This document shows, piece by piece, positions 1 through 64,000 of a stretch of DNA of 64,000 nt (positions are counted from its first letter, which is position 1; every line of letters begins with the position of its first letter). The stretch lies in contig NZ_PSWS01000003.1 of assembly GCF_002932875.1 (NCBI RefSeq), positions 1 to 64,000 of the forward strand, in the 5' to 3' direction. Below the pieces are notes generated by a model. The model was not told the origin of the DNA. It worked only from the letters and a program-made list of their open reading frames with translations, and did not search any database. Made by a program: the position numbers and the translations under genes. This DNA is from Rathayibacter tritici (GTDB taxonomy: Bacteria; Actinomycetota; Actinomycetes; Actinomycetales; Microbacteriaceae).

Positions 1-219
1 ACACACTGCCCGCGAAGGCCGCCGCGTGGAAGCCACCCGATCCCGAGTACCAGACGGGATCCGCCACCCCCGCCCGAGCTGCCGCCGCCACCCGCGCCGC
101 CGCTCGACGAGCTCGACGAGGACCCGACGTAGCTCGACGCCGACGACGAGAACGACGACACACTGCCCGCGAAGGCCGCCGCGTGGAAGCCACCCGATCC
201 CGAGTACCAGACGGGATCC
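1..219. repeat. 62-bp direct repeat, copies 157 bp apart
   Basis: Bases 1-62 are identical to bases 158-219. The offset of 157 is not a multiple of three, so the outer copy is read in a different frame of the DUF2207 gene. The segment between the copies encodes the Ser/Gly-rich low-complexity tail. The left copy may extend beyond the window. Either a tandem duplication or a misjoin at a GC-rich contig end would give this picture. Confidence 0.9.
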
Positions 220-1910
220 TCGCCGGTGCGCTCGTAGGCCGACGCGAGCTCGGCCGACCATTCCTTCTCGAGCCCGAACAGCACGGCCCACGGCAGCAGC
301 CGCTCCGTCACCTCCACCACCTCGACCGGCCCGACGGAGCGCCGGTTCGCCCCGCGAGGCGACTGCACCATCGCGAACCGGTCGGCCTCGGCGAGGCGGA
401 GATAGAACTCGAGCCCGCGCAGGTGGTCGCGCAGCTCCGCTCCCACGGCCGTGAGCGGCACCCTGGACACCAGCACCACCCCGACGATCCCCGCCGCGAG
501 CCCCACCACCAGCAGCACCAGCGGCAACGGACCACCGAAAGATCGGGTCAGCAGGACGATCGCGCTGACGAACACGGCCAGCACACCGAGGAGCAGCACC
601 GCGACCACGGCGACACTCCCACCGACCGTCCCCGGCCGCCTCAGCCCCGCCTCGGTCACTCGCTTGCCGAGCGCCGTCTGGAACGCCGCGACCTCCTTGC
701 CGAACTCCCTGTCCTTCCCCGAGAGCACGCGCACCGCACCCGGCACCCGGCCGACGGCAAGGTCGAGGAAGCGGCGGTCGTCGGAGGAGACGGGTCGCGG
801 CCGCTCGGCCCGTCGCGGCGGCGTCGTGGCCGGGTCGAGGACCCGCACAGCGTAAGCGGGCTTGCGCCCGTCCCCCGTCTCCTCGATCCGCACGAGACCA
901 CGGACCGCGGCGTCCAGCAGGCCGGCCGCGGGCGCCCTCGTCGTCCTCCGAAGCAGCGCCGCCGAGAGAAACAGCCCCTGCTCCGGCGGGTCGTACTCGG
1001 CCACGATCGCCGACCGGCCCGGAGCGTCGCGCAGCACGGTGCGACGTCGCCGCACCGCGAACCCGAGGGCGACCAGCACCAGGGCAAGGCCTGCGAGCTG
1101 CACCCACGACCAGCCCGAGGCGACGTAGCGGTCGTCGCGCGGTGTGAAGGTACCCGGCGCGAAGCCGATCGCCACGCTCACGTTCTCCCCCGGAGCCAGC
1201 GACTCCCCCACCGCCGTGACGACCCCACCGTCGCGGCCGATCGAACACGGTGTCGTCGAACCGTCCGGCCCGCGAGAGCAGCTCACCGTCCCCGTCGCGG
1301 CAGAGGCCAGCGAACCGGCGAGCTCGACCCGGACGTCGTAGCGGTCGAACGGTTGACGCCAGGCCGTGCCGTTCACGTCCCAGTAGAACTCGTCCTCGCC
1401 GCTTCTGGTGCCGGAGCCCGGAAGGGTCGTGTTGTGCTGGGTGTAAGTGAAGACGTACGTCTGACTGCCGCTGACGAATTCGTCCGCCGCGCTAGTGACG
1501 AGGAGGAAGCCGTCCTCGCGCTCCGTGTCGATAGGGCGCGGCGATCCATCGCCGTCGGTGACGGACACCAGATCGAGGTCGGTCGGGTGCCCCTCGTACT
1601 CGAGTGGGATCGCCCGCTGCATGCCCCGGTTCTGCGAGGGCGGGAAGTCGGCGACGAAGGTCTCGACGGTGCTCAGGATCGAGTGGCCCTCTGCATCGCG
1701 GTCGAGGCGGAAGTCGGCCGAGTACTGCGAGAAGCGGAAGTCATCGACCCCGGCGCGCACGACAGAAGCCACGGGCTGAGCCGCCACGGGCTGAGCGGCC
1801 GCGCCCGCAACCAGGAGGGGAACGGCGAGAGCGAGTACCGCCGCTCGCCTCGCGATCACCACCGCCCGGCCGGCCGAGGCGGACAGGATCGTGCCGAGCA
1901 GCCCGCACAT
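1..1910 (-). CDS. DUF2207 family membrane protein (3' end outside window)
   Basis: Reverse-strand reading frame open from 1910 to the window edge, about 636 codons, with no stop seen. The N-terminus has an Arg-Arg then hydrophobic export signal ending near a QPVAAQP stretch. A long extracytoplasmic region follows, then a membrane helix near residues 264-285 and a helix pair near 428-482. The tail from about residue 587 is Ser/Gly rich, as is usual at the end of DUF2207 proteins. Function is unknown for the family. The start could be ATG 1910 or the GTG at 1862, which puts the signal peptide closer to the N-terminus; neither has a strong ribosome binding site. The last 60 bases repeat an internal segment in another frame (see the repeat), so the true C-terminus is probably not represented correctly. 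Confidence 0.75.
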   Translation of the reverse strand, partial: MCGLLGTILSASAGRAVVIARRAAVLALAVPLLVAGAAAQPVAAQPVASVVRAGVDDFRFSQYSADFRLDRDAEGHSILSTVETFVADFPPSQNRGMQRAIPLEYEGHPTDLDLVSVTDGDGSPRPIDTEREDGFLLVTSAADEFVSGSQTYVFTYTQHNTTLPGSGTRSGEDEFYWDVNGTAWRQPFDRYDVRVELAGSLASAATGTVSCSRGPDGSTTPCSIGRDGGVVTAVGESLAPGENVSVAIGFAPGTFTPRDDRYVASGWSWVQLAGLALVLVALGFAVRRRRTVLRDAPGRSAIVAEYDPPEQGLFLSAALLRRTTRAPAAGLLDAAVRGLVRIEETGDGRKPAYAVRVLDPATTPPRRAERPRPVSSDDRRFLDLAVGRVPGAVRVLSGKDREFGKEVAAFQTALGKRVTEAGLRRPGTVGGSVAVVAVLLLGVLAVFVSAIVLLTRSFGGPLPLVLLVVGLAAGIVGVVLVSRVPLTAVGAELRDHLRGLEFYLRLAEADRFAMVQSPRGANRRSVGPVEVVEVTERLLPWAVLFGLEKEWSAELASAYERTGEDPVWYSGSGGFHAAAFAGSVSSFSSSASSYVGSSSSSSSGGAGGGGSSGGGGGSRLVLGIGWLPRGGLRGQC

Positions 1911-1959
1911 GGCAGTGATGCTACGCCGCACCGCTCATCCGACACGTCCCCCGGGCGGA

Positions 1960-2589
1960 CTACTGAAGCAGGAACTGCGTCGGCGACCCCGAGGCGATCC
2001 CCGCGACCGACACCGACAGATTGTAGGCCGCGCCGCCCGCGGCGACCGCCTCGCGGCCACCCGAGCAGGTGTCGGCGGAGGAGCGGGTGCGGTCCCAGGT
2101 CAGCCCGCTCCCCGTCACCGAACGGCCGGCCTGGAGGAGCACGGAGAGGTCGGCGGCGCCGGTCTGGCAGTCGGTCGAAGTCCAGATCTGCTCGGAGCCG
2201 CTGGTGATCGTGAAGACCTGCGTGCTGGTGCCCGCGTCGATCACGCAGTCGGTGCTCGAGGTGTTCGTCAGTGAGAGGGAGAGCTGCGGATCCTCGCCGG
2301 GCGCGTAGCTCGTGGCATCGGTGACCGCGGTCACGGCGACCGAGTCGGCCGTGCAGGCCGGAGCCGCACCGGGCGAAGCGCCGGGCGAGCCATCGGGCGA
2401 GGTTGTCGGGTAGAGCGTCGGCAGGGCAGCAGTCGGCGTGGAGCTCGACTCGGCGTCGGACGCGCCCATCCGCGGAAGCATCGAGAGGAGGACCGCCAGG
2501 CCCGCGACGATCACGACGAGCGCGAGCAGCGCGGCGGCGCGGCGTCGCCGGTAGACCCGGGAAGGCAGGCGGCGGGGCGGCGGAGTCAC
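1960..2589 (-). CDS. Exported DUF4232-like protein
   Basis: 209 residues. An Arg-rich cytoplasmic start (RRLPSRVYRRRR) is followed by one hydrophobic segment at about residues 18-38, then a Ser/Thr/Pro/Gly-rich linker to about residue 75, then a compact domain starting at ACTADSVAV. That domain has paired cysteines and a pattern resembling DUF4232 exported beta-sandwich domains of actinobacteria. It is probably a membrane-anchored extracytoplasmic protein. It lies 50 bp from the DUF2207 gene on the same strand and could be cotranscribed. The family call is from pattern only and the function is unknown. Confidence 0.6.
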   Translation of the reverse strand: MTPPPRRLPSRVYRRRRAAALLALVVIVAGLAVLLSMLPRMGASDAESSSTPTAALPTLYPTTSPDGSPGASPGAAPACTADSVAVTAVTDATSYAPGEDPQLSLSLTNTSSTDCVIDAGTSTQVFTITSGSEQIWTSTDCQTGAADLSVLLQAGRSVTGSGLTWDRTRSSADTCSGGREAVAAGGAAYNLSVSVAGIASGSPTQFLLQ

Positions 2590-2615
2590 CGGGACAGGCT
2601 ACGACGTGCCGACGG

Positions 2616-3125
2616 TCACAGCGTCTTCAGCATCCGAGTGTTGCCGAGCGTGTTCGGCTTGACGCGGGCGAGGTCGAGGAATTCGGCGACTCCCTCATCA
2701 GGTGAGCGGAGCAGCTCAGCGTAGACATCGGGATCGACGACCTTCTCGCCGATCGGCTCGAAGCCGTGCCGGGTGAAGAAGTCGACCTCGAAGGTGAGGC
2801 AGAACAGGCGCTTCAAGCCGAGCGCGCGGGCATCGTTCTCGAGGCGCTCCAGGATGTGGTGGCCGACCCCCTTGCCGAGCCAGTCCTGCGCGACCGCGAG
2901 GGTGCGCACCTCCGCGATGTCGTCCCACATCACATGCAGCGCTCCACAGCCGATGGCGGTGCCGTCGCCGTCCTCCGCGATCCGGAACTCCTGAACAGCG
3001 CCGTACAGCACCACGCGGTCCTTGCCGAGGAGCACACGCTCGTTCACGAGCGGCTCACTCAGCTCCTGGATGAACGGGACATCGCTCGTGCGCGCCCGGC
3101 GCACCGGGTACTTCCAATCAGCCAC
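2616..3125 (-). CDS. Amino-acid N-acetyltransferase, GNAT family (ArgA-like)
   Basis: 169 residues forming a single GNAT domain. The acetyl-CoA binding region reads VRTLAVAQDWLGKGVGHHILERL, with the Q/R-x-x-G-x-G pattern at about residues 79-86. The sequence FFTRHGFEPI near the C-terminal third is typical of the stand-alone actinobacterial N-acetylglutamate synthase (Rv2747 type), which makes N-acetylglutamate for arginine synthesis. The full domain length fits that family. No arginine genes are adjacent, so the substrate assignment rests on the overall pattern and is less certain than the fold. Confidence 0.7.
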   Translation of the reverse strand: MADWKYPVRRARTSDVPFIQELSEPLVNERVLLGKDRVVLYGAVQEFRIAEDGDGTAIGCGALHVMWDDIAEVRTLAVAQDWLGKGVGHHILERLENDARALGLKRLFCLTFEVDFFTRHGFEPIGEKVVDPDVYAELLRSPDEGVAEFLDLARVKPNTLGNTRMLKTL

Positions 3126-3234
3126 CCGTCCAGCCTAGGGGCGCGGGACACCGACCCCATCGCGAGGCGCCGCCGTACGAGCGGTGTCTTGCTACACAGG
3201 GTGATCTCGACCGCAGCGGACCCGGGAACGACGC

Positions 3235-3268
3235 CGTGCCCGCCCCTTCGCGAGCAGGGACGGGCACG
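3235..3268 (-). terminator. Stem-loop downstream of clpC
   Basis: Bases 3235-3242 (CGTGCCCG) pair with 3261-3268. After one mismatch the stem continues with CCCT against AGGG, leaving an 8-base loop. It begins 18 bases beyond the clpC stop and there is no clear T-run. It is likely a transcription terminator or 3' stabilising hairpin. Confidence 0.5.
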
Positions 3269-3285
3269 AATCGGTCGGGACGCCG

Positions 3286-5796
3286 CTATGACATCAGGTC
3301 GGGCGTCGCCGGGCCGGCCGTGGCCGCTCCGGTCGATGCACCGGCGCTGATCGAGATCAACCGCGGAGTGGTGGTGAACACGAAGCCGTTGTCGACGAAG
3401 TCCACGTGGATGTGGTCGCCGGCACCGAGCTCGCCGTGCAGGATCCGCTCGGACAGCTGGTCCTCGATCTCACGCTGGATGGCGCGGCGCAGGGGGCGTG
3501 CTCCGAGGGCCGGGTCGAACCCGACCTCGATCAGGCGCTCCTTGGCCGGCTGCGTCAGCTCGACTGTCATGTCGCGGTCGAGCAGGCGGTCGCCGAGGCG
3601 CTTGATGAACAGGTCGACGATCTGCAGCAGCTCGGGCTTGGACAGCTGCGGGAAGACGATGACGTCGTCCACGCGGTTGAGGAACTCGGGCTTGAAGTGC
3701 TTCTTCAGTTCCTCGTTGACCTTGCCGCGCATCCGGTCGTAGCCAGTCGCGCTGTCGCCCTCGATCTGGAAGCCGACGGGACCACCGGCGATGTCACGAG
3801 CACCGAGGTTGGTGGTCATGATGATGACGGTGTTCTTGAAGTCGACGACACGGCCCTGACCGTCGGTCAGGCGCCCCTCCTCCAGGATCTGCAGGAGCGA
3901 GTTGAAGATATCCGGGTGCGCTTTCTCGATCTCGTCGAAGAGAACCACGCTGAACGGCTTGCGCCGCACCTTCTCGGTGAGCTGGCCGCCCTCTTCGAAG
4001 CCGACGAACCCGGGAGGGGCGCCGAACAGCCGCGAGACGGTGTGCTTCTCGCCGTACTCCGACATGTCGAGCGAAATCATCGCGTTCTCGTCGTCGAAGA
4101 GGAACTCGGCGAGCGCCTTGGCCAGCTCGGTCTTTCCGACGCCGGTGGGGCCGGCGAAGATGAACGAGCCGGAGGGGCGCTTGGGGTCCTTCAGGCCGGC
4201 ACGGGTGCGGCGAATGGTGCGGGAGAGTGCCGCGATTGCCTCCTCCTGACCGATCACGCGCTGGTGCAGAGCCTTCTCCATGAAGACGAGCCGCGAGGAC
4301 TCCTCCTCGGTGAGCTTGAACACCGGAATGCCCGTCGCCTGGGCGAGGACCTCGGCAATCAGGCCCTCGTCGACCACACCGGTGGCCTTGACGTCGCCGG
4401 ACTTCCACTGCTTCTCGAGGCGCAGGCGCTCACCGAGCAGCTGCTTCTCCTCGTCACGGAGCGAGGCGGCCTTCTCGAAGTCCTGGTCCTCGATGGCGGC
4501 CTCCTTGGCCGCGCGGACGACGGCGATGCGGTCATCGAAGTCGCGCAGCTCCGGCGGTGCCGACAGGATCGAGAGGCGCAGGCGCGCGCCGGCCTCATCG
4601 ATCAGGTCGATCGCCTTGTCGGGGAGGAAGCGGTCGCTGATGTAGCGGTCCGCCAGGTTGGCCGCCGAGACGATCGCGCCGTCGGTGATCGACACCTTGT
4701 GGTGCGCCTCGTAGCGGTCGCGCAGTCCCTTGAGGATGTTGATGGTGTGGGGCAGCGACGGCTCCGCGACCTGGATCGGCTGGAAGCGACGCTCAAGCGC
4801 TGCGTCCTTCTCGAAGTGCTTGCGGTACTCATCGAGCGTGGTCGCGCCGATGGTCTGCAGCTCACCGCGGGCGAGCAGCGGCTTGAGGATGGAGGCGGCG
4901 TCGATAGCGCCCTCCGCGGCCCCTGCGCCGACAAGGGTGTGGATCTCGTCGATGAAGGTGATGATGTCGCCGCGGGTGCGAATCTCCTTCGTGACCTTCT
5001 TCAGGCGCTCCTCGAAGTCTCCGCGGTAGCGGGACCCGGCGATGAGCGAGCCGAGGTCGAGCGTGTAGAGCTGCTTGTCCTTGAGCGTCTCGGGCACGTC
5101 GCCGCGCACGATCGCCTGGGCGAGGCCCTCGACGACGGCGGTCTTGCCGACGCCGGGCTCGCCGATCAGCACGGGGTTGTTCTTGGAGCGGCGGGAGAGG
5201 ATCTGCATGACCCGCTCGATCTCCTTCTCGCGCCCGATGACCGGGTCGAGCTTGTTGTCGCGCGCCGCCTGCGTGAGGTTGCGTCCGAACTGGTCGAGGA
5301 TCTGCGATCCTCCCTGAGGCTGCTGCTGCTCACCGCCCACGGCGACCTGCTCCTTGCCCTGGTAGCCCGAGAGCAGCTGGATGACCTGCTGGCGCACGCG
5401 GTTCAGGTCGGCGCCGAGCTTGACGAGCACCTGGGCCGCGACACCCTCGCCCTCGCGGATGAGGCCGAGCAGGATGTGCTCGGTCCCGATGTAGTTGTGG
5501 CCGAGCTGCAGCGCTTCGCGCAGGGACAGCTCGAGGACCTTCTTCGCCCGAGGCGTGAAGGGGATGTGGCCGGTCGGCTGCTGCTGCCCCTGGCCGATGA
5601 TGTCCTGCACCTGCTCGCGCACTGCATCGAGCGAGATGCCGAGGGATTCGAGCGCCTTGGCGGCTACTCCCTCACCCTCGTGGATCAGGCCCAGCAGGAT
5701 GTGCTCCGTGCCGATGTAGTTGTGATTGAGCATCTTGGCCTCTTCCTGGGCCAGGACGACGACGCGCCGCGCGCGATCGGTGAATCTCTCGAACAT
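3286..5796 (-). CDS. clpC: ATP-dependent Clp protease ATP-binding subunit ClpC
   Basis: 836 residues from ATG 5796, chosen because [13 protein letters not shown] is the conserved ClpC N-terminus and AGGGAG lies 7 bases upstream; the frame is open further upstream but is not conserved-looking. It has two Clp N-domain repeats, each with [11 protein letters not shown]. The first AAA+ module has Walker A GEPGVGKT near residue 211, a UVR-like middle segment reads [15 protein letters not shown], and the second AAA+ module has Walker A GPTGVGKT near residue 548. ClpC is a hexameric cytosolic unfoldase that feeds substrates to ClpP. The gene appears monocistronic, with a hairpin after the stop. Confidence 0.97.
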
Positions 5797-6030
5797 GCTG
5801 TCACTCCCTACGGAACCCGCAGGGGTGGGCTCCGATACGTCGACTGTAGCCAGCGCTCCCCTCGGTGCGGAGGGCTGTTCGCCCTGGGCGTGCAGTAGGC
5901 GAGGAAGACGAGTGTCCGGCCGGCGGAACCGGCAGGAAACGACACGTTTGCGGCGGCAGAAGAGTTTGCGCCACGATGACTGAGCGCCCTCGCAGTGAGG
6001 GTGCCTCGACACTCTCTGAGGACGCACCAC

Positions 6031-7005
6031 GTGACAGCACACCCACGCCCCTTCCGCGCCGCGGCCGTAGCCGCAGCAGCGCTCGGTCTCCTCCTCGCCA
6101 CCGCGGCTCCGGCGTCGGCCGGTTCGAACGTCAGCGAGGACATCCTCCAGTACAACGGCGGCGGGATCACCGTCGACGCGGGCCCCGCCTACGCGGGCTA
6201 CGACGTCTTCGTTCAGTCGCAGACGCCCCGCTCGGCCACCCGCTCGGGCGGCGTCTGGACGGTACAGAAGGCGTCATTGGACGCCGAGGGCTCAGCCCGA
6301 GTCGTCAACCTGGCCGGCCCGGTGAACCTGTACTTCTTCAGCCCGAGCGCGGTCAAGCCCTCGCTGGAGCTGCCGCCGGCGAACGCGACGGCGGCGATCT
6401 ACCGCGGCCAGGAGGTCGAGTACACCGTCGACCCCGCCGCCGGAACCGCTGTCCTCGAGGGCGACGTGCCGACGGCTGTCGCGCCTGATTTGCGCGACTA
6501 CCAGTCCTCCATCATGCCGTTCACGCCCGCCGATATCGCGCCAGCGACGTACACGAAGGGCGAGCCCTTCGACCTCACCTTCTCGAACCTCTCCTGGGCG
6601 ACCGAGAACGATCTGGACGGGCTCTCGACCAGCGTGGTCATCTACTCCGACCCGACCACGCTCGGCACGCCGACGATCACCGACGCTGCCGTCACCCAGA
6701 CCATCGGCGCCGAGTGGACGACGGATCCGCACACCGTCGCCCTCATGGACTCCTACGGCCGGATCCTCGCCGTCGCGACGCTTGACGGCGGGGCGACCGC
6801 CGAGGAGACCCCGGCCGCCACTCCGGCCGAGACGCCCGCGGCCGCGGTCCCTGTCGTCGACACCGGCTCGAAGCCGACGTCGGCCCAGCCCCACCTCGCC
6901 GAGACCGGAGTCGAGGCGGGCGGTCTCGCCCTCGTCGCCTCCGCGCTGCTCCTGGCTGGAGCCGGCGGACTCGTGATGGCGCGTCGCCGCCGCGCGAGCG
7001 CCTGA
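6031..7005 (+). CDS. Secreted surface protein with LAETG sorting signal
   Basis: 324 residues from GTG 6031, preferred over GTG 5995 because GAGGA lies 8 bases upstream and the signal peptide then starts near the N-terminus. The signal peptide (about residues 8-30, ending ASA) is followed by a region of beta character with no recognised catalytic motif and a Thr/Pro/Ala-rich linker near residue 260. The C-terminus carries LAETG, then a hydrophobic segment, then RRRRASA. LAxTG signals of this type are used by class E sortases of actinobacteria, which would attach the protein to peptidoglycan. The LCP gene begins 11 bases downstream, suggesting a cell-envelope operon. Confidence 0.75.
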   Translation: MTAHPRPFRAAAVAAAALGLLLATAAPASAGSNVSEDILQYNGGGITVDAGPAYAGYDVFVQSQTPRSATRSGGVWTVQKASLDAEGSARVVNLAGPVNLYFFSPSAVKPSLELPPANATAAIYRGQEVEYTVDPAAGTAVLEGDVPTAVAPDLRDYQSSIMPFTPADIAPATYTKGEPFDLTFSNLSWATENDLDGLSTSVVIYSDPTTLGTPTITDAAVTQTIGAEWTTDPHTVALMDSYGRILAVATLDGGATAEETPAATPAETPAAAVPVVDTGSKPTSAQPHLAETGVEAGGLALVASALLLAGAGGLVMARRRRASA

Positions 7006-7016
7006 GGCTTCGGAAC

Positions 7017-8465
7017 GTGACTGAGGGAACGGGCGGACCGGGGAGCACCTCTCCCGGCTCGCCCGTTCCTGCGCCCGGCCCGACGAGCACCAGGCGGATC
7101 CTCGCCGCGGTCGTCGTCTCGGTGCTCGTCCCGGGGCTGGGGCACCGCCTCCTCGGCGCACGCCGGTCGGGCACGACGCGCCTGGGCATCGCGGCGGCCG
7201 CAGTCGTCGGCGTCCTCGTCTTGGGCGCCCTGATCGCCTCCGACCCGTCCTTCCTCGTGCGACTGGCCACCGACCCTGCCGCTGTCGCCGTCGCCGGCGG
7301 TCTCGGGGCCGCGCTCGGCCTCTTCTGGCTCTCGGGCCCTATCGCAGCAGCGTTCCTCGCCCGTCCTCCTCGACAGGCGCGAGCAGCGCTCGCCCTCGTC
7401 ACCGCACTCGCGGCGGCCCTCCCGCTCGCGGGGACCGCCTGGTGGACGTCGACCGCTGTCGCTCAGCACGACCTGCTCACGTCCGTGTTCGCCGCGGGCC
7501 GAGGTCCGGTGCCGATCGACGGACGCTACAACATCCTCGTGATGGGTCTGGACGCCGATCCGATCCGCGACCAGATCCTCCTCCCCGACTCGCTCACTCT
7601 CGTGAGCATCGACGCCGTCACCGGCCGCAGCGTCCTCTTCGGCATTCCGCGGACCGCGTCGAACTACCGCTACCCCGAGGGGTCCGCCCTGGCCCGGGCT
7701 CTGCCCGAGGGCACCCGGTGCCTCGTCGGCTGCGGCGTGAACCACCTCTACCAGTACGGTGCGACGCACCCGGAGCTCTACCCGGACGACACGGATCCGG
7801 GCGCCGCAGCGATGCGCGACGCCGTCGAGGGATACACGGGCCTGCCCGTCTCCGCCTCCGTCTCGATCCGGATGAGCGGCTTCATCGACCTCGTCGACGC
7901 GCTGGGCGGAGTGTCGGTGATCAACACCCGCCCCGTGCTGCGAGCGGGAGTGCCCGATGACGGCAGCGGACGTCCGGTCGATTACGGGCCGCCGATCCCC
8001 GCCGGTCTCCACCATCTCGACGGCTCCGAGGCCCTGTGGTTCGCCCGATCGCGGGTGAACACCTCCGACGCCGACCGCTCGGAACGCCAGGCCTGCCTCC
8101 AGGCGGCGCTGTTCCGCCAGGTCGACCCGCTGAGCGTCCTGACCCGCTTCACCGCGATCGCGCGGTCCGGCTCCGAGAACGTCGCGACCAGCCTCCCGAC
8201 GAGTGCTCTCCCATCCCTAGCCCGGCTCGCGGAGGCGGCGCGCACGCACCCCTTCGTCCGTGTCGAGCTCGGAGAACCGCTGACGCTGCCGGAGCAGCCC
8301 GACACCGCCCTGGTGCAGCGCACAGTCGCGGCGGCGATCGCAGGCGGCGACGATCCCGATGCGCTCCAGATCAACGTTCCCGACCCGGAGACGCCGATGA
8401 GCGGACCCGCGGTCTCGTCACCGCCGGCCGAGGCGGCTTCCGAACCGGCCTGCACCGTTCCCTGA
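7017..8465 (+). CDS. LytR-CpsA-Psr (LCP) family cell-wall ligase
   Basis: 482 residues from a GTG start. The N-terminal quarter contains about four hydrophobic segments, rather than the single anchor of simple LCP proteins. The LCP domain starts near residue 165 (RYNILVMGLDADPI) and includes LPDSLTLVSID, GIPRTASN, HLYQYGATHPELYP and ARSRVNTSDADRSERQ. LCP enzymes attach polyisoprenyl-linked glycopolymers to peptidoglycan on the outer face of the membrane. The usual PRD motif reads PRT here, so one acidic metal-site residue is absent. The gene follows the LAETG protein by 11 bases on the same strand. Confidence 0.88.
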   Translation: MTEGTGGPGSTSPGSPVPAPGPTSTRRILAAVVVSVLVPGLGHRLLGARRSGTTRLGIAAAAVVGVLVLGALIASDPSFLVRLATDPAAVAVAGGLGAALGLFWLSGPIAAAFLARPPRQARAALALVTALAAALPLAGTAWWTSTAVAQHDLLTSVFAAGRGPVPIDGRYNILVMGLDADPIRDQILLPDSLTLVSIDAVTGRSVLFGIPRTASNYRYPEGSALARALPEGTRCLVGCGVNHLYQYGATHPELYPDDTDPGAAAMRDAVEGYTGLPVSASVSIRMSGFIDLVDALGGVSVINTRPVLRAGVPDDGSGRPVDYGPPIPAGLHHLDGSEALWFARSRVNTSDADRSERQACLQAALFRQVDPLSVLTRFTAIARSGSENVATSLPTSALPSLARLAEAARTHPFVRVELGEPLTLPEQPDTALVQRTVAAAIAGGDDPDALQINVPDPETPMSGPAVSSPPAEAASEPACTVP

Positions 8466-8502
8466 CCCGTCGAGGGTCCATGCGAAGGCATACACTTCCC
8501 GC

Positions 8503-9492
8503 ATGAGCAACCTGGAGGAGCATCCCGACGAGCTCTCCGTCGCCGCAGAGCCGGCCCTGCACGCGCCCGGCGCGGTGGAGATCCTCACGGCGCGGCTGGT
8601 CCCGCTCGGCGGTCCGCGCGCTATCGAGGTGCGCCGCACCCTCCCCCAGCGCTCGCGCTCGACCATCGGCGCGTGGTGCTTCGCGGACCATTACGGCCCC
8701 GTCCGGCTGGGCGAGGAAGCGGGGATGGACGTCCCACCGCACCCGCACATCGGCCTGCAGACGGTGAGTTGGCTCTTCGAGGGCGAAATCGAGCACCGCG
8801 ACAGCGTCGGCAGCCGGGCCGTGGTGCGGCCGGGCGAGCTCAACCTGATGACGGCCGGGAGCGGCATCTCCCACTCCGAGGTCTCGACCGGCTCCGCCCC
8901 GGTGCTGCACGGGGTGCAGCTCTGGGTCGCGCTGCCCGAGGAGGCGCGGCTCATCGATCCGTTCTTCGAGCACCACCGCGGCGTGCCCGTGCCGCTGACC
9001 GGTGCGCTGGTGCGCGTCTTCATGGGAGCGATGCTGGGCGCCTCGGTGCCCGCGAGCACTTTCACTCCGCTGGTCGCCGCGCAGATCGACTGTGAGCCCG
9101 GCGCCCGGATCGAGCTGCCGGTGGAGGAGGCGTGGGAGTACGGCGTGCTCGTCGACGCGGGGCCGGTGTCGGTGGAGGGCACCGAGATCCCGCGCTCGGA
9201 TCTCGCCTACCTGGCGCCCGGCCGTTCCCGACTGGGGCTGACGGCCGGCGCCGAGGGCGCGCGGGTGGTGCTGCTGGGCGGCGAGCCGTTCGCCGAGCAG
9301 CTGGTGATGTGGTGGAACTTCGTCGGCCGCAGCCACGACGACGTGGCCGCCGCACGCGAGCGCTGGCAATCGGACGTGATCGCCGGCGCCAACCCGACGG
9401 GTCCGTTCGGCACCGTCGACGGCTACGACGGCCGCGCGCTCCCCGCCCCCGTGCTGCCGACAGTGCGGCTGAAACCCCGCCGCCGGATCTGA
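8503..9492 (+). CDS. Pirin family protein
   Basis: 329 residues of bicupin type. The N-terminal cupin shows IGAWCFADHYGP, then HPHIGLQTVSWLFEGEIEHRDS, whose His residues form the pirin metal site, then MTAGSGISHSE. The second cupin begins near residue 190. Some pirins have quercetinase activity and others act as redox-sensing partners, so the substrate cannot be read from sequence. It lies 37 bases downstream of the LCP gene and converges with ndh. Confidence 0.9.
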   Translation: MSNLEEHPDELSVAAEPALHAPGAVEILTARLVPLGGPRAIEVRRTLPQRSRSTIGAWCFADHYGPVRLGEEAGMDVPPHPHIGLQTVSWLFEGEIEHRDSVGSRAVVRPGELNLMTAGSGISHSEVSTGSAPVLHGVQLWVALPEEARLIDPFFEHHRGVPVPLTGALVRVFMGAMLGASVPASTFTPLVAAQIDCEPGARIELPVEEAWEYGVLVDAGPVSVEGTEIPRSDLAYLAPGRSRLGLTAGAEGARVVLLGGEPFAEQLVMWWNFVGRSHDDVAAARERWQSDVIAGANPTGPFGTVDGYDGRALPAPVLPTVRLKPRRRI

Positions 9493-9513
9493 GCCGGATC
9501 CGGAGCCGGAGCG

Positions 9514-10899
9514 TCAGGACCCGTCGGACTCCTTCTTCTTCGCAGCGGCGGCAGCGGCGGCCGCGCGGTCGGTGGCCTCGGCGCTGTCGCGGAAGGCGCG
9601 CCGTGGATCCTGCAGCGCACTCATCGGCGAGAGATCGCGCGGAGTGACGGCGTCGACGAGCCAGCCCGAGATGATCCGCCACTTGCGGTCCAGGGTCGGC
9701 ATCGCCGCTCCATGGTAGGCGCGGTGGGCCAGCCACGCCGGGAGGCCGCGGAGTTTCACTCCCTTGATCAGGCCCGCACCCTTGCCGATGCCGTACTCGG
9801 CCACCGTGCCGACGGAGGCGTGCCGGTACTCCTCCACCGTGCCGCCGGTGAGGTCGGCGATGATGTTGCGCGCCACCAGCTTGGCCTGCCGGACGGCGTT
9901 CTGCGCGTTCGGCGGGTAGTAGGCGGGCTGCTCGTCGGCGGTGAGATCCGGCACCTGCGCGCCGTCGCCGGCTGCCCAGGCTCCGCCGACCGGCTCGCCG
10001 TCCTCGCGGATGACGCGCAGGCGGGCATCGGCCATGACGTGGCCCTTGGGTCCGCGCGGGGCGTCGGTGGCATCGAGGATCGGGTTAGGCTTGACGCCCG
10101 CGGTCCAGACGATCATCGCGGTCGGGATGCGTTCGCCCGACGAGAGCTCGACCACACCGTCCTCGCAGGTGGGCATCGTGGTCTTCAGGTGCACGTGCAC
10201 GCCGCGCGAGCGGAGGTGGTCGAGCGTCCACGACGAGAGCTCGGGGCCGACCTCGGGAGCCACCCGATCCAGGGCCTCGACCAGATGCCAGGTGACGTCG
10301 CCCATGGAGAGCGAGGGCTGCACCGCGAGGGTCTTCCGGCTGAGGTCGAGCAGCTCGCTCAGGGCCTCGACGCCGGTGTAGCCGCCGCCGATGAAGACGA
10401 AGGTGAGCAGGCGGCGGCGCTCGGCCGGGTCGGTGGTCAGCGCGGCCTTCGCGATGTTCTCGATGACGCGGTCGCGCAGGTGCGCCGCCTCCTCCACCGT
10501 CTTGAAGCCGATGCCGTGCTCGGCGAGGCCCGGGGTCGGGAAGGTGCGGGTGACGGCTCCGAGTGCGAAGACGACCTGGTCGAACTCGATCGTGCGGGTC
10601 GTGCCGTCCATCGCGGCTACGGTGGCGCTGCGCTCGGCGAGGCTCACACCGGTGATCGCGCCGCGGACCACTCGCGTGCGCTTCAGTGCGGAGACGAGCG
10701 GAACCGTGACGTGACGCGGTTGCACATGTCCACCGGCGACCTCGGGCAGCAGCGGCTGGTACGTCATGTAGGGGTTCGGCTCGACGACGGTGACGTCGAT
10801 CGGCGCCTCCCCCCGCCGCTTCTCCAGCCCCCACGCCGTGTACAGGCCGACGTAGCCCCCGCCGAGGATGAGGATGCGCGTCGTACGGGATGCCGTCAT
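9514..10899 (-). CDS. ndh: Type II NADH dehydrogenase (NAD(P)/FAD oxidoreductase)
   Basis: 461 residues. The FAD-binding GxGxxG reads LGGGYVGLYTAW at the N-terminus. The second dinucleotide fold for NADH is FIGGGYTGVEALSELLDL near residue 170. AAGDGAQVPDL is the C-terminal FAD contact, and the quinone-site-like segment YYPPNAQNAVRQAKLVARNI follows. NDH-2 transfers electrons from NADH to menaquinone at the inner membrane face without pumping protons. The C-terminus ends in an Ala/Lys-rich tail. The gene stands alone, converging with pirin 21 bases away. Confidence 0.92.
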   Translation of the reverse strand: MTASRTTRILILGGGYVGLYTAWGLEKRRGEAPIDVTVVEPNPYMTYQPLLPEVAGGHVQPRHVTVPLVSALKRTRVVRGAITGVSLAERSATVAAMDGTTRTIEFDQVVFALGAVTRTFPTPGLAEHGIGFKTVEEAAHLRDRVIENIAKAALTTDPAERRRLLTFVFIGGGYTGVEALSELLDLSRKTLAVQPSLSMGDVTWHLVEALDRVAPEVGPELSSWTLDHLRSRGVHVHLKTTMPTCEDGVVELSSGERIPTAMIVWTAGVKPNPILDATDAPRGPKGHVMADARLRVIREDGEPVGGAWAAGDGAQVPDLTADEQPAYYPPNAQNAVRQAKLVARNIIADLTGGTVEEYRHASVGTVAEYGIGKGAGLIKGVKLRGLPAWLAHRAYHGAAMPTLDRKWRIISGWLVDAVTPRDLSPMSALQDPRRAFRDSAEATDRAAAAAAAAKKKESDGS

Positions 10900-10969
10900 G
10901 TCCGTTCCCTTCTCGCACCCGGCGCCGGACAGGCGGAGCCGGATAGTACTGAGGACGCTCTGACGCTAC

Positions 10970-10988
10970 GCGCGCCGCGGTGGCGCGC
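10970..10988. terminator. Short GC hairpin between the AraC gene and ndh
   Basis: GCGCGCC (10970-10976) pairs perfectly with GGCGCGC (10982-10988) around a 5-base loop. It lies 75 bases beyond the AraC stop and 71 bases upstream of ndh, without a T-tract. The remainder of 10900-11062 shows no gene. It could be a weak terminator for the regulator gene or part of the ndh leader. Confidence 0.3.
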
Positions 10989-11062
10989 ACAGGGACTTGC
11001 GTGGCGCGGCGGGTCGCGACACTCTCCGCACCTCGGCCAGACCCGCCGCGGCCGCCGACCGC

Positions 11063-12025
11063 TCAGCCCACCTCGCGCCCGTCCGGCTGGAGTCGCCTGC
11101 GGTACTCGGATGGCGACAGACCCGTCTCGGTGACGATCGCGCGCCGGAGCCGGTCCGGCGAGGTGAACCCGGTGTTCCGGGCGATGTCCGCGAGCGGGAT
11201 GTCCTCACCGGCCGCTTCGACGAGGCGGAGGGCGTTCCTCGTGCGGACGCTCTGCAGGAGGTCGCGCAGGGTGGTGTGACGCTCCTCGGCCACGGCTCGT
11301 TGCAGAGAGCGGAGGCTGACCCGGCAGCGCTGCGCGATCACGCTCGGGTCGAGCCGCGGGTCGGCGAAGTCGGCGAGGACCACCTGCACCGCCGCCTCGA
11401 CCATGTCGCGCGGGCCCGGCCGGCCGAGCGCGTCGTCCTGCCGCTCGGCGCCGAGGACCCGGCCGAGGCGCAGCAGCGTGCCCTGGAGGTACTCCGCCTG
11501 CCCCGCGTGGTCGATATCGAGGTCGGCGAGGAACGCTCGGAGCAGGGTCCGCGCGGTTGCCGTGACGGGTGAAGGCGGTAGACGCCGCGACGCCTGATTG
11601 CGGTGCATCCGGTCACCTCCGATCTCGTCGATGCAGAGCACGAGGAATCGCACCGGCCGCTCGGCCTGCAGCACCACGGGCTCCTGCTCGGAGAGGGCGA
11701 GCGCACCGTCGCTCACCACGACGACGCCCGCCTCGGCCTCGACCGTGAGCGCCCCTTCCATCGGCAGCACGAACACGGAGACGTCGCCGCCGGCACGATC
11801 GCCAGGCCAGCACGCCGAGAACGCGGTAGAGGCCACGTGCAGCACGCGCACGCGATCCACCGAGCCGACCAGAAGGTCCATCCGGAACCCCTGCGGCGGC
11901 TCGGCCGTCAGATCGAGCGTGCGCCGCACCGAGGCCAGCCCGTCCGCGCCGCGCAGGCGCACCGAGCGCACTCCCGTGCCCATCGGCACGCTGACGGGGT
12001 TGAGCAGGGTCGAGCGAGGGATCAC
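11063..12025 (-). CDS. AraC family transcriptional regulator
   Basis: 320 residues from GTG 12025, chosen because GGAG precedes it by 5 bases; an ATG at 12100 would add 25 residues of non-conserved look. The N-terminal two thirds resemble the AraC_binding_2 ligand domain found with activators of small regulons. The C-terminal 100 residues hold two helix-turn-helix units: PSVIAQRCRVSLRSLQRAVAE and IPLADIARNTGFTSPDRLRRA, followed by GLSPSEYRRRL. The gene lies just downstream of cls on the same strand. Its target is unknown. Confidence 0.85.
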   Translation of the reverse strand: MIPRSTLLNPVSVPMGTGVRSVRLRGADGLASVRRTLDLTAEPPQGFRMDLLVGSVDRVRVLHVASTAFSACWPGDRAGGDVSVFVLPMEGALTVEAEAGVVVVSDGALALSEQEPVVLQAERPVRFLVLCIDEIGGDRMHRNQASRRLPPSPVTATARTLLRAFLADLDIDHAGQAEYLQGTLLRLGRVLGAERQDDALGRPGPRDMVEAAVQVVLADFADPRLDPSVIAQRCRVSLRSLQRAVAEERHTTLRDLLQSVRTRNALRLVEAAGEDIPLADIARNTGFTSPDRLRRAIVTETGLSPSEYRRRLQPDGREVG

Positions 12026-12113
12026 CGTGACTCCGTTCCTGATGCGGAGCCCCCTGCGCCGCGCAGCGAGCCTACAAGATGTGAGGCTTGCTCGCGACAT
12101 CCGTTGTGGGGGT

Positions 12114-13589
12114 CTACTGCAACGCGGAGGTGAGTCGCGCCAGATTGTCGAGCAGGGTCGAGCGGAGCGGCTGCTGCCGCCACTCGCGCAGAGTCAGCTC
12201 CCGGGAGTGCTCGCGGTAGTCCTGCTGCACCTGCCGCAGGTCCTCCACGAACTCCGAGCCGCGCACCATCAGCGAAACCTCGAGGTTGAGAGTGAAGGAG
12301 CGCATGTCCATGTTGCTCGAACCGATCACGGCGACGTCCTCATCGATGGTGAAGTGCTTCGCGTGCAGGATCGTGGGCTTGCGGTACATCCAGATCCGCA
12401 CGCCCGCCGTCAGTAGCGTCTCGTAGTAGGAGCGCTGCGCGTGATAGACCACTGCCTGGTCGCCGATCTCGGAGACGAAAAGCTCCACGTGCACGCCCCG
12501 CCGGGTTGCCGTCGTGATCGCGTAGAGCATCGCCTCGTCCGGCACGAAGTACGGGCTGGTGATGATGATCGACTTCTGCGCCGAGTAGAGCAGCGTCAGG
12601 AACAGGCGCAGGTTGTTCTCGCCCTCGAACCCCGGCCCGCTCGGCACCACCTGGCAGTCGATCGTGTCGCGCTGCTGCAACGCCTCCATCGGCTCCGACT
12701 CGCGCAGCAGCAGTTCGTCGGTCTCGCTGTACCAGTCGGTGATGAAGATGGCGTTGATGCCCTGCACCACCGGCCCCTCCAGGCGCACCATCAGATCGTG
12801 CCAGTGCAGGCCGCGGCGGATATTGCCGCGCTTGTTGTAACTGGAGTCGACGACGTTCTGCGACCCCATGAATGCGGCGTTGCCGTCCACGATCAGCAAC
12901 TTGCGGTGATTGCGCAGGTCCGGCCGCTGATACTGCCCGCGCCACGGCCGCACGGGCAGCATGTACGACCACGTCGCGCCCGCCCGCTCGAGTGCGCGCA
13001 ATCGACGGTGCGTCCCGCTGTAATAGCCCGGTACGCGGATCGACGCGATGTGATCGAGCAGGATTCGCACCGTGACGCCGCGGGCCACGGCGCGGTCCAG
13101 GGCGTCGAAGAAGGGCGCCGTGGTCGAATCGGCGGCAAGGATGTAGAACTCGCAGTGCACATAGCGGCGGGCCCGATCGATCTCGTCCGCCATTGCTCGG
13201 ATGGTCTGCTCGTAGTCGCCCTGGAGGCGCGCGTCGTTGCCGCCCACCAGCGGCATCGCGCCGAGGTTGCGATTGAGGGTGACCACCGACTCCAGCCATT
13301 GCGGCCACGGGTGCTCCCGGGCGACCCGGTCGATGCCATCCGTCGACTCCAGAATGAACCGGTTGATCTCCTGCTGCTTCCGGCGGCGCTTCCGCGGCAG
13401 CCGGTAGCTCCCGATGAAGAGGAAGAGCAGGATGCCGAGGTAGGGGATCAGGAAGATCGCCATCAGCCAGGCCAGGCCCGTCGTGGGGCGGCGGTTGCGG
13501 GGAACGACGATGACGGCGATCACGCGCACGACGAGTTCGACGACGACGGCCGCGATCGGGAGGATCACCGCCCAGTCCGGTGCGCGCAC
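12114..13589 (-). CDS. cls: Cardiolipin synthase
   Basis: 491 residues from GTG 13589 with GAGGAGG 5 bases upstream. Two N-terminal membrane helices (PLDc_N type, residues about 5-60) precede two phospholipase-D modules. The first HKD motif is NHRKLLIVDGNAAFMGSQN near residue 230 and the second is LHAKHFTIDEDVAVIGSSNMD near residue 410. The enzyme condenses two phosphatidylglycerols, or a related lipid pair, to make cardiolipin in the membrane. Both HKD motifs are intact, so it should be active. Confidence 0.93.
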   Translation of the reverse strand: MRAPDWAVILPIAAVVVELVVRVIAVIVVPRNRRPTTGLAWLMAIFLIPYLGILLFLFIGSYRLPRKRRRKQQEINRFILESTDGIDRVAREHPWPQWLESVVTLNRNLGAMPLVGGNDARLQGDYEQTIRAMADEIDRARRYVHCEFYILAADSTTAPFFDALDRAVARGVTVRILLDHIASIRVPGYYSGTHRRLRALERAGATWSYMLPVRPWRGQYQRPDLRNHRKLLIVDGNAAFMGSQNVVDSSYNKRGNIRRGLHWHDLMVRLEGPVVQGINAIFITDWYSETDELLLRESEPMEALQQRDTIDCQVVPSGPGFEGENNLRLFLTLLYSAQKSIIITSPYFVPDEAMLYAITTATRRGVHVELFVSEIGDQAVVYHAQRSYYETLLTAGVRIWMYRKPTILHAKHFTIDEDVAVIGSSNMDMRSFTLNLEVSLMVRGSEFVEDLRQVQQDYREHSRELTLREWRQQPLRSTLLDNLARLTSALQ

Positions 13590-13656
13590 CGCGCCTCCTC
13601 GTTCGTCGTGCGGAGCCGTTCAGGTGGCGCGGGAGGCACCCGTGCGGCGGCGGTGG

Positions 13657-13839
13657 TCAGGACACGTCGCGCGGCGGCAGGCCGCGGCGTTGACGCTCGC
13701 GGGCCTCGATCCGGTCGTAGGCGCGACGCTCGTTGCGATCCGAGCGCAGGACGGCGCGCATCACGAACCAGAAGATGAGTCCGACGGTGATCGTCGGCAC
13801 GAGGGCCCACAGCCCCTGGTTCCACAGCTCCCAGTCCAT
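13657..13839 (-). CDS. Small membrane protein, 60 residues
   Basis: One hydrophobic segment (about residues 10-30, LWALVPTITVGLIFWFVM) is followed by a strongly basic and acidic tail rich in Arg and Glu. Short proteins of this shape are common beside cls or lysS in Microbacteriaceae and have no assigned function. It lies 67 bases upstream of cls on the same strand and may share its transcript. It is judged real from the clean membrane-plus-charged-tail layout. Confidence 0.6.
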   Translation of the reverse strand: MDWELWNQGLWALVPTITVGLIFWFVMRAVLRSDRNERRAYDRIEARERQRRGLPPRDVS

Positions 13840-13922
13840 GCGGCGATCCTACCCGCGGCATCGGCGCGGCAGCCGCGTGCCCGGGGACTCGTGCACGCAG
13901 CGGCCTTCGCAGGCGCTGCCGG

Positions 13923-14921
13923 CTACTGGCTCTCGACCGACTTGTTCAGCGCCGCCGCGTCCGAGTTCAGACCCTCCAGCTCCGAGCGCAGGCCGTCGTA
14001 GACGGCGATGTCGGCGTCGATGGCGGCCCGGGTCGCGTCGAGGGCCTGACTCCGGGCGAGCAGATCGGCACGCTCGGCGTCGAACGCGGCGGTCGATCCG
14101 AAGCCGCCGCTGTCGGCCCGGGAGTTGAAGCCGTCGATCTCGACATTCAGCGCGTCGTACTCGGCAGTGTTCGCAGCGATGCGCGCCGTCAGATCGGCGT
14201 ACATGGTCTCGATCCGGGACACCAGATCCTCGATGCGGTTCTCGAGGTCGGTGAAGACCGCCTCGTAACGCGCGTTCAGCGCAACGACGACGGAGCGGTC
14301 ATCGAAGAACTCGGCGTAGTGCTCCTCCAGCGCAGGCGGCAGATCGGCCACCTCGGTTCCGAGGATCGAGTGCAGCTCGTTCACGCGCTCGCCGAGTCCC
14401 CCGGTGCGGTAGAGCTCGAGGCGCTCCGCGATCGTGCCGTCCTGCGGAAGGGTCGCGTAGACGGCCTCGAGCTCGTCGCCCAACTCGGCCTGCTCCTGCG
14501 CGTCGAGCCGCACCCACGCGGCGTGCAGCATCTCGTGCGCGGCCGTGACGTCGCGGACGCCGTCGAGGTCGGGGTTGGTGACGTCCGAGATATAGATGCT
14601 GGTGCCGGTGTAGCAGCCGAGCACGATGTCGTCGGACGCGCCGTAGCCGCAGCGGTCATTGAATCCGGTGGTCGGCTCGACCGACGGGCTCGACGCGTAA
14701 TAGAGGGCCCGGCCCCGCTCGGACATGGCGGTCCGCTCGGCGAACCCGGCGATCGTGGCGTCGGGTGTGAACGCCTCCGCTGCCCGCCGGTCGGCGAGGG
14801 CCCTGCCGACGTCACCGGAGGAGGTGAGGGCGGTCGCAGCGACCGCCGTTCCCACTCCGAACTGCGCGATCGTGAGGACGACGGCCGCTGTCGTCGCGAC
14901 GATGCTCGATGCCCTCACCAT
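13923..14921 (-). CDS. Secreted coiled-coil protein with HExxH-like motif
   Basis: 332 residues from ATG 14921, which has GAGGGGG 6 bases upstream. It has a signal peptide of about 28 residues. A central segment reads DVTAAHEMLHAAWVRL, giving HEMLH, the HExxH pattern of zinc peptidases, with two cysteines shortly before it (DRCGYG, VLGCYTG). The C-terminal half is a long predicted coiled coil (ENRIEDLVSRIETMY onward) ending in SVESQ. No known family was recognised with certainty. The motif suggests a cell-wall or extracellular metallopeptidase, but a third zinc ligand could not be placed. Confidence 0.65.
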   Translation of the reverse strand: MVRASSIVATTAAVVLTIAQFGVGTAVAATALTSSGDVGRALADRRAAEAFTPDATIAGFAERTAMSERGRALYYASSPSVEPTTGFNDRCGYGASDDIVLGCYTGTSIYISDVTNPDLDGVRDVTAAHEMLHAAWVRLDAQEQAELGDELEAVYATLPQDGTIAERLELYRTGGLGERVNELHSILGTEVADLPPALEEHYAEFFDDRSVVVALNARYEAVFTDLENRIEDLVSRIETMYADLTARIAANTAEYDALNVEIDGFNSRADSGGFGSTAAFDAERADLLARSQALDATRAAIDADIAVYDGLRSELEGLNSDAAALNKSVESQ

Positions 14922-14967
14922 GTGTCCCCCTCGCCGAGCCCGCCGCACGCGCGCGACGCCTCACAAC

Positions 14968-16557
14968 CTACTTGACGAGCGGAAACAGGATCGTCTCGCG
15001 GATCCCGAGGCCGGTGATCGCCATCAGCAAGCGGTCGATGCCCATGCCCATGCCGCCCGTTGGCGGCATGCCGTGCTCGAGGGCGCGGAGGAAGTCCTCG
15101 TCCAGGCGCATCGCCTCGTCGTCGCCCGCCGCGGCCTGGCGGGCCTGCTCCACGAAGCGCTCGCGCTGCACGACCGGGTCGACCAGCTCGGAGTAGCCGG
15201 TCGCCAGCTCGAAGCCGCGGACGTACAGGTCCCACTTCTCCACCACTCCGGGGATGCACCGGTGCGCGCGTACGAGCGGCGAGGTGTCGACGGGGAAGTC
15301 CATCACGAAGGTCGGGCGCGCCAGGCCACCCTTCACGAAGTGCTCCCACAGCTCTTCGACGTACTTGCCGTGGGTGGGCACGGGCACCTCGACGCCCTCG
15401 CGCGCGGCGAGGGTCTGGAGTTCGGCGAGGTCCGTCTGCGGAGTGATCGTGACACCGGCCGCGAGCGACAGGCTCTCGTACATCGAGATGCGGTCCCACT
15501 CGCCGCCGAGGTCGAACTCGGTGCCGTCCGCCCAGGTGACCACGTGCGAGCCGGCGACGGCGTGCGCCGCATTCTGAATCAGCTCCTGCGTGAGGTCGGC
15601 GATCGAGGTGTAGTCGCCATACGCCTGGTACGCCTCGAGCATCGCGAACTCGGGCGAGTGCGTGGAGTCGGCGCCCTCGTTGCGGAAGTTGCGGTTGATC
15701 TCGAAGATCCGGTCGATGCCGCCGACGACCGCGCGCTTCAGGTACAGCTCGGGAGCGATGCGCAGGTACAGCTCCGTGTCGAACGCGTTGGAGTGCGTGG
15801 CGAAAGGCCGGGCCGAGGCGCCGCCGTGCATCACCTGCAACATGGGGGTCTCGACCTCGAGGAAGTCGTGGGCCGCGAAGGTGCTGCGCAGCGACGCGTT
15901 CACCCGCGCGCGCGTCACAACGGACTCGCGGGCCTGGGGCCGCACGATCAGGTCGAGGTAGCGCTGGCGCATCCGGGTCTCGTCGCCGAGCTCGTTGTGC
16001 AGGTTCGGCAGCGGCAGGATCGCCTTCGAGGCGACGGTCCAATCCGACACCCAGACGCTCAGCTCGCCGCGCTTGCTCGAGACGACCTCGCCCTCCACGA
16101 AGAGGTGGTCGCCCAGGTCGACCAGCTCCTTCCACGCGGCCAGCGACTGCTCACCGACGTCGCCGAGTGAGACCATCGCCTGGATCCGCTCGCCATCGCC
16201 CGCCTGGAGCGTCGCGAAGCAGAGCTTGCCCGTGTTGCGCTGGAACACCACACGGCCCGCGAGACCGACGCGCTCGCCGGTCTTCACGTCCGGTTCGAGG
16301 CCCTCGTGGCGCGCGCGGACGGCCGCGATGGTGTCCGTGACTCCGACCGCGACCGGGTACGCGCCAGCACCGAGGTCGTCGCCCGCGAGCTCGAGCAGGC
16401 GCTCGCGCTTGGCCAGGCGGACGGCCTTCTGCTCGGACGCCTCCTCCTGCGCGGCACGCTCTGCGGCGGTCCGCTCGGAGTCCGTCGGCTGAGGGTCGGC
16501 CTGCAGGGCGTCGGTCGGGGCGTCGGGGGCGTCGGGAGTGTCGGGAGTGTCGGCCAT
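14968..16557 (-). CDS. lysS: Lysyl-tRNA synthetase, class II
   Basis: 529 residues. An acidic, Ala/Pro/Asp-rich N-terminal extension of about 50 residues precedes the OB-fold anticodon-binding domain ([19 protein letters not shown]). The class II core has motif 2 as [24 protein letters not shown] and motif 3 as [15 protein letters not shown] at the C-terminus. It charges tRNA-Lys with lysine. It follows panC by 41 bases on the same strand, the arrangement seen at the end of the folate/pantothenate operon of related genera. Confidence 0.97.
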
Positions 16558-16598
16558 AGCGGGTCGCGGTTCTTTCGGTTCGGGGCGGACGGCCGCGA

Positions 16599-17447
16599 TC
16601 AGGCGAGCAGGATCGGGGCGTTGTCGAGGAGGCGGGTGGTACCGACGATCGCGGCGACGAGCACGAGGGCCGGGCCGCGGTGGTCGGCGTCGACCGGGAG
16701 GAACGTCGCGGGGTTCACGACGACGAGGTAGTCCAGCCTAACGAGCGGTTCATCCCGCGCGACGGCGCGCGCCGCGTCGAGGGCCGCGTCGGCACCGCCG
16801 TCGGCCGCTCTCACTGCGGCGGAGAGGAGGCGCGGCAGCGCGAGGCCCGCGCGACGCTGCTCCTCGTCGAGGTAGCGGTTGCGGCTGGAGCGGGCGAGCC
16901 CGTCCTCTTCTCGCACGATGTCGACGCCCTCGATCGCGACGGGCAGGTCGAGGTCGCGGACCATGCGGCGCACGAGGAACAGCTGCTGCGCGTCCTTCTG
17001 CCCGAAGACCGCGACATCCGGCTGGGCGATGTTCAGGAGCTTGGTGACGACGGTGAGCATCCCGTCGAAGTGCCCCGGCCGCGCGCTGCCCTCGTAGAGC
17101 GCGCCGACCTCGCCCGTGACGACCCGCGTGGAGGACGGGCCGTCCGGGTACATCTCGGCGACCCCGGGGGCGAAGACGAGGTCGGCCGCGGCCGCCTCGA
17201 GCAGCGCCGTATCGCCCGCGAGGTCGCGGGGGTAACGGTCCAGGTCCTCGGTCGGGCCGAACTGCAGCGGATTCACGAAGACCGACACGACGACGACGTC
17301 GGCCAGCTCGCGGGCCCGCTCCACGAGCGCGAGGTGCCCGGCGTGCAGCGCCCCCATCGTCGGCACGAGCGCGATGCGCCGACCGGCCCGCCGCGCCTCC
17401 CCCAGCCGCTCGCGGAGGTCGCCGATGCGCTGGATGGTGCTGATCAC
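16599..17447 (-). CDS. panC: Pantoate--beta-alanine ligase
   Basis: 282 residues from GTG 17447. The nucleotidyl-transferase HIGH-type motif is [17 protein letters not shown] near residue 28, followed by [16 protein letters not shown] and by [12 protein letters not shown], which replaces the KMSKS loop. It joins pantoate and beta-alanine with ATP to give pantothenate, the precursor of CoA. In relatives panC directly follows a DUF2520 gene; here that gene is 8.5 kb away, beyond the lanthipeptide locus, so panC needs another promoter or read-through from the ABC genes. Confidence 0.96.
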
Positions 17448-17497
17448 CCGTCGATGCTACCGGCGGGGCTGCGATGCCCCTGCCTCCGGCCCTCTTC

Positions 17498-17514
17498 GCA
17501 GGGACACCGCGGTG
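17498..17514. repeat. Left-edge copy of a palindromic 17-mer bounding the lanthipeptide locus
   Basis: GCAGGGACACCGCGGTG matches 25934-25950 with one mismatch at the fifth base. Its 3' ten bases (CACCGCGGTG) are a perfect palindrome. The copy lies between panC and the last ABC permease gene. The rest of the 17448-17635 gap shows no convincing gene. It may be a recombination scar, an attachment-like site or a regulator site. Confidence 0.55.
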
Positions 17515-17635
17515 GCTCTGGTGGGAACCGAGCAGGTGGCCGGAGCGAACCAGACGGCGATGGCGGCGTGACGTGGTGCGCTGATCGGCGGGGCGTCTGG
17601 GCGGGGCGGGGCGTCTCGGCGAGTGCCGCTCCCTC

Positions 17636-18382
17636 TCAGCGAAGCTTGACGACGCGGAGCGCGACGACCGAAAGCCACGTCAGCGCCGCCGCGAGCGCGA
17701 TCGCGGTCGCAACGAGCGGCACGACATCGTCGGCCGTGAGTCCCCCGGAGCCGACGAACGCGGTGGAACCGAGGTTCAGCGCCCGCGTGGCGAGTGCCTG
17801 CGGCAGGACGTAGCCGAGCGGGCGGAGCACCGTGGACGTAAGCGCGGCGACCCCGACGACGCAGCCGATGAGGCAGAGGGCGACAGGCGCCGCGAAGGAT
17901 CGCAGCAGCATCGACAGGAGTGATTGCACGGCGATAAGAGGAAGAGCCGCGACGAGGGCGACGAGCCCCACGACGGCGAACTCCCACGGGAACGGCCCCG
18001 CCAGATGGAGGACGACGGTTCCCGAGATCGCGGTACCTGCGACGAGGACCGCCTGCATGACGGCGGTGGGCAGGAGGACAACGGCGATTTTCGCCAGCGA
18101 GAGCCGCGAAGCTCCGGCGGCGGACGTCAGCACGAGATTCCAGTTCGTGCCGCGGTGCTCGACGCGCCAGACCGTGGCCGTCAGCAGGCTGATCCCCAGT
18201 GAATAGAAGATCAGTCCGTAGAAGAGCACGACCTGCGAGGTGAAGGACCCCCACCCCGAATCGAGCACCTCGGTGTTGTTTCCGAGGTTGATCGTGCCGG
18301 TGACGACAGCGAGGATCGGCAGAATCAGAGCGACGATCCAGGTGCTGGATCGTTTGAGTTTCGTGAGTTCAGCGCGAAACAT
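17636..18382 (-). CDS. ABC-2 type permease of the lanthipeptide locus (LanG/E-like)
   Basis: 248 residues with six hydrophobic segments and no nucleotide-binding motif. The N-terminus (MFRAELTKLKRSSTWIV) is typical of the short permeases that pair in lantibiotic self-protection transporters such as SpaEG or NisEG. The gene follows the other permease by 4 bases and ends the ABC unit. The probable role is to expel the mature peptide from the membrane (immunity) or to export it, together with the ATPase. Its sequence differs clearly from its partner, so the pair is a heterodimer. Confidence 0.82.
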   Translation of the reverse strand: MFRAELTKLKRSSTWIVALILPILAVVTGTINLGNNTEVLDSGWGSFTSQVVLFYGLIFYSLGISLLTATVWRVEHRGTNWNLVLTSAAGASRLSLAKIAVVLLPTAVMQAVLVAGTAISGTVVLHLAGPFPWEFAVVGLVALVAALPLIAVQSLLSMLLRSFAAPVALCLIGCVVGVAALTSTVLRPLGYVLPQALATRALNLGSTAFVGSGGLTADDVVPLVATAIALAAALTWLSVVALRVVKLR

Positions 18383-18386
18383 GGGA

Positions 18387-19163
18387 TTATCCTCCGATGC
18401 GATCGAGACGGTGAAGTCCCACCGAGAAGGCGGCAGCGGCGAGGATCAGGAACCCGACGATCCAGTCGTAGGGCGCCTGGAGATAGACCACGGCGTCGCC
18501 GGACTGCCCGGCCTGCGAGATAACGGCGTAGTACCCCCAGGGAATGACCCGGCTGACGGAAGCAGGACTCAGCAGCGAGAATGCCGCGAGGAACGCGCCG
18601 ATCATCCCGACTCCTACGCTGACGAGCTGGTTTTCCAGGCGTGCGGCGAGCCAGATGTGCAGCGCGCAGAACGTGATGTCGAGCAGAAGAACGAGCCCGG
18701 TGTACACAAGCCAGGGCAGAGGATCGAGGGGCGCGGTGATCCCGACGAGGAGGCCGATGCCGATCACCAGGAGCGTCTGACAGGTGACGGCAGGCGCCAG
18801 CAGGAGAGCCAGAGCGCAGAGTTTGGCGCGACAGAGGCTCGACCGGCTGCGCCCGGAAGTGGCGGCGAGATTCCAGCCGGACCCTGAATGCTCGATGTCG
18901 GTCTGTCTACTGGCGAGCACGGCTGCGACGATCGGTGAGGTGAGCGCCACGATCATGGTGTAGCTGAGCAGCAGTGTCGGCCAGGGCGACGCGTCCGGAT
19001 CATCGAAGGTTGCCCGAGCGCCGCCAGAGAACAGAGAGGCGGAGCTGAGGGCGGCAGCAGCACCGACGAGACCGATCAGGAGCGGGATCGCCCGCAGCCG
19101 CCGCATCTTGCGGAACTCCAACGCCACGGAGCCCGTCAGCCGTCGTGTCCGTGGACGCGTCAC
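18387..19163 (-). CDS. ABC-2 type permease of the lanthipeptide locus
   Basis: 258 residues from GTG 19163, overlapping the ATPase stop in a GTGA. It has about six hydrophobic segments, and the N-terminus SVALEFRKMRRLRAIPLL resembles the first membrane entry of LanE/LanG permeases. Together with the downstream permease it should form the membrane part of a three-component transporter. No peptidase domain is present, so it cannot by itself remove a leader peptide. Confidence 0.82.
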   Translation of the reverse strand: MTRPRTRRLTGSVALEFRKMRRLRAIPLLIGLVGAAAALSSASLFSGGARATFDDPDASPWPTLLLSYTMIVALTSPIVAAVLASRQTDIEHSGSGWNLAATSGRSRSSLCRAKLCALALLLAPAVTCQTLLVIGIGLLVGITAPLDPLPWLVYTGLVLLLDITFCALHIWLAARLENQLVSVGVGMIGAFLAAFSLLSPASVSRVIPWGYYAVISQAGQSGDAVVYLQAPYDWIVGFLILAAAAFSVGLHRLDRIGG

Positions 19164-20059
19164 AGGAGACCACCCCGGCCGGTCAGATCCATGAAGACGT
19201 CCTCGAGCCTCTGCTGGACGCGACGGACCTCGTGGATCGGGACGTCGGCATCGACGAGGCGCTTGATGAGCGCGGCGGTGTCGTCCTTCCCGTACCCGCT
19301 GACCCGAATCCGCCCCCCTGTCGCCACCGCGTCCGGGACCAGCCGAAGGACCTCCTCCGGCGCGGGGGTATCGAGGACGAGGTCAGGCACGGAATGCGCG
19401 AAAAGCTGGTCGCGGCTGCCCTGGAAGATCAGCCTCCCTCCGGCGAGGATGCCGAGGACCGAGGCCATTTTGTCGATCTCATCGAGGAGGTGGCTGGAGA
19501 CCATCACCGTGATCCCCTGGTCTGCCAGGTGGAGCAGGAGTGTGCGGATCTCTTCGATACCCGCTGGATCCAGACCGTTGGTCGGCTCGTCCAGAACGAG
19601 GAGGACGGGATCGCGGGCGAGAGCCACGGCGATACCGAGGCGCTGCTTCATTCCGAGGGAATAGTGACGCACGAGCTTGTCCTTGTGCTCGGTCAGTCGC
19701 ACCGTGCGGAGCGCATGCTCGATCTGCGCGTCGGCGAGGCCGAGCATGTCTCGCACGATCAGCATGTTCTCCCACCCCGTGAGGTGCCCGTACCCGGGAG
19801 GCGCCTCGATCATCGAGCCGATCGAGTCGAGCACCTGGCCCCGTCCCGTGCGGGTGAGGGGCTGGCCGAACACCTCGATGGAGCCGGACGTCGGCTGGGT
19901 GAGTCCGAGCAGCATCTTCATCGTGGTGGACTTGCCGGAGCCGTTGGGTCCCAGAAAGCCGTAGACCACACCCGATGGCACGACGAGGTTGAGCTCGTCC
20001 ACTGCCGTATGGCGCCTGAAGCGCTTCGTCAGCCCGTGCGTGGCAATGACTGTGCTCAT
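19160..20059 (-). CDS. ABC transporter ATP-binding protein (LanF/BcrA-like)
   Basis: 299 residues. Walker A is GPNGSGKST near residue 37, the signature loop reads YSLGMKQRLGIA in place of LSGGQ, as is usual for BcrA/LanF ATPases, and Walker B is VLLVLDEPTNGLDP. The C-terminal 80 residues form the extra domain of this subfamily. CAGGAG lies 8 bases before ATG 20059. It powers the two permeases downstream, most likely for producer immunity against the lanthipeptide; export is an alternative because no other transporter is present in the locus. Confidence 0.9.
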   Translation of the reverse strand: MSTVIATHGLTKRFRRHTAVDELNLVVPSGVVYGFLGPNGSGKSTTMKMLLGLTQPTSGSIEVFGQPLTRTGRGQVLDSIGSMIEAPPGYGHLTGWENMLIVRDMLGLADAQIEHALRTVRLTEHKDKLVRHYSLGMKQRLGIAVALARDPVLLVLDEPTNGLDPAGIEEIRTLLLHLADQGITVMVSSHLLDEIDKMASVLGILAGGRLIFQGSRDQLFAHSVPDLVLDTPAPEEVLRLVPDAVATGGRIRVSGYGKDDTAALIKRLVDADVPIHEVRRVQQRLEDVFMDLTGRGGLL

Positions 20060-20238
20060 GCTGCACTCCTGTCCCTGGTCGGCCCTGTCGTGCCGTGATC
20101 GGCCCCCTCCCGGCGCCGCGGCATCCAGATTGATATGGCTTCCATCGTCGCGGCGGGAGAACCGATGCGAATCATGCTGCGGGCGGACATGCGACGACTT
20201 TTCTCCTCTGATGGTGGGAGATGGGCCGGCGCGGCAGG
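20060..20238 (-). promoter_or_regulatory. Gap between response regulator and ABC genes
   Basis: 179 bases with no coding frame that looks real. It carries the ribosome binding site of the ATPase gene and is AT-richer around 20125-20215 than its surroundings. It probably holds a separate promoter for the transporter genes. No clear dyad was identified. Confidence 0.4.
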
Positions 20239-20946
20239 TCAGCCGGAGGTACTGATGTCGAGGGACGGCTCGGCCCAGCCGAGCCCCCGACGATGTGCCC
20301 AGATGACCAGGTGGACGCGGTCGCGCACGTGCAGCTTCGCCAGGATGTGTCCGACATGCGTCTTGACGGTGACTTCGGCGAGGCAGAGATCCCGCGCGAT
20401 CTCAGGATTCGACTTGCCCGACACGACGTGCTCGAACACCACCCGTTCGCGCTTGGTCAGCGCGGCGAGAGTCGAATCGTCCGGCGGCGCTCCTTCGCTG
20501 TCTCCTGCGGCCATTCGCTTCACCAATCGGACCGCGGTACTCGCCGAGGTCGTGAAGGTCCCGCTGTGAGCGGCACGGATCGCCGTGGCGAGCTGCTCGG
20601 CAGTGCTGTCCTTGAGGATGAAGCCGACGGCTCCCGCCTGAAGCATGCGGATGGCGTACACGTCACTGTCGTGGGTGGTGAGTCCGAGAATCCGCGTTCT
20701 GGGGCTGATCCGCTCGGAGGTGATGACCCGCGTCGCTTCGATCCCGTCCAAGACGGGCATTCGGACGTCCATCAGCACCAGGTCCGGTCGCAGGTCGCGC
20801 ACACGCTCGATGGCCGTCGCACCATCGACCGCGTGGCTCACTGTCTCCATGTCCGGCTGCGCGTTGACGATGCGGATCAAGCCGTCGCGGACCAGAGCGT
20901 GATCGTCCACCACCATCACCGTGATGCGGGCTCTCGCCGCCGTCAC
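20239..20946 (-). CDS. NarL/LuxR-type response regulator of the lanthipeptide locus
   Basis: 235 residues from GTG 20946, overlapping the kinase stop in a GTGA. The receiver domain has the acidic pair at VVDDHALVRDGL and the phosphoacceptor D60 in DLVLMDVRMPVLDG. The C-terminal helix-turn-helix reads LTKRERVVFEHVVSGKSNPEIARDLCLAEVTVKTHVGHILAKL. With the adjoining kinase it forms a two-component system. The neighbouring transporter and lanA promoters are the natural targets, with envelope stress or the peptide itself as possible signals. Confidence 0.93.
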   Translation of the reverse strand: MTAARARITVMVVDDHALVRDGLIRIVNAQPDMETVSHAVDGATAIERVRDLRPDLVLMDVRMPVLDGIEATRVITSERISPRTRILGLTTHDSDVYAIRMLQAGAVGFILKDSTAEQLATAIRAAHSGTFTTSASTAVRLVKRMAAGDSEGAPPDDSTLAALTKRERVVFEHVVSGKSNPEIARDLCLAEVTVKTHVGHILAKLHVRDRVHLVIWAHRRGLGWAEPSLDISTSG

Positions 20947-22079
20947 GCGGAGGCTCCATCAACGCCCGCACGCAGCGGCCAGCACGCCGTGATCACGAAG
21001 ACGTCACCGTGCGAGTAGCAGACGCTGCCGCCGTAGAGCTCACAGCGACGACGCATCCCGGTGATCCCCCGCTGCTCACGAAGTGGCGCGGCCGGAGCCG
21101 AAGCGATCGGATTCGTCGTGACAACGGTGAGTGTCCCCTCCGCCCAGGCCACCCCCACCCACGCCTGGTCGCCGCTGCCGTGCCGCAGAGCATTGGTCAG
21201 AGATTCCTGGACCACTCGGTAGACAGACAGGGACAGCTCCGGAGTCAGCGGCTGCGAGACGCCGACGACATGAAGAGTGACGGTCATCCCCGATTTCGCG
21301 AAGCCCTCGACCAGCTCTGCGAGGTCATCGATTCCGGGCGTCGGCAGCGCCGCTGACGCGATCTCGGCGGAGAGCAGCCCACGGATCTCGCGGAGGGCCG
21401 AACGGCTCGTCGCGGAGATCGTCTCGAACACGTCGGCCGCCCGCGGATCCGACGTGTCCGCCCTGCCGCTCTCGGCCTGCACCACAACGCTCGTCAACGT
21501 GTGCGCGAGCACATCGTGCATCTCGGCGCTGATGCGCTCGCGTTCTTCATACGCGGCCAGCCGGCTCCGGATCGCGACAGTGCGCTCCGAGAGTTCGTGC
21601 CGATGGCGGGCGGCGCGTAATGCCTCGACCTTCCGGCGCTCGAGAAGCCCGAGCGCCCACGCCACCACCATGCTGGACGCGACCAGCCCGACGATCGGAC
21701 TGGCCGCCCCGAGGCTCGACGACGCCCCGACCAGGGCCCATCCGCCCAGAGACACGGCGTAGCCGATTCCCAGGAAGAGGCCGATGGTGCGCGCCTGCTC
21801 CGGTGCGTGTGCGGCGACGGAGAAGACGGCGACCAGCAGGACCGCGTCCCCCGGCAGGAGCAGTCCGCCATTGAGGAGGAGGTGGGCCACCGACACCGCT
21901 GCGGCCAGCACGGCGAAGACGACCGGACGGGTTCGACGCACGATCAGCAACGCGGCCATCAGTACCGACCACTGCCACTCAGTCCCACCGAGCAGACCCG
22001 GCGCGGCGCACACCAGGACGGCGACAGCAGCGACGATCACGTCGCCTGCCCACCACTCAATCCTCGTGTCCCGCACCAC
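20943..22079 (-). CDS. Sensor histidine kinase, HisKA_3 (DesK/NarX) type
   Basis: 378 residues from GTG 22079. The frame stays open to 22271, but the extra stretch is Arg-rich and unlike a membrane entry. No start has a strong ribosome binding site, so this choice is tentative. The N-terminal half has about five hydrophobic segments (from WWAGDVIVAAVAVLV). The phosphoacceptor region reads ERISAEMHDVLAHTLTSVV, and the ATPase domain has LTNALRHGSG and GITGMRRRCELYGGS. It is paired with the downstream NarL-type regulator and faces lanA. Confidence 0.9.
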   Translation of the reverse strand: MVRDTRIEWWAGDVIVAAVAVLVCAAPGLLGGTEWQWSVLMAALLIVRRTRPVVFAVLAAAVSVAHLLLNGGLLLPGDAVLLVAVFSVAAHAPEQARTIGLFLGIGYAVSLGGWALVGASSSLGAASPIVGLVASSMVVAWALGLLERRKVEALRAARHRHELSERTVAIRSRLAAYEERERISAEMHDVLAHTLTSVVVQAESGRADTSDPRAADVFETISATSRSALREIRGLLSAEIASAALPTPGIDDLAELVEGFAKSGMTVTLHVVGVSQPLTPELSLSVYRVVQESLTNALRHGSGDQAWVGVAWAEGTLTVVTTNPIASAPAAPLREQRGITGMRRRCELYGGSVCYSHGDVFVITACWPLRAGVDGASA

Positions 22080-22478
22080 CCGAAGATAAGCCGGGCGCCG
22101 CGGAAGAGACGCGAAGTGGCGCCCGCTCGCGGTCCGCCTCCTCCGACCGGATGAGGCAAGCACACCGACCGGATCACCCCGTCGCCAGAGATCCCACCAT
22201 CGGATAGTTCCGACGTACACCCGCGACGTCTTACAGTCGCGGCGCACCCGGAACCGAGATGCCTTCGACAATCAGGTCACTGACGACGGCATCTCTGCAG
22301 AGATCGGATCTTTTTTCCCGTCGCTGCGTGCTCGATTCTCCGTGACTCTTCCGGTGTCACGCGGTTCTCGACGTCCGGTCGTCCCGCGCACCCCGCGGCG
22401 CTTCGTCGTCGCTCCGTGCGCCCCCCTACCCCTCGGCGAGGCCGAGCGGCGAAAGAAAACGAAGGAAAGGAAGAGATT
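22080..22478. promoter_or_regulatory. Divergent control region between kinase and lanA with three dyads
   Basis: 399 bases without a convincing gene if the kinase starts at 22079. It holds three dyads: CCGCGAC at 22221-22227 pairing with 22236-22242 (8-base spacer); the 14-bp palindrome ATCTCTGCAGAGAT at 22291-22304, followed by six T at 22311-22316; and CGTGAC at 22341-22346 pairing with 22356-22361 (9-base spacer). NarL-type regulators bind dyads of this size. The purine-rich end AAGGAAG (22466-22472) is the lanA ribosome binding site. Confidence 0.5.
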
Positions 22479-22682
22479 ATGCCCGAGATTCTCGAGAGAG
22501 AGGCCACCGTCGTGAGCCCCCACTGGGACCTGACGGCTCGTGCTGGTCACGGAACCAGCCCGTCGGTTCAGGCACAGATCGACGAGGCGTTCGAACGCGT
22601 CGTCAGCCCGTACATGGGCAGCAGCGGCTGGATGTGCACACTCACGATCGAGTGCGGCACGGTCGTCTGCGCCTGTCGCTGA
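22479..22682 (+). CDS. lanA: Class II lanthipeptide precursor, actagardine/michiganin type
   Basis: 67 residues from ATG 22479, with AAGGAAG 6 bases upstream; an earlier in-frame start at 22416 would add 21 unlikely residues. The acidic leader covers about residues 1-46. The core (residues 47 or 48 to 67) contains [14 protein letters not shown] and ends CACR, nearly identical in pattern to actagardine and to michiganin A of Clavibacter. By analogy the rings would be Ser48-Cys53, Thr54-Cys59, Thr56-Cys64 and Thr61-Cys66. Relatives bind lipid II and block peptidoglycan synthesis of Gram-positive bacteria. The leader ends SPYMG, so cleavage after Met46 (21-residue product) or after Gly47 (20 residues) is possible. 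The adjacent lanM provides the ring-forming enzyme. Confidence 0.95.
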
Positions 22683-22695
22683 CGTCATCCGCACG

Positions 22696-22730
22696 GCGGG
22701 CGACCCGGGCCTCGTTCCCGGGTCGCCCGC
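22696..22730 (+). terminator. Perfect 14-bp hairpin between lanA and lanM
   Basis: GCGGGCGACCCGGG (22696-22709) pairs perfectly with 22717-22730 around a 7-base loop. It begins 14 bases after the lanA stop and ends 39 bases before lanM. No T-run follows. Such a stem is expected to allow partial read-through and stabilise the upstream message, giving more precursor than synthetase mRNA. Confidence 0.75.
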
Positions 22731-22769
22731 GATCCTCACCTCAGCGATCGACCCGAAGGCTGGCCCGCC

Positions 22770-25700
22770 ATGCTCCGTCACGAAGATTCTCTCGTCTCCC
22801 CGCAGGCGGACGCCTCGCCGGCCTCTCCCGCGTCGGCCGAGTCGCCGGAGATCGCCGCCCTGCGGGTCTGCCTCCTCCAGGCCGCCGCTCTGCGTGAACG
22901 CCGACCCGACGGCGGTTCCCTGCACGCAGGCGACCCCTCGATCGTGCGCACCTGGTCGGATCGGGCGCTCGCCCTCGACACGACCCTCGAGAGCTATCTC
23001 ACCGTTCAGGGCCTCGACCGCGAAGGACTCACCGCGCTCCTCACCGGGGGACCCTGGTCGCCCCGCGAGCGAAGTGCCGAGTGGATCGACTCGGTCGAGG
23101 ACTGGCTGATCACGCCCGTGGACACCCCGCGGAGCCCGTTCGGACCGCTGATCGTTGAGGGCACCCGCCTCGCCGAGCTGCCGTTCGACGGCTTGCTCGC
23201 CCCTGTCCTGCATGCGCAGCGGGTCCGCTTCGATCGGCACCCCGATCTCGCGCCTGCTGCGCGGACCGATCTCCTCACCGGCCTCGCCGAGATCCTGGCC
23301 ACGCTGGCCCTGCGCTGTCTGCTCGCCGAGCTCGCGGACGACGACGTTTCCGGAGCATACGCGCGACTGAACACGGCGCTGTCTGCTCCCGACGTCCGGC
23401 GGGCGTTCTTCTCCCGCTACCCGGTCCTCGCTCGGGATCTGGTCGCCGCGATCAGCGCCTGGGGCGACCACGTCGAGCGCATCCTCACCCGTCTGAGCAG
23501 TGATACGCGGGCACTGAGTGACGCCGGTCTGCTGCCGCGCGGAACCGACGCGCTCGAGGCGGTCCACTTCGCCGGCGACGCTCACGACGACGGACAGTCC
23601 GTCGCGATTCTGCGGTTCGTCAGCGGCCATCGACTCGTCTACAAGCCGCGGGACTGCGGCGTGTTCACGCTCTACGAGGCGGTGAACGCCGTGCTTGCCG
23701 AGGTGCTTGAGCCCGATGCTTCCCTATCCTCGCCCCGCTCCCTCGTCAGGGACGGATACGGATGGGTCGAGTACGTGAAACGTCCGGACGACGCAGCCGG
23801 CACTCCTCTGACGCATTTGCGCAAGCTCGGCGGCCTGCTGGCGGTCACCTCTGTCCTCGGAGCCTCGGACATGCATCTCGAGAACGTCATCGCTACCGCA
23901 GCGGGCCCGGTACCGATCGACCTCGAGACTCTGATCCAGAACAGAAGTCACCGCGAGAGCGCGATGACGGCGAGCACCCGCGCCATCGACGACCTCAACA
24001 GCTCGGTCCTCGGGACAGGCATCCTGCCCGTGCGACTCACCACGGGGGAGAGTTCCAGCATCGACGTCAGCGTCGCCACGGGCGGACTCGGCTCCGAGGG
24101 CAGGACGGCCGTGATCCACCAGGTGGTCGGTGCCTGCACTGACGACATGCGCATCAGCGCAGTGGACACGCCGGTCGGCACCTCCCAGAACCAGCCGCCA
24201 GGGATGACGCTGGCGCTGGTGCGCGCTCAGAGGGAGGTGGTCGCGGCAGGATTCGCTGAGACCGCTCGAGCGGTGATCCAGCGCCGAGCCCAGATCATCG
24301 ACCTCATCACGACCGCACCCGCGATGACCGCGCGACACATCCTGCGCGCCACGCGCTCCTACTCGCTGCTGCTGACGGAGATGCGCCAGCCGGGCCGTCT
24401 GTGCACCGGCATCGACAGGGACCACCTTCTTCGAAGCCTCTGGACCAGGCTCGCCGACCATCCCGACCAAGCAGAGCTCATCGACGCCGAGGAGCAGTCG
24501 CTCCGGCAAAGAGATGTGCCCCTCTTCACCACCGCGCTGGACTCGCGCACTCTCACCGCGCACCACGGTCGGGCACTCTCCGACTACTTCACGAGAACGC
24601 TCCGCGATGACGTCATCGCACGCCTCACTGCGCTTAATGAGGCGAGCATCGAGCGGTCGATCGCCCTCATCCGAGAATCGATCCTCGCAGCCACGCCGGG
24701 AGAGCAGGAGGACGACGAGGCGCAGGCAGTCACGCCCTCTGCGCGCGGCACGGTCAGAGAGCTCGCGCGGGCACAGGCGGGCCTCCTCGCAGACACCGCG
24801 ATTCTGGGGGAGGACGACGTGACGTGGATCAGCGTGTGCAGCAGCACGGACAGCACCGGACTGGAGTACCGGCCGGTGGGCCCGACACTCTACGACGGCC
24901 TCGCCGGCATCGCGTTCTCTGCGGCCTGCGCGCACCGCGTCGTCCCGCACCTCGGCCTCGACGACCTCGCCGGACGCGCCTCCCACGCCATCGCCGCCAT
25001 CCTCGACGACTGGAGCGCGTCCCGCGTCTCCCTCCCGATCGGCGCCTTCAGCGGTGCCGCCGGCCTGCTCTACTCGCTCGCCCGACAGGACAGCCTGCTC
25101 GGCACTGATCGATACCGGCCGACCCGGTTGGCTGCGATCCGTCGGCTCACCGACGAAGCACGATCCGACACCTTCTTCGACGTGATGGCGGGCAGCGCAG
25201 GAGCTCTCGCCGTCGTGACGGCCCTCCCCGAATCCCAGACGGAGGAGGGGCGGACCGCTGTGCGGACTCTAGCGGCACATCTCCTCGACCACGGCGTCGA
25301 TGCCGGCGACGGCTCGCTCGCGTGGGAGAGCGGAACGGCACGGGTGCGTCTCGGCGGGTTCTCGCACGGTGCCACGGGAATCGGGTGGGCACTCGCCAGA
25401 GCAGCGGACGCACTGGGCGACGGGGAGATCGGCGACGCAGCGCTCGCAGCTCTCCGATTCGACGACACGCTCTTTGATCCGCAGCGAGGACGCTGGTTGG
25501 ACGCCCGCACGGAATCGCTCGAGCAGGGCCGCCTGTTCCCGGCCCACTGGTGCCATGGCACAGCCGGCATCGCGATGGCTCGTGCAGCGTCGGCAGCACT
25601 GCTCGACGCGCCCGATCTCCTCGAACGCGCCGTCATCGGAGCAGATCAGACGACCGACGACCGACTGCCCGCCGACGATTCGCTGTGCCACGGTGCGCTG

Positions 25701-25928
25701 GGGAACCTGCTAGCCCTCCGGGCAGTCGACACGCACGCACCCGGCCGCGTCGACGTCGCGTCCTTCGCCGAGCGCACCCTCGACAGGATCGGACGCTCCG
25801 ACGCCCGGAGCGGTCTTCCGAGGGGAATCACGACGGTCCGCGGTCTCCTGCTCGGGACCGCCGGTGCCCTCTACGCGCTCTGCCGCGAAGTCGACCCCGA
25901 TCTGCCGAACGTCCTCCTCCTCGAGTGA
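22770..25928 (+). CDS. lanM: Class II lanthipeptide synthetase LanM
   Basis: 1052 residues, the usual LanM length. The dehydratase half has LVYKPRD with K292, the DxHxxN motif as D367-H369-N372 (GASDMHLENVI) and D384 in PIDLET, matching the kinase-like active site of CylM. The C-terminal LanC-like cyclase has H866 in GGFSHGATG and zinc ligands C928 (HWCHGTAG), C973 and H974 (SLCHGALG). All key residues are present, so it should dehydrate Ser/Thr of the precursor and close the thioether rings. The ribosome binding site before ATG 22770 is weak (AAGG). It probably shares its promoter with lanA through the intervening hairpin. Confidence 0.96.
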   Translation: MLRHEDSLVSPQADASPASPASAESPEIAALRVCLLQAAALRERRPDGGSLHAGDPSIVRTWSDRALALDTTLESYLTVQGLDREGLTALLTGGPWSPRERSAEWIDSVEDWLITPVDTPRSPFGPLIVEGTRLAELPFDGLLAPVLHAQRVRFDRHPDLAPAARTDLLTGLAEILATLALRCLLAELADDDVSGAYARLNTALSAPDVRRAFFSRYPVLARDLVAAISAWGDHVERILTRLSSDTRALSDAGLLPRGTDALEAVHFAGDAHDDGQSVAILRFVSGHRLVYKPRDCGVFTLYEAVNAVLAEVLEPDASLSSPRSLVRDGYGWVEYVKRPDDAAGTPLTHLRKLGGLLAVTSVLGASDMHLENVIATAAGPVPIDLETLIQNRSHRESAMTASTRAIDDLNSSVLGTGILPVRLTTGESSSIDVSVATGGLGSEGRTAVIHQVVGACTDDMRISAVDTPVGTSQNQPPGMTLALVRAQREVVAAGFAETARAVIQRRAQIIDLITTAPAMTARHILRATRSYSLLLTEMRQPGRLCTGIDRDHLLRSLWTRLADHPDQAELIDAEEQSLRQRDVPLFTTALDSRTLTAHHGRALSDYFTRTLRDDVIARLTALNEASIERSIALIRESILAATPGEQEDDEAQAVTPSARGTVRELARAQAGLLADTAILGEDDVTWISVCSSTDSTGLEYRPVGPTLYDGLAGIAFSAACAHRVVPHLGLDDLAGRASHAIAAILDDWSASRVSLPIGAFSGAAGLLYSLARQDSLLGTDRYRPTRLAAIRRLTDEARSDTFFDVMAGSAGALAVVTALPESQTEEGRTAVRTLAAHLLDHGVDAGDGSLAWESGTARVRLGGFSHGATGIGWALARAADALGDGEIGDAALAALRFDDTLFDPQRGRWLDARTESLEQGRLFPAHWCHGTAGIAMARAASAALLDAPDLLERAVIGADQTTDDRLPADDSLCHGALGNLLALRAVDTHAPGRVDVASFAERTLDRIGRSDARSGLPRGITTVRGLLLGTAGALYALCREVDPDLPNVLLLE

Positions 25929-25933
25929 GCCGT

Positions 25934-25950
25934 GCAGAGACACCGCGGTG
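25934..25950. repeat. Right-edge copy of the palindromic 17-mer
   Basis: GCAGAGACACCGCGGTG matches 17498-17514 at 16 of 17 positions. The palindrome here extends to 12 bases (ACACCGCGGTGT). It lies in the 35-base gap between the lanM stop and the DUF2520 stop, exactly at the right boundary of the lanthipeptide locus. Confidence 0.55.
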
Positions 25951-25963
25951 TGAGGCACCAGTG

Positions 25964-26656
25964 TCAACCCGACGCGCGGCGCAGCGCGTCGTCGACGGAG
26001 GAGCGCACGAGGCTGGAGAGGAAGAAGCCCGGCTTGTCGACGCCGATGCCTGCCAGCAGGCCCGCCGCCTGGTCCACGATCGCGGTCGAGAAGGTGGTGG
26101 CGGTCGAAACGGCCTCCGCGTAGGCGGCACGGTCGGACTCCGCCACGGTCACCGGCTCGCCGCCCATCTCGACCACGAGCGCCTGCGCGATCGGCAGCAC
26201 CGGCCCGGGTGCCGAGACGGCGAAGTAGGTCTCGGCGAGGCGGGCGAGGTCGAGGCTGGTGCCGCTGAACGCCATCGCCGGGTGCACGGCGAGGGGGATG
26301 ACTCCGGAGGCGAGCGCCGGAGCGAGCACGCCGTAGCCGTGCTCGGGCGCCGTGTGCAGCACCAGCTGGCCGGGCTGCCACCCTCCGGTCGCGGCGAGCC
26401 CCGCGACCAGCGCGGCGATCTCGCTCCCGGGGACGGCGATGATCACCAGCTCGCTGCGCTCGACGAGCTCGGGGATCGCCAGCACGGGCACGCCCGGGAG
26501 CAGCGCGTCGGCGCGTTCGCGGCCGCTCTCGCTGGTGGTGGCGACTCCGATCACGGCGTGACCGGCGCCGGCGAGCGCGGCGCCGAGCACCGGGCCGACG
26601 TGTCCGGCGCCGATGACGCCAACACCCAGGCGTCCGTCGCGGCGGTTCTCAGGCAT
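25964..26656 (-). CDS. Rossmann-like DUF2520 protein
   Basis: 230 residues. The N-terminal Rossmann fold reads [23 protein letters not shown], with the GxGxxG nucleotide site at about residue 16. The DUF2520 half includes PLAVHPAMAFSG and ends DDALRRASG. Such proteins resemble ketopantoate or pyrroline reductases and usually sit directly upstream of panC, hinting at a role in pantothenate supply. The start overlaps the stop of the PH-domain gene by 8 bases. The next gene downstream should be panC but is lanM in opposite orientation. Confidence 0.88.
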   Translation of the reverse strand: MPENRRDGRLGVGVIGAGHVGPVLGAALAGAGHAVIGVATTSESGRERADALLPGVPVLAIPELVERSELVIIAVPGSEIAALVAGLAATGGWQPGQLVLHTAPEHGYGVLAPALASGVIPLAVHPAMAFSGTSLDLARLAETYFAVSAPGPVLPIAQALVVEMGGEPVTVAESDRAAYAEAVSTATTFSTAIVDQAAGLLAGIGVDKPGFFLSSLVRSSVDDALRRASG

Positions 26657-28202
26657 GCGGTTCTCCCTCCGGAGCGGGCCAATCGGGCAGGGCGGCGGGT
26701 CGGCGGCCCCACCGGTGGCTCGCGTCGCGGTCGGCGGCCCGCACCCCGGCCGTCGCGAGGCTGTCGAAGAAGGCGAGTCCGTCGGCTGCGCTCATGACGG
26801 GAACGAGCGCAGTGACGGGGCCGGCCACGGTGTGCACCCGCGCCGAGGCCAGCCCCAGGAGGCGCTGGAGCGGCCCCTGCTGGACCCCGACGCTCTGCAT
26901 CCGCGCCAGGGGCACCACGGCGACCCGCCGCCAGACCGCCCCGCTGCGCAGGATCGCGACCTCGTCCGTCAGCCGGTACCCCGTCCGCCGGAACGAGAAC
27001 GGGCGAAGCCATACCGCCGAGCGCGGGGCGCGGGTGAAGCCGGCGGCGTCGCGGTGCCGGAGCGCGTCGCCCACGGGGGTCGACTCCGCGCCCTCGCTCG
27101 CGCCGGGCAGCAGGAGCCCGAGGACGCGCTCGACGGCTGCGAGGTCGCCGACGGGGAGGATCGTGGTGTTCGGCTCCCCGTTCGCTCCGCGGGAGGCCGC
27201 GTGGCCGGCCCGGTCGATCCGCACCTGCCACCAGCCGAACGGACGCCAGAGCAGCGGCTGAGTGATCTCGACGGCGTGGATCCGCCCGGGCGGGATGGTG
27301 TCGCTGCTGGTCGAGAGCACGCCGTAGCCGACGCGCACGCCGTCGGGTGTCGCGGCGATCGAGTAGCGGAGCGAGCGCACGAACTGGCGGAGGTAGTAGC
27401 TGCCCGAGCCGATCAGGCCCGGCAGGATCGCGAACAGCACGAAGGGCGAGCCGTAGACGGCGACGACCACTACGGCGACGGCCGAGGCGGCCAGGAACAG
27501 TGTGAATCCGCTGAACACGAGCGAGCCGAGGAGCCGACCCGCGGGGATGGAGACCACCGAGTCAGGTGACGCGTCGTCCTGCGGCTCGCTGAACTCCTCC
27601 AGCCGCCGCGCGAGGAACCCGCCCGCCGAGGCGTGGCCGTCGACCTGCGCCTCCCGCTCGCGCACTCCCGAGGCGAGGCGCAGGATGTCGCGGCGCAGCG
27701 CGTCCACCAGCCGCGAACCGAGGTAGGACAGCTGGACGTTCGCGTCCTGCCCCGCGACGCTCACCTCGAGTTTCGCCGCGCCGAACACCCGCGCGAACAG
27801 GGGACGCTGCACCGCGATGCCCTGGATGCGGTCCAGCCGCGCCCGCCGGTTGGTGCGGAAGAGCACGCCGGAGCGCACCTCGACGACCTCGTCCGTGATC
27901 CGGAAGGTGTGCATCCGCCAGGACAGCCAGAACGCGACGACGGCCACCGCGAGGCCGACCATCACCACCAGCAGCGCCCAGCCCAGCAGCCCTCGGCGCA
28001 GCAGCTCATCGACCGGGTCGCCGCTCTCGAAGCCCTCCGGCCCGGGCAGGAACAGCTCGACCAGGCGCTCTCGAAGGTTGGTGATCACGATGCCGAGCAC
28101 GACCAGGAGACCGATCCCGCCCTTGAGGACGGGGGTCGCCGGGTGGAGGCGGTGCCACTGCCCGTCGGCGAGGTCCGTCTCGACGGTGCGGAGTCCGGTC
28201 AC
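26649..28202 (-). CDS. PH domain-containing membrane protein (YdbT-like)
   Basis: 517 residues from GTG 28202, which overlaps the preceding stop in a GTGA; the frame stays open further upstream, but that part is antisense-like. It has two N-terminal membrane helices, then a bacterial PH (bPH2) domain with ITDEVVEVRSGVLFRTNRRARLDRIQGI. A second helix pair lies near residue 215, and two further bPH2 repeats follow (GVRVGYGVLSTSSDTIPPGRIHAVEI and YRLTDEVAILRSGAVWRRVAVVPLARMQSV). YdbS/YdbT pairs are membrane-linked and of uncertain role; one report ties homologues to resistance to certain peptides. It belongs to the folate operon. Confidence 0.88.
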   Translation of the reverse strand: MTGLRTVETDLADGQWHRLHPATPVLKGGIGLLVVLGIVITNLRERLVELFLPGPEGFESGDPVDELLRRGLLGWALLVVMVGLAVAVVAFWLSWRMHTFRITDEVVEVRSGVLFRTNRRARLDRIQGIAVQRPLFARVFGAAKLEVSVAGQDANVQLSYLGSRLVDALRRDILRLASGVREREAQVDGHASAGGFLARRLEEFSEPQDDASPDSVVSIPAGRLLGSLVFSGFTLFLAASAVAVVVVAVYGSPFVLFAILPGLIGSGSYYLRQFVRSLRYSIAATPDGVRVGYGVLSTSSDTIPPGRIHAVEITQPLLWRPFGWWQVRIDRAGHAASRGANGEPNTTILPVGDLAAVERVLGLLLPGASEGAESTPVGDALRHRDAAGFTRAPRSAVWLRPFSFRRTGYRLTDEVAILRSGAVWRRVAVVPLARMQSVGVQQGPLQRLLGLASARVHTVAGPVTALVPVMSAADGLAFFDSLATAGVRAADRDASHRWGRRPAALPDWPAPEGEPHA

Positions 28203-28735
28203 AGGCCGGCCCGGCGCGACTCGGCGAGCTCGACCAGGCGGTCGCGGAGCTCCTCCGCCTCCGCCTCGGCCAGGCCCGGGATGCTGACGCCGGTCGCCGC
28301 GGCGGCCGTGACGAAGCGCAGATCGGCGAGGCCGAGTACCCGGGCGAGCGGCCCGCGGTTGACGTCGATGAGCTGCATCCGCCCGTACGGCACCGACACG
28401 AAACGCTGGAACATGATGCCGCGGCGAAAGAGCAGGTCGTCCTGGCGCAGGAGGTAGCCGTAGGCGCGTGCCCGCCGCGGGGCAACGATCAGGAGGGTGA
28501 CCGCCAGGGCCGCGGCGGCCAGCATCGGGATCCAGCCCCAGGACACGCCGATCAAGAGCAGCACCACGGGCACGGCGAGCAGGAACGCGCTGGACACGAC
28601 GGCCGACACGATCTCGACGGCGACGTACTTGGGCGAGACGCGCCGCCACTCCCCCGTGACGTCGAGGCGGTCCCGTCGGCGCCCACTCGCGCGTGTGCGG
28701 GTCTGCGGCGTCGCGCCCTCGGGGTCGGCGGACAT
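28199..28735 (-). CDS. PH domain-containing membrane protein (YdbS-like)
   Basis: 178 residues. Two hydrophobic helices near residues 40-85 precede a single bPH2 domain (YLLRQDDLLFRRGIMFQRFVSVPYGRMQLIDVNRGPLAR). It is the small partner of the following three-domain protein, with translation coupled through a GTGA overlap. The function of the pair is not settled. The N-terminal 25 residues are Arg/Thr rich and probably cytoplasmic. Confidence 0.88.
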   Translation of the reverse strand: MSADPEGATPQTRTRASGRRRDRLDVTGEWRRVSPKYVAVEIVSAVVSSAFLLAVPVVLLLIGVSWGWIPMLAAAALAVTLLIVAPRRARAYGYLLRQDDLLFRRGIMFQRFVSVPYGRMQLIDVNRGPLARVLGLADLRFVTAAAATGVSIPGLAEAEAEELRDRLVELAESRRAGL

Positions 28736-28775
28736 GGCGTCGTCCTCACTGCCCGCGGCGGTCCGGGCGTCGGCG

Positions 28776-29249
28776 TCAGGCGTGGTTCACCTCGCCGACG
28801 GCGCTGTCGTCGTCGTCGCTCGGCGGGATGGTGCACAGGTGCTCGGCGACCAGGCCGGCCACCAGCAGTACGACCGCCCCCACGATGGTCGCGATGTCCT
28901 GCCACACGGAGCCTAGCGAAGGGATCGCGCGGCTCAGCAGGTACACCAGGATGCCGCCGGAAGCTCCGAGCAGCAGCGCGCCGACGTGGCTGGACGCCTT
29001 CGCGAGCACCACGACGCGCATCGCACGGAACGGGTCGATGGGCCGCAGCAGCGTGCCCTTCGTCGCGCGGTGAATCGGGATCGCGAAGCCCAGGACGAGT
29101 GCGGCGACCACGACCAGAGTGAGCGGCACCGTCAGCGGTGGGATGAGCACCGGGCGGCCCGCGGCCGCGATCGCGAGGTCGAGGAGGAAGCCGGCGACGG
29201 CCCCGGCGAGGCCGAGCCCGAGCAGGGTGCTGATGCGGGTGCGCCTCAC
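28776..29249 (-). CDS. DUF3180 membrane protein
   Basis: 157 residues from GTG 29249, which overlaps the folK stop in a GTGA. It has four hydrophobic segments, starting with ISTLLGLGLAGAVAGFLLDL and ending with IATIVGAVVLLVAGLVAEHLC, then an acidic tail. DUF3180 proteins occur after folK across actinobacteria and have no assigned biochemical role. The conserved position supports both start and identity. Confidence 0.85.
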   Translation of the reverse strand: MRRTRISTLLGLGLAGAVAGFLLDLAIAAAGRPVLIPPLTVPLTLVVVAALVLGFAIPIHRATKGTLLRPIDPFRAMRVVVLAKASSHVGALLLGASGGILVYLLSRAIPSLGSVWQDIATIVGAVVLLVAGLVAEHLCTIPPSDDDDSAVGEVNHA

Positions 29250-29854
29250 GGGGTCCTGCTCTCGGGGTCGGTGGCACTGTCGCGGGCCGCGCCGGCTCCG
29301 GAGTCGCGCAGCGGCCAGGTCAGCCCGACCGGGTGGTCGGCCACGCGGTCCGTCGCCCGCCCGCGCAGCTCGGCGACGGGTCCGACTCCGGGCAGCACCG
29401 CCGCCGGCTCCACGTCGAGCCACGGGTCGAGCACGAAGGCCCGCTCCGCCGCGCGCGGGTGCGGCAGCGTCAGATGCGCGTCGCTCCGAAGCACTCCGCC
29501 GAGCACGATCACGTCGATGTCGATCGTCCGGTCACCCCAGCGCTCCTCACCCTCGCCGCGGATCCGGCCGCCGGCGAGCTCGACCGCCGCCGTCGCCGCG
29601 AGCAGGTCGTCGGGCTCGAGGACGCTCGAGCCGGTGACCACCGCGTTGAGGTACGCGGGCGCCTGCTCGTCGACGCCCTCGGGCTTCCACACGGGCGACT
29701 CGACCACCTTGGATACCGCCTCGATCCGTAGCCCCGGCGTCGTCGCGAGCGCCCGCAGCGCCTCCTCGAGGTGCGCGCGGCGGTCGCCGAGGTTGCTGCC
29801 GAGTGCGAGCACCACGTGCCGCACCGGGCGGATCCGCTCCTGCCGCGGCCTCAT
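29246..29854 (-). CDS. folK: 2-amino-4-hydroxy-6-hydroxymethyldihydropteridine pyrophosphokinase
   Basis: 202 residues from ATG 29854, overlapping the folB stop in an ATGA. LALGSNLGDRRAHLEEAL opens the HPPK fold, and RWGDRTIDIDVIVLGG carries the DxD metal site; LPHPRAAERAFVLDPWLDV completes the family pattern. It transfers pyrophosphate from ATP to hydroxymethyldihydropterin, the step before FolP. The C-terminal 25 residues are an Ala/Ser/Asp-rich extension beyond the usual fold. Confidence 0.95.
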   Translation of the reverse strand: MRPRQERIRPVRHVVLALGSNLGDRRAHLEEALRALATTPGLRIEAVSKVVESPVWKPEGVDEQAPAYLNAVVTGSSVLEPDDLLAATAAVELAGGRIRGEGEERWGDRTIDIDVIVLGGVLRSDAHLTLPHPRAAERAFVLDPWLDVEPAAVLPGVGPVAELRGRATDRVADHPVGLTWPLRDSGAGAARDSATDPESRTP

Positions 29855-30243
29855 GAGCGGGCCCTCGTGATCTGCACAGCGACGTCCGCGAACGGCAGCG
29901 GAATCGGCGCGTCCGGCTTGTGCACGGTGATGCGGACGACGTCGGCGGCGGCGAAGCCCAGAGCGACCCGGGCGAGCCGCTCCGCGAGGGTCTCGATGAG
30001 GTCGACCGGATCGCGGCTGACCGCATCCGCCAGCGCAATCGCGAGTTCGCCGTAGTGCACGGTCTCGGCGAGGGCATCGCCCTGCGCCGCGAGCGCGGTA
30101 TCGAGCCAGACCGTCGCGTCGATCAGGAAATCCTGACCATTCTCGCGCTCGAAGTCGAAGACGCCGTGATGCGCGCGTACGCGCAGCCCGGTGAGGGTGA
30201 TGGAGTCGCGCACGGCGAGGGCGGCGGGGTCGATCGCGGTCAC
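29851..30243 (-). CDS. folB: Dihydroneopterin aldolase
   Basis: 130 residues. ITLTGLRVRAHHGVFDFERENGQDFLIDATVWLD is the typical N-terminal region with the active-site Glu, and HYGELA and LIETLAERLA follow, ending in VRITVHKPDAPIP with the catalytic Lys. It converts dihydroneopterin to hydroxymethyldihydropterin and glycolaldehyde. It overlaps folP and folK at its two ends by 4 bases each, so the three are translationally coupled. Confidence 0.95.
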   Translation of the reverse strand: MTAIDPAALAVRDSITLTGLRVRAHHGVFDFERENGQDFLIDATVWLDTALAAQGDALAETVHYGELAIALADAVSRDPVDLIETLAERLARVALGFAAADVVRITVHKPDAPIPLPFADVAVQITRARS

Positions 30244-31100
30244 AGGGTCTCCTCCTGAAGTCGGGCGGCGAGCGCCAGGGCGCGGGCGGACGAGCGGACG
30301 TCGTGGACCCGCACGCCCCAGGCGCCGCGCTCGGCGGCAACGAGGCTCAGCATGGCCGAGACCTCGTCGCGGTCGGCGGCCGGAGCGCCGGCGGGGGCGA
30401 ACGGAGCGAGGAACCGCTTCCGCGAGTGCCCGACGAGCACCGGGAACCCGAGCGAGACGATCGCGTCGAGCCCGGCCAGCAGAGCCCAGTCGTGCGCGCC
30501 GTTCTTCGCGAAGCCGAGCCCCGGGTCGAGCAGGAGCAGGTCATCGCGGATCCCCGCGGCGCGAGCGGCGTCGATCCGGCGCTCGAGCTCGCCGCGCACG
30601 TCCGCGACCACGTCGCCGTAGGAGGCGAGCGCGGTCATCCCCGCGCTGTGACCGCGCCAGTGCATCGCGATGTAGACGGCGCCGCGCTCAGCGACCAGCG
30701 GCAGCATCCGCGGGTCGGCGAGGCCGCCGGAGACGTCGTTGACGACCACGGCTCCGACGTCCAGGGCCGCCTGCGCAGTGGCGGCACTCATCGTGTCGAT
30801 GCTCACGCGCACTCCCTCCGCCGCGAGCGCGCGAACGACGGGTAGCACGCGACCCTGCTCCGCCGCGGTGTCGACGCGGGCGGCGCCCGGGCGGGTGCTC
30901 TCACCGCCGACGTCGACCAGGTCGGCTCCGAAGGAGGCAGGCCCGTCGCCGGCGGGCCGGGTCAGGTCGAGCCCGTGGCGCACGGCATCGTCGACCGAGA
31001 GCCAGTGGCCGCCGTCGCTGAACGAGTCCGGCGTGACGTTGAGGATCCCGAGGAGCGCGGCGCGGCCGGTCGGCGTGAGCTCGGCGACGGAGGTGCCCAC
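30240..31100 (-). CDS. folP: Dihydropteroate synthase
   Basis: 286 residues from GTG 31100, one base after the folE stop. The two family signatures are present: LLGILNVTPDSFSDGG at the N-terminus and GADLVDVGGESTRPGA shortly after. SIDTMSA, VVNDVSGG, DPGLGFAKN and VGHSRKRFLAP complete the TIM-barrel active site. It condenses p-aminobenzoate with pterin pyrophosphate and is the sulfonamide target. The segment between the two signatures is a little longer than usual (LTRPAGDGPASF). Confidence 0.96.
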   Translation of the reverse strand: MGTSVAELTPTGRAALLGILNVTPDSFSDGGHWLSVDDAVRHGLDLTRPAGDGPASFGADLVDVGGESTRPGAARVDTAAEQGRVLPVVRALAAEGVRVSIDTMSAATAQAALDVGAVVVNDVSGGLADPRMLPLVAERGAVYIAMHWRGHSAGMTALASYGDVVADVRGELERRIDAARAAGIRDDLLLLDPGLGFAKNGAHDWALLAGLDAIVSLGFPVLVGHSRKRFLAPFAPAGAPAADRDEVSAMLSLVAAERGAWGVRVHDVRSSARALALAARLQEETL

Positions 31101-31101
31101 G

Positions 31102-31692
31102 TCACTCCCCCCGCGCGGCGCCGATCAGCGCGATGATCTCGGCGCGGGCGGCCGGGTCGGCGAGGGAGCCGCGGGCGGCGACCGTGACGGTGGAGCTGTC
31201 GGTCTGGCGCGGACCGCGCATCCGCACGCAATCGTGCTCGGCGTCGACCACGACCAGCGCGCCCTCGGGGTCGAGCCCCTGCTCGAGCGCGTCGGCGATC
31301 TGCTCCGTCATCCGCTCCTGGATCTGCGGACGCGACGCGACGGTCTCGACCATGCGCGGCAGTCGGCCCAGTCCGACGACCCGCTGGCGCGGCCGGTAGG
31401 CGATGTGCGCGACGCCGAGGAACGGCAGGAGATGGTGCTCGCAGACGGAGCGGAAGGCGAGGTCGCGCACGATCACCGTCTGATCCACCGGCGACTCCTG
31501 ACCGCCCTCGACGACCGCGAACGTCTCGCTGAGCTGGGCGGCGGCGTCGGCGTCGAACCCGCCGAAGAACTCCTCGTACGCCTCGGCACATCGGCGCGGC
31601 GTGTCGATGAGGCCCTCGCGGCCCGGGTCGTCCCCGATGGCCGCGAGGATCTCGGCGACGGCCGCCTCGATGCGCGCCTTGTCGACGGGCAC
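31102..31692 (-). CDS. folE: GTP cyclohydrolase I
   Basis: 196 residues from GTG 31692. The zinc and active-site residues appear in SVCEHHLLPFLGVAHIAYRP, then GLGRLPRMVETVASRPQIQERMTEQIA, and DCVRMRG provides the second Cys. It opens folate synthesis by converting GTP to dihydroneopterin triphosphate. It lies 7 bases after ftsH and is the first of four consecutive folate genes. Confidence 0.97.
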   Translation of the reverse strand: MPVDKARIEAAVAEILAAIGDDPGREGLIDTPRRCAEAYEEFFGGFDADAAAQLSETFAVVEGGQESPVDQTVIVRDLAFRSVCEHHLLPFLGVAHIAYRPRQRVVGLGRLPRMVETVASRPQIQERMTEQIADALEQGLDPEGALVVVDAEHDCVRMRGPRQTDSSTVTVAARGSLADPAARAEIIALIGAARGE

Positions 31693-31699
31693 GCGCGCG

Positions 31700-33715
31700 C
31701 TACGCCGTCGCGGGGCGCGGGTTGATCAGCGGCGGGCGCTTCGGCGCGACCTCGTCGGCGCCCGCGGAGGAGACGCCTCCGTCGGTCGCGGCGGAGTCGA
31801 TCGGCGCCTTCGCGACCGGGACCGCGATCGGCGGGAGGTCGGATAGGGGGCGCTTGTCGCTCGAGAGCCACTGCGGGCGCTCGTCGATGCGGCGGATGTC
31901 CGTGAAGATCTCGGCCAGCTGGTCGTGATCGAGCGTCTCCTTTTCGAGAAGCTCCATCGCCAGGCGATCGAGGATGTCGCGGTTGGCGTTGATGACCTGC
32001 CACGCCTCGTCGTGCGCCTGCTCGATCAGCTGGCGCGTCTCGGCGTCGACCTTCTCGGCGATCTGCTCGGAGTAGTCCCGCTGGTGGCCCATGTCGCGGC
32101 CGAGGAACATCTCGCCCGAGGACTGACCGAGCTTGACCGCGCCAACATTCGAGGACATCCCGTACTCGGTGACCATCTTGCGAGCGATGGCGGTCGCCTT
32201 CTCGATGTCGTTCGACGCTCCGGTCGTCGGGTCGTGGAACACGATCTCCTCAGCGACCCGTCCGCCCATCGCATAGGCGAGCTGATCGAGCAGCTCGTTG
32301 CGAGTGGTGGAGTACTTATCCTCCAGCGGGAGCACCATCGTGTAGCCGAGGGCGCGTCCGCGCGGCAGGATCGTGACCTTGGTCACCGGGTCGGTGTGGC
32401 GCATCGCCGCCGCCGCCAGAGCATGCCCGCCCTCGTGGTAGGCGGTGATCAGCTTCTCCTTGTCGCGCATGACCCGCGTGCGGCGCTGCGGGCCCGCGAT
32501 GACGCGGTCGATCGCTTCGTCGAGCGCGCGGTTGTCGATCAGCTGCGCGTTGGAGCGGGCCGTGAGCAGCGCCGCCTCGTTCAGGACGTTCGCCAGATCG
32601 GCACCGGTGAAGCCCGGGGTCTTCCGAGCGACGACCTCGAGGTCGACCCCTCCGGCGAGCGGCTTGCCGCGGCCGTGCACCTCGAGGATCCTCTTGCGGC
32701 CGAGCAGATCCGGAGCATCGACGCCGATCTGGCGGTCGAAGCGGCCCGGGCGCAGCAGCGCCGGGTCGAGGATGTCGGGGCGGTTCGTCGCCGCGATCAG
32801 GATGACATTGGTCTTGACGTCGAAGCCGTCCATCTCGACCAGAAGCTGGTTGAGGGTCTGCTCGCGCTCGTCGTGCCCGCCGCCCATACCGGCGCCGCGG
32901 TGACGGCCGACGGCGTCGATCTCGTCGACGAAGATGATCGCCGGCGAGTTCTCCTTGGCCTGCTGGAACAGGTCGCGGACGCGGCTCGCGCCGACACCGA
33001 CGAACATCTCGACGAAGTCGGATCCGGAGATGGAGTAGAAGGGGACGCCCGCCTCACCCGCGACCGCGCGGGCCAGCAGAGTCTTGCCGGTGCCGGGAGG
33101 GCCGTACAGCAGGACGCCCTTGGGGATGCGCGCGCCGACCGCCTGGAATTTCGCGGGCTCCTTGAGGAACTCCTTGATCTCGTGCAGCTCCTCGATCGCC
33201 TCGTCGGCGCCGGCGACGTCGCCGAACGTGACCTTGGGCGACTCCTTCGAGACCAGCTTCGCCTTCGACTTGCCGAACTGCATGACCCGGTTGCCGCCGC
33301 CCTGCATACCCGAGAGCATCAGCCAGAAGAACGCGCCGATCAGGAGGATGGGGAGCAGGAAGCCGAGGGCCGAGAGGAACCAGTTGGTCTGCGGGACCTC
33401 GTCGTTGTAGCCGGTGCTGCCGAGGTCGGCCGCGGACACCGCGTCGACGACCTCGGACCCGCGGGGGGCCACGTAGTAGAACTGCACCTGCGTACCGTTG
33501 TCGCCGTCGGCCTGCTTGAGCGTGAGGTCGACGCGCTGCTCGCCGTCGACGATCTTCGCCGAATCGACCTTGCCGCTTTTCAGGAGGTCGAGGCCCTCCT
33601 GCGTCGTGACCGGTCGGAAGCCGGACATGGTGATCAGCGAGGAGCCGATCCACACCGCGACGATCGCCAGGACGACGTAGAGGATGGGACCCCGGAAGAT
33701 GCGCTTCACGTTCAT
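31700..33715 (-). CDS. ftsH: ATP-dependent zinc metalloprotease FtsH
   Basis: 671 residues from ATG 33715, preferred because [22 protein letters not shown] is the conserved actinobacterial N-terminus; the upstream frame is open but not family-like. It has two membrane helices (about 10-28 and 130-150), Walker A GPPGTGKT near residue 204, [13 protein letters not shown] as Walker B, and the zinc site HEGGH near residue 427, where the second variable residue is Gly as in other actinobacteria. It is a membrane-bound hexamer that degrades misfolded and regulatory proteins. It heads the folate operon. Confidence 0.97.
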
Positions 33716-33914
33716 GCTTGTTGCGGGTGCGACACCCGGCACCTTTCTGACGAGGAAATGTGAGTGACAGGCTACCTCCCGCGCTCTGAGCGACGCCCGC
33801 GCGTTCGCCGTGGGCTGAGCTGGATGGCGGGGATGCGGCACGCCGCACTGCCGGGGAACGCTGGCACGCGTTTCCCGGTCCGCGTCCTCTTCCTTGCTGG
33901 AGCGGCGCGGGCGG

Positions 33915-36317
33915 TCAGGCGGGCTCGAGGAGGGGCTCGGGGTCGTGGAGGGCGGGGGTCAGGCCGCGGCGGCGGCGGGCGGCGGCCAGCACGGTGACGG
34001 CGAGAGCGCCGATGAGCCAGAGCACGAGCACCAGGACCGCGTGCGCGACTCCGATGGTGCCACCGGCGATCAGCGAGCGGAACGCCTCCACGGTGCCGGT
34101 CAGCGGCAGCACCCCGTGGACCGCCTGGAAGAAGGCGGGCGCCGTCTGGACGGGATAGGTGCCTCCGGCCGAGGACAGCTGGAGCACGATCATCAGCAGC
34201 GCCAGGAAGCGGCCCGGGGCGTCCAGGAGCGCGATCAGCGCCTGATTGATCGCCACGAAGGTGAGGCTCGTGAGCACAGCGACCCCGATCAGCCCGGGCA
34301 GGTTCGACGCCTCCACGCCCACTCCGAAGCGGATGACCAGCGCGGCCAGGACACCCTGGGCAACGGCCATCAGCGCACCGGGGAGGTAGCTGCGCAGGGC
34401 GATCACCCAGGCCGGCCGCCGGGCGGCGAGGAGGCGGGCGCTCAGCGGGGCGCTCATCAGGTAGAACGCGAGCGCGCCGACCCAGAGCGCGAGCGCCATG
34501 AAGTAGGGGGCGAGGCCGTAGCCGTAGGACGGCACACGGTTCAACCGCTCGGCGTCGATCCCGACCGGAGCGGCTGCGACGGTACTGAGCTCCTGCGCCT
34601 GCTCGTCGGTGTAGCTGGGGACATCGGCCGCGCCGTCCGAGAGCGTCGTGCCGAGGGTGCGCGACCCGGAGGCGAGCGAGTCGATGCCGTCCTCGAGGCT
34701 CTGCGAGCCGGTGGCCGCGTCGGCCGAGCCGGTGGCTGCGGTGTCGGCGCCGGCGGCGAGGTCGGCGGCGCCCGTCGCGAGCGCGGCCGTTCCCGAGGCC
34801 AGATCGGCGGCGCCGGACGCCGCGGAGGCGATGCCGGTGGTGAGCGGGCCGACGGCGCCGGAGAGGGTGTCCACTCCGCCCGCGACCGTCGCTGCTGCGC
34901 CGTCGAGGGTCGCCGCTCCCCCGGCGAGAGCCTGCGCGCCGCTCTGGAGCCGTTGCGCGCCCTCGGCGGCGGGGCCGGCTCCGGCGGCCAGCGCCGACGT
35001 GCCGGTCGCGAGGTCCGACGCTCCGTTCGATACCGTGGCGGCGCCGGCGGCGAGCGCCGTCACTCCGCTGCCGTCGCCGCCGACGAGCGTGGTCGTACCG
35101 GCCGCGAGCGTCTGCGCGCCGGCGTCCGCCGCGGCCGCCCCACCGGCGAGCGTGGCCGCGCCCTTCTCGAGGGCGGTCAGCTCGGCCACGCGCTGGGCGT
35201 CGGAGAGCGAGTCGTACCGCGAGAGCAGCGAAGCGAGGCCGGAGTCGACACCGGTCGCTCCAGCGGCGAGATCCGGAGTCGCGGCCGCAAGCGCCCCTGC
35301 GCCGGTCGCGAGATCCCGGGCTCCGGCGAGCGCCTTCCTCGCCCCCTCGGACACGGTCGCCGACCCGGTGGCGAGCGCCTGGGCACCGGTGGCCGCGGAT
35401 GCCGCGCCGTCCCGAAGCGCTGAGGTCCCCCCGGCGAGGTCGGCGGCGCCCGAGGCGAGCGTCGCCGCTGCGCCGTCCAGCGTGTGCGCGCCGTCGGCGA
35501 CCGAGCGGGCACCGGAGTCGAGTTCCCTCGCCTGCTCAGGCAGCCCGCCGGTCCCGCTCGCGATCTGCTGGAGCCCGGAGGAGAGCGTGGCCGCCCCGGT
35601 CGCCGCAGCCCCTGCACCCGAGCGGAGGGAGTCGGCACCCGTGGCGAGCCGCGCCGTGCCGTCCTGCAGCTGCGCGAGCCCGACGACCAGCTCGGAGGAG
35701 CCGGACGCGGCCGTGTCGGCGCCGGCCGCCAGCTGCGCGGCTCCGTCGGCCGCCTGCTCGAGGCTGGAGTGCACGGTGGTGAAGCCGAGGTAGACGTTCT
35801 GGAGGTAGCTCGCGCCGACCTCCTCCTCCAGGGTCTTCGTCACGGTGGTGCCGATGGTGGAGGCGATGGTGCCGACGATCAGGTTCGCTCCGTCGTTCGT
35901 CTCGATCGACAGCTTCGCCTGGACGGCGGCGGCGGGGTCGGCGCCGCCGACCGAGGCCACGTCGGTGGAGAAGCCGGCCGGCACCGTCAGCACGGCGAAC
36001 ACGTCGCCCGAGGCGAGTTCGCGCGCCGCCTCGTCGGCGCCGGTCGCCGTCCAGGCGAAGTTCGAGTCGGACCTACTGGCGGTGAGCTCGTCGGCCAGAT
36101 CGCGGCCGAGAGCGAGCGTCGAACCGTCCGCCGCCGTCGCGCCGGTGTCCTCGTTCACGATCGCCGCGGGCACGGTGCCGAGGTGATGGGTGGGATCGAG
36201 GGTGGCCGAGGTCAGCAGTCCCGCGTAGATCAGGGGGATGAGAGCGATCGCAGCGAAAACGACGACGAGGCGCGGGTTCACGGCGCGCAGGGCGCGGCGG
36301 AGCGGGGAGGTGGTCAT
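33915..36317 (-). CDS. YhgE/Pip domain membrane protein with helical repeat ectodomain
   Basis: 800 residues from ATG 36317, with AAAGGA 5 bases upstream. One N-terminal helix ([19 protein letters not shown]) precedes the Pip domain ([12 protein letters not shown]). From about residue 185 to 600 there are many short repeats of the pattern LA-x-GA-x-x-LA-x-GA, which would form long helices outside the cell. The C-terminal 200 residues contain about six membrane helices, as in ABC-2 permeases. Homologues include phage infection protein and ESX/type VII-associated YueB. The TetR gene lies 7 bases upstream and probably regulates it. Confidence 0.88.
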
Positions 36318-36324
36318 GGTCCTT

Positions 36325-36927
36325 TTACTTCGTGGAGTGCAGGGCGGCGAGCCGCTGCGACGCGACTCCGGTGACGAGGAGCTCGGCGATGTCGGCGGAG
36401 GCCCGGGCGGCCGAGCGGCGGGCGTCGCCGTCCAGAAGCCAGCCGACGACCAGCCAGATGGTGCCGGCGGCGAGGAGGACGGCGAAGCGCTCGACGCGCG
36501 CGTGGTCGCCTCCGCCCGGCGCACGCTCGGCGAGGGGCGAGAAGGTGAGAAGCCGCTGGGCGAGGAACGCGACGACCGACTCCTGCACGGCGCGGGCCGT
36601 GCCTCCGCTGAGCACCCTGCGGTAGAAGTCGGCGTGCACGAGCAGACCCTCGAGCAGCGCGCGGACGATGCGCGGGACCGCCTCCTCCCAGTCGGCGGGG
36701 GCGAGGCCGGTCGCGACGTCGCCGAAGAGCGCGTGCATCCGCTCGATCGCGGCGGCCTCGATCAGCGAGGGGACATCGCCGAAGTGCTGGTAGAACGTGG
36801 GTCGGCTGACCCCGGCCGCGGCGCAGAGTTCGGTGATCGAGGGCTGGTCGTCGCCGGGGTGATCCAGAGCGGTGGTGATCGCGGTGACGAGAAGCTCGCG
36901 GGAGCGGGCAGGCCTCGGATCGCTCAT
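36325..36927 (-). CDS. TetR/AcrR family transcriptional regulator
   Basis: 200 residues. The DNA-binding helix-turn-helix is at residues about 27-48 (PSITELCAAAGVSRPTFYQHFGDVPSLIEAA). The rest is the variable ligand domain. It is followed after 7 bases by the YhgE/Pip gene and likely controls it together with itself. A short symmetric stretch ACTTACGACCGTAAAGAAGT lies just upstream (about 36976-36995) and could hold the operator. Confidence 0.88.
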   Translation of the reverse strand: MSDPRPARSRELLVTAITTALDHPGDDQPSITELCAAAGVSRPTFYQHFGDVPSLIEAAAIERMHALFGDVATGLAPADWEEAVPRIVRALLEGLLVHADFYRRVLSGGTARAVQESVVAFLAQRLLTFSPLAERAPGGGDHARVERFAVLLAAGTIWLVVGWLLDGDARRSAARASADIAELLVTGVASQRLAALHSTK

Positions 36928-37007
36928 GGCTCCTCTTCTCCGGCGCAGCGGCGCCTTTCTTGACGGTCGTCAGATAACTTACGACCGTAAAGAAGTTAGC
37001 GCAAGCG

Positions 37008-38000
37008 TCAGGAGGCGGACTCCCGCGGTAGCAGCGTCGCAATCGCCGACGTGTCGATGATCACGGAGTCGCGCGGAGTCAGCCCGGGACTCTTCGGCGT
37101 CGGCACCGGCAGGCGCACGAGCAGGGCGCCCGGATCCACGCCGAAACGGCCGGAGCGGGTGCGGCCGATCGGATCGCCGTCCAGCTCGGCGAGCACCGGC
37201 TGATCCAGCTCGAAGGAGAACTCGCGACCCGGCCACTGTCGCAGCGACGCGAGCCCATTGCGGTTACCGGTCGCCACGTCCAGCGCGAGGCCGAACCGGC
37301 GCCGCAGCAGCACCAGCTCCAGGTCGCCGTCATCGAGCACGGCACCGGCCGCTAACTCGATGTTCGCCACCACCGAGCTGCAATTGCAGGCGAGCACCAT
37401 GTAGCAGCGCTGAGCAGGCTCACGAGCACCGTCGATCGTGAGCGTCACATCGAAGCCGGCCTTGAACATCGCCGGCGCCCCCGCCGCGAAGTAGGCGCCC
37501 CAGCCGACGCGCCTTTTCAGCTCCTCGTCCGTCTTATCCATGATCTCGGCGTCCAGGCCCACCCCGCCCATCACCATGAACACCCGCTCCTCGCCGTCGT
37601 CGAAGGTCGCCGTGCCGACGTCGATGGCGCGGTCCTGGCCGAGCAGGGCGATCTCGACCGCCTCGGGCAGCGAGTTGAGCGGGATCCCGAGGTTGCGTGC
37701 GAGCAGGTTGCCCGTGCCGCTGGGCAGCAGGCCGTAGGGCAGGCCCGTCCCACGGAGCACGGTGGCGACCGCGCGCACAGTTCCGTCGCCGCCCATCGAG
37801 CAGACCAGGTCCGCGCCGGCCGCGAGGGCGGCTCGGGCCGCGCCGACCCCGGAGTCCTCGGGGCTGGTCTCGAACCAGAGCGGCTCGTTCCAGCCGTGGC
37901 GGCGCGCGATCGTCGCCACGAGATCCTCCGCGGCGCCGACGTCGTCGAACTTGCTCGGATTGATCACGACGGCCGGCGTGCGCTTCTGGGGTGCCTTCAC
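37008..38000 (-). CDS. Diacylglycerol kinase family protein
   Basis: 330 residues from GTG 38000, 4 bases after the GH76-like stop; the frame extends upstream into that gene. AVVINPSKF opens the DAGK catalytic domain, CSMGGDGTVRAVA holds the GGDGT nucleotide motif, and YGLLPSGTGNLLARNL follows. Members phosphorylate diacylglycerol or related lipids (YegS/DgkB type) at the membrane. The C-terminus carries a short extension of about 25 residues beyond the fold. Confidence 0.88.
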   Translation of the reverse strand: MKAPQKRTPAVVINPSKFDDVGAAEDLVATIARRHGWNEPLWFETSPEDSGVGAARAALAAGADLVCSMGGDGTVRAVATVLRGTGLPYGLLPSGTGNLLARNLGIPLNSLPEAVEIALLGQDRAIDVGTATFDDGEERVFMVMGGVGLDAEIMDKTDEELKRRVGWGAYFAAGAPAMFKAGFDVTLTIDGAREPAQRCYMVLACNCSSVVANIELAAGAVLDDGDLELVLLRRRFGLALDVATGNRNGLASLRQWPGREFSFELDQPVLAELDGDPIGRTRSGRFGVDPGALLVRLPVPTPKSPGLTPRDSVIIDTSAIATLLPRESAS

Positions 38001-38004
38001 TCGG

Positions 38005-39069
38005 TCAGTCTGACGGCAACGGCGAGCGGTCGAGTCTCGCTGACGCCTCCACGGCGAGCACAGCACCGATCTCGGCGGAGAGAGTGGCGGGCAGCGACGG
38101 CGGCGCGTCCCAGCGCGGCCCGGCCAGCAGCACTCCGCCGCGCAGGCTGGAGCGCTGGAGTGCGGCGACGCTGCCCGAGACGAAGTCGCTCACTCGCGTG
38201 GCGACGGCTGGCGCGACTCCGCTGGTCGTCGCGAGGTCGACGAGGTGCCGGTAGGCGATACCGCCGAACAGGGCGCCGTCCCCCGTGCCCTGCTCGACGA
38301 AGACACCGTCGGACCCGAGCCGGTCGAGCAGATCCTCGGCGGTGCGGGAGGCGTGCGCGAGCAGGCGGGGGTCGGGCCGGAGGCGGTGCAGAGCGAGCGC
38401 GGCGCCGATGTAGACCGCGTGGTTGTAGCTGAAGGCCCAGTCGTCGCGGGCGGAGCCGCCCTCGCGCCCGATACCGTCGGCGATGAAACCGGTGTCGTCG
38501 TCGCGCAGGCGCACGTGCATCCAGTCGAAGGCGGCGCGCACGAGCACCTCGCGGCCGTGCGGGCGCAGCCGCTCCAGGTGGGCGCCGAGGATCACGAACG
38601 GGCCGTTGGCGGGAGCGTTCTTGTAGTCCAGTTGGCGGCGACGCCAGGCGAGGCTGGCGCCGTGGCGGAGGTTCCAGCCCTTCTCGACGGCGAAGCGCCA
38701 GAGGCGATCGGCGCGCTCGAGGAAGCGCGCCTCCCCCGAGGCCTCCCCCAGGCGAGCCAGAGCACAGCCGAGCCACATCATGTCGTCGAAGTAGCCGTTG
38801 ACGAGGCGCCCGCCGTTGCGCAGGCGGATCGCGCGGTGGATCCGGCGGGCGCGCTGGAGGTGCTGTGTGTCCCCGGTGCGCTCGAAGGCATCGACGGCCG
38901 CGTCGATCGCGTGCGCGAGCCACCAGTAGTTGAACTCGAGATCCGCCCGCAGCGAGGTCGGATAGCTCATGTGGTAGCCCAGCAGCGGCACCGCGAAGAG
39001 CCGCTCGAGGCTCTCCTGCGCAGTGTCGGCGGCGCTACGCGTAGACGTGCGGGGCGAGGACGGCGACAT
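38005..39069 (-). CDS. GH76-like glycoside hydrolase without signal peptide
   Basis: 354 residues with an (alpha/alpha)6 barrel pattern. The GH76 catalytic pair is seen as D95-D96 in NGYFDDMMWLG, and FSYNHAVYIGAALAL matches the later conserved YN segment. GH76 enzymes cleave alpha-1,6-mannan and are usually secreted; no signal peptide or membrane segment is visible here, so it may act in the cytosol or serve another substrate. The start overlaps hpt by 35 bases, and a later start cannot be excluded. Confidence 0.72.
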   Translation of the reverse strand: MSPSSPRTSTRSAADTAQESLERLFAVPLLGYHMSYPTSLRADLEFNYWWLAHAIDAAVDAFERTGDTQHLQRARRIHRAIRLRNGGRLVNGYFDDMMWLGCALARLGEASGEARFLERADRLWRFAVEKGWNLRHGASLAWRRRQLDYKNAPANGPFVILGAHLERLRPHGREVLVRAAFDWMHVRLRDDDTGFIADGIGREGGSARDDWAFSYNHAVYIGAALALHRLRPDPRLLAHASRTAEDLLDRLGSDGVFVEQGTGDGALFGGIAYRHLVDLATTSGVAPAVATRVSDFVSGSVAALQRSSLRGGVLLAGPRWDAPPSLPATLSAEIGAVLAVEASARLDRSPLPSD

Positions 39070-39586
39070 CGCGCAGGTTGCGGTAGCGCTCGGCGTAGTC
39101 GAGGCCGTACCCGATCACGAACTCGTTCGGGATATCGAAGCCCACGTAGGCCACCTCGACCTCGACCTTGGCGGCCTCGGGCTTGCGGAACAGCGCGCAG
39201 ATCTCGACCGACTCCGCGCCGCGGCTGCGCAGATTGCCCTGCAGCCAGGAGAGCGTGAGGCCGGAGTCGATGATGTCCTCGACGATCAGCACCTTGCGGT
39301 TCGTGATGTCGGAGTCGAGATCCTTGAGGATTCGCACCACGCCGGAGGACTTGGTACCGCTGCCGTAGGAGGAGACGGCCATCCAGTCCATCACGACGTC
39401 GAGCTTGAGCTCACGGGCCAGATCGGCCATCACCATCACGGCGCCGCGGAGCACCCCGACGATGAGCAGGTTCTCGCCCGCGTAGTCGCGCTCGATCGCG
39501 CGGGCCAGGGCGCGGATCCGCTCATGGATCTCGGCCTCGGTGTAGAGGACCTCGGTGATGTCGTCGGCGATGTCGGCTGCTTCCAC
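39035..39586 (-). CDS. hpt: Hypoxanthine phosphoribosyltransferase
   Basis: 183 residues. The PRPP-binding motif VLIVEDIIDSGLTLSWL is near residue 98, with VGVLRGAVMVMADLAREL and MAVSSYGSGTKSSG before it and FVIGYGLDYAERYRNL at the C-terminus. It salvages hypoxanthine and guanine to IMP and GMP. Placement after tilS and before a downstream operon is standard in actinobacteria, where tilS-hpt-ftsH is a common order. Confidence 0.96.
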   Translation of the reverse strand: MEAADIADDITEVLYTEAEIHERIRALARAIERDYAGENLLIVGVLRGAVMVMADLARELKLDVVMDWMAVSSYGSGTKSSGVVRILKDLDSDITNRKVLIVEDIIDSGLTLSWLQGNLRSRGAESVEICALFRKPEAAKVEVEVAYVGFDIPNEFVIGYGLDYAERYRNLRDVAVLAPHVYA

Positions 39587-39621
39587 CCGGCCACTCTACG
39601 GGCGCCCGGCCCCCGCCCGCC

Positions 39622-39688
39622 CTCCGCGAGATGCCACTTACGCCCCCCTCCGTCGGCGTGTCGGGCGCATAAGTGGCATCTCGCGGAG
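39622..39688. terminator. 19-bp perfect inverted repeat between tilS and hpt
   Basis: CTCCGCGAGATGCCACTTA (39622-39640) pairs perfectly with 39670-39688. The stem continues inward as CGCCC against GGGCG after a 2-base bulge. There is no T-run. It lies 5 bases beyond the tilS stop and 36 bases before hpt and would break that transcript. Confidence 0.6.
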
Positions 39689-39693
39689 AGGGA

Positions 39694-40692
39694 TTAGGAG
39701 GGGTGCGGCGCGGGGGCGAAGACGAGGGTGGGGCCGGAGCGGGTGGCGAGGACGCCGGGGAGGTCGACGCCCCTTTGGCCGTGCCAGTCGGTGACCAGGG
39801 CGGCGACGGCCAGGGTCTGCGCGCGCGAGAGCGCGACTCCGAACTCGTTGGCCACCACCAGGCGGATGATGCGCTGCCGCAGCGCCGGCGGGTCGGCCGC
39901 CAGCCCGCGCGCGTCCACCGTGACGTGCCCCGCTTCGTCCTGCCCGACCAGCTCGAGCGCCCAGTCCAGGGCGAGCGCGTCCAGCGCGTCGCCGTCCTCC
40001 CGCAGCTGCTCGGCCGTGCGCGCCAGAGCCTGCGCCACCCCCGGCCCGAGCTCGTCCTCGAGCACCGGTAGCACCCGGCTCCGCACCCGCACGCGCGAGT
40101 AGCGGGGGTCGTCGTTGTGCGGGTCGTCCCACGGGGTCAGCCCCTGGTCGGCGCAGGCGCGGTGGGTCTGCTCACGGCGCAGGCCCAGGAGCGGTCGCCG
40201 CAGCGGTCCGCTGACCGGCGCCATCCCGTGCAGCGAGGCGGCACCGGCACCGCGGGCCAGGCCCAGCAGTACCGTCTCGGCCTGGTCGTCGAGGGTGTGG
40301 CCCAGGAGGATCGCGGCGGCGCCGGTCGCGGCCCGCGCGTCGTCGAAGGCCCGGTAGCGCGCGGTGCGGGCCGCCGCCTCCGGACCACCCTCGGCCGACA
40401 CCGTCACCACCTCGCGCAGCACCGGAGCGAGCCCCAGCCCGTGCGCCTGCTCGGCCGCCCGCCGCGCGACCTCGGCCGACCCCTCCTGCAGCCCGTGATC
40501 GACGATCACCGCGCCTGCCCGCCGGCCGCCGCGAGGCGCCTCGAAGGCGACAGCCGCCGCGAGCGCGAGCGAGTCCGCTCCCCCGCTCAGCGCGACCAGT
40601 ACCAGCGCAGCGGGCTCGAGCCCGTCGAGGCTCGCGCGCACCGCCCGCCGCAGATCGGCGACAACGGGAGTCAGGCGGGGGCGATCGGGCAC
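39694..40692 (-). CDS. tilS: tRNA(Ile)-lysidine synthetase
   Basis: 332 residues from GTG 40692. The open frame reaches 40785 but the extra part overlaps the divergent ppa promoter. The PP-loop is [19 protein letters not shown], followed by [29 protein letters not shown] and [11 protein letters not shown]. It modifies C34 of the CAU-anticodon tRNA-Ile to lysidine in the cytosol. A C-terminal domain of about 90 residues is shorter than in E. coli, as usual in actinobacteria. Only a weak ribosome binding site is visible. Confidence 0.93.
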
Positions 40693-40810
40693 ATCAAGTA
40701 ACGTAATGCCAGCGATCCGCCCCTCCCGTGCGCGCACCCGCGCGAGCGTTCCGGAGGCCGATCCGTCCGCCGATGCGCCGCTCACGGCGCCACCGACTCA
40801 AGGAGAGAGC

Positions 40811-41302
40811 ATGGCCGCATACGACGTCGTCGTCGAGATCCCCAAGGGGAGCCGCAACAAGTACGAGGTCGACCACGAGACCGGTCGCGTGTACCTCGAC
40901 CGCGTGCTCTTCACCTCCTTCGTCTACCCGACGGACTACGGCTACTTCGAGAACACCCTCGGCCTCGACGGCGACCCCGTCGACGCACTGGTGCTGCTCG
41001 AGTACCCCGTCTTCCCCGGCGTGGGCGTCTCGGTCCGCCCGGTCGGCGTGCTCAACATGAGCGACGAGGCCGGCTCCGACGCGAAGGTGATCGTGGTCCC
41101 CGCGAAGGACCCGCGCTGGCAGCACATTCAGGACATCGGCGATGTCCCGGAGCAGACCAAGAACGAGATCAAGCACTTCTTCGAGCGCTACAAAGACCTG
41201 GAGCCCGGCAAGTGGGTGAAGGTCGACGCGTGGGGCGACGCCGCCGAGGCGGAGCAGATCGTCCAGGACGGCATCAAGAAGCTGGCCGAAGAGGGCCACT
41301 GA
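40811..41302 (+). CDS. ppa: Inorganic pyrophosphatase
   Basis: 163 residues from ATG 40811, with AGGAGAG 4 bases upstream. [13 protein letters not shown], the metal site [13 protein letters not shown], and VVPAKDPRW match family I soluble pyrophosphatases. It hydrolyses pyrophosphate to drive biosynthetic reactions. It is divergent from tilS, with both promoters in the 118-base gap, and is followed by a clear hairpin. Confidence 0.97.
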
Positions 41303-41320
41303 CCCCTCGCACCTACGAAG

Positions 41321-41355
41321 GAACCCCCTCCCGTCGACTCGACAGGAGGGGGTTC
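41321..41355 (+). terminator. Hairpin after ppa
   Basis: GAACCCCCTCC (41321-41331) pairs perfectly with 41345-41355 around a 13-base loop. It lies 18 bases after the ppa stop and 19 bases from the converging C40 peptidase stop, so it may serve both directions. Confidence 0.75.
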
Positions 41356-41374
41356 TCTCGTGACAGGAAGCGGC

Positions 41375-42982
41375 TCAGGCGGCCGGGCGGCCGACCATGC
41401 CGGCGGGCGAGCCCCAGGTGTTCCAGATGCGCACGGGCTTGCCGTAGTCGGCGGCCTCGAGGATCTGGTTGTTCCCGAGGTAGATGGCCACGTGGTAGTA
41501 GTCCCCGCCGCCGCCCCAGAAGATCAGGTCACCGCGCTGGCGCTGGCTGTAGGGAACGAGCTTGCCGACGCTCGCCATCGTGTTGTACTGATTCGTCGCC
41601 GAGTGGGTGCCGATGTAGATGCCCGAGGAGGCGTAGGCCGCCTTGGTCAGGCCCGAGCAGTCCCACTGGTCCGGGCCCATGCCGCCGAGGACGTACTCCT
41701 CGCCGAGCTGCGCCATCGCGTACGAGATCGCGTTCTCGACGGCGTTGCCCTGCGGCACCAGGGCCGGAGCGGCCACCGGCTGCGGGAGCGGCTGCGCGGG
41801 CTGCTGGGGCGCGGGCTGCGCGGCCGGCTGAGCCGGAACGGGGGCGGGCTGCGGAGCGGCGGGCTGCGGGAGGGACGTGGCCGGGCTGGGCTGGGCTGGA
41901 GCGGCGGCCTGCGACGGCTCGGAGGGCTGCTGCGCGGAGCGGGCGGCGGACTGGGCGTCCTCGGCGGCCCGAGCCTGCGCGGCGGCCTGGGCCTCGGCGG
42001 CGGCCCGAGCCTGCGCGGCAGCCTGGGCCTCCGCGGCGGCCCGAGCCTGCGCGGCAGCCTGAGCCTCGGCGGCGGCCTGAGCCTGCGCGGCAGCCTGAGC
42101 CTGCGCGGCAGCCTGAGCCTGCGCGGCGGCCTCCGCGGCGGCCTGCGCGGCCTGCGCCTGAGCCGCGGCCTCGTCCGCCTGGCGCTTCTGCTCGCCCGCG
42201 AGGTACTGGGTCTCGGCCTCGACCGTGGAGTCCTTGAGCAGCGCGAGCTGGGCGACCAGCTCCTTCGACTTCTCCTCCTGAGCCGCGAGCGAGGCACGGG
42301 CGGACTCGGCTGCGGCGTCGGCGTCCTTGCGGGCCGCGTCGGCTTCGCCCGAAAGCCGCTGGTGCTCGGCGACGGCCCGATCGGCCTGCTCGCCCAACGA
42401 CTCCGCGTTCTGCTTGTCGGCGAGGGCGTCGGCGTAGACCTTCTGCGACTGCCCCGAGAGCTGCGACATCGCACCGAGCTGGTACAGCAGGTCGCCCGCG
42501 TCCTTGCCCTTGGCGACGAGGCTCGCGGAGAGGTCGCTGCCGGCCGCGCGGGAGAGGTGCGCGGCGAGCAGGCCGGCGCGCATCTTCGAGGTCTGCGCCT
42601 TGGCGGAAGCGATGGTCGCCTTGTTTTCGAGATCCGAGACGGACTTCGCGGCAGCGTCGAGGGCCTCCTTGGCTTGGCGCCAGGCCTCGGCCTTCTTCAT
42701 CGCCGTGATCGACTTCTCGTCGACCGCGGACTGGAGGTTCGCGATGAGGCCAGTGATCGAGTCGATCTCGGCCTGCTTGCTCGCCTCGTCCTTCTTGGCG
42801 TTCTGCACGTCGTCCCACGAGGGGTACTTCGCGTCCTCGGCGAGGGCGGGGGTGATGCCGAGGGACGCGGTGACCGCCGTGACCGCGAAGGCGGCGGATA
42901 TCGCGAGCGGGAGGCGTCCCTTCCAGGCGCGCTCCCGGGGCGCGGGAGTGAAGGTGCGGGCGGTCGTCTGTGCGTCAGCCAA
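41375..42982 (-). CDS. Secreted C40 (NlpC/P60) peptidoglycan endopeptidase
   Basis: 535 residues from TTG 42982, which overlaps the M23 gene stop by 8 bases (TTGGCTGA) and has GGAG 8 bases upstream. A signal peptide (PLAISAAFAVTAVTASL...PALA) is followed by YPSWDDVQNAKKDE, a long coiled coil to about residue 260, an Ala/Gln-rich repeat stretch and a Pro/Gln/Ala linker. The C-terminal NlpC/P60 domain has catalytic Cys in DQWDCSGLTKAAY and His in DYYHVAIYLG. It should cleave stem peptides during cell division or growth. It is cotranscribed with the M23 paralogue. Confidence 0.9.
   Translation of the reverse strand: MADAQTTARTFTPAPRERAWKGRLPLAISAAFAVTAVTASLGITPALAEDAKYPSWDDVQNAKKDEASKQAEIDSITGLIANLQSAVDEKSITAMKKAEAWRQAKEALDAAAKSVSDLENKATIASAKAQTSKMRAGLLAAHLSRAAGSDLSASLVAKGKDAGDLLYQLGAMSQLSGQSQKVYADALADKQNAESLGEQADRAVAEHQRLSGEADAARKDADAAAESARASLAAQEEKSKELVAQLALLKDSTVEAETQYLAGEQKRQADEAAAQAQAAQAAAEAAAQAQAAAQAQAAAQAQAAAEAQAAAQARAAAEAQAAAQARAAAEAQAAAQARAAEDAQSAARSAQQPSEPSQAAAPAQPSPATSLPQPAAPQPAPVPAQPAAQPAPQQPAQPLPQPVAAPALVPQGNAVENAISYAMAQLGEEYVLGGMGPDQWDCSGLTKAAYASSGIYIGTHSATNQYNTMASVGKLVPYSQRQRGDLIFWGGGGDYYHVAIYLGNNQILEAADYGKPVRIWNTWGSPAGMVGRPAA
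41960..42175 (-). repeat. 36-bp repeats encoding Ala/Gln/Glu/Arg-rich 12-mers
   Basis: Within the C40 gene the pattern AEAQAAAQARAA recurs about three times exactly, with looser copies on both sides. This corresponds to a 36-bp DNA period rich in GCC/GCG codons. Such tracts vary in copy number between strains and are a likely site of length change. Confidence 0.7.
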
Positions 42983-44342
42983 GGGTGACTCCTCGTTGTG
43001 CCATGAACGGTTGTGCGTCGACGGCGGAGCCATTGACGCGGGTCTCGAAGTGCAGGTGGCAGCCGGTGGAGGCCCCGGTCGTTCCGACTGCGGCGATCTG
43101 CTGGCCCGCCTGGACCTGATCGCCGACGCCCACGTAGATCCCACCGGGCATGATGTGCGCGTAGCCGGTGCTGATGCCGCTCCCGTGATCGATCAGCACC
43201 CAGTTGCCGTAGGTCCCGTTGGGCCCGGCATAGGTGACGGTGCCGCTGTGCGCCGCGAAGATCGGGATGCCGCACCCGCCAGCGAGGTCAGTGCCGCGGT
43301 GGAAGGACCCTGAGGACCCTCCGCCGGTCGAGATGCTGTCGCGCGGGCCGAAGGTGCCGCTGATGCGGCCGCTGGCGGGTCGAACCCAGCCGGAGTCGCT
43401 GACCGCGCTCGAAGAGCTCGCCCCGGAGAAGGCGCTGTAGCCGCCACCGCTCGACTCCCGCGCGGCGGCGGCACGCTCGCGCTCCGCCTGTGCCGCGGCC
43501 TCGCGCGCCGCCGCCTCCTCCGCGAGGACACGCTGGCGCTCCGCCTCACGGGCTGCGACGCCGGCCTCGTAGTCGGCGATGGTCTTCGACTCGGTGTCGC
43601 GGAGCGCGGCGAGCTGCTGCTCGAGCACGACGCTCTGCCGCTGCTGCTCGGCCAGCGCCGCCTCGGACGCCTCCTGTGCCGCGGTCGCCTCGGCGAGCTT
43701 TTGCTCGGCGGCGATACGGAGCCGCTCGCGCTCGGCCTTCGCGACTTCAGCCTGAGCGGCAAGGGAGGAGGCGGTGTTGCGAGCCGTGCTGGCCTGCTCG
43801 TAGATCGCGGAGGAGCGCTCGACCAGCTTGGTCATGTTGCCGATCTTCGACAGCAGCTGGTCCGCCTGGCCCGCCTGCTGGTCGAGGAAGATGTTGACGG
43901 AGAGGTCGGTGCCGGTGCTGCGGTAGAGCTGAGCGGCGAGGAGGCCGGCCTGTTGCGAAGCCTTGTCCGCCTCCCCTGCGCTGGCGGCGGCCCTGTCCTC
44001 GAGCTTCGTCGACTCGTCCGAAGCCTCGTCGAACGCCTGCTGCGCCGCGAAGTGCTCATCGCCGCGCTGCTGCGCGAGCTGCTGGGCGGCGGCGACCTGG
44101 CCCTGGAGGTCGCTGATGAGCGACGTGATCCGGTCGACCTGAGCGGCCGCCGCGGCCGTGTCGCCCTTCGCCGCCTCAACATCGGCCCAGGTCGGGTAGT
44201 CGACCGCCTGGGCGGGAGTGGCGACGAGAAGGCCGGCGACGAGAGCGAGCACCGCGGAGGCCAGTGCCGCACCGCGGAGTCGCCCGAGTCGCGGCGCGCC
44301 TTCAGAGCGGGCGGAACGCGGACGGCGCAGGAAGTAGGGCAT
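42975..44342 (-). CDS. Secreted M23 (LytM) peptidoglycan endopeptidase
   Basis: 455 residues from ATG 44342, with GAGG about 5 bases upstream. A signal peptide ends at TPAQA, then VDYPTWADVEAAKGD and a long coiled coil to about residue 300. The C-terminal M23 domain has its metal ligands in FHRGTDLAGG (His and Asp) and GCHLHFETRVNG (HLH), so the site is complete. The coiled-coil half resembles that of the adjoining C40 protein, whereas the catalytic domains differ. The likely role is septal or lateral wall hydrolysis. Confidence 0.92.
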   Translation of the reverse strand: MPYFLRRPRSARSEGAPRLGRLRGAALASAVLALVAGLLVATPAQAVDYPTWADVEAAKGDTAAAAAQVDRITSLISDLQGQVAAAQQLAQQRGDEHFAAQQAFDEASDESTKLEDRAAASAGEADKASQQAGLLAAQLYRSTGTDLSVNIFLDQQAGQADQLLSKIGNMTKLVERSSAIYEQASTARNTASSLAAQAEVAKAERERLRIAAEQKLAEATAAQEASEAALAEQQRQSVVLEQQLAALRDTESKTIADYEAGVAAREAERQRVLAEEAAAREAAAQAERERAAAARESSGGGYSAFSGASSSSAVSDSGWVRPASGRISGTFGPRDSISTGGGSSGSFHRGTDLAGGCGIPIFAAHSGTVTYAGPNGTYGNWVLIDHGSGISTGYAHIMPGGIYVGVGDQVQAGQQIAAVGTTGASTGCHLHFETRVNGSAVDAQPFMAQRGVTLG

Positions 44343-44502
44343 GGGACCTCGGGGTTGGGGGATCTCCGTCCACGGCGGTGCGGCGCCGGCTCGCGGAAAG
44401 AGAGAAAGATCGATTCCGCCCCACCCTAACCGCGGCCCTGCCCGATCTCCTAGACCCGGGTCGACCCCGGACGGGGTGCACACGACCCGCGGAAGCATCG
44501 AT

Positions 44503-44532
44503 TTTGCATCCGGGGCCGCGTCCCCCTATGCT
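44503..44532 (+). promoter_or_regulatory. Promoter upstream of tRNA-Glu
   Basis: TTTGCA (44503-44508) and TATGCT (44527-44532) are separated by 18 bases and lie about 50 bases before the tRNA-Glu gene. Both hexamers fit a vegetative sigma factor. Confidence 0.5.
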
Positions 44533-44582
44533 TGCGTGTCGGTAGTGATGGGGGTCGGCCGCAGGGTCGCCCGCGAGCTCCC

Positions 44583-44655
44583 GGCCCCATCGTTTAGTGG
44601 CCTAGGACACCGCCCTTTCACGGCGGCAGCACGGGTTCGAATCCCGTTGGGGTCA
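44583..44655 (+). tRNA. tRNA-Glu (anticodon TTC)
   Basis: 73 bases folding as a cloverleaf. The acceptor GGCCCCA pairs with TGGGGTC with one G-T pair. The anticodon loop is CTTTCAC, and the T-arm is ACGGG-TTCGAAT-CCCGT. CCA is not encoded. It is the first of three clustered tRNA genes. Confidence 0.93.
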
Positions 44656-44753
44656 CGGGTGGGTCCAGTACTACCGGCAAGTGCACCGGCTCGAGAGGGT
44701 CGGGGCGTGACAATTCAACAGCCTCGAAGGCAGTATGCTGGTCTTCGCAACGA

Positions 44754-44827
44754 GGCCCTGTAGCGCAGTTGGTTAGCGTGCCGCCCTGTCACGGCGGAGG
44801 TCGCGGGTTCAAGTCCCGTCAGGGTCG
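44754..44827 (+). tRNA. tRNA-Asp (anticodon GTC)
   Basis: 74 bases. The acceptor GGCCCTG pairs with CAGGGTC, the anticodon loop is CTGTCAC, and the T-arm is CGGG-TTCAAGT-CCCG. CCA is not encoded. A TATGCT at 44734-44739 may be its own -10 element, but the -35 element is unclear. Confidence 0.93.
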
Positions 44828-44833
44828 CAAAGG

Positions 44834-44860
44834 GGCCCTTCCGAGAGGAAGGGCCTTTTT
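44834..44860 (+). terminator. Rho-independent terminator after tRNA-Asp
   Basis: GGCCCTTCC (44834-44842), loop GAGA, GGAAGGGCC (44847-44855), then five T. This is the clearest classical intrinsic terminator in the window. It separates tRNA-Asp from tRNA-Phe. Confidence 0.93.
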
Positions 44861-44896
44861 CAGGAGATCACCTCTCCGGCGGCGTCTCGCCGCAAC

Positions 44897-44969
44897 GGCT
44901 CTGTAGCTCAGTTGGTAGAGCGCACGACTGAAAATCGTGAGGTCACGGGATCGACGCCCGTCGGAGCCA
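44897..44969 (+). tRNA. tRNA-Phe (anticodon GAA)
   Basis: 73 bases. The acceptor GGCTCTG pairs with CGGAGCC with one T-G pair, and the anticodon loop is CTGAAAA. The T-loop reads ATCGACG between ACGGG and CCCGT, so the usual T54 is A. CCA is not encoded. Confidence 0.9.
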
Positions 44970-45446
44970 CGGGAACCCTCGCCTAGCTTCTACATGGCGG
45001 GGGTTTCTTCGTATCCGGATGTGCCCGCGTGTCGGCATCTCCGCGCGCGGAGGCGCCGCCGCCGCTCCTCCTTCGATCGTGACCCGCGCGAACCGCGGCC
45101 GCGGTTCCGTCTCGTCTACCGACTCCGGCCGTGCGACATCCGTCCCACCACCGTCCAAGCCGTCGCCGTGGGCTATCGAGTCGGTCTCGACGCCTCCGTG
45201 CGAGCAGCCCGGATCCTCTGGAGACTGTGAGGAGTCCTCCACCGAAGCGGACGCGATCGCCTCGCCCCGCCGAGCTTCTCCCGAGCTTCTCCCGAGCGGG
45301 GTCTCTTCGTATCCGGAGGCCTTCGCGGGAAGATCGCCGTTCTCCGAGAGTGCGCTCCGGCCGCCGGGCGGGACCTCTTCTCGACCGCAGCACGACCGGG
45401 CGTGCGCCGGACGGCGTCCAGGCGGCCTGCGTAGGCTGGCCCAGTC
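44970..45446. other. Non-coding stretch downstream of tRNA-Phe with short direct repeats
   Basis: 477 bases without a convincing gene. The 14-mer TCTTCGTATCCGGA occurs at 45006-45019 and again at 45304-45317, each preceded by a G-run. GAGCTTCTCCC occurs twice in tandem near 45276-45297. No copy of the tRNA-Phe 3' end was seen, so there is no sign of an integrated element here. Confidence 0.5.
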
Positions 45447-46409
45447 ATGGAACCCGCCGCTTTCCCGCCGCCCGATCCCGCGACACTCGCGCCCGACTCC
45501 GCGCCGCCGCCGGCATCGTCCGCGCCGGACGCTCTGCGGTTCGCGCCACCGACGGGAGCGCCGTTCGACGCGGCGGACACCGGCCGGCCCGTCGGCGAAA
45601 TGCCGCCCGCCGAGCCGCGACCCTCCATCGAGGCGCCCTACTCCTCCCTCCTCTACCTGCCCGACCCGCGGGTGCGCTGGGGCCTGCCGACCGCCGTGCT
45701 CACGATCGTCGGGATCGTCCTGCCGTTGGCCGTCCTCATCCTGCTCTTCGGATTCGGCGTGCTCCCCTACTCCCCCGTGTTCGCTGTCGCGGGAGCGCTC
45801 GCGAGCTACCTCGTCGCGATGATCGTGCCGTTCGCCGCGTCGCGACTGCGCGGGCTGGGCACGATGGCGGCCGACTTCGGTCTGCGCTTCCGCTGGGTCG
45901 ATGTGCCGATCGGGATCGGGCTCGGCTTGGGCGTGCGCTTCGTGATCCTGGTGGTGCTCGCCGCCTTCGCTCCCTTCCTCCAGGACGCGCAGGGAAACCT
46001 CGACATCGACCCCGACCCGCTGTGGTTCGTGCTGAGCTCGGTCCTGATCCCGGTCGTCGTCGCGCCGGTGGTCGAGGAGGTCCTCTGCCGCGGCGTCGTG
46101 ATGCGGGCGGTGCGCAACCGGATGCTGCGCGGTAGCGCCCGGTCGGCGCGGCCCTCCCGGGGGCTCCGGGTGTGGGCGATGGTGTTCAGCATCGTCGCGT
46201 CGACCGCGGTCTTCGCTCTGCTGCACGGGCACCAGATGATGAACCCGGCGACGGTCGTGACGCTCGGCGTGACGACGGTCGTCGCGGGGCTCGCTCACGG
46301 CTGGATCGCGACGCTCACCGGGCGTCTCGGCGCGGCGATCGTCTCGCACGCGACGCTGAACGGCTCCGCGGTGCTGCTGCTGGCGCTGCTGCCACTGCTG
46401 ACCCCTTAG
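45447..46409 (+). CDS. CPBP family intramembrane metalloprotease
   Basis: 320 residues. A Pro/Ala-rich cytoplasmic N-terminus of about 75 residues precedes eight or so hydrophobic segments. The CPBP (Abi/Rce1) motifs are in order: VVEEVLCRGVVMRAV (EExxxR), VFALLHGHQMM (FxxxH) and IVSHATLNGSAV (HxxxN). Members cleave or modify membrane peptides, and some protect bacteriocin producers. Its target here is unknown, and it lies about 20 kb from the lanthipeptide locus. Confidence 0.9.
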   Translation: MEPAAFPPPDPATLAPDSAPPPASSAPDALRFAPPTGAPFDAADTGRPVGEMPPAEPRPSIEAPYSSLLYLPDPRVRWGLPTAVLTIVGIVLPLAVLILLFGFGVLPYSPVFAVAGALASYLVAMIVPFAASRLRGLGTMAADFGLRFRWVDVPIGIGLGLGVRFVILVVLAAFAPFLQDAQGNLDIDPDPLWFVLSSVLIPVVVAPVVEEVLCRGVVMRAVRNRMLRGSARSARPSRGLRVWAMVFSIVASTAVFALLHGHQMMNPATVVTLGVTTVVAGLAHGWIATLTGRLGAAIVSHATLNGSAVLLLALLPLLTP

Positions 46410-46421
46410 GCCGCGCCCGCC

Positions 46422-47147
46422 TCACACGTCGTAGGTGCGCGCCCCCGGCAACTCGCCGCGGACCTGGCGGTGCAGGCGCTCCATGTCGGCGTCGAGGGTG
46501 GCGGCCGTGCGCGCCGCGCCGGCGAGACCGTCGAGCAGCTCCTGCGGCACCTGCCGGTCGTACTTGTAGTAGATCTTGTGCTCCAGGCTCGCCCAGAAGT
46601 CCATGGCGATCGTGCGGAACTGCACCTCAACGCAGACGTCCACCGATCCGCCCGAGAGGAACACCGGCACCTCCACGATCGCGTGCAGGCTCTTATAGCC
46701 GTTCTCCTTCGGCTCGGCGATGTAGTCCTTCACGTCGAGCACCGTCACATCGGACTGCGAGGTGAGCAGGTCGAAGACGCGGTAGACGTCGGAGACGAAG
46801 CTGCACGTGATGCGCACGCCCGCGATGTCGGTGATCGCGCCGGCGATCCCCTCGAAAGTCGTCTCGCAGCCCTTGCGCTCGATCTTCTCGATCAGGCTGT
46901 CGGCCGACTTCAGCCGACTCGTGACGTGCTCGATCGGGTTGTACTCCTGCAACTCGCGGAACTCCTCCTGCAGGATCGACACCTTCGTGACGATCTCGTC
47001 CATCCCGAACTTGTACTGGAGCATGAACCGCGCGAAATCGTCCCGCAGGGCGCGGATCTCGGCGACGGTGCTGGCGTCCAGCGCCTCCGCGACGGCGTCC
47101 GTCAGCGCAGGGACGGCAGTCGCGGGGTCGGGGATGGGGGATTCCAC
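46422..47147 (-). CDS. Small alarmone synthetase (GTP pyrophosphokinase, RelA/SpoT-like)
   Basis: 241 residues from GTG 47147; ATG 47174 would add nine residues. The synthetase fold shows NPIEHVTSRLKSADSLIEKIERKG, AGVRITCSFVSDVYRVFDLLT, KDYIAEPKENGYKSLHAIVEVP, and the catalytic Glu region VEVQFRTIAMDFWASLEHKIYYKY. No HD hydrolase or TGS/ACT domains are present, which matches the YjbM/YwaC class that makes ppGpp independently of the ribosome. The choice of start is uncertain. Confidence 0.9.
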   Translation of the reverse strand: MESPIPDPATAVPALTDAVAEALDASTVAEIRALRDDFARFMLQYKFGMDEIVTKVSILQEEFRELQEYNPIEHVTSRLKSADSLIEKIERKGCETTFEGIAGAITDIAGVRITCSFVSDVYRVFDLLTSQSDVTVLDVKDYIAEPKENGYKSLHAIVEVPVFLSGGSVDVCVEVQFRTIAMDFWASLEHKIYYKYDRQVPQELLDGLAGAARTAATLDADMERLHRQVRGELPGARTYDV

Positions 47148-47212
47148 AGTCGGACACCCTACGCGCGGACACATTCGGACCCGATGGGAAGCGCCCGGCC
47201 TAGCCTGGGAGG

Positions 47213-48619
47213 GTGATCACCGAGCCCCACCCCCTCCGCTTCTGCGCATTCGTCATGAACACCGCCTCCCATATCCAGCACGGGCTCTGGCGCCACCCCG
47301 ACGCGCGGCAGCACGACTTCGACGACGTGCAGCTCTGGATCGATCTTGCCCGGACGCTGGAACGCGGCCGGTTCGACGCGATGTTCTTCGCCGACGTCGC
47401 CGGGCTCTACGGTCCGGCCGACGGCGACTGGGACATCAACGCCCGCGAGGGGTTGCAGCTGCCCAGCAACGATCCGTCGGTGCTGCTCTCGGCCCTGGCG
47501 GTGAGCACCGAGCACCTGGGCTTCGCCTTCACGAGCTCGGTGCTGCAAGCGCATCCGTTCGACTTCGCCCGCAAGGTCTCGACGCTCGACCACCTCTCGA
47601 AGGGTCGGATCGGCTGGAACATCGTCACCAGCGCGCTGGACGGCGCGGCCCGCAACTTCGGCTACGACCGCCTCGAGGAGCACGACGAACGGTACGCCTG
47701 GGCACAGGAGTACCTCGACGTGGTCTACAAGCTGTGGGAGGGCTCCTGGGATGACGGTGCGCTCCTGCGCGACAAGAGCGGCTCCTTCGCCGATCCGGAG
47801 CGCATCCACCGCATCGACCACGTCGGGAAGCGCTACCGCGTGCAGGGGCCGCACCTCTCGGCTCCCTCGCCGCAGCGCACGCCCGTACTCTTCCAGGCCG
47901 GGTCCTCTCCCGCGGGTCGACGCTTCGCGGCGCGCAACGCCGAGGCGCAGTTCGTCTTCTCGGGGTCACCGGAGAAGACCCGCGAGCTGATCGAGGACAC
48001 GCGCTCCCTGGCCGTGGCGGCCGGACGCGAGCGGGGCGTTCCCTCCTTCTACCTGGGCCTCTCCTTCATCACCGGCGACACGGAGGAGGAGGCCCGGCGG
48101 GCCGAGCGCGAGATCGACGAGTACCTCTCCTCCGACGCGTTCCTGGTGCACTCGAACCTCGGCTTCGACCCGGCGACCGGCGAGAAGCTCGACCCCGACC
48201 TGCCGCTCTCGGCGATCGAGACTTACGCCGGCCAGAGCCACCTGCAGTGGATCCGCGACGCGTCGCCCGACCGCGAGCCGACGGTGCGCGACCTGGCGCG
48301 ACTCTCGGCGAAGCTCCGCGGCCGCGTGGTCGGCACACCCGAGCAGATCGCCGACCATCTGGCCGGCTGGCGGGACGCGGGGATCGATGGGATCAACGTC
48401 GTGAACTGGATCCTGCCGGGTAGCTATGAGGAGTTCGTCGACCGGGTGATGCCGGTGCTGCGCGAGCGCGGCCTCGCTCAGACGGAGTACGCAGAGGGCA
48501 CCCTGCGCCGCAAGCTGTTCGGCACGGACGAGCTGCCGGCGACGCATCCGGCACGGGTATACCGCGGGGCGTTCGCGGCCTGTCGTGAGGGGGACGCGAG
48601 GGCGGGTGCGGCTCCGTAG
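47213..48619 (+). CDS. LLM class flavin-dependent monooxygenase (NtaA/SnaA/DszA type)
   Basis: 468 residues from GTG 47213. GLWRHPDARQ near the N-terminus, RFDAMFFADVAG, SSVLQAHPFDFARKVSTLDHLSKGRIGWNIVTS and PVLFQAGSSPAGRRFAARNAEAQF are the hallmarks of the FMNH2-dependent two-component monooxygenases that attack chelators or thiophenes. A reductase partner is not in the window. The GGGAGG next to the start is too close for normal use, so the message may be leaderless. Confidence 0.9.
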   Translation: MITEPHPLRFCAFVMNTASHIQHGLWRHPDARQHDFDDVQLWIDLARTLERGRFDAMFFADVAGLYGPADGDWDINAREGLQLPSNDPSVLLSALAVSTEHLGFAFTSSVLQAHPFDFARKVSTLDHLSKGRIGWNIVTSALDGAARNFGYDRLEEHDERYAWAQEYLDVVYKLWEGSWDDGALLRDKSGSFADPERIHRIDHVGKRYRVQGPHLSAPSPQRTPVLFQAGSSPAGRRFAARNAEAQFVFSGSPEKTRELIEDTRSLAVAAGRERGVPSFYLGLSFITGDTEEEARRAEREIDEYLSSDAFLVHSNLGFDPATGEKLDPDLPLSAIETYAGQSHLQWIRDASPDREPTVRDLARLSAKLRGRVVGTPEQIADHLAGWRDAGIDGINVVNWILPGSYEEFVDRVMPVLRERGLAQTEYAEGTLRRKLFGTDELPATHPARVYRGAFAACREGDARAGAAP

Positions 48620-48628
48620 CGTCGGAGG

Positions 48629-48811
48629 ATGATCCAGACCTGGGGTGTCCTGACCGCACTGTACGGAGTGGTCGTGACGGCGGTCGCGATCCTGGCGATC
48701 GTGCTGCTGGTGCTGCTGTGCCGCCTCGTACTGACCGCGCGCGAGCACCTGCAGACCTCGACCCGGCTGCGCGAGCTGCAGATCGAGCAGATGCTGCTCG
48801 AGAGCGAGTAA
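48629..48811 (+). CDS. Small membrane protein, 60 residues
   Basis: The N-terminal helix (about residues 8-32, LYGVVVTAVAILAIVLLVLLC) is followed by a helical charged tail rich in Arg, Glu and Leu. It starts 9 bases after the monooxygenase stop. No family was recognised; its form suggests a membrane-tethered regulator or subunit. The coding call rests on the clean helix and the spacing. Confidence 0.55.
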   Translation: MIQTWGVLTALYGVVVTAVAILAIVLLVLLCRLVLTAREHLQTSTRLRELQIEQMLLESE

Positions 48812-48818
48812 CGGGCGA

Positions 48819-48886
48819 CACAACGTCAGCTGAGAGTGGGTCTCATCCACGATGGTGGATGACGAGGGCTCTCAGCTGACGTTGTG
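48819..48886. terminator. Nested perfect hairpins between convergent genes
   Basis: CACAACGTCAGCTGAGAG (48819-48836) pairs perfectly with 48869-48886. Inside the loop TCATCCAC (48843-48850) pairs with 48855-48862. It lies 7 bases after the small membrane protein stop and 8 bases from the converging MFS stop, so it is probably a bidirectional terminator. No T-tract. Confidence 0.7.
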
Positions 48887-48894
48887 CGGGACGG

Positions 48895-50325
48895 TCAGGG
48901 CAGAGCGGGTCGCGCGTCCGGGCGCGGCGCCCGCGGGATGAGCAGACCGAGCGCGACGGCGACCGCCGCTCCGATCGCCCCGATCACGAACGTGGTCTCG
49001 AAGCCCTGCGGGCTCGGCAGCTGCACGCCGCCGACCGGAACCGTCAGCTGCGCGAGCACGCCAGCGGTCACGGCGGAGGAGAGGGTGGTGCCGAGGGTGC
49101 GCATCAGCGAGTTGAGGCCGTTCGCGGCAGCGGTTTCTGAGGCCGGGACGGCGTGCATGATCAGCGTGGGCATCGCAGCGTAGGCGAGGCCGAGACCGAC
49201 GCCGATGAGGGCGTTGATCACCAGGATCTGCCAGACCTCACTGCCGAAGGGGAGGATCAGCAGGTACGAGACGGCGATCAGCGCGGAGCCGGCGATCAGC
49301 ACGAGCCGCGGCCCGGACTGCGCCGAGAGGCGGGCGGCGACCGGCGAGGTCGCCATCATCGCCAGGCCGGAGGGCGCGAGCACGAGACTGGCCACGATCA
49401 GGCTCAGGCCGAAGCCGACGCCCGAGGCCGCGGGCAGCTCAAGGCGCTGCGGCAGCGTGATCTGCGCGCCGAAGAAGGCGAAGCCGACCGCCACAGAGGC
49501 GAGATTGGTGAACAGCACGGCGGGCCGGGCGGCCACCCGCAGGTCGACGAGCGGACTCTCCTGCCGCAGCTCGAACCAGCCCCAGAGGAGCAGAACGGCG
49601 ATCCCGCCGAGGCCGGAGCCGAGGATCGCGGGGCTGGTCCAGCCCGCATCGTTGCCTCGGGAGACCGCGATCAGCACGCCGCTCAGCCCGATCGCGAGTC
49701 CGATCGTGCCGACCACGTCGAAGGTGCCCGGCGAACGCAGAGTCGACACGGGGACGACCAGTAACACGAGGGCGATGTCGACGACGCCAAGACCCGCGGA
49801 CATCCAGAACAGCACATGCCAGTCGGTGTTCTGCGCGATGACGGCGCTGAGTGGCAGGCCGAGCGCCCCGCCGATGCCCAACGTCGCGCTGACCAGGGCG
49901 ATCGCGCCGGGGAGCCGGTCGCGGTGCAGGGTGTCGCGGAGGATCGAAATGCCGAGCGGGATGACACCCGTCACGGCGCCCTGGAGGGCGCGGCCGACGA
50001 CCAGCGTCCAGACATCGCCCGCGAAGGCGCAGACGACCGAGCCGATCACGAGCACGACCAGCGCGGCCACGGCCATCCGGCGCTTGCCATAGAGGTCGCC
50101 GAGGCGGCCCGAGACGGGGGTCAGGATGCAGGCGCTCAGCAGTGTCGCGGTGATCACCCACGCGGTCTCGGTGCGGTCGGCGCCGAGCAGGGTCGGCAAC
50201 TCGGACTGGATCGGGACGACCAGTGTTTGCATGAAGGAGGCGCTCATGCCCGCGAAGGCGAGGACGGCGGTGATGAGGCGCGGATTCGGTGAGCGGGTCA
50301 GGGCGCGTCTGTCGGAGTCGGGCAC
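48895..50325 (-). CDS. MFS transporter, DHA2 drug:H+ antiporter type
   Basis: 476 residues with about 14 hydrophobic segments. The motif GRLGDLYGKRRM between helices 2 and 3 is motif A, and LGIGGALGLPLSAVI resembles motif C of drug exporters. It is likely to export hydrophobic drugs or a metabolite. No regulator is adjacent, and the substrate cannot be inferred. Confidence 0.9.
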   Translation of the reverse strand: MPDSDRRALTRSPNPRLITAVLAFAGMSASFMQTLVVPIQSELPTLLGADRTETAWVITATLLSACILTPVSGRLGDLYGKRRMAVAALVVLVIGSVVCAFAGDVWTLVVGRALQGAVTGVIPLGISILRDTLHRDRLPGAIALVSATLGIGGALGLPLSAVIAQNTDWHVLFWMSAGLGVVDIALVLLVVPVSTLRSPGTFDVVGTIGLAIGLSGVLIAVSRGNDAGWTSPAILGSGLGGIAVLLLWGWFELRQESPLVDLRVAARPAVLFTNLASVAVGFAFFGAQITLPQRLELPAASGVGFGLSLIVASLVLAPSGLAMMATSPVAARLSAQSGPRLVLIAGSALIAVSYLLILPFGSEVWQILVINALIGVGLGLAYAAMPTLIMHAVPASETAAANGLNSLMRTLGTTLSSAVTAGVLAQLTVPVGGVQLPSPQGFETTFVIGAIGAAVAVALGLLIPRAPRPDARPALP

Positions 50326-50504
50326 GGCGGTCCTTCACATCGGCGGCGGACGCGCACCCGGACCGCAGCGGCGGGCGGGCCGTCGTCGGCGGGAACGTAT
50401 CGCTCGGCTCAGCCTTCCTCCGGCTCGGGACACAACGTCGGTGCCGGCGTCTTTGTTCCCGCGGGCTCCTTCCGGCGCGCGCCGGGCAGGACGAGGATGG
50501 GCGG

Positions 50505-50864
50505 ATGATCGACATCGAGAGCTGGATCGCCGGCTACGAGAAGGCCTGGGCCACGGACGACGCGGCCGACGTGGCTGCACTGTTCACGGAGGACGCCGAG
50601 TACTTCACGGCGCCGCACCGCGACGCCATCACTCCGCGCGACGCGATCGTGGAGTGGTGGCTGGCGGAGGAGGAGCCCGCCGATCCGACGTTCGCATGGG
50701 GGCTGGTCGCGCTGACGGAGGAGACCGCGGTGGTGGAGGCGCGCACGGTGTACCCGGGCGACCGGACCTACCTGACTCTGTGGGTGATCCGCTTCGCGCC
50801 GGACGGGCGCGCACGCTCGTTCACGGAATGGTTCATGGAGGAACCGGCCGAGTCCGTGTCCTGA
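50505..50864 (+). CDS. SnoaL/NTF2-like domain protein
   Basis: 119 residues from ATG 50505, with GAGGA 9 bases upstream. It is a single alpha+beta-barrel domain typical of SnoaL-like polyketide-cyclase fold proteins (ALFTEDAEYFTAPHRDAITPRDAIVEWW). No conserved catalytic residues can be assigned, since this fold serves many small-molecule roles. The downstream gap holds the facing repeat arrays. Confidence 0.75.
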   Translation: MIDIESWIAGYEKAWATDDAADVAALFTEDAEYFTAPHRDAITPRDAIVEWWLAEEEPADPTFAWGLVALTEETAVVEARTVYPGDRTYLTLWVIRFAPDGRARSFTEWFMEEPAESVS

Positions 50865-50891
50865 GGGCGGGGGCGGGGGCGTCGCCGGGTG

Positions 50892-50986
50892 ACCGTGCGA
50901 TGTGCAGGACACCGTACGATTCGCAGGAGACCGTGCGATTCGCAGGAGACCGTGCGATTCGCAGGAGACCGTGCGATTCGCAGGGG
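50892..50986. repeat. Five 19-bp tandem repeats, left array
   Basis: Units start at 50892, 50911, 50930, 50949 and 50968. The consensus is ACCGTGCGATTCGCAGGAG; units 3 and 4 are identical, and the first differs at GTG in place of TCG and at its last base. They abut with no spacers, so this is not a CRISPR array. The unit is an imperfect reverse complement of the right-array unit. Confidence 0.95.
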
Positions 50987-51042
50987 ACTCTCTCCGACCA
51001 GGGCGGTCATCTGCGGAGGAGAGCGCTCTCTTCGGCGGAAGT

Positions 51043-51156
51043 CCTGCACATCGGACCGGGTCCTGCACATCGGACGGGGGCCTGCGCATCGGACGGGGGC
51101 CTGCACATCGGACGGGGGCCTGCACATCGGACGGGTACCTGCACATCGGACGGGGG
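51043..51156. repeat. Six 19-bp tandem repeats, right array
   Basis: Units start at 51043, 51062, 51081, 51100, 51119 and 51138. The consensus is CCTGCACATCGGACGGGGG with one or two changes per copy. Reversing the left array gives CCTGCGAATCGCACGG, matching 13 of 16 positions. Between the arrays is a palindrome GAGAGCGCTCTC at 51020-51031. Confidence 0.95.
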
Positions 51157-51200
51157 ACGGCGGGGTGTACGCGGGCCGGCGGGGTGGCAGCGCCGACGGG

Positions 51201-52082
51201 TCAGAGCTGCGCGGCGGCGAAGGTGTCGCAGCTGGTGGCGTCGCCCTCGAAGCCCGCCTGGAACCAGCGCTGGCGCTGCTCGGCCGATCCGTGCGTCCAT
51301 CCCTCCGGGTCGACGGTGCCCGTGGCCTGCTCCTGGATGCGGTCGTCGCCGACGGCAGCAGCGGCGCCCAGCGCGTCCTGGTACTCCTGCGCGGTGACCG
51401 GCCGGAGATAGGGCGTCCCGGTGTCGTCGGGCACGGTCGAGGCGTCACCGACCCACGCGCCGGCGAAGCAGTCGGCCTGCAGCTCCAGGCGCACCGAGTC
51501 CGACGCGGGGCCGGTGCCAGAGCGGTCCGCCGACTCCATCGCCCCGGTCAGGTTCTGGATGTGGTGGCCCCACTCGTGGGCGAGGATGTACATCTGCGCG
51601 AGCGATCCACCCGAGGTGTCGAACCGGGTGCGCAGCTCGTCGAAGAAGTCGGTATCGAGGTAGATCGTCTGATCCGGCGGGCAGTAGAACGGACCGACCG
51701 CGGCGCTCGCGCTCCCGCAGCCGGTGGCGGTCTGGTCCTCGAAGAGGTCGACGCCGGTCGGGGTGCGGTACGCGACTCCGAGGGCCTGGGTCGCGGTCCC
51801 CCAGTAGCGATCGAGCGATTCAGCGGCGCCCTCGAGGCGGCAGTCGACCTGGGCGTTGGCGTCGGCGCCGCTGTCGCAGGCGACTGCGGTGCTGGTGACG
51901 CCCTCGGGCGAGGAGCCGCCTCCGACAAGGCCGCCGAGGCTCGAGAGGTCGACGCCGAGCAGCTGCGACAGCAGCGCGAGCACGATGACCCCCACCGCAC
52001 CTCCGCCAACCGCGACGCCGGTGGTACGGCCGCGGCGGCGGACCTTGCCGCCGCTGAGCCGGGAGTCGTCGTTGAAGGTCAT
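51201..52082 (-). CDS. Neutral zinc metallopeptidase (YpfJ family)
   Basis: 293 residues from ATG 52082, where MTFNDDSRLSGGKVRRRGR is the conserved family start. One membrane helix near residues 23-45 anchors it with the catalytic part outside. The zinc motif is HEWGHH in MYILAHEWGHHIQNLTG, and ELQADCFAGAW supplies the downstream acidic ligand. The physiological substrate is unknown for this family. Confidence 0.92.
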   Translation of the reverse strand: MTFNDDSRLSGGKVRRRGRTTGVAVGGGAVGVIVLALLSQLLGVDLSSLGGLVGGGSSPEGVTSTAVACDSGADANAQVDCRLEGAAESLDRYWGTATQALGVAYRTPTGVDLFEDQTATGCGSASAAVGPFYCPPDQTIYLDTDFFDELRTRFDTSGGSLAQMYILAHEWGHHIQNLTGAMESADRSGTGPASDSVRLELQADCFAGAWVGDASTVPDDTGTPYLRPVTAQEYQDALGAAAAVGDDRIQEQATGTVDPEGWTHGSAEQRQRWFQAGFEGDATSCDTFAAAQL

Positions 52083-52128
52083 GCCGTCGAAACTAGCGCC
52101 CGCCACGAGGGTCCGCTCGGGCTTGCGA

Positions 52129-52563
52129 TCAGCCCCAGCGGGATTCGCTGGCCGAGCGGATGATCTCCAGCAGCGCCTCGCGCAGGGGGCCGTGCTCGAG
52201 GGCGCCGGGGAACATGTCGACCTCGAGGCGGTGCGCCCGGCGCCACGCCTCGCCGCCGGCGTCGGTGAGTGCGACGAGCTGGCGGCGGCGGTCGGAGGGA
52301 TCCGTCGTGCGCGAGACGTGGCCCTCGCGCTCGAGCCGTTCGATGGTGCGCGACATGGTCTGCACCTCGACGTGCGCCGCAGCAGCGAGTTCCTTCTGCG
52401 CGACGGGGCCGGCCTGCAGCAGGTGCAGCACGACCAGGCCCGCGTGGGTGAGGCCGATCTCGGCGAGGGCGCCGTGCCAGGCGTGCTCGACCATCCGGGA
52501 GGCGGTGGCGAGCAGCCGGCCGGTGGGCCAGTCCTCCATTCCGGAGGCGTCGTCCGCGCGCAT
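52129..52563 (-). CDS. MarR family transcriptional regulator
   Basis: 144 residues from ATG 52563; the longer open frame overlaps the divergent mscR start. The winged helix reads AGPVAQKELAAAAHVEVQTMSRTIERLEREGHVSRTTDPSDRRRQLVALTDAG, with the usual DRR wing. It is divergent from the mycothiol dehydrogenase gene with a gap of about 110 bases and could regulate it. The start has no ribosome binding site and may be leaderless. Confidence 0.9.
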   Translation of the reverse strand: MRADDASGMEDWPTGRLLATASRMVEHAWHGALAEIGLTHAGLVVLHLLQAGPVAQKELAAAAHVEVQTMSRTIERLEREGHVSRTTDPSDRRRQLVALTDAGGEAWRRAHRLEVDMFPGALEHGPLREALLEIIRSASESRWG

Positions 52564-52675
52564 CTGATCAGGGTAGACCCGAGCCCGGAATGCGAGAGCG
52601 CTGTCCACCCCGCGCATCCGCATCCGGTGGTCGTTACTGTGGATCGGACCTGCACGCCCCCGTCGAAGGAGCCCC

Positions 52676-53770
52676 ATGCCCACCACTGTGCGCGGCGTCA
52701 TCGCCCGGTCGAAGGGCGCTCCCGTGGAGCTCGTCGACATCGTCGTCCCCGACCCGGGCCCGGGCGAGGCGGTCGTCGACATCGAGACCTGCGGGGTCTG
52801 CCACACCGACGTCCACTACCGGGAGGGCGGGATCAGCGACGACTTCCCGTTCCTGCTCGGACACGAGGCGGCCGGACGGGTCAGCGCGATCGGCGAGGGA
52901 GTCAGCCACGTCGCGGTCGGCGACGTCGTGGTCCTCAACTGGCGCGCGGCCTGCGGCGAGTGCCGGGCCTGCACGCGCGGCGAGCCCTGGTACTGCTTCG
53001 ACACTCACAACGCGACCCAGCGGATGACCCTCACGGACGGCACCGAGCTCACCCCTGCGCTGGGGATCGGCGCGTTCGCCGAGAAGACGCTCGTGCACGC
53101 CAAGCAGTGCACGAAGGTCGACCAGGAGGCGGACCCCGCGGCGGTGGGCCTGCTCGGCTGCGGTGTCATGGCTGGCCTCGGCGCCGCAATGAACACCGGG
53201 AACGTCGGGCGCGGCGACTCCGTCGCGGTCATCGGCTGCGGCGGAGTCGGCACGGCGGCTGTCGTCGGTGCGGCCCTCGCGGGCGCCGGCACGGTCATCG
53301 CGATCGACCGCGACCCGAAGAAGCTGGCCGCTGCCCAGAGGCTCGGCGCCACCCACGTGATCGACTCGAGCGGCCTCGACGAGGCGGGCGTCGTCTCGGC
53401 GGTGCAGGCTCTCACGAACGGGTTCGGAGCGGATGTCGTGATCGACGCCGTGGGCCGCCCCGAGACCTGGCGCCAGGCGTTCTACGCCCGCGATCTCGCT
53501 GGGACCGTGGTGCTCGTCGGGGTGCCGACCCCCGAGATGATGCTCGAGATCCCCCTCCTCGACGTCTTCGGCCGCGGCGGCTCGCTGAAGTCGAGCTGGT
53601 ACGGCGACTGCCTACCCGAGCGCGATTTCCCCATGCTGACCAGCCTCTACCTCCAGGGCCGCCTGCCGCTGGACGAGTTCGTGAGCGAGCGGATCGGGAT
53701 CGAGGACATCGAGCGGTCTTTCGCCACGATGGCCGGCGGCGACGTGCTGCGCTCGGTGGTGGTGCTCTGA
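52676..53770 (+). CDS. mscR: S-(hydroxymethyl)mycothiol dehydrogenase
   Basis: 364 residues. Zinc alcohol dehydrogenase of class III type: catalytic zinc motif [14 protein letters not shown], structural zinc cysteines in [15 protein letters not shown], and Rossmann motif [16 protein letters not shown]. The pattern and the following hydrolase gene match mycothiol-dependent formaldehyde dehydrogenase, which oxidises the formaldehyde-mycothiol adduct. It also supports an actinobacterial origin of the DNA. Nitrosomycothiol reductase activity is known in homologues. Confidence 0.92.
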
Positions 53771-54399
53771 TGGGCGCGCGGATCGACCGGCTGGTCACCA
53801 GCGGCACCTTCAGCCTCGACGGCGGCACCTGGGACGTCGACAACAACGTGTGGATCGTCGGGGATGACTCCGAGTGCGTGGTCATCGACGCCGCCCACGA
53901 CGCGGAGGCGATCGTCGCGGCCGTCGGCGAGCGCCGCCTCCTCGCCGTGCTGCTGACCCACGGCCACGTCGACCACCTCAATGCCGTCGACGGCGTGCGG
54001 GCCGCGACCGGCGCCCCGGTGCTGCTGAACGAGGGTGACCGGATGCTCTGGGACGCCGTGCACCCCGACACCGCACCGAGCGGCGCACTGATCGACGGGC
54101 ACGTGGTGACGGTCGCCGGCGTCGACCTGGAGGTGCGGCACACCCCGGGTCACACGCCCGGCGCCGTCTGCTTCGTCGCCGAGGCGCTGGGCACGGTCTT
54201 CACGGGTGACACGCTCTTCGAGGGCGGACCCGGAGCCACCGGCCGCTCGTACAGCGACTTCCCGACGATCATCGAGTCGATCACCGAGCGCCTGCTGACG
54301 CTGCCCGCCGAGACCGTCGTGCGGACCGGCCACGGCGATTCGACGACGATCGGAGCGGAGGCGCCGCACCGCGAGGAGTGGATCGCGCGCGGGCACTGA
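53770..54399 (+). CDS. MBL-fold hydrolase coupled to mscR
   Basis: 209 residues from ATG 53770, sharing one base with the mscR stop (TGATG). The metallo-beta-lactamase motif is LTHGHVDHLNAV, followed by HTPGHTPGAVCF and FTGDTLFEGGPGATGRSYSDF. Glyoxalase II-like enzymes beside mscR probably hydrolyse S-formylmycothiol and finish formaldehyde detoxification. Tight coupling supports that role. Confidence 0.92.
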   Translation: MGARIDRLVTSGTFSLDGGTWDVDNNVWIVGDDSECVVIDAAHDAEAIVAAVGERRLLAVLLTHGHVDHLNAVDGVRAATGAPVLLNEGDRMLWDAVHPDTAPSGALIDGHVVTVAGVDLEVRHTPGHTPGAVCFVAEALGTVFTGDTLFEGGPGATGRSYSDFPTIIESITERLLTLPAETVVRTGHGDSTTIGAEAPHREEWIARGH

Positions 54400-54435
54400 C
54401 GGGCGTCCGGCGGATGTCGCGGCGGCCGGCGGCGC

Positions 54436-55881
54436 TCAGCGGTGCTGGTCGGACGCGCTCTCCTCGGGAGCGCGAGCGGGAGTAGGAGCGTCGGCGGGAC
54501 CGACAGCCGCGCGGATCCCCCCGTCCCCGGACTCCGCGGGCGCACCGGCAGACGACTCCTCCCGAAGGTACTGCGCCGAGATTATCCGGTACGGCCGCGT
54601 GAGCAGCGCCGCGCAGGCCGCCACGATCATGATCACTCCCCCGACGAGGAACACAAGGGCGATCCCCCGGCCGACTCCGTCGCCGAGCAGCCCGCCGAAC
54701 GCCGACCGTCCGGCGGGCGACTCCATATACGGGATGAGCGCGAATTCGGCGATCGGCGCGATGAGGAACGCGGTCACCGGAGCCGCGGCCGATTCGCATG
54801 CCGCGGCGAAGCCGAAGACACGCCCCTGGGTCTCGAACGGCACAACCTTCTGGATCACGGTCTGCTCGGCGGCCTCGATGGCGGGGATCAGCGTCATGTA
54901 GATCCAGATGCCGCCCGCGTAGAGCCACCACCAGTCGCGGAGCGTGAAGACCGCGCCGATCAGACCCATCGCCGCCACGAGGAGCAGCATCGTCCGGATC
55001 GGGTTCCGCCCGAGCCCGAACCGTGCGACCAGCAGTCCGCCGATGACGAATCCGGTCGCCGTCACGCCGAGCACGACTCCCCACAGCTCGACCGGGAACA
55101 ACTCGAGCCCGTACGGGTCCATCAGCGCCAGGTAGACGCCGCCGATCAGGTTGTTGAATGTCGAGAAGACGATCAGCGCGAACAGGCCGGTCGCCGCCCG
55201 CACCGCGGTGATGCTGCCGCGCAGGTCGATCAGTGGCGCCCGGCCTCCCTCCGCTGCGGGCTTCTCCTCCGGGATGCGCAGGAACAGCAGGTGCACAAGG
55301 GCGGCAGCGGACGCGCCGATCGCGATCGCCATCGTCCACCCCATGCCGAGCAGGCCGATGGACAGCCCGCTGAAAACGCTCGTCACCACGAAGGCGAGGC
55401 CCTGGACGGTGCCGACCAGGCCGTTCGCGCGGGCGTGCCGCTCGACCGGCACCAGCAGCGTCACGGTCGTGGAGAGGGCGATGTTGCGCATGTTCTCGAT
55501 CACGGCGCCGAAGAGGATCGTGCCCGAGAACAGCCAGAACCACGCACCGCCGAAGTCGAGCAGCGCGGCCTCGGGGAGGGCGAGATACAGGCCGCCGGAG
55601 ACGCCGAACGAGACCAGCGTGACCGCTCCGGCGACCAGCATCACCCGGTACTTGCGGTGCCGGTCCACGATCGTGCCGAAGGCCATCGCGAAGATCGCGA
55701 TGAGCAGCATGTAGGCGCCGCCGATGATGCCGGTCGCGAGCACGGATCGCGTCTCGAGGTACACCCAGAAGGTGAGGGCGAACCAGAGGAAGCTCGTCGT
55801 CACGTTCGCGACGGCGGTGTTGAGGAGGATCTGGTGGAAGGAGCGCAGATCCGCCGCGTTCTCGGGTGCGGGTGCGGGCAT
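54436..55881 (-). CDS. MFS transporter
   Basis: 481 residues from ATG 55881, with GGAGGGA about 9 bases upstream; the frame starts seven codons earlier. About 12 hydrophobic segments span residues 10-440, with a polar Ala/Ser/Pro tail. FGTIVDRHRKYRVM is the motif A loop, and the layout resembles EntS/macrolide-efflux-type transporters. The substrate is unknown, and no regulator or enzyme is directly linked. Confidence 0.88.
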   Translation of the reverse strand: MPAPAPENAADLRSFHQILLNTAVANVTTSFLWFALTFWVYLETRSVLATGIIGGAYMLLIAIFAMAFGTIVDRHRKYRVMLVAGAVTLVSFGVSGGLYLALPEAALLDFGGAWFWLFSGTILFGAVIENMRNIALSTTVTLLVPVERHARANGLVGTVQGLAFVVTSVFSGLSIGLLGMGWTMAIAIGASAAALVHLLFLRIPEEKPAAEGGRAPLIDLRGSITAVRAATGLFALIVFSTFNNLIGGVYLALMDPYGLELFPVELWGVVLGVTATGFVIGGLLVARFGLGRNPIRTMLLLVAAMGLIGAVFTLRDWWWLYAGGIWIYMTLIPAIEAAEQTVIQKVVPFETQGRVFGFAAACESAAAPVTAFLIAPIAEFALIPYMESPAGRSAFGGLLGDGVGRGIALVFLVGGVIMIVAACAALLTRPYRIISAQYLREESSAGAPAESGDGGIRAAVGPADAPTPARAPEESASDQHR

Positions 55882-56031
55882 CCTCTTCCCTCCGCTCGGC
55901 AACGGTGCCGTCGACGTCTCAGCAGGACGCGAGCGCCGTCGGAGCCACTGTAGGACCGCGGCGTCGGCGCGTCGAGAGCAGGCGGCCCCCGGCCGACGGC
56001 GGCGCCCGTCTCAGGTCGCACGTTCTCCTCG

Positions 56032-56151
56032 ATGACCGGTTCTCACGCTCGCCGTCTCGGATCTCCCGCAGTTCCTCGCCGGATCGACACCGGGCTGTGC
56101 AAGGAGTTCTACGAGCTGGCCGGCGAGGACGTCGTCTGGCGCAGGGAGTGA
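56032..56151 (+). CDS. Possible 39-residue small protein or gene remnant
   Basis: A short forward frame from ATG 56032 to TGA 56149-56151. The second half (GLCKEFYELAGEDVVWRRE) has a normal protein composition, unlike typical noise of this GC content. It overlaps the 3' end of the antiporter gene on the other strand by 43 bases, and no ribosome binding site is seen. It could be a truncated gene end or chance. The rest of 55882-56031 shows nothing. Confidence 0.25.
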   Translation: MTGSHARRLGSPAVPRRIDTGLCKEFYELAGEDVVWRRE

Positions 56152-57350
56152 GCGCTGTCGCCATACAGCCGACGGATCAGAACCGGGCCGCCGATTCCGT
56201 GCAGGAGCAGGCTCCCGACGATGACGAAGCTGGTGGCCGCCAGGACGTCCAGGCCCTCCTCGGCGGAGAGCGCGTTGACCGCGATCAGAGCGAACACGAT
56301 CGACGCCGCACCGCGCGGCCCGAGGAGGGCGATGATCAGGCGCTCCTTCCGCGTGGCCCTCGTCCCCAGCAGGGCGATCAGGACAGGAACGATGCGGCCG
56401 ACCGTCAACGCGAAGAATGCGAGGAAAAACGCCGGCCACCAGTCCCGGTAGCCGGTGACGAGGATGATCGCGGCGATCCCGAACGTGAACCACAGCAGCA
56501 GGGTCAGGAACGAGGTCACATCCTCGACCAGCGGTATCTCCACGTGGTCGTCCCACCCGCGACCCCGGGCCAGCCGGAAAGCGATGCCGCAGACGAAGGC
56601 GGCGACGAAGCCGTTGCCGCCGACCGGGACCGCGGCGGCGAAGGTCAGCACAGGCAGCGCGAGCAGACCGATCCGGATGCTCTGACCGTCCGCCCATCCC
56701 GCTGATCGCGCGAGACGGAAAAGCCGCCCGGCGACCACGCCCAGCACGGCCCCGACGACGATGGCGACGAGGCCGGCCGGCGCCGCGGTGAGAAACGCGT
56801 CGACGGCGTCATGTCCGGGCTGGGCCGACCCGGCGGCCAGAGCGAGAGCGGCGAGGAACACCGGTGCGACGAGGCCGTCGTTGTAGCCGCTCTCGATGCT
56901 GAGCCAGCGCCGGACCCTGGCGGGGATTCGCGTATCTCGGACGATCGACAGGTCCGGTGCGAAGTCGACCGGTGTCGCGATGCAGGCGATGGCGACCACG
57001 ACGGGGACCGAGAGCCCGAGGGGAAGGGCCAGACCAACGGCGAGGATGCAGGCGAGGGAGAGCGGCAATGCGATGAGCAACAGCCGCAACGGGACAGCAG
57101 TGAGCACCGCGCGAGGGGGGCCCTTGACGTCGACCGCGTCCACGAAGAGCAGGAGAGCGAGGATCACCTCGGCACCGAGAAGAGCTGCGTGCGAGTCGAG
57201 GAACAGCACGCTCTCCCCCACAACGAACCAGCCGGCGACGGCACCGAGCAGCGTCATCAGGAGAGGCCCGCTGACAGCGAGTCTCCGCAGCCTGCGGTGG
57301 GTCAACGCCCAGACGACGGTGGCTCCGGTCACGAGTAGCAAGGCAGTCAC
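56109..57350 (-). CDS. Cation:proton antiporter, CPA1 family
   Basis: 413 residues with about 12 hydrophobic segments. The ion-binding region reads ATPVDFAPDLSIV, and SIESGYNDGLVAPVFLAAL carries the ND pair typical of NhaP/CPA1 electroneutral exchangers; FGPRGAAS-like LLGPRGAASIVFAL follows. It should exchange Na+ or K+ for H+ across the membrane. No cytosolic C-terminal regulatory domain is present. It is monocistronic. Confidence 0.9.
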   Translation of the reverse strand: MTALLLVTGATVVWALTHRRLRRLAVSGPLLMTLLGAVAGWFVVGESVLFLDSHAALLGAEVILALLLFVDAVDVKGPPRAVLTAVPLRLLLIALPLSLACILAVGLALPLGLSVPVVVAIACIATPVDFAPDLSIVRDTRIPARVRRWLSIESGYNDGLVAPVFLAALALAAGSAQPGHDAVDAFLTAAPAGLVAIVVGAVLGVVAGRLFRLARSAGWADGQSIRIGLLALPVLTFAAAVPVGGNGFVAAFVCGIAFRLARGRGWDDHVEIPLVEDVTSFLTLLLWFTFGIAAIILVTGYRDWWPAFFLAFFALTVGRIVPVLIALLGTRATRKERLIIALLGPRGAASIVFALIAVNALSAEEGLDVLAATSFVIVGSLLLHGIGGPVLIRRLYGDSAHSLRQTTSSPASS

Positions 57351-57414
57351 GGACCGACCGTAGTCCGCCTCACGGCACGCGCCAGCGCCGGGCCAGCAGA
57401 CGCGCCACGACCAC

Positions 57415-57491
57415 CTCCGGCTCGCAGAAACACGTCCGGCTCGCGGAAGGTGTCCACTCCCACGAGCCGAACACGTTTCCGCGAGCCGGAG
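57415..57491. terminator. 29-bp imperfect inverted repeat downstream of GH43
   Basis: 57415-57443 pairs with 57463-57491 with four mismatches around a 19-base loop. Each arm contains CTCCGGCTCGC and CGGCTCG elements, so the arm also has an internal repeat. It lies 12 bases beyond the GH43 stop and probably terminates that operon. Confidence 0.6.
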
Positions 57492-57503
57492 ATGCTCAGC
57501 CCG

Positions 57504-59921
57504 TTACGAGCAGGGGCGTGCCGCGTACGGTGCGCTCACCTGCGTGGAGACAGCCTTCCCCTCGATCGTCGCGGAGGCGGCGACCGTCACCGCACCGGCG
57601 GCCAGGTCGGCCTGACGGGTGGTGAAGGCGTGCGACACGGTCTTGCCGGCGGCCACCGAGGCGACCGTCTTCGTGCCGTACGGCGAGGTCATCGTGACCG
57701 ACACCGTCTCGTCCGACTGGTTGGTCGCCTGCACGGTGAGGATCGCCTTGCCCACGATGCAGCGGGTGGCGGCGGCGGCCGTGACCTCGAGCGCCGGTGC
57801 GGCCTCGCCCTCGGTGAAGGCGAAGGTGTCGAGCTCGAACAGGTCACCGGTGGGTCCGGAGTAGCTGAAGTACACGTCGTGCACTCCGGTCGCCCCGGTC
57901 AGCGCGGCGCTGACGTCGGTCCATTCGCCGGTCGTCCCGGTCACCGGGACGGTGCCCGCGACGGGTCCGGTCTCGGAGTCGAGGCGCATCGTGATGGAGC
58001 CGCCGGCCTGCAGAGCCTTGGCGCGAGCGGTGAACGTCGCCGCTCCGGTGTCGCCGAAGTCGACGGCCGAGAGGGCGGTCCAGTCGCCGTTGTCGAGGTC
58101 CTTCAGCACCAGGTTCTGCGTCGCTCCGGCCGTGGGGGTGCCCAGCGGCGCGGTGGCGATGCCCTTACTCCAGCCGATGGTCTCGGCGGGGAAGGTGCGG
58201 TACGGATCGAAGTCCTTCACCTGGTCGACGCCCTTGTAGTCGCCGACCACCTGCTGCACCGTGCCGTCGGCCGTGAACTGCAGCTCCTGGATGTGCGGGC
58301 TGCGGTACCCCTGGGTGGTGTTCCCGTTGATCCGCTTGTTGAGGGTGGGGGCGTGATAGGTGAAGTAGTACTTGCCGCCCAGCTCGAAGACCGACTGGTG
58401 GTTGTTGCCGCCGGTGCCTGCTCCGAAGAACTGGCTCTGGTTCGGGAACATCACGCCGGCGTACGCCTCCTTGGGCCACGACATCGGGTCGTCCGAGATC
58501 ATGTAGCCGATCTCACCGCCGCCCGGATAGCCGGGCACGCGGGTCTGATTGCCGCCGAAGTCGTTGCCGCCGAAGTGCGAGGAGTAGGAGAGGTAGTACT
58601 TGCCCTCGCGCTCGAAGACCTGAGCCGCCTCGAAGGCGACGGGCGCATCCACGACCGCGGAGGTGCCCTCGGTCGAGATCATGTCGTCACCGAGCTGGAT
58701 GACGCGGATGTTCTTCGGGTTGTTGAAGCGCTCGGCCGCGGGGAGCGCGGTCGAGGCGGGTCCGCCTCCGAAGAACAGGTAGCCCTGTCCGTCGTCATCG
58801 ACCAGCGGAGCCGGGTCGAACTTCCACGCGACGTCCTCGGCGCCCGGAGTGGACGCGTTGATGAGCGTGGAGGTGCGCTGGCTGGTCCACGGGCCCACCG
58901 GCGAGTCACCGGTGATCACGTTGCTGGAGCCGCCGCCGTTGGCGTAGTAGAGGAAGTACTTCTCGACTCCGTTCACGGTCTTCTTGGCCATGCCCGGTGC
59001 CCACGAGTTGCCCGTGAAGGGAGCGACTCCGGAGGAGCCGGCGACCTGGATCTCGCCGTGATCGGTCCAGTTGACGAGGTCATCCGAGGAGATCACGGTG
59101 ATCTGGTTGATCTTGCCGTAGTCGATCCCCGCCGAAACGCCGGTAGCCGGATCCGGCGAGTAGCCCTGGGTGTCGTTCGTCATGTACATGTACACGCGGC
59201 CGTTCTCGACGAAGCCGAAGCCGTCGGCTCCGAACTTCCAGCCGATGAGCGGGTTGTGATCGCCCGGCAGCTTGCCGACGACCTCGATCGTGCGCGAGGC
59301 GGGCGCGGGCGGTGCCGCTCCGACCAGTGACACGTCGTCGAGGGTGTAGTCCATCAGGTGCGTCTCGGGAGCCGCGGACGGAGTCGCCGTCCACGGCGTC
59401 TCGAAGAAGAGTCGCGTGGTGGCGACGCTCTGACCGGCAGGAACGGTGAACGATCCGCTGATCGTGGCCCACTGGCCCTTCGTCGCGGTGACGCTCGCGA
59501 GGTTCGTGTACGAGCCTCCGCCGTAGTGCATGGTGGCGAAGAACTGCTTGGTCGCGGGGCTCGCGGCGGCGTCGTACTTGATCTGCGCCTTCACCTGATA
59601 GGTCTGCCCGGCGACGACCTTGCCGCTGAGGTCCTGCATCGCCCCGGATCCGGTGGTGGTGCGGGAGCTGACCTTCGCGGCCGCAGCGCCGGTGCGGGCG
59701 TCCGCCGTGGTGGCGATGACTCCGGAGTCGGCGGCGTTGCCGTTGTTCACGAACCAGCTCGCGGTGCCGTTCTCGAAACCGCCGTTGACGACGAGCTCCG
59801 TCTCGGCCGCTGTCGAGGTCTGGGCGGCGAACGGCGCCACCAGCAGTGCGGTCAGCGCGGCCGTGGCCAGCAGTCTGAGCCGCAACCGCCCCTGTGGAGC
59901 GGTGTCTACGTGTGTTCTCAC
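57504..59921 (-). CDS. Secreted GH43 glycosidase with N-terminal CBM4/9-like domain
   Basis: 805 residues from GTG 59921, with AAGGAGGA 5 bases upstream. After a signal peptide a CBM4/9-like module starts at ELVVNGGFENG. The GH43 five-blade propeller shows GADGFGFVENGRVYMYMTND (base Asp), AWKFDPAPLVDDDGQGYLFF (second Asp) and AFEAAQVFEREGKYYLSYS (acid Glu). A CBM6-like module near residues 580-690 and a C-terminal domain with TRCI and terminal Cys follow. The probable substrate is arabinan or arabinoxylan from plants. It forms the end of a three-gene operon. Confidence 0.92.
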   Translation of the reverse strand: MRTHVDTAPQGRLRLRLLATAALTALLVAPFAAQTSTAAETELVVNGGFENGTASWFVNNGNAADSGVIATTADARTGAAAAKVSSRTTTGSGAMQDLSGKVVAGQTYQVKAQIKYDAAASPATKQFFATMHYGGGSYTNLASVTATKGQWATISGSFTVPAGQSVATTRLFFETPWTATPSAAPETHLMDYTLDDVSLVGAAPPAPASRTIEVVGKLPGDHNPLIGWKFGADGFGFVENGRVYMYMTNDTQGYSPDPATGVSAGIDYGKINQITVISSDDLVNWTDHGEIQVAGSSGVAPFTGNSWAPGMAKKTVNGVEKYFLYYANGGGSSNVITGDSPVGPWTSQRTSTLINASTPGAEDVAWKFDPAPLVDDDGQGYLFFGGGPASTALPAAERFNNPKNIRVIQLGDDMISTEGTSAVVDAPVAFEAAQVFEREGKYYLSYSSHFGGNDFGGNQTRVPGYPGGGEIGYMISDDPMSWPKEAYAGVMFPNQSQFFGAGTGGNNHQSVFELGGKYYFTYHAPTLNKRINGNTTQGYRSPHIQELQFTADGTVQQVVGDYKGVDQVKDFDPYRTFPAETIGWSKGIATAPLGTPTAGATQNLVLKDLDNGDWTALSAVDFGDTGAATFTARAKALQAGGSITMRLDSETGPVAGTVPVTGTTGEWTDVSAALTGATGVHDVYFSYSGPTGDLFELDTFAFTEGEAAPALEVTAAAATRCIVGKAILTVQATNQSDETVSVTMTSPYGTKTVASVAAGKTVSHAFTTRQADLAAGAVTVAASATIEGKAVSTQVSAPYAARPCS

Positions 59922-59982
59922 GGATCCTCCTTGATCGTGTCGTGCAGGAGATCGACGACGAGTGCCGCCGACGGGTTCGGGG

Positions 59983-60011
59983 CCGGGGGCGGCCGCGCGG
60001 GCCGCCCCCGG
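59983..60011 (-). terminator. GC hairpin between the two GH43 genes
   Basis: CCGGGGGCGGCC (59983-59994) pairs perfectly with 60000-60011 around 5 bases. It lies just after the upstream GH43 stop and 62 bases before the next start. It may reduce transcription of the distal GH43 gene. Confidence 0.6.
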
Positions 60012-60016
60012 GGATC

Positions 60017-62908
60017 TCAGCCGCACGAGGCGGCCGGGTGGGGGGCTCGCACCTCGGTCGTGACGGACTCGCCGTCGACCGTGGCGGTCGCGGTCACCAC
60101 CACGTCGGCCGCGGGCACCGAGGCGGCACGCGTGCTGAAGGCGTGGCTCGTCGTGGCACCCGGGGCGAGGGCGGCGACTGTCTTCGTGCCGGAGGCGCTC
60201 TGCATCCGCAGGGCGACGGGCACGTCGTCGGCGTTGGTCGCCCGGATGGTCACGACGACCTTCCCGGCGATGCAGCGGGTCGCGGCCGCCGCGGCGACGT
60301 CGAGCGACGCCCCCTTCAGCGTGCCGAGGCGGGCCAGCTGGTAGCTGAGCGCGCGCTCCGGGGCGTCGATCTGATTCTGCGATCCCGCGGTGCCGACGGC
60401 CCGCGCCTTCGCGAGGACCGACTGGAGGTCGGACCAGGCGTCGGCCGGGTAATCGCCGGCGCGGAGGGTCGCCGCGTGGGCGATCGCCGCGTCGAGCTGC
60501 GAGCGGTCCAGCGCCTTCCCCTCGGAGGAGAGGGTGTCGCTGAGGAGGAACTCGTCGACGTCGACATGGCCGCCGGCCGTCGTCGTGGCGTAGCTGAACA
60601 GCCCGAGGCGGTGACCCATGAAGTGCGTGAGCTGTCCGTCGAGGGTCTGCGGGCCGACGCGGGAGCCGAGCTTCGTCCAGCTCTTCCCGTCGAGGCTGTA
60701 GGAGAAGGTAGTCCACAGCTGCCCGGCCGGGGCCGAGAGCTCGAGGTCGGCCTTGAGGCGCACCTGCGAGGCGTCCCCCAGCGCGGCAGTGGTTCCGGGG
60801 AGGAACGACTCGACGGCCGCCTGGTCGAAGGTCGTCGCGAACGGCTGGCTGCGATTCACGACGCCCACGGTGTTCACGCCGTCGACGCGCTTCACGGCGA
60901 CGTACGAGAAGCCGCGGTTGTAGGCCGCGAGCCCGGCGACGTCACCGTCCTTCATGCCGGAGACGTCGAACGCCGCCTCCGCCGACTGCTTCGGCGCGAC
61001 GATGCGCTGGGAGAGCGTGTTGCGCGCCTCCTCCAGGTACGTCAGCTCGGGCGAGCCCGAGAGGCGGGTGTGCGCGGCCGTGCCGCTGAGCACCTTCCCG
61101 TTGGTGAGGCGGAGCCAGCCCTCGCGCTCGGTCAGCGACCAGTAGCGGTTGTCGGGGGCGTGGTTCCACTGCCAGGGCAGGGCGAGGTGCGAGCCGTTGG
61201 GCTCGATCTCGGCCGCGGTCGGGCGCTCGAGGGTGGGCGCGGCTCCCACGAGCGAGACGTCGTCGAGCAGGTAGTCCACGCTCGAGGACGCCGGCTGCGG
61301 GTTACCCCACGGCGTCTCGACGGCGAACTTCACGCTGGCGACATTCGCGGTCTCGGGCACCGTGTAGGTCCCCGTGATCGTCGTCCACTGACCCTGCGCG
61401 ACCGCGGCCGAGGCCATCGTCACCGGGCCGGAGCCGAAGTCGGCGCAGAGGTTGAAGCGGATCGACGCGGGGCCGGTCGTGTACTTCACCTTCGCGGACA
61501 CGGTGTAGGTCACGCCGCGCTGCATCTTCTGCGCGAGCAGCTGGTTCGGGCCCGAACCGTTGAGGGTGCGGGTGCCCACGCGGAGCGCGGCGGTCCCCGA
61601 CGCTGGGTCGGTCGTGTGGGCCGAGAGCGTCGCGCCGAATTGGCCGGCCCACGGCGCCGTCCCCGACTCCGCCCCCGGGTTCTGCAGCAGCTGCACGCCG
61701 AGCAGCGACGAGTCGTAGGCCGGCGCGGGCGGGATCGTCCACGACTCGTCCTGGTATGCCTTCGCCGGGGCGTCGTTGTCGAAGTCGTCCGAGACGACGA
61801 TGCTCTTCTGCCGCTCGAACAGCTCCTCCTCGGCGCTGAGGCGGATCGGCTTCGGGAAGCTTCCGCCCACCGGCACCGAGCCGTTCGTGCCGAAGGTCGG
61901 CCAGCCGTCCTTCCAGGTCGCCGGGATCAGACCCGGGATGCGGCCCGTCGGGAAGCTGTCGCGGAAGAACATGCCGTGCCAGGCGGTCGAGCCGTCCTCC
62001 TTCGCGATCGGCACCAGGCTCCCCTGGGCGAACCCGCTGGAGTTCAGCACGCCCTTGCCCTCGTAGGGGTTGCTGCCGTCGGCGGTCGCGTAGCGGCCCA
62101 GCAGCTCGGAGGAACGGAACAGTGCCACCTGGCGGCCCTGGCCAGAGGGCCAGGTGATGATCACGATGTAGTACTGCCCGTCGATGTACTGCACCTGCGC
62201 GCCCTCGAACAGCCCGCCGAGGTAGGCGGCGCCCGGGTAGTCGGTGGTGCGGAGGATGTTCGGGTACTCCGCGACGACGGTCGTGAGGTCCTCGCTCAGC
62301 TTCACGGCACTGGTCGATCCGGAGCCGTAGAAGATGTACGGAGTGCCGCCGTTGGCGTCATCGAAGAAGAGCGACGGGTCGTGGAAGGCGCGGCCGAGGG
62401 CGACGCGCGTCCAGGCTCCGTCCTCGATGTCGTCGGTGGAGTAGAGATACGAGCCACCGAGGTTGTTGGTGTTGAAGACCGCGTAGTAGCGGCCGTCGTG
62501 GTACCGCAGCGACGAGGCCCACTGGCCGTTGCCGTAGGAGTTCTGCCCGTTGCGGAGCGAGAACCGGTCGCCGATCTCGAGCCGATCGAAGACGTAGTTG
62601 ACGATCTCCCAGTTGACCAGGTCGTACGACTTCATGATCGGAGCGCCCGGGCTCAGGTGCATCGTGGTGCTGATCATGTAGTAGATGTCGCGGCCCTCGT
62701 CGTTCTCGGAGGCGGGCACGCGTTCGACCGAGACGTCCGGGACGTCCGCGTTGAGCAGCGGCACGGAGTAGGTGCCGTCACCGCGGTCGGTCGAGGTGGA
62801 CGAGGGCTTCGGCGACCACGGTTCGGCCGCGCCCGCGGGGGCCGCCAGCATCCCCGCCGCGAGCAGCGCGCCGACCGTCGCCGCAGCAACCGTGCGCAGG
62901 GTGATCAT
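60017..62908 (-). CDS. Secreted GH43 beta-xylosidase-like enzyme with accessory domains
   Basis: 963 residues from ATG 62908, overlapping the upstream stop in an ATGA. A signal peptide is followed by GH43 with NADVPDVSVERVPASEN (base Asp), the HLSPGAPIMKSYDLVNWEIVNYVFD segment, HDPSLFFDDANGG and FEGAQVQYIDGQYYI (acid Glu). A CBM4/9-like insert begins at QLLQNPGAESG near residue 390, a C-terminal beta-sandwich of GH43_C2 type follows, then a FIVAR-like helix bundle and a terminal domain like that of the other GH43. It probably acts on xylan or arabinoxylan outside the cell. Confidence 0.92.
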   Translation of the reverse strand: MITLRTVAAATVGALLAAGMLAAPAGAAEPWSPKPSSTSTDRGDGTYSVPLLNADVPDVSVERVPASENDEGRDIYYMISTTMHLSPGAPIMKSYDLVNWEIVNYVFDRLEIGDRFSLRNGQNSYGNGQWASSLRYHDGRYYAVFNTNNLGGSYLYSTDDIEDGAWTRVALGRAFHDPSLFFDDANGGTPYIFYGSGSTSAVKLSEDLTTVVAEYPNILRTTDYPGAAYLGGLFEGAQVQYIDGQYYIVIITWPSGQGRQVALFRSSELLGRYATADGSNPYEGKGVLNSSGFAQGSLVPIAKEDGSTAWHGMFFRDSFPTGRIPGLIPATWKDGWPTFGTNGSVPVGGSFPKPIRLSAEEELFERQKSIVVSDDFDNDAPAKAYQDESWTIPPAPAYDSSLLGVQLLQNPGAESGTAPWAGQFGATLSAHTTDPASGTAALRVGTRTLNGSGPNQLLAQKMQRGVTYTVSAKVKYTTGPASIRFNLCADFGSGPVTMASAAVAQGQWTTITGTYTVPETANVASVKFAVETPWGNPQPASSSVDYLLDDVSLVGAAPTLERPTAAEIEPNGSHLALPWQWNHAPDNRYWSLTEREGWLRLTNGKVLSGTAAHTRLSGSPELTYLEEARNTLSQRIVAPKQSAEAAFDVSGMKDGDVAGLAAYNRGFSYVAVKRVDGVNTVGVVNRSQPFATTFDQAAVESFLPGTTAALGDASQVRLKADLELSAPAGQLWTTFSYSLDGKSWTKLGSRVGPQTLDGQLTHFMGHRLGLFSYATTTAGGHVDVDEFLLSDTLSSEGKALDRSQLDAAIAHAATLRAGDYPADAWSDLQSVLAKARAVGTAGSQNQIDAPERALSYQLARLGTLKGASLDVAAAAATRCIAGKVVVTIRATNADDVPVALRMQSASGTKTVAALAPGATTSHAFSTRAASVPAADVVVTATATVDGESVTTEVRAPHPAASCG

Positions 62909-63546
62909 TCGAAGAGGGAGAGGGTCAGGACGGAGGAGTAGTCGCCGGGTGCGACGTCGGCCTCGGTCTTCAGGGTGAGTCCGGCGGTGACGCTCCACGA
63001 GCCGTCGGTCGCGGTCTCCTGCGAGTCGAGCGCGAGGGCGAGCAGCTCCTGATCGGCGAGGCCGACGGCATCGGCGCCCTCGTCCAGAACCGTCTCGACC
63101 GGGTCGCCCTCCGAGACGAGCCCGGACTCGCCGCCGTCGACGAGCGCGGGCGTCCAGCCGAGGTGATCGGCCGTGATCTCGTCCTGGTCGCCGTCGCCGG
63201 TGAAGGCGCTCGCCGAGCCGAGGACGTACCAGCCGGCGTCGTCCGGGATCTCGTCGGCGGTGCGAGTGTCGGTGACGGTCACGGTGGGCAGCTGCCCGGT
63301 GAACTGCCGGATCGTGGGAGTGGAGCCGGTCTCGGTCAGGTCGGCCGTCGATCCGGCGACGGACATCGCGAGGACGCCCGGCTGCTCCAGCTCGGCGATG
63401 CTGACGTTCACGTCGACGTCGTCCGCGCCGAGCTCGGTATCGGCGAACGCCGCCGCGGCGGCGACACCGCTGAGAAGGAGGCAGCCGGTGAGGGCGACGC
63501 CCGTGCGGGCGAGCAGGGCGGGGCGGGAGATGCGTCGCAGGGTCAT
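62905..63546 (-). CDS. Secreted WxL-like surface protein
   Basis: 213 residues from ATG 63546, with GAGGAGG 8 bases upstream. It has a signal peptide ending near AFA and then a beta-rich domain with TVTDTR, DDAGWYVLGSASAF and ADHLGWTPAL, a pattern seen in actinobacterial WxL-like wall proteins. It has no sorting signal or catalytic motif. It is the first gene of the GH43 operon and may help bind polysaccharide or the cell wall. The family call is tentative. Confidence 0.6.
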   Translation of the reverse strand: MTLRRISRPALLARTGVALTGCLLLSGVAAAAAFADTELGADDVDVNVSIAELEQPGVLAMSVAGSTADLTETGSTPTIRQFTGQLPTVTVTDTRTADEIPDDAGWYVLGSASAFTGDGDQDEITADHLGWTPALVDGGESGLVSEGDPVETVLDEGADAVGLADQELLALALDSQETATDGSWSVTAGLTLKTEADVAPGDYSSVLTLSLFE

Positions 63547-63844
63547 GGTGGTCCTCCTCGATCGGCACCGTCGCCGATCAGGTCGAGCGCGCAAGGCGCA
63601 GTGGGGGGCGGCGTTGAGGCCGCGACAGAGGGCGGCGCGCGCAGCATCGGAGCAGCGAAGTGATCGCCACCAGCGCACGAGGCGCGCGAGAAAGAACAGG
63701 GCGGTCCGTGCGTGGCGGCTTCCACAGCGTGGCCACTCGGACTCCAGCTCTCGATCCCCTCAGCGGTGAGGGGAGGGAGGCTGTCCCGGCATTCGTCGCA
63801 GTCGACCGCTGAGTGTTCGCTCAGCTAGTCTTGCGGGCAATGTT

Positions 63845-63862
63845 ATCGGGAACATTCCCGAT
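63845..63862. promoter_or_regulatory. LacI-type operator palindrome
   Basis: ATCGGGAA-CA-TTCCCGAT is an 18-base dyad with perfect 8-base arms, like operators of LacI-family sugar repressors. It lies 299 bases upstream of the secreted protein gene and 91 bases before the divergent start. The rest of 63547-63953 shows no gene. Confidence 0.65.
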
Positions 63863-63953
63863 TGCAAGGACGCATTCCGACGCGACAGAACGGCACGCCC
63901 CCTCGTCGTGGCCCCGCTGTGGCGGCCGGAGGGGAACGACGAGGGGGACGACG

Positions 63954-64000
63954 ATGTCCACAGGAGCAGCGCCGGCGGTCCGGGAGCCGACCCCGCCGAT
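63954..64000 (+). CDS. Start of a gene running off the right edge
   Basis: ATG 63954 has GAGGGGG about 6 bases upstream, and the frame (MSTGAAPAVREPTPPI) stays open to the window end. Only 15 complete codons are visible. Position beside an operator and divergent glycosidases suggests a sugar ABC transporter component, but nothing in the sequence proves it. Confidence 0.4.
   Translation, partial: MSTGAAPAVREPTPP

Follow-up and report, generated by a model that had tools for sequence, protein, structure and literature searches.

The closest described relative of the locus analysed here is michiganin A of Clavibacter michiganensis, which belongs to a lantibiotic family believed to bind lipid II and of clinical and crop-protection interest. 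PMC3930743 gives the end of its leader as RRVVSPYM, prints masses of 2145.5 and 2145.0, and assigns the peptide four rings, marked there as not shown experimentally; a review (PMC10676316) speaks of three rings only, two MeLan and one Lan. An extract of PMC12089995 describes clvA as confined to C. michiganensis, and an extract of PMC11521342 places the cluster outside that species at low frequency. Within Rathayibacter, a cluster of R. toxicus includes genes for a lantibiotic dehydratase and a cyclodehydratase (PMC5552033, PMC7143919); as those sources describe it in part, it reads as another kind. Our literature search found no report of a class II lanthipeptide in Rathayibacter and no paper on the R. 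iranicus NCPPB 2253 cassette discussed below.

We analysed a 64,000-nucleotide stretch of Rathayibacter tritici DNA (the window) and found a cassette of the michiganin type, whose predicted peptide is a close natural variant within this family. We put the probability at roughly 0.9 that the locus is a class II lantibiotic cassette of michiganin type, with product, immunity and regulation as proposed below.

The cassette and its relatives

Of the seven genes in the cassette, five lie on the minus strand (two ABC permeases, an ATPase, a response regulator and a histidine kinase) and two, lanA and lanM, on the plus (Table 1). An earlier note had confined the locus to 22479..25928, which does hold lanA and lanM but is only part of a larger unit. 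The gene that follows lanM, of DUF2520/Rossmann type, is chromosomal. Three loci that lack the cassette (L027 in genome G010, L028 and L030) align to its flanks in the window; the alignment to the R. iranicus locus L023 includes the cassette as well. The kinase reading frame extends to 22271, but homologues from other genera align from its residue 51-77, and from residue 92 in genome G191. None of the three ABC genes reached the cut-off of a named lantibiotic-immunity model in NCBIfam.

Table 1. Features of the cassette and its immediate context in the window.
Feature	Position	Strand	Basis
Lantibiotic cassette/island	17468..25963 (about)	.	between panC and the DUF2520/Rossmann gene
MFS gene remnant, 55 bp	17509..17563	+	91% match to L023 16360-16414; context, outside cassette
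ABC-2 permease, MutE-like	17636..18382	-	Pfam ABC2_membrane_4 above cut-off; TIGR03732 33.1 bits, below cut-off of 145.2
ABC-2 permease, MutG-like	18387..19163	-	Pfam ABC2_membrane_4 above cut-off; TIGR03733 34.6 bits, below cut-off of 117.2
ABC ATPase, lantibiotic-protection type	19160..20059	-	Pfam ABC_tran above cut-off; best NCBIfam TIGR03740 245.2 bits, below cut-off of 309.75
Weaker second box copy, gap before ABC genes	20168..20191	-	13.1 bits, second-best of the locus in held-out scan
LuxR/NarL-type response regulator	20239..20946	-	Pfam Response_reg + GerE above cut-off
Histidine kinase, DUF7134 + HisKA_3	20943..22079	-	Pfam; HATPase_c below cut-off; presumed GTG start at 22079
Conserved regulatory box, upstream of lanA	22188..22211	+	held-out matrix scan
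lanA, 67-aa precursor	22479..22682	+	ORF; purine-rich stretch 5' of ATG
Predicted core, 21 residues	22617..22679	+	leader end SPYM as in michiganin A
lanM, class II lanthipeptide synthetase, 1052 aa	22770..25928	+	TIGR03897 616 bits, cut-off 304; Pfam DUF4135 + LANC_like

The same cassette occurs at nine other loci, and gene order and the SPYM leader end are common to all ten. This patchy occurrence fits the low-frequency spread given in the extract of PMC11521342. Among the ten precursors, that of L053 (genome G418) fits michiganin A: its core with four dehydrations has a computed average mass of 2145.55 Da, and from the precursor and the published leader end L053 is likely the michiganin A locus of Clavibacter michiganensis. 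The R. tritici cassette shares with L053 its seven genes and their order, the SPYM leader end, the spacing of the four Cys and CTLTIECGT, and its LanM falls in the same clade. The two differ in LanM, which is about 55% identical, and in the core, where R. tritici has Gly for Ser at position 1, Met for Leu after Trp, and Val-Val for Ile-Ile. The predicted product is a new peptide of the michiganin A kind, very close to michiganin A itself, and the cassette is a real but ordinary family member.

The nearest relative overall is in R. iranicus NCPPB 2253 (L014/L023), with the same panC/DUF2520 site, a LanM 91% and a precursor 87% identical, and the same Met and Gly; it has Ile-Ile where the R. tritici core has Val-Val, and an intact MFS gene adjoins the cassette. 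Synonymous divergence is lower inside the cassette than outside, which suggests recent transfer between Rathayibacter species. A search of plasmid sequences returned 187 records, all below 60% identity.

Precursor and predicted product

The earlier note described a 67-residue precursor with a CTLTIECGT core and four Cys, and the reading frame bears this out, with Gly47, Met52, Val62 and Val63 at the positions it had given. A DNA pattern for CTLTxECGT has a single match in the window, against none in 100 shuffles. The family assignment is not reflected in the plantaricin C family model NF000539 (cut-off 29 bits), on which the precursor scored 22.6 bits; the precursors of L053 (20.3 bits), R. 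iranicus (23.0) and Micromonospora (20.7) also lie under it.

Met52 and Gly47 had been singled out as the distinctive changes. Both are present in R. iranicus, and the precursors of relatives led us to reject uniqueness for each of Met52, Gly47 and Val62/63: the residue preceding SSGW is Ala in six of the ten cassette precursors, Gly in two, Ser in one and Val in one, and GTVVCAC, with Val-Val, is also found in Micromonospora and Salinispora. Nor is Gly47 probably the end of the leader, as had been proposed. ERVVSPYM precedes it, matching the published RRVVSPYM of michiganin A, which should make Gly47 the first residue of the product. The predicted product should then be a 21-mer with a monoisotopic mass of 2103.9 Da after four dehydrations. 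The comparison therefore fixes the likely cleavage site as well as the expected mass.

LanM synthetase and proposed mechanism

LanM carries the DUF4135 dehydratase and LanC-like cyclase domains that define class II. PMC4550811 names the dehydratase and cyclase residues of a solved LanM; we carried these over by motif spacing, counting D270/H272 by hand, and the catalytic residues are retained, as the earlier note had said: D270/H272, K292, D367/H369/N372, D384, R522/T528 and the zinc ligands C928/C973/H974. The same motifs align with the solved LicM2. In the LanM tree the window sits with L053 in a clade of 10 rows (100/100 support), and the actagardine branch is separate.

On this basis LanM would dehydrate four Ser/Thr of the core and close four thioether rings, and a cut after SPYM would release a non-oxidised peptide of 21 residues. 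The conserved CTLTIEC ring would bind lipid II, the peptide's putative target by reasonable inference, and related Gram-positive competitors would thereby be inhibited. Protection of the producer would fall to the ATPase and its two permeases. The kinase/regulator pair may sense the peptide or envelope stress and switch on lanA through the conserved box, and in Rathayibacter the ABC genes would probably be switched on through the box as well.

The box was first placed at sites chosen by eye, a choice that favours any later test, and the claim rests on held-out matrix scans. In these the box upstream of lanA ranked first in seven of eight loci and eighth in Sinomonas; it ranked first in both of two loci added later, making 9/10. 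The second copy lies in the gap ahead of the ABC genes; it is present in both Rathayibacter loci and absent from the other six of the eight such gaps tested. An unsupervised motif search over five lineages had the box in its best solution for three of the five sequences, missing it in Clavibacter and Sinomonas.

Leader removal and export

A Pfam scan detected no LanT or C39 protease among the seven cassette genes of the window and the gene after lanM. Likewise, neither a C39 domain nor an ABC_membrane exporter turned up in the flanking genes sampled at the nine other loci (one to four per locus). A C39 search of the nine other carrier genomes, including the likely michiganin A producer, gave no match in eight and half a domain in the ninth, so none of the nine yielded a complete C39 peptidase. 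The R. iranicus match was rejected as leader protease, since it covers profile positions 3-66 of 133 only and sits on a different contig. Unless the assemblies miss such a gene, the leader must be removed, and the peptide perhaps exported, by other means; this gap poses a directly testable question. At L026 an Rce1-like gene of the CAAX-endopeptidase family adjoins the cassette. It could encode a protease or serve in immunity, and it had no counterpart among the flanking genes sampled at the other loci. M1 peptidases matched in all six genomes searched, and that search therefore does not discriminate.

ABC transporters of the cassette type are generally immunity pumps, which speaks against a second role for this one. 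It is nevertheless the sole transporter among the seven genes conserved in the ten cassettes, whose neighbours differ across the five genera, and A. gerencseriae has, next to lanM, an additional and diverged set of these three ABC genes. Possibly, then, though we doubt it, the transporter is both immunity pump and exporter, and the cassette is complete save for a general host protease. Propionicimonas has a similar three-gene ABC set (60-73% identical) near a C39-type gene, so that export could be separate there, and at all three Microbacterium-group loci an MFS gene beside lanM could export. More tentative still is a general view of michiganin-type cassettes as a seven-gene design that is self-contained, transferable and free of LanT and its C39 protease: the ABC-2 'immunity' transporter would also export the peptide, a host protease outside the C39 family would cut after the conserved SPYM, and a single box would place the peptide, and in Rathayibacter the pump too, under one two-component system.

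State of the cassette

LanM was detected in one of 15 Rathayibacter genomes searched, and the MFS gene next to the cassette has shrunk to a remnant, its R. iranicus counterpart being an intact ORF of 412 aa (Pfam MFS_1). Both would be expected if the cassette were silent or decaying in this R. tritici strain. That is improbable, as the seven reading frames are open across the length of their homologues, the box is kept and dN/dS for lanM against R. iranicus is 0.30; for lanA the value is 0.85, on 45 synonymous sites only. Since G010, without the cassette, has an ORF at the site that resembles the MFS gene by eye, loss of that gene need not concern the cassette, and we rejected it as a cassette part.

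Comparison with actagardine loci

The locus had been called a class II lanthipeptide locus of actagardine/michiganin type; class and type stand, but not the actagardine side. Actagardine/deoxyactagardine B type loci (L003, L007, L008, L011, L013) are alike in a 19-residue core and differ in the leader and in an exporter and mono-oxygenase after lanM (flanks scanned in L042 only). In L042, a LanT-like ABC exporter (4316-6073, ABC_membrane + ABC_tran) and a luciferase-like mono-oxygenase, presumably garO, directly follow lanM. After lanM in the window comes the DUF2520/Rossmann gene in place of such an exporter; the Pfam scan found no oxidase among the seven cassette genes and no luciferase-like mono-oxygenase for a sulfoxide among the eight proteins scanned, nor was LanT or an oxidase present among the three genes scanned beside L053. 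The cassette has no garO-like oxidase and no LanT that we could find, which makes the locus one of michiganin and not of actagardine character. A true Actinoplanes-type actagardine locus with a sulfoxide product, suggested by a core that departs from a Micromonospora actagardine-type core solely in Met for Val after Trp, is very improbable and was rejected, given the genes after lanM in L042, an unlike leader, the split in the LanM tree, and LanM identities of 34-36% to the actagardine branch where the match is long against 56-91% inside the michiganin branch.

A michiganin-kind lanthipeptide cassette

The lanA and LanM genes reported in the earlier note were confirmed. LanM has DUF4135 and LanC-like domains by profile scan, reaches 616 bits with the TIGR03897 model (cut-off 304), and contains the motifs bearing the catalytic and zinc residues of solved LanM enzymes. 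The CTLTxECGT DNA pattern has a single occurrence in the window and none in any of 100 shuffles. The proposed actagardine/michiganin type also holds, the CTLTxECGT precursor and its LanM being of the michiganin kind. The cassette is larger than the lanA-LanM pair originally described, with five further genes identified by domain scans. The best NCBIfam match of its ABC ATPase is a lantibiotic-protection model, and the scores of the cassette ABC genes fall below the cut-offs of named immunity families.

Features of the window and of compared loci
Locus	Feature	Position	Strand	Remark
Window	MFS transporter gene remnant	17509-17563
Window	two ABC-2 permeases, ABC ATPase, LuxR-type response regulator, histidine kinase	17636 to about 22079	-	domain scans
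Window	24-base box	22188-22211		268-291 bases upstream of lanA start
Window	lanA	22479-22682	+	67-codon ORF, purine-rich stretch before ATG
Window	LanM	22770-25928	+	1052 codons, 87 bases beyond lanA
L025	MFS_3 type transporter	12040-13311		opposite strand to lanM
L026	MFS_3 type transporter	11497-12762		opposite strand to lanM
L054	MFS_3 type transporter	5049-6320		opposite strand to lanM
L026	Rce1-like CAAX-endopeptidase family gene	2475-3404	-	permease end
L038	second ABC gene copy	3296-6110	+	adjoins lanM
L039	noted loci	6969-10414 and 10888-11448
L041	noted loci	3792-4004	-
L041	noted loci	9211-9387	+
L043	LanM matches	9264-12315		two pieces
L044	LanM matches	3011-5765		three pieces

Scanning genome contigs for CTLTxECGT gave 14 loci, 13 with a precursor; the flavobacterial locus L006 was taken as a chance match. 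Together with LanM searches, the scan placed the seven genes in identical order in 10 loci: one each in the window, R. iranicus, Sinomonas humi and Actinomyces gerencseriae, three in the Clavibacter genus set (genomes G002, G191, G418) and three in the Microbacterium genus set (G003, G004, G622). Five genera thus have the cassette in common as a unit. LanM is rare, matching in 1 of 15 Rathayibacter, 3 of 18 Clavibacter and 3 of 366 Microbacterium genus genomes, and in 2 of 398 sampled family genomes. In a midpoint-rooted LanM tree, one 10-row clade (support 100/100) comprises exactly the ten cassette loci, and the Actinoplanes, Micromonospora and Salinispora enzymes form a separate clade (100/99). 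LanMs from L039, an actinomycetote MAG, and from one Propionicimonas branch nearer the michiganin clade (96/96 and 91/90), the Propionicimonas rows being long branches of unsure placement. Fragmented LanMs from Salinispora mooreana (L043) and an Actinoplanes liguriensis draft (L044), which are either broken genes or draft errors, were excluded.

The precursor of G418 (locus L053), whose 29-residue end was recovered, fits michiganin A because it matches the published leader end RRVVSPYM and because four dehydrations of its core give 2145.55 Da average (computed), against values of 2145.5 and 2145.0 printed in PMC3930743, which we take as predicted and measured, respectively. G418 is therefore likely a michiganin A producer.

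L039 encodes a precursor like that of michiganin, with leader end TPYM, and a LanM of 42-44% identity. The seven-gene cassette is absent from it; upstream lies an ABC ATPase 28% identical to that of the window. L041, from a Propionicimonas MAG, combines two distinct LanM genes with a pair of class II-like precursors, of CTISWEC and CTLTIECGT type. These are arranged around a single ABC transporter of three genes, and a C39-type match lies at the locus edge; L041 may be a double or two-peptide lantibiotic locus. A. gerencseriae (L038) has, in addition to the standard ABC transporter genes of the cassette, a diverged second set (48-62% identical) adjoining lanM.

Core peptide and predicted product

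The earlier note had singled out the Met before the first Cys and the Gly before SSGW as distinctive; this was not borne out, the R. iranicus precursor having both. Nor is the Val62/Val63 change unique, as GTVVCAC is present in Micromonospora and Salinispora precursors. The full residue combination of the window core was seen in none of the other precursors examined. Overall, the cassette does belong to the michiganin kind and is apparently intact, and its core variant is unremarkable.

SPYM precedes the core in all ten cassette precursors; the next residue is A in six, G in two, S in one and V in one. If processed like michiganin A, the window precursor would be cut after Met46, making Gly47 residue 1 of a 21-mer with a computed monoisotopic mass of 2103.88 Da after four dehydrations. 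Published accounts give michiganin A 21 residues and only three rings (PMC10676316), and four rings marked as lacking experimental demonstration (PMC3930743). The ring corresponding to the conserved one of the window is described in PMC2706954 as kept in the mersacidin class and believed to bind lipid II, its Glu appearing essential for mersacidin activity. By this analogy, the window peptide may bind lipid II.

Actagardine proper was rejected. In the actagardine-type locus L042, the genes after lanM encode an ABC exporter (no C39 domain) and a luciferase-like mono-oxygenase, whereas a domain scan found neither among the seven window genes; a product without sulfoxide is therefore expected.

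Chromosomal site and history

The cassette lies between panC and a DUF2520/Rossmann gene. The flanking chromosome aligns with cassette to R. iranicus and without it to three Rathayibacter loci: L028, where just about 44 bases separate the flanks, and L027 (in G010) and L030, where other ORFs lie between them. The MFS transporter gene remnant in the window has an intact counterpart adjoining the R. iranicus cassette and a similar ORF at the G010 site; the gene appears to have been lost in the window strain.

G010 is the closest relative of the window among the genomes compared (93.4% identical over 12.7 kb) and lacks the cassette. A 2-kb ftsH piece is 94% identical to G010 and 88-91% to the other 14 genomes of the Rathayibacter set, R. 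iranicus among them. The window therefore comes from a Rathayibacter species. Between the window and R. iranicus, dS is 0.07-0.26 for the seven cassette genes vs 0.34-0.62 for six flanking genes. Slower synonymous change in the cassette could also lower its dS; the simplest reading of these sequence comparisons is that the cassette was recently transferred, or recombined, between species of Rathayibacter. In the same comparison, dN/dS is 0.30 for lanM and, on 45 synonymous sites, 0.85 for lanA. GC of 2-kb window bins is 65-76%; that of R. toxicus outside its toxin cluster is given as 61.5% in PMC5552033, which makes R. toxicus an unlikely host.

A shared upstream box

With matrices from other lineages (starting sites picked by eye), the 24-base box ranked first in 7 of 8 cassettes and 8th in Sinomonas, over 12-19 kb loci on both strands. 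It also ranked first in two later-added cassettes, narrowly in G418 (8.2 vs 6.9 bits). An unsupervised motif search recovered it in only 3 of 5 lineages. Both Rathayibacter loci have a second, weaker box ahead of the ABC genes; 0 of 6 other loci tested have one.

Export and leader removal

The absence of an exporter and protease from a cassette common, as a unit, to five genera merits follow-up. Domain scans of the seven window genes revealed neither a LanT nor a peptidase domain, whether C39 or of another family. Of the 9 cassette genomes searched for C39, 8 had no hit, among them the likely michiganin producer, and the ninth, R. iranicus, had a half-length match on another contig. The search works, since its control set gave matches in 8 of 14 known genomes; on this sequence evidence, a C39 LanT is thus probably not responsible for leader removal in michiganin-type cassettes. 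Export by the cassette ABC transporter and by a host exporter both stand as readings, and the literature found, in the parts searched, held no printed discussion of either step for these cassettes.

In Microbacterium sp. Yaish 1 (L026), an Rce1-like gene flanks the cassette; none was seen in sampled flanking genes of other cassette loci. In all three Microbacterium-set cassettes an MFS_3 type transporter gene directly follows lanM; it could belong to the chromosomal background or serve as an accessory exporter.
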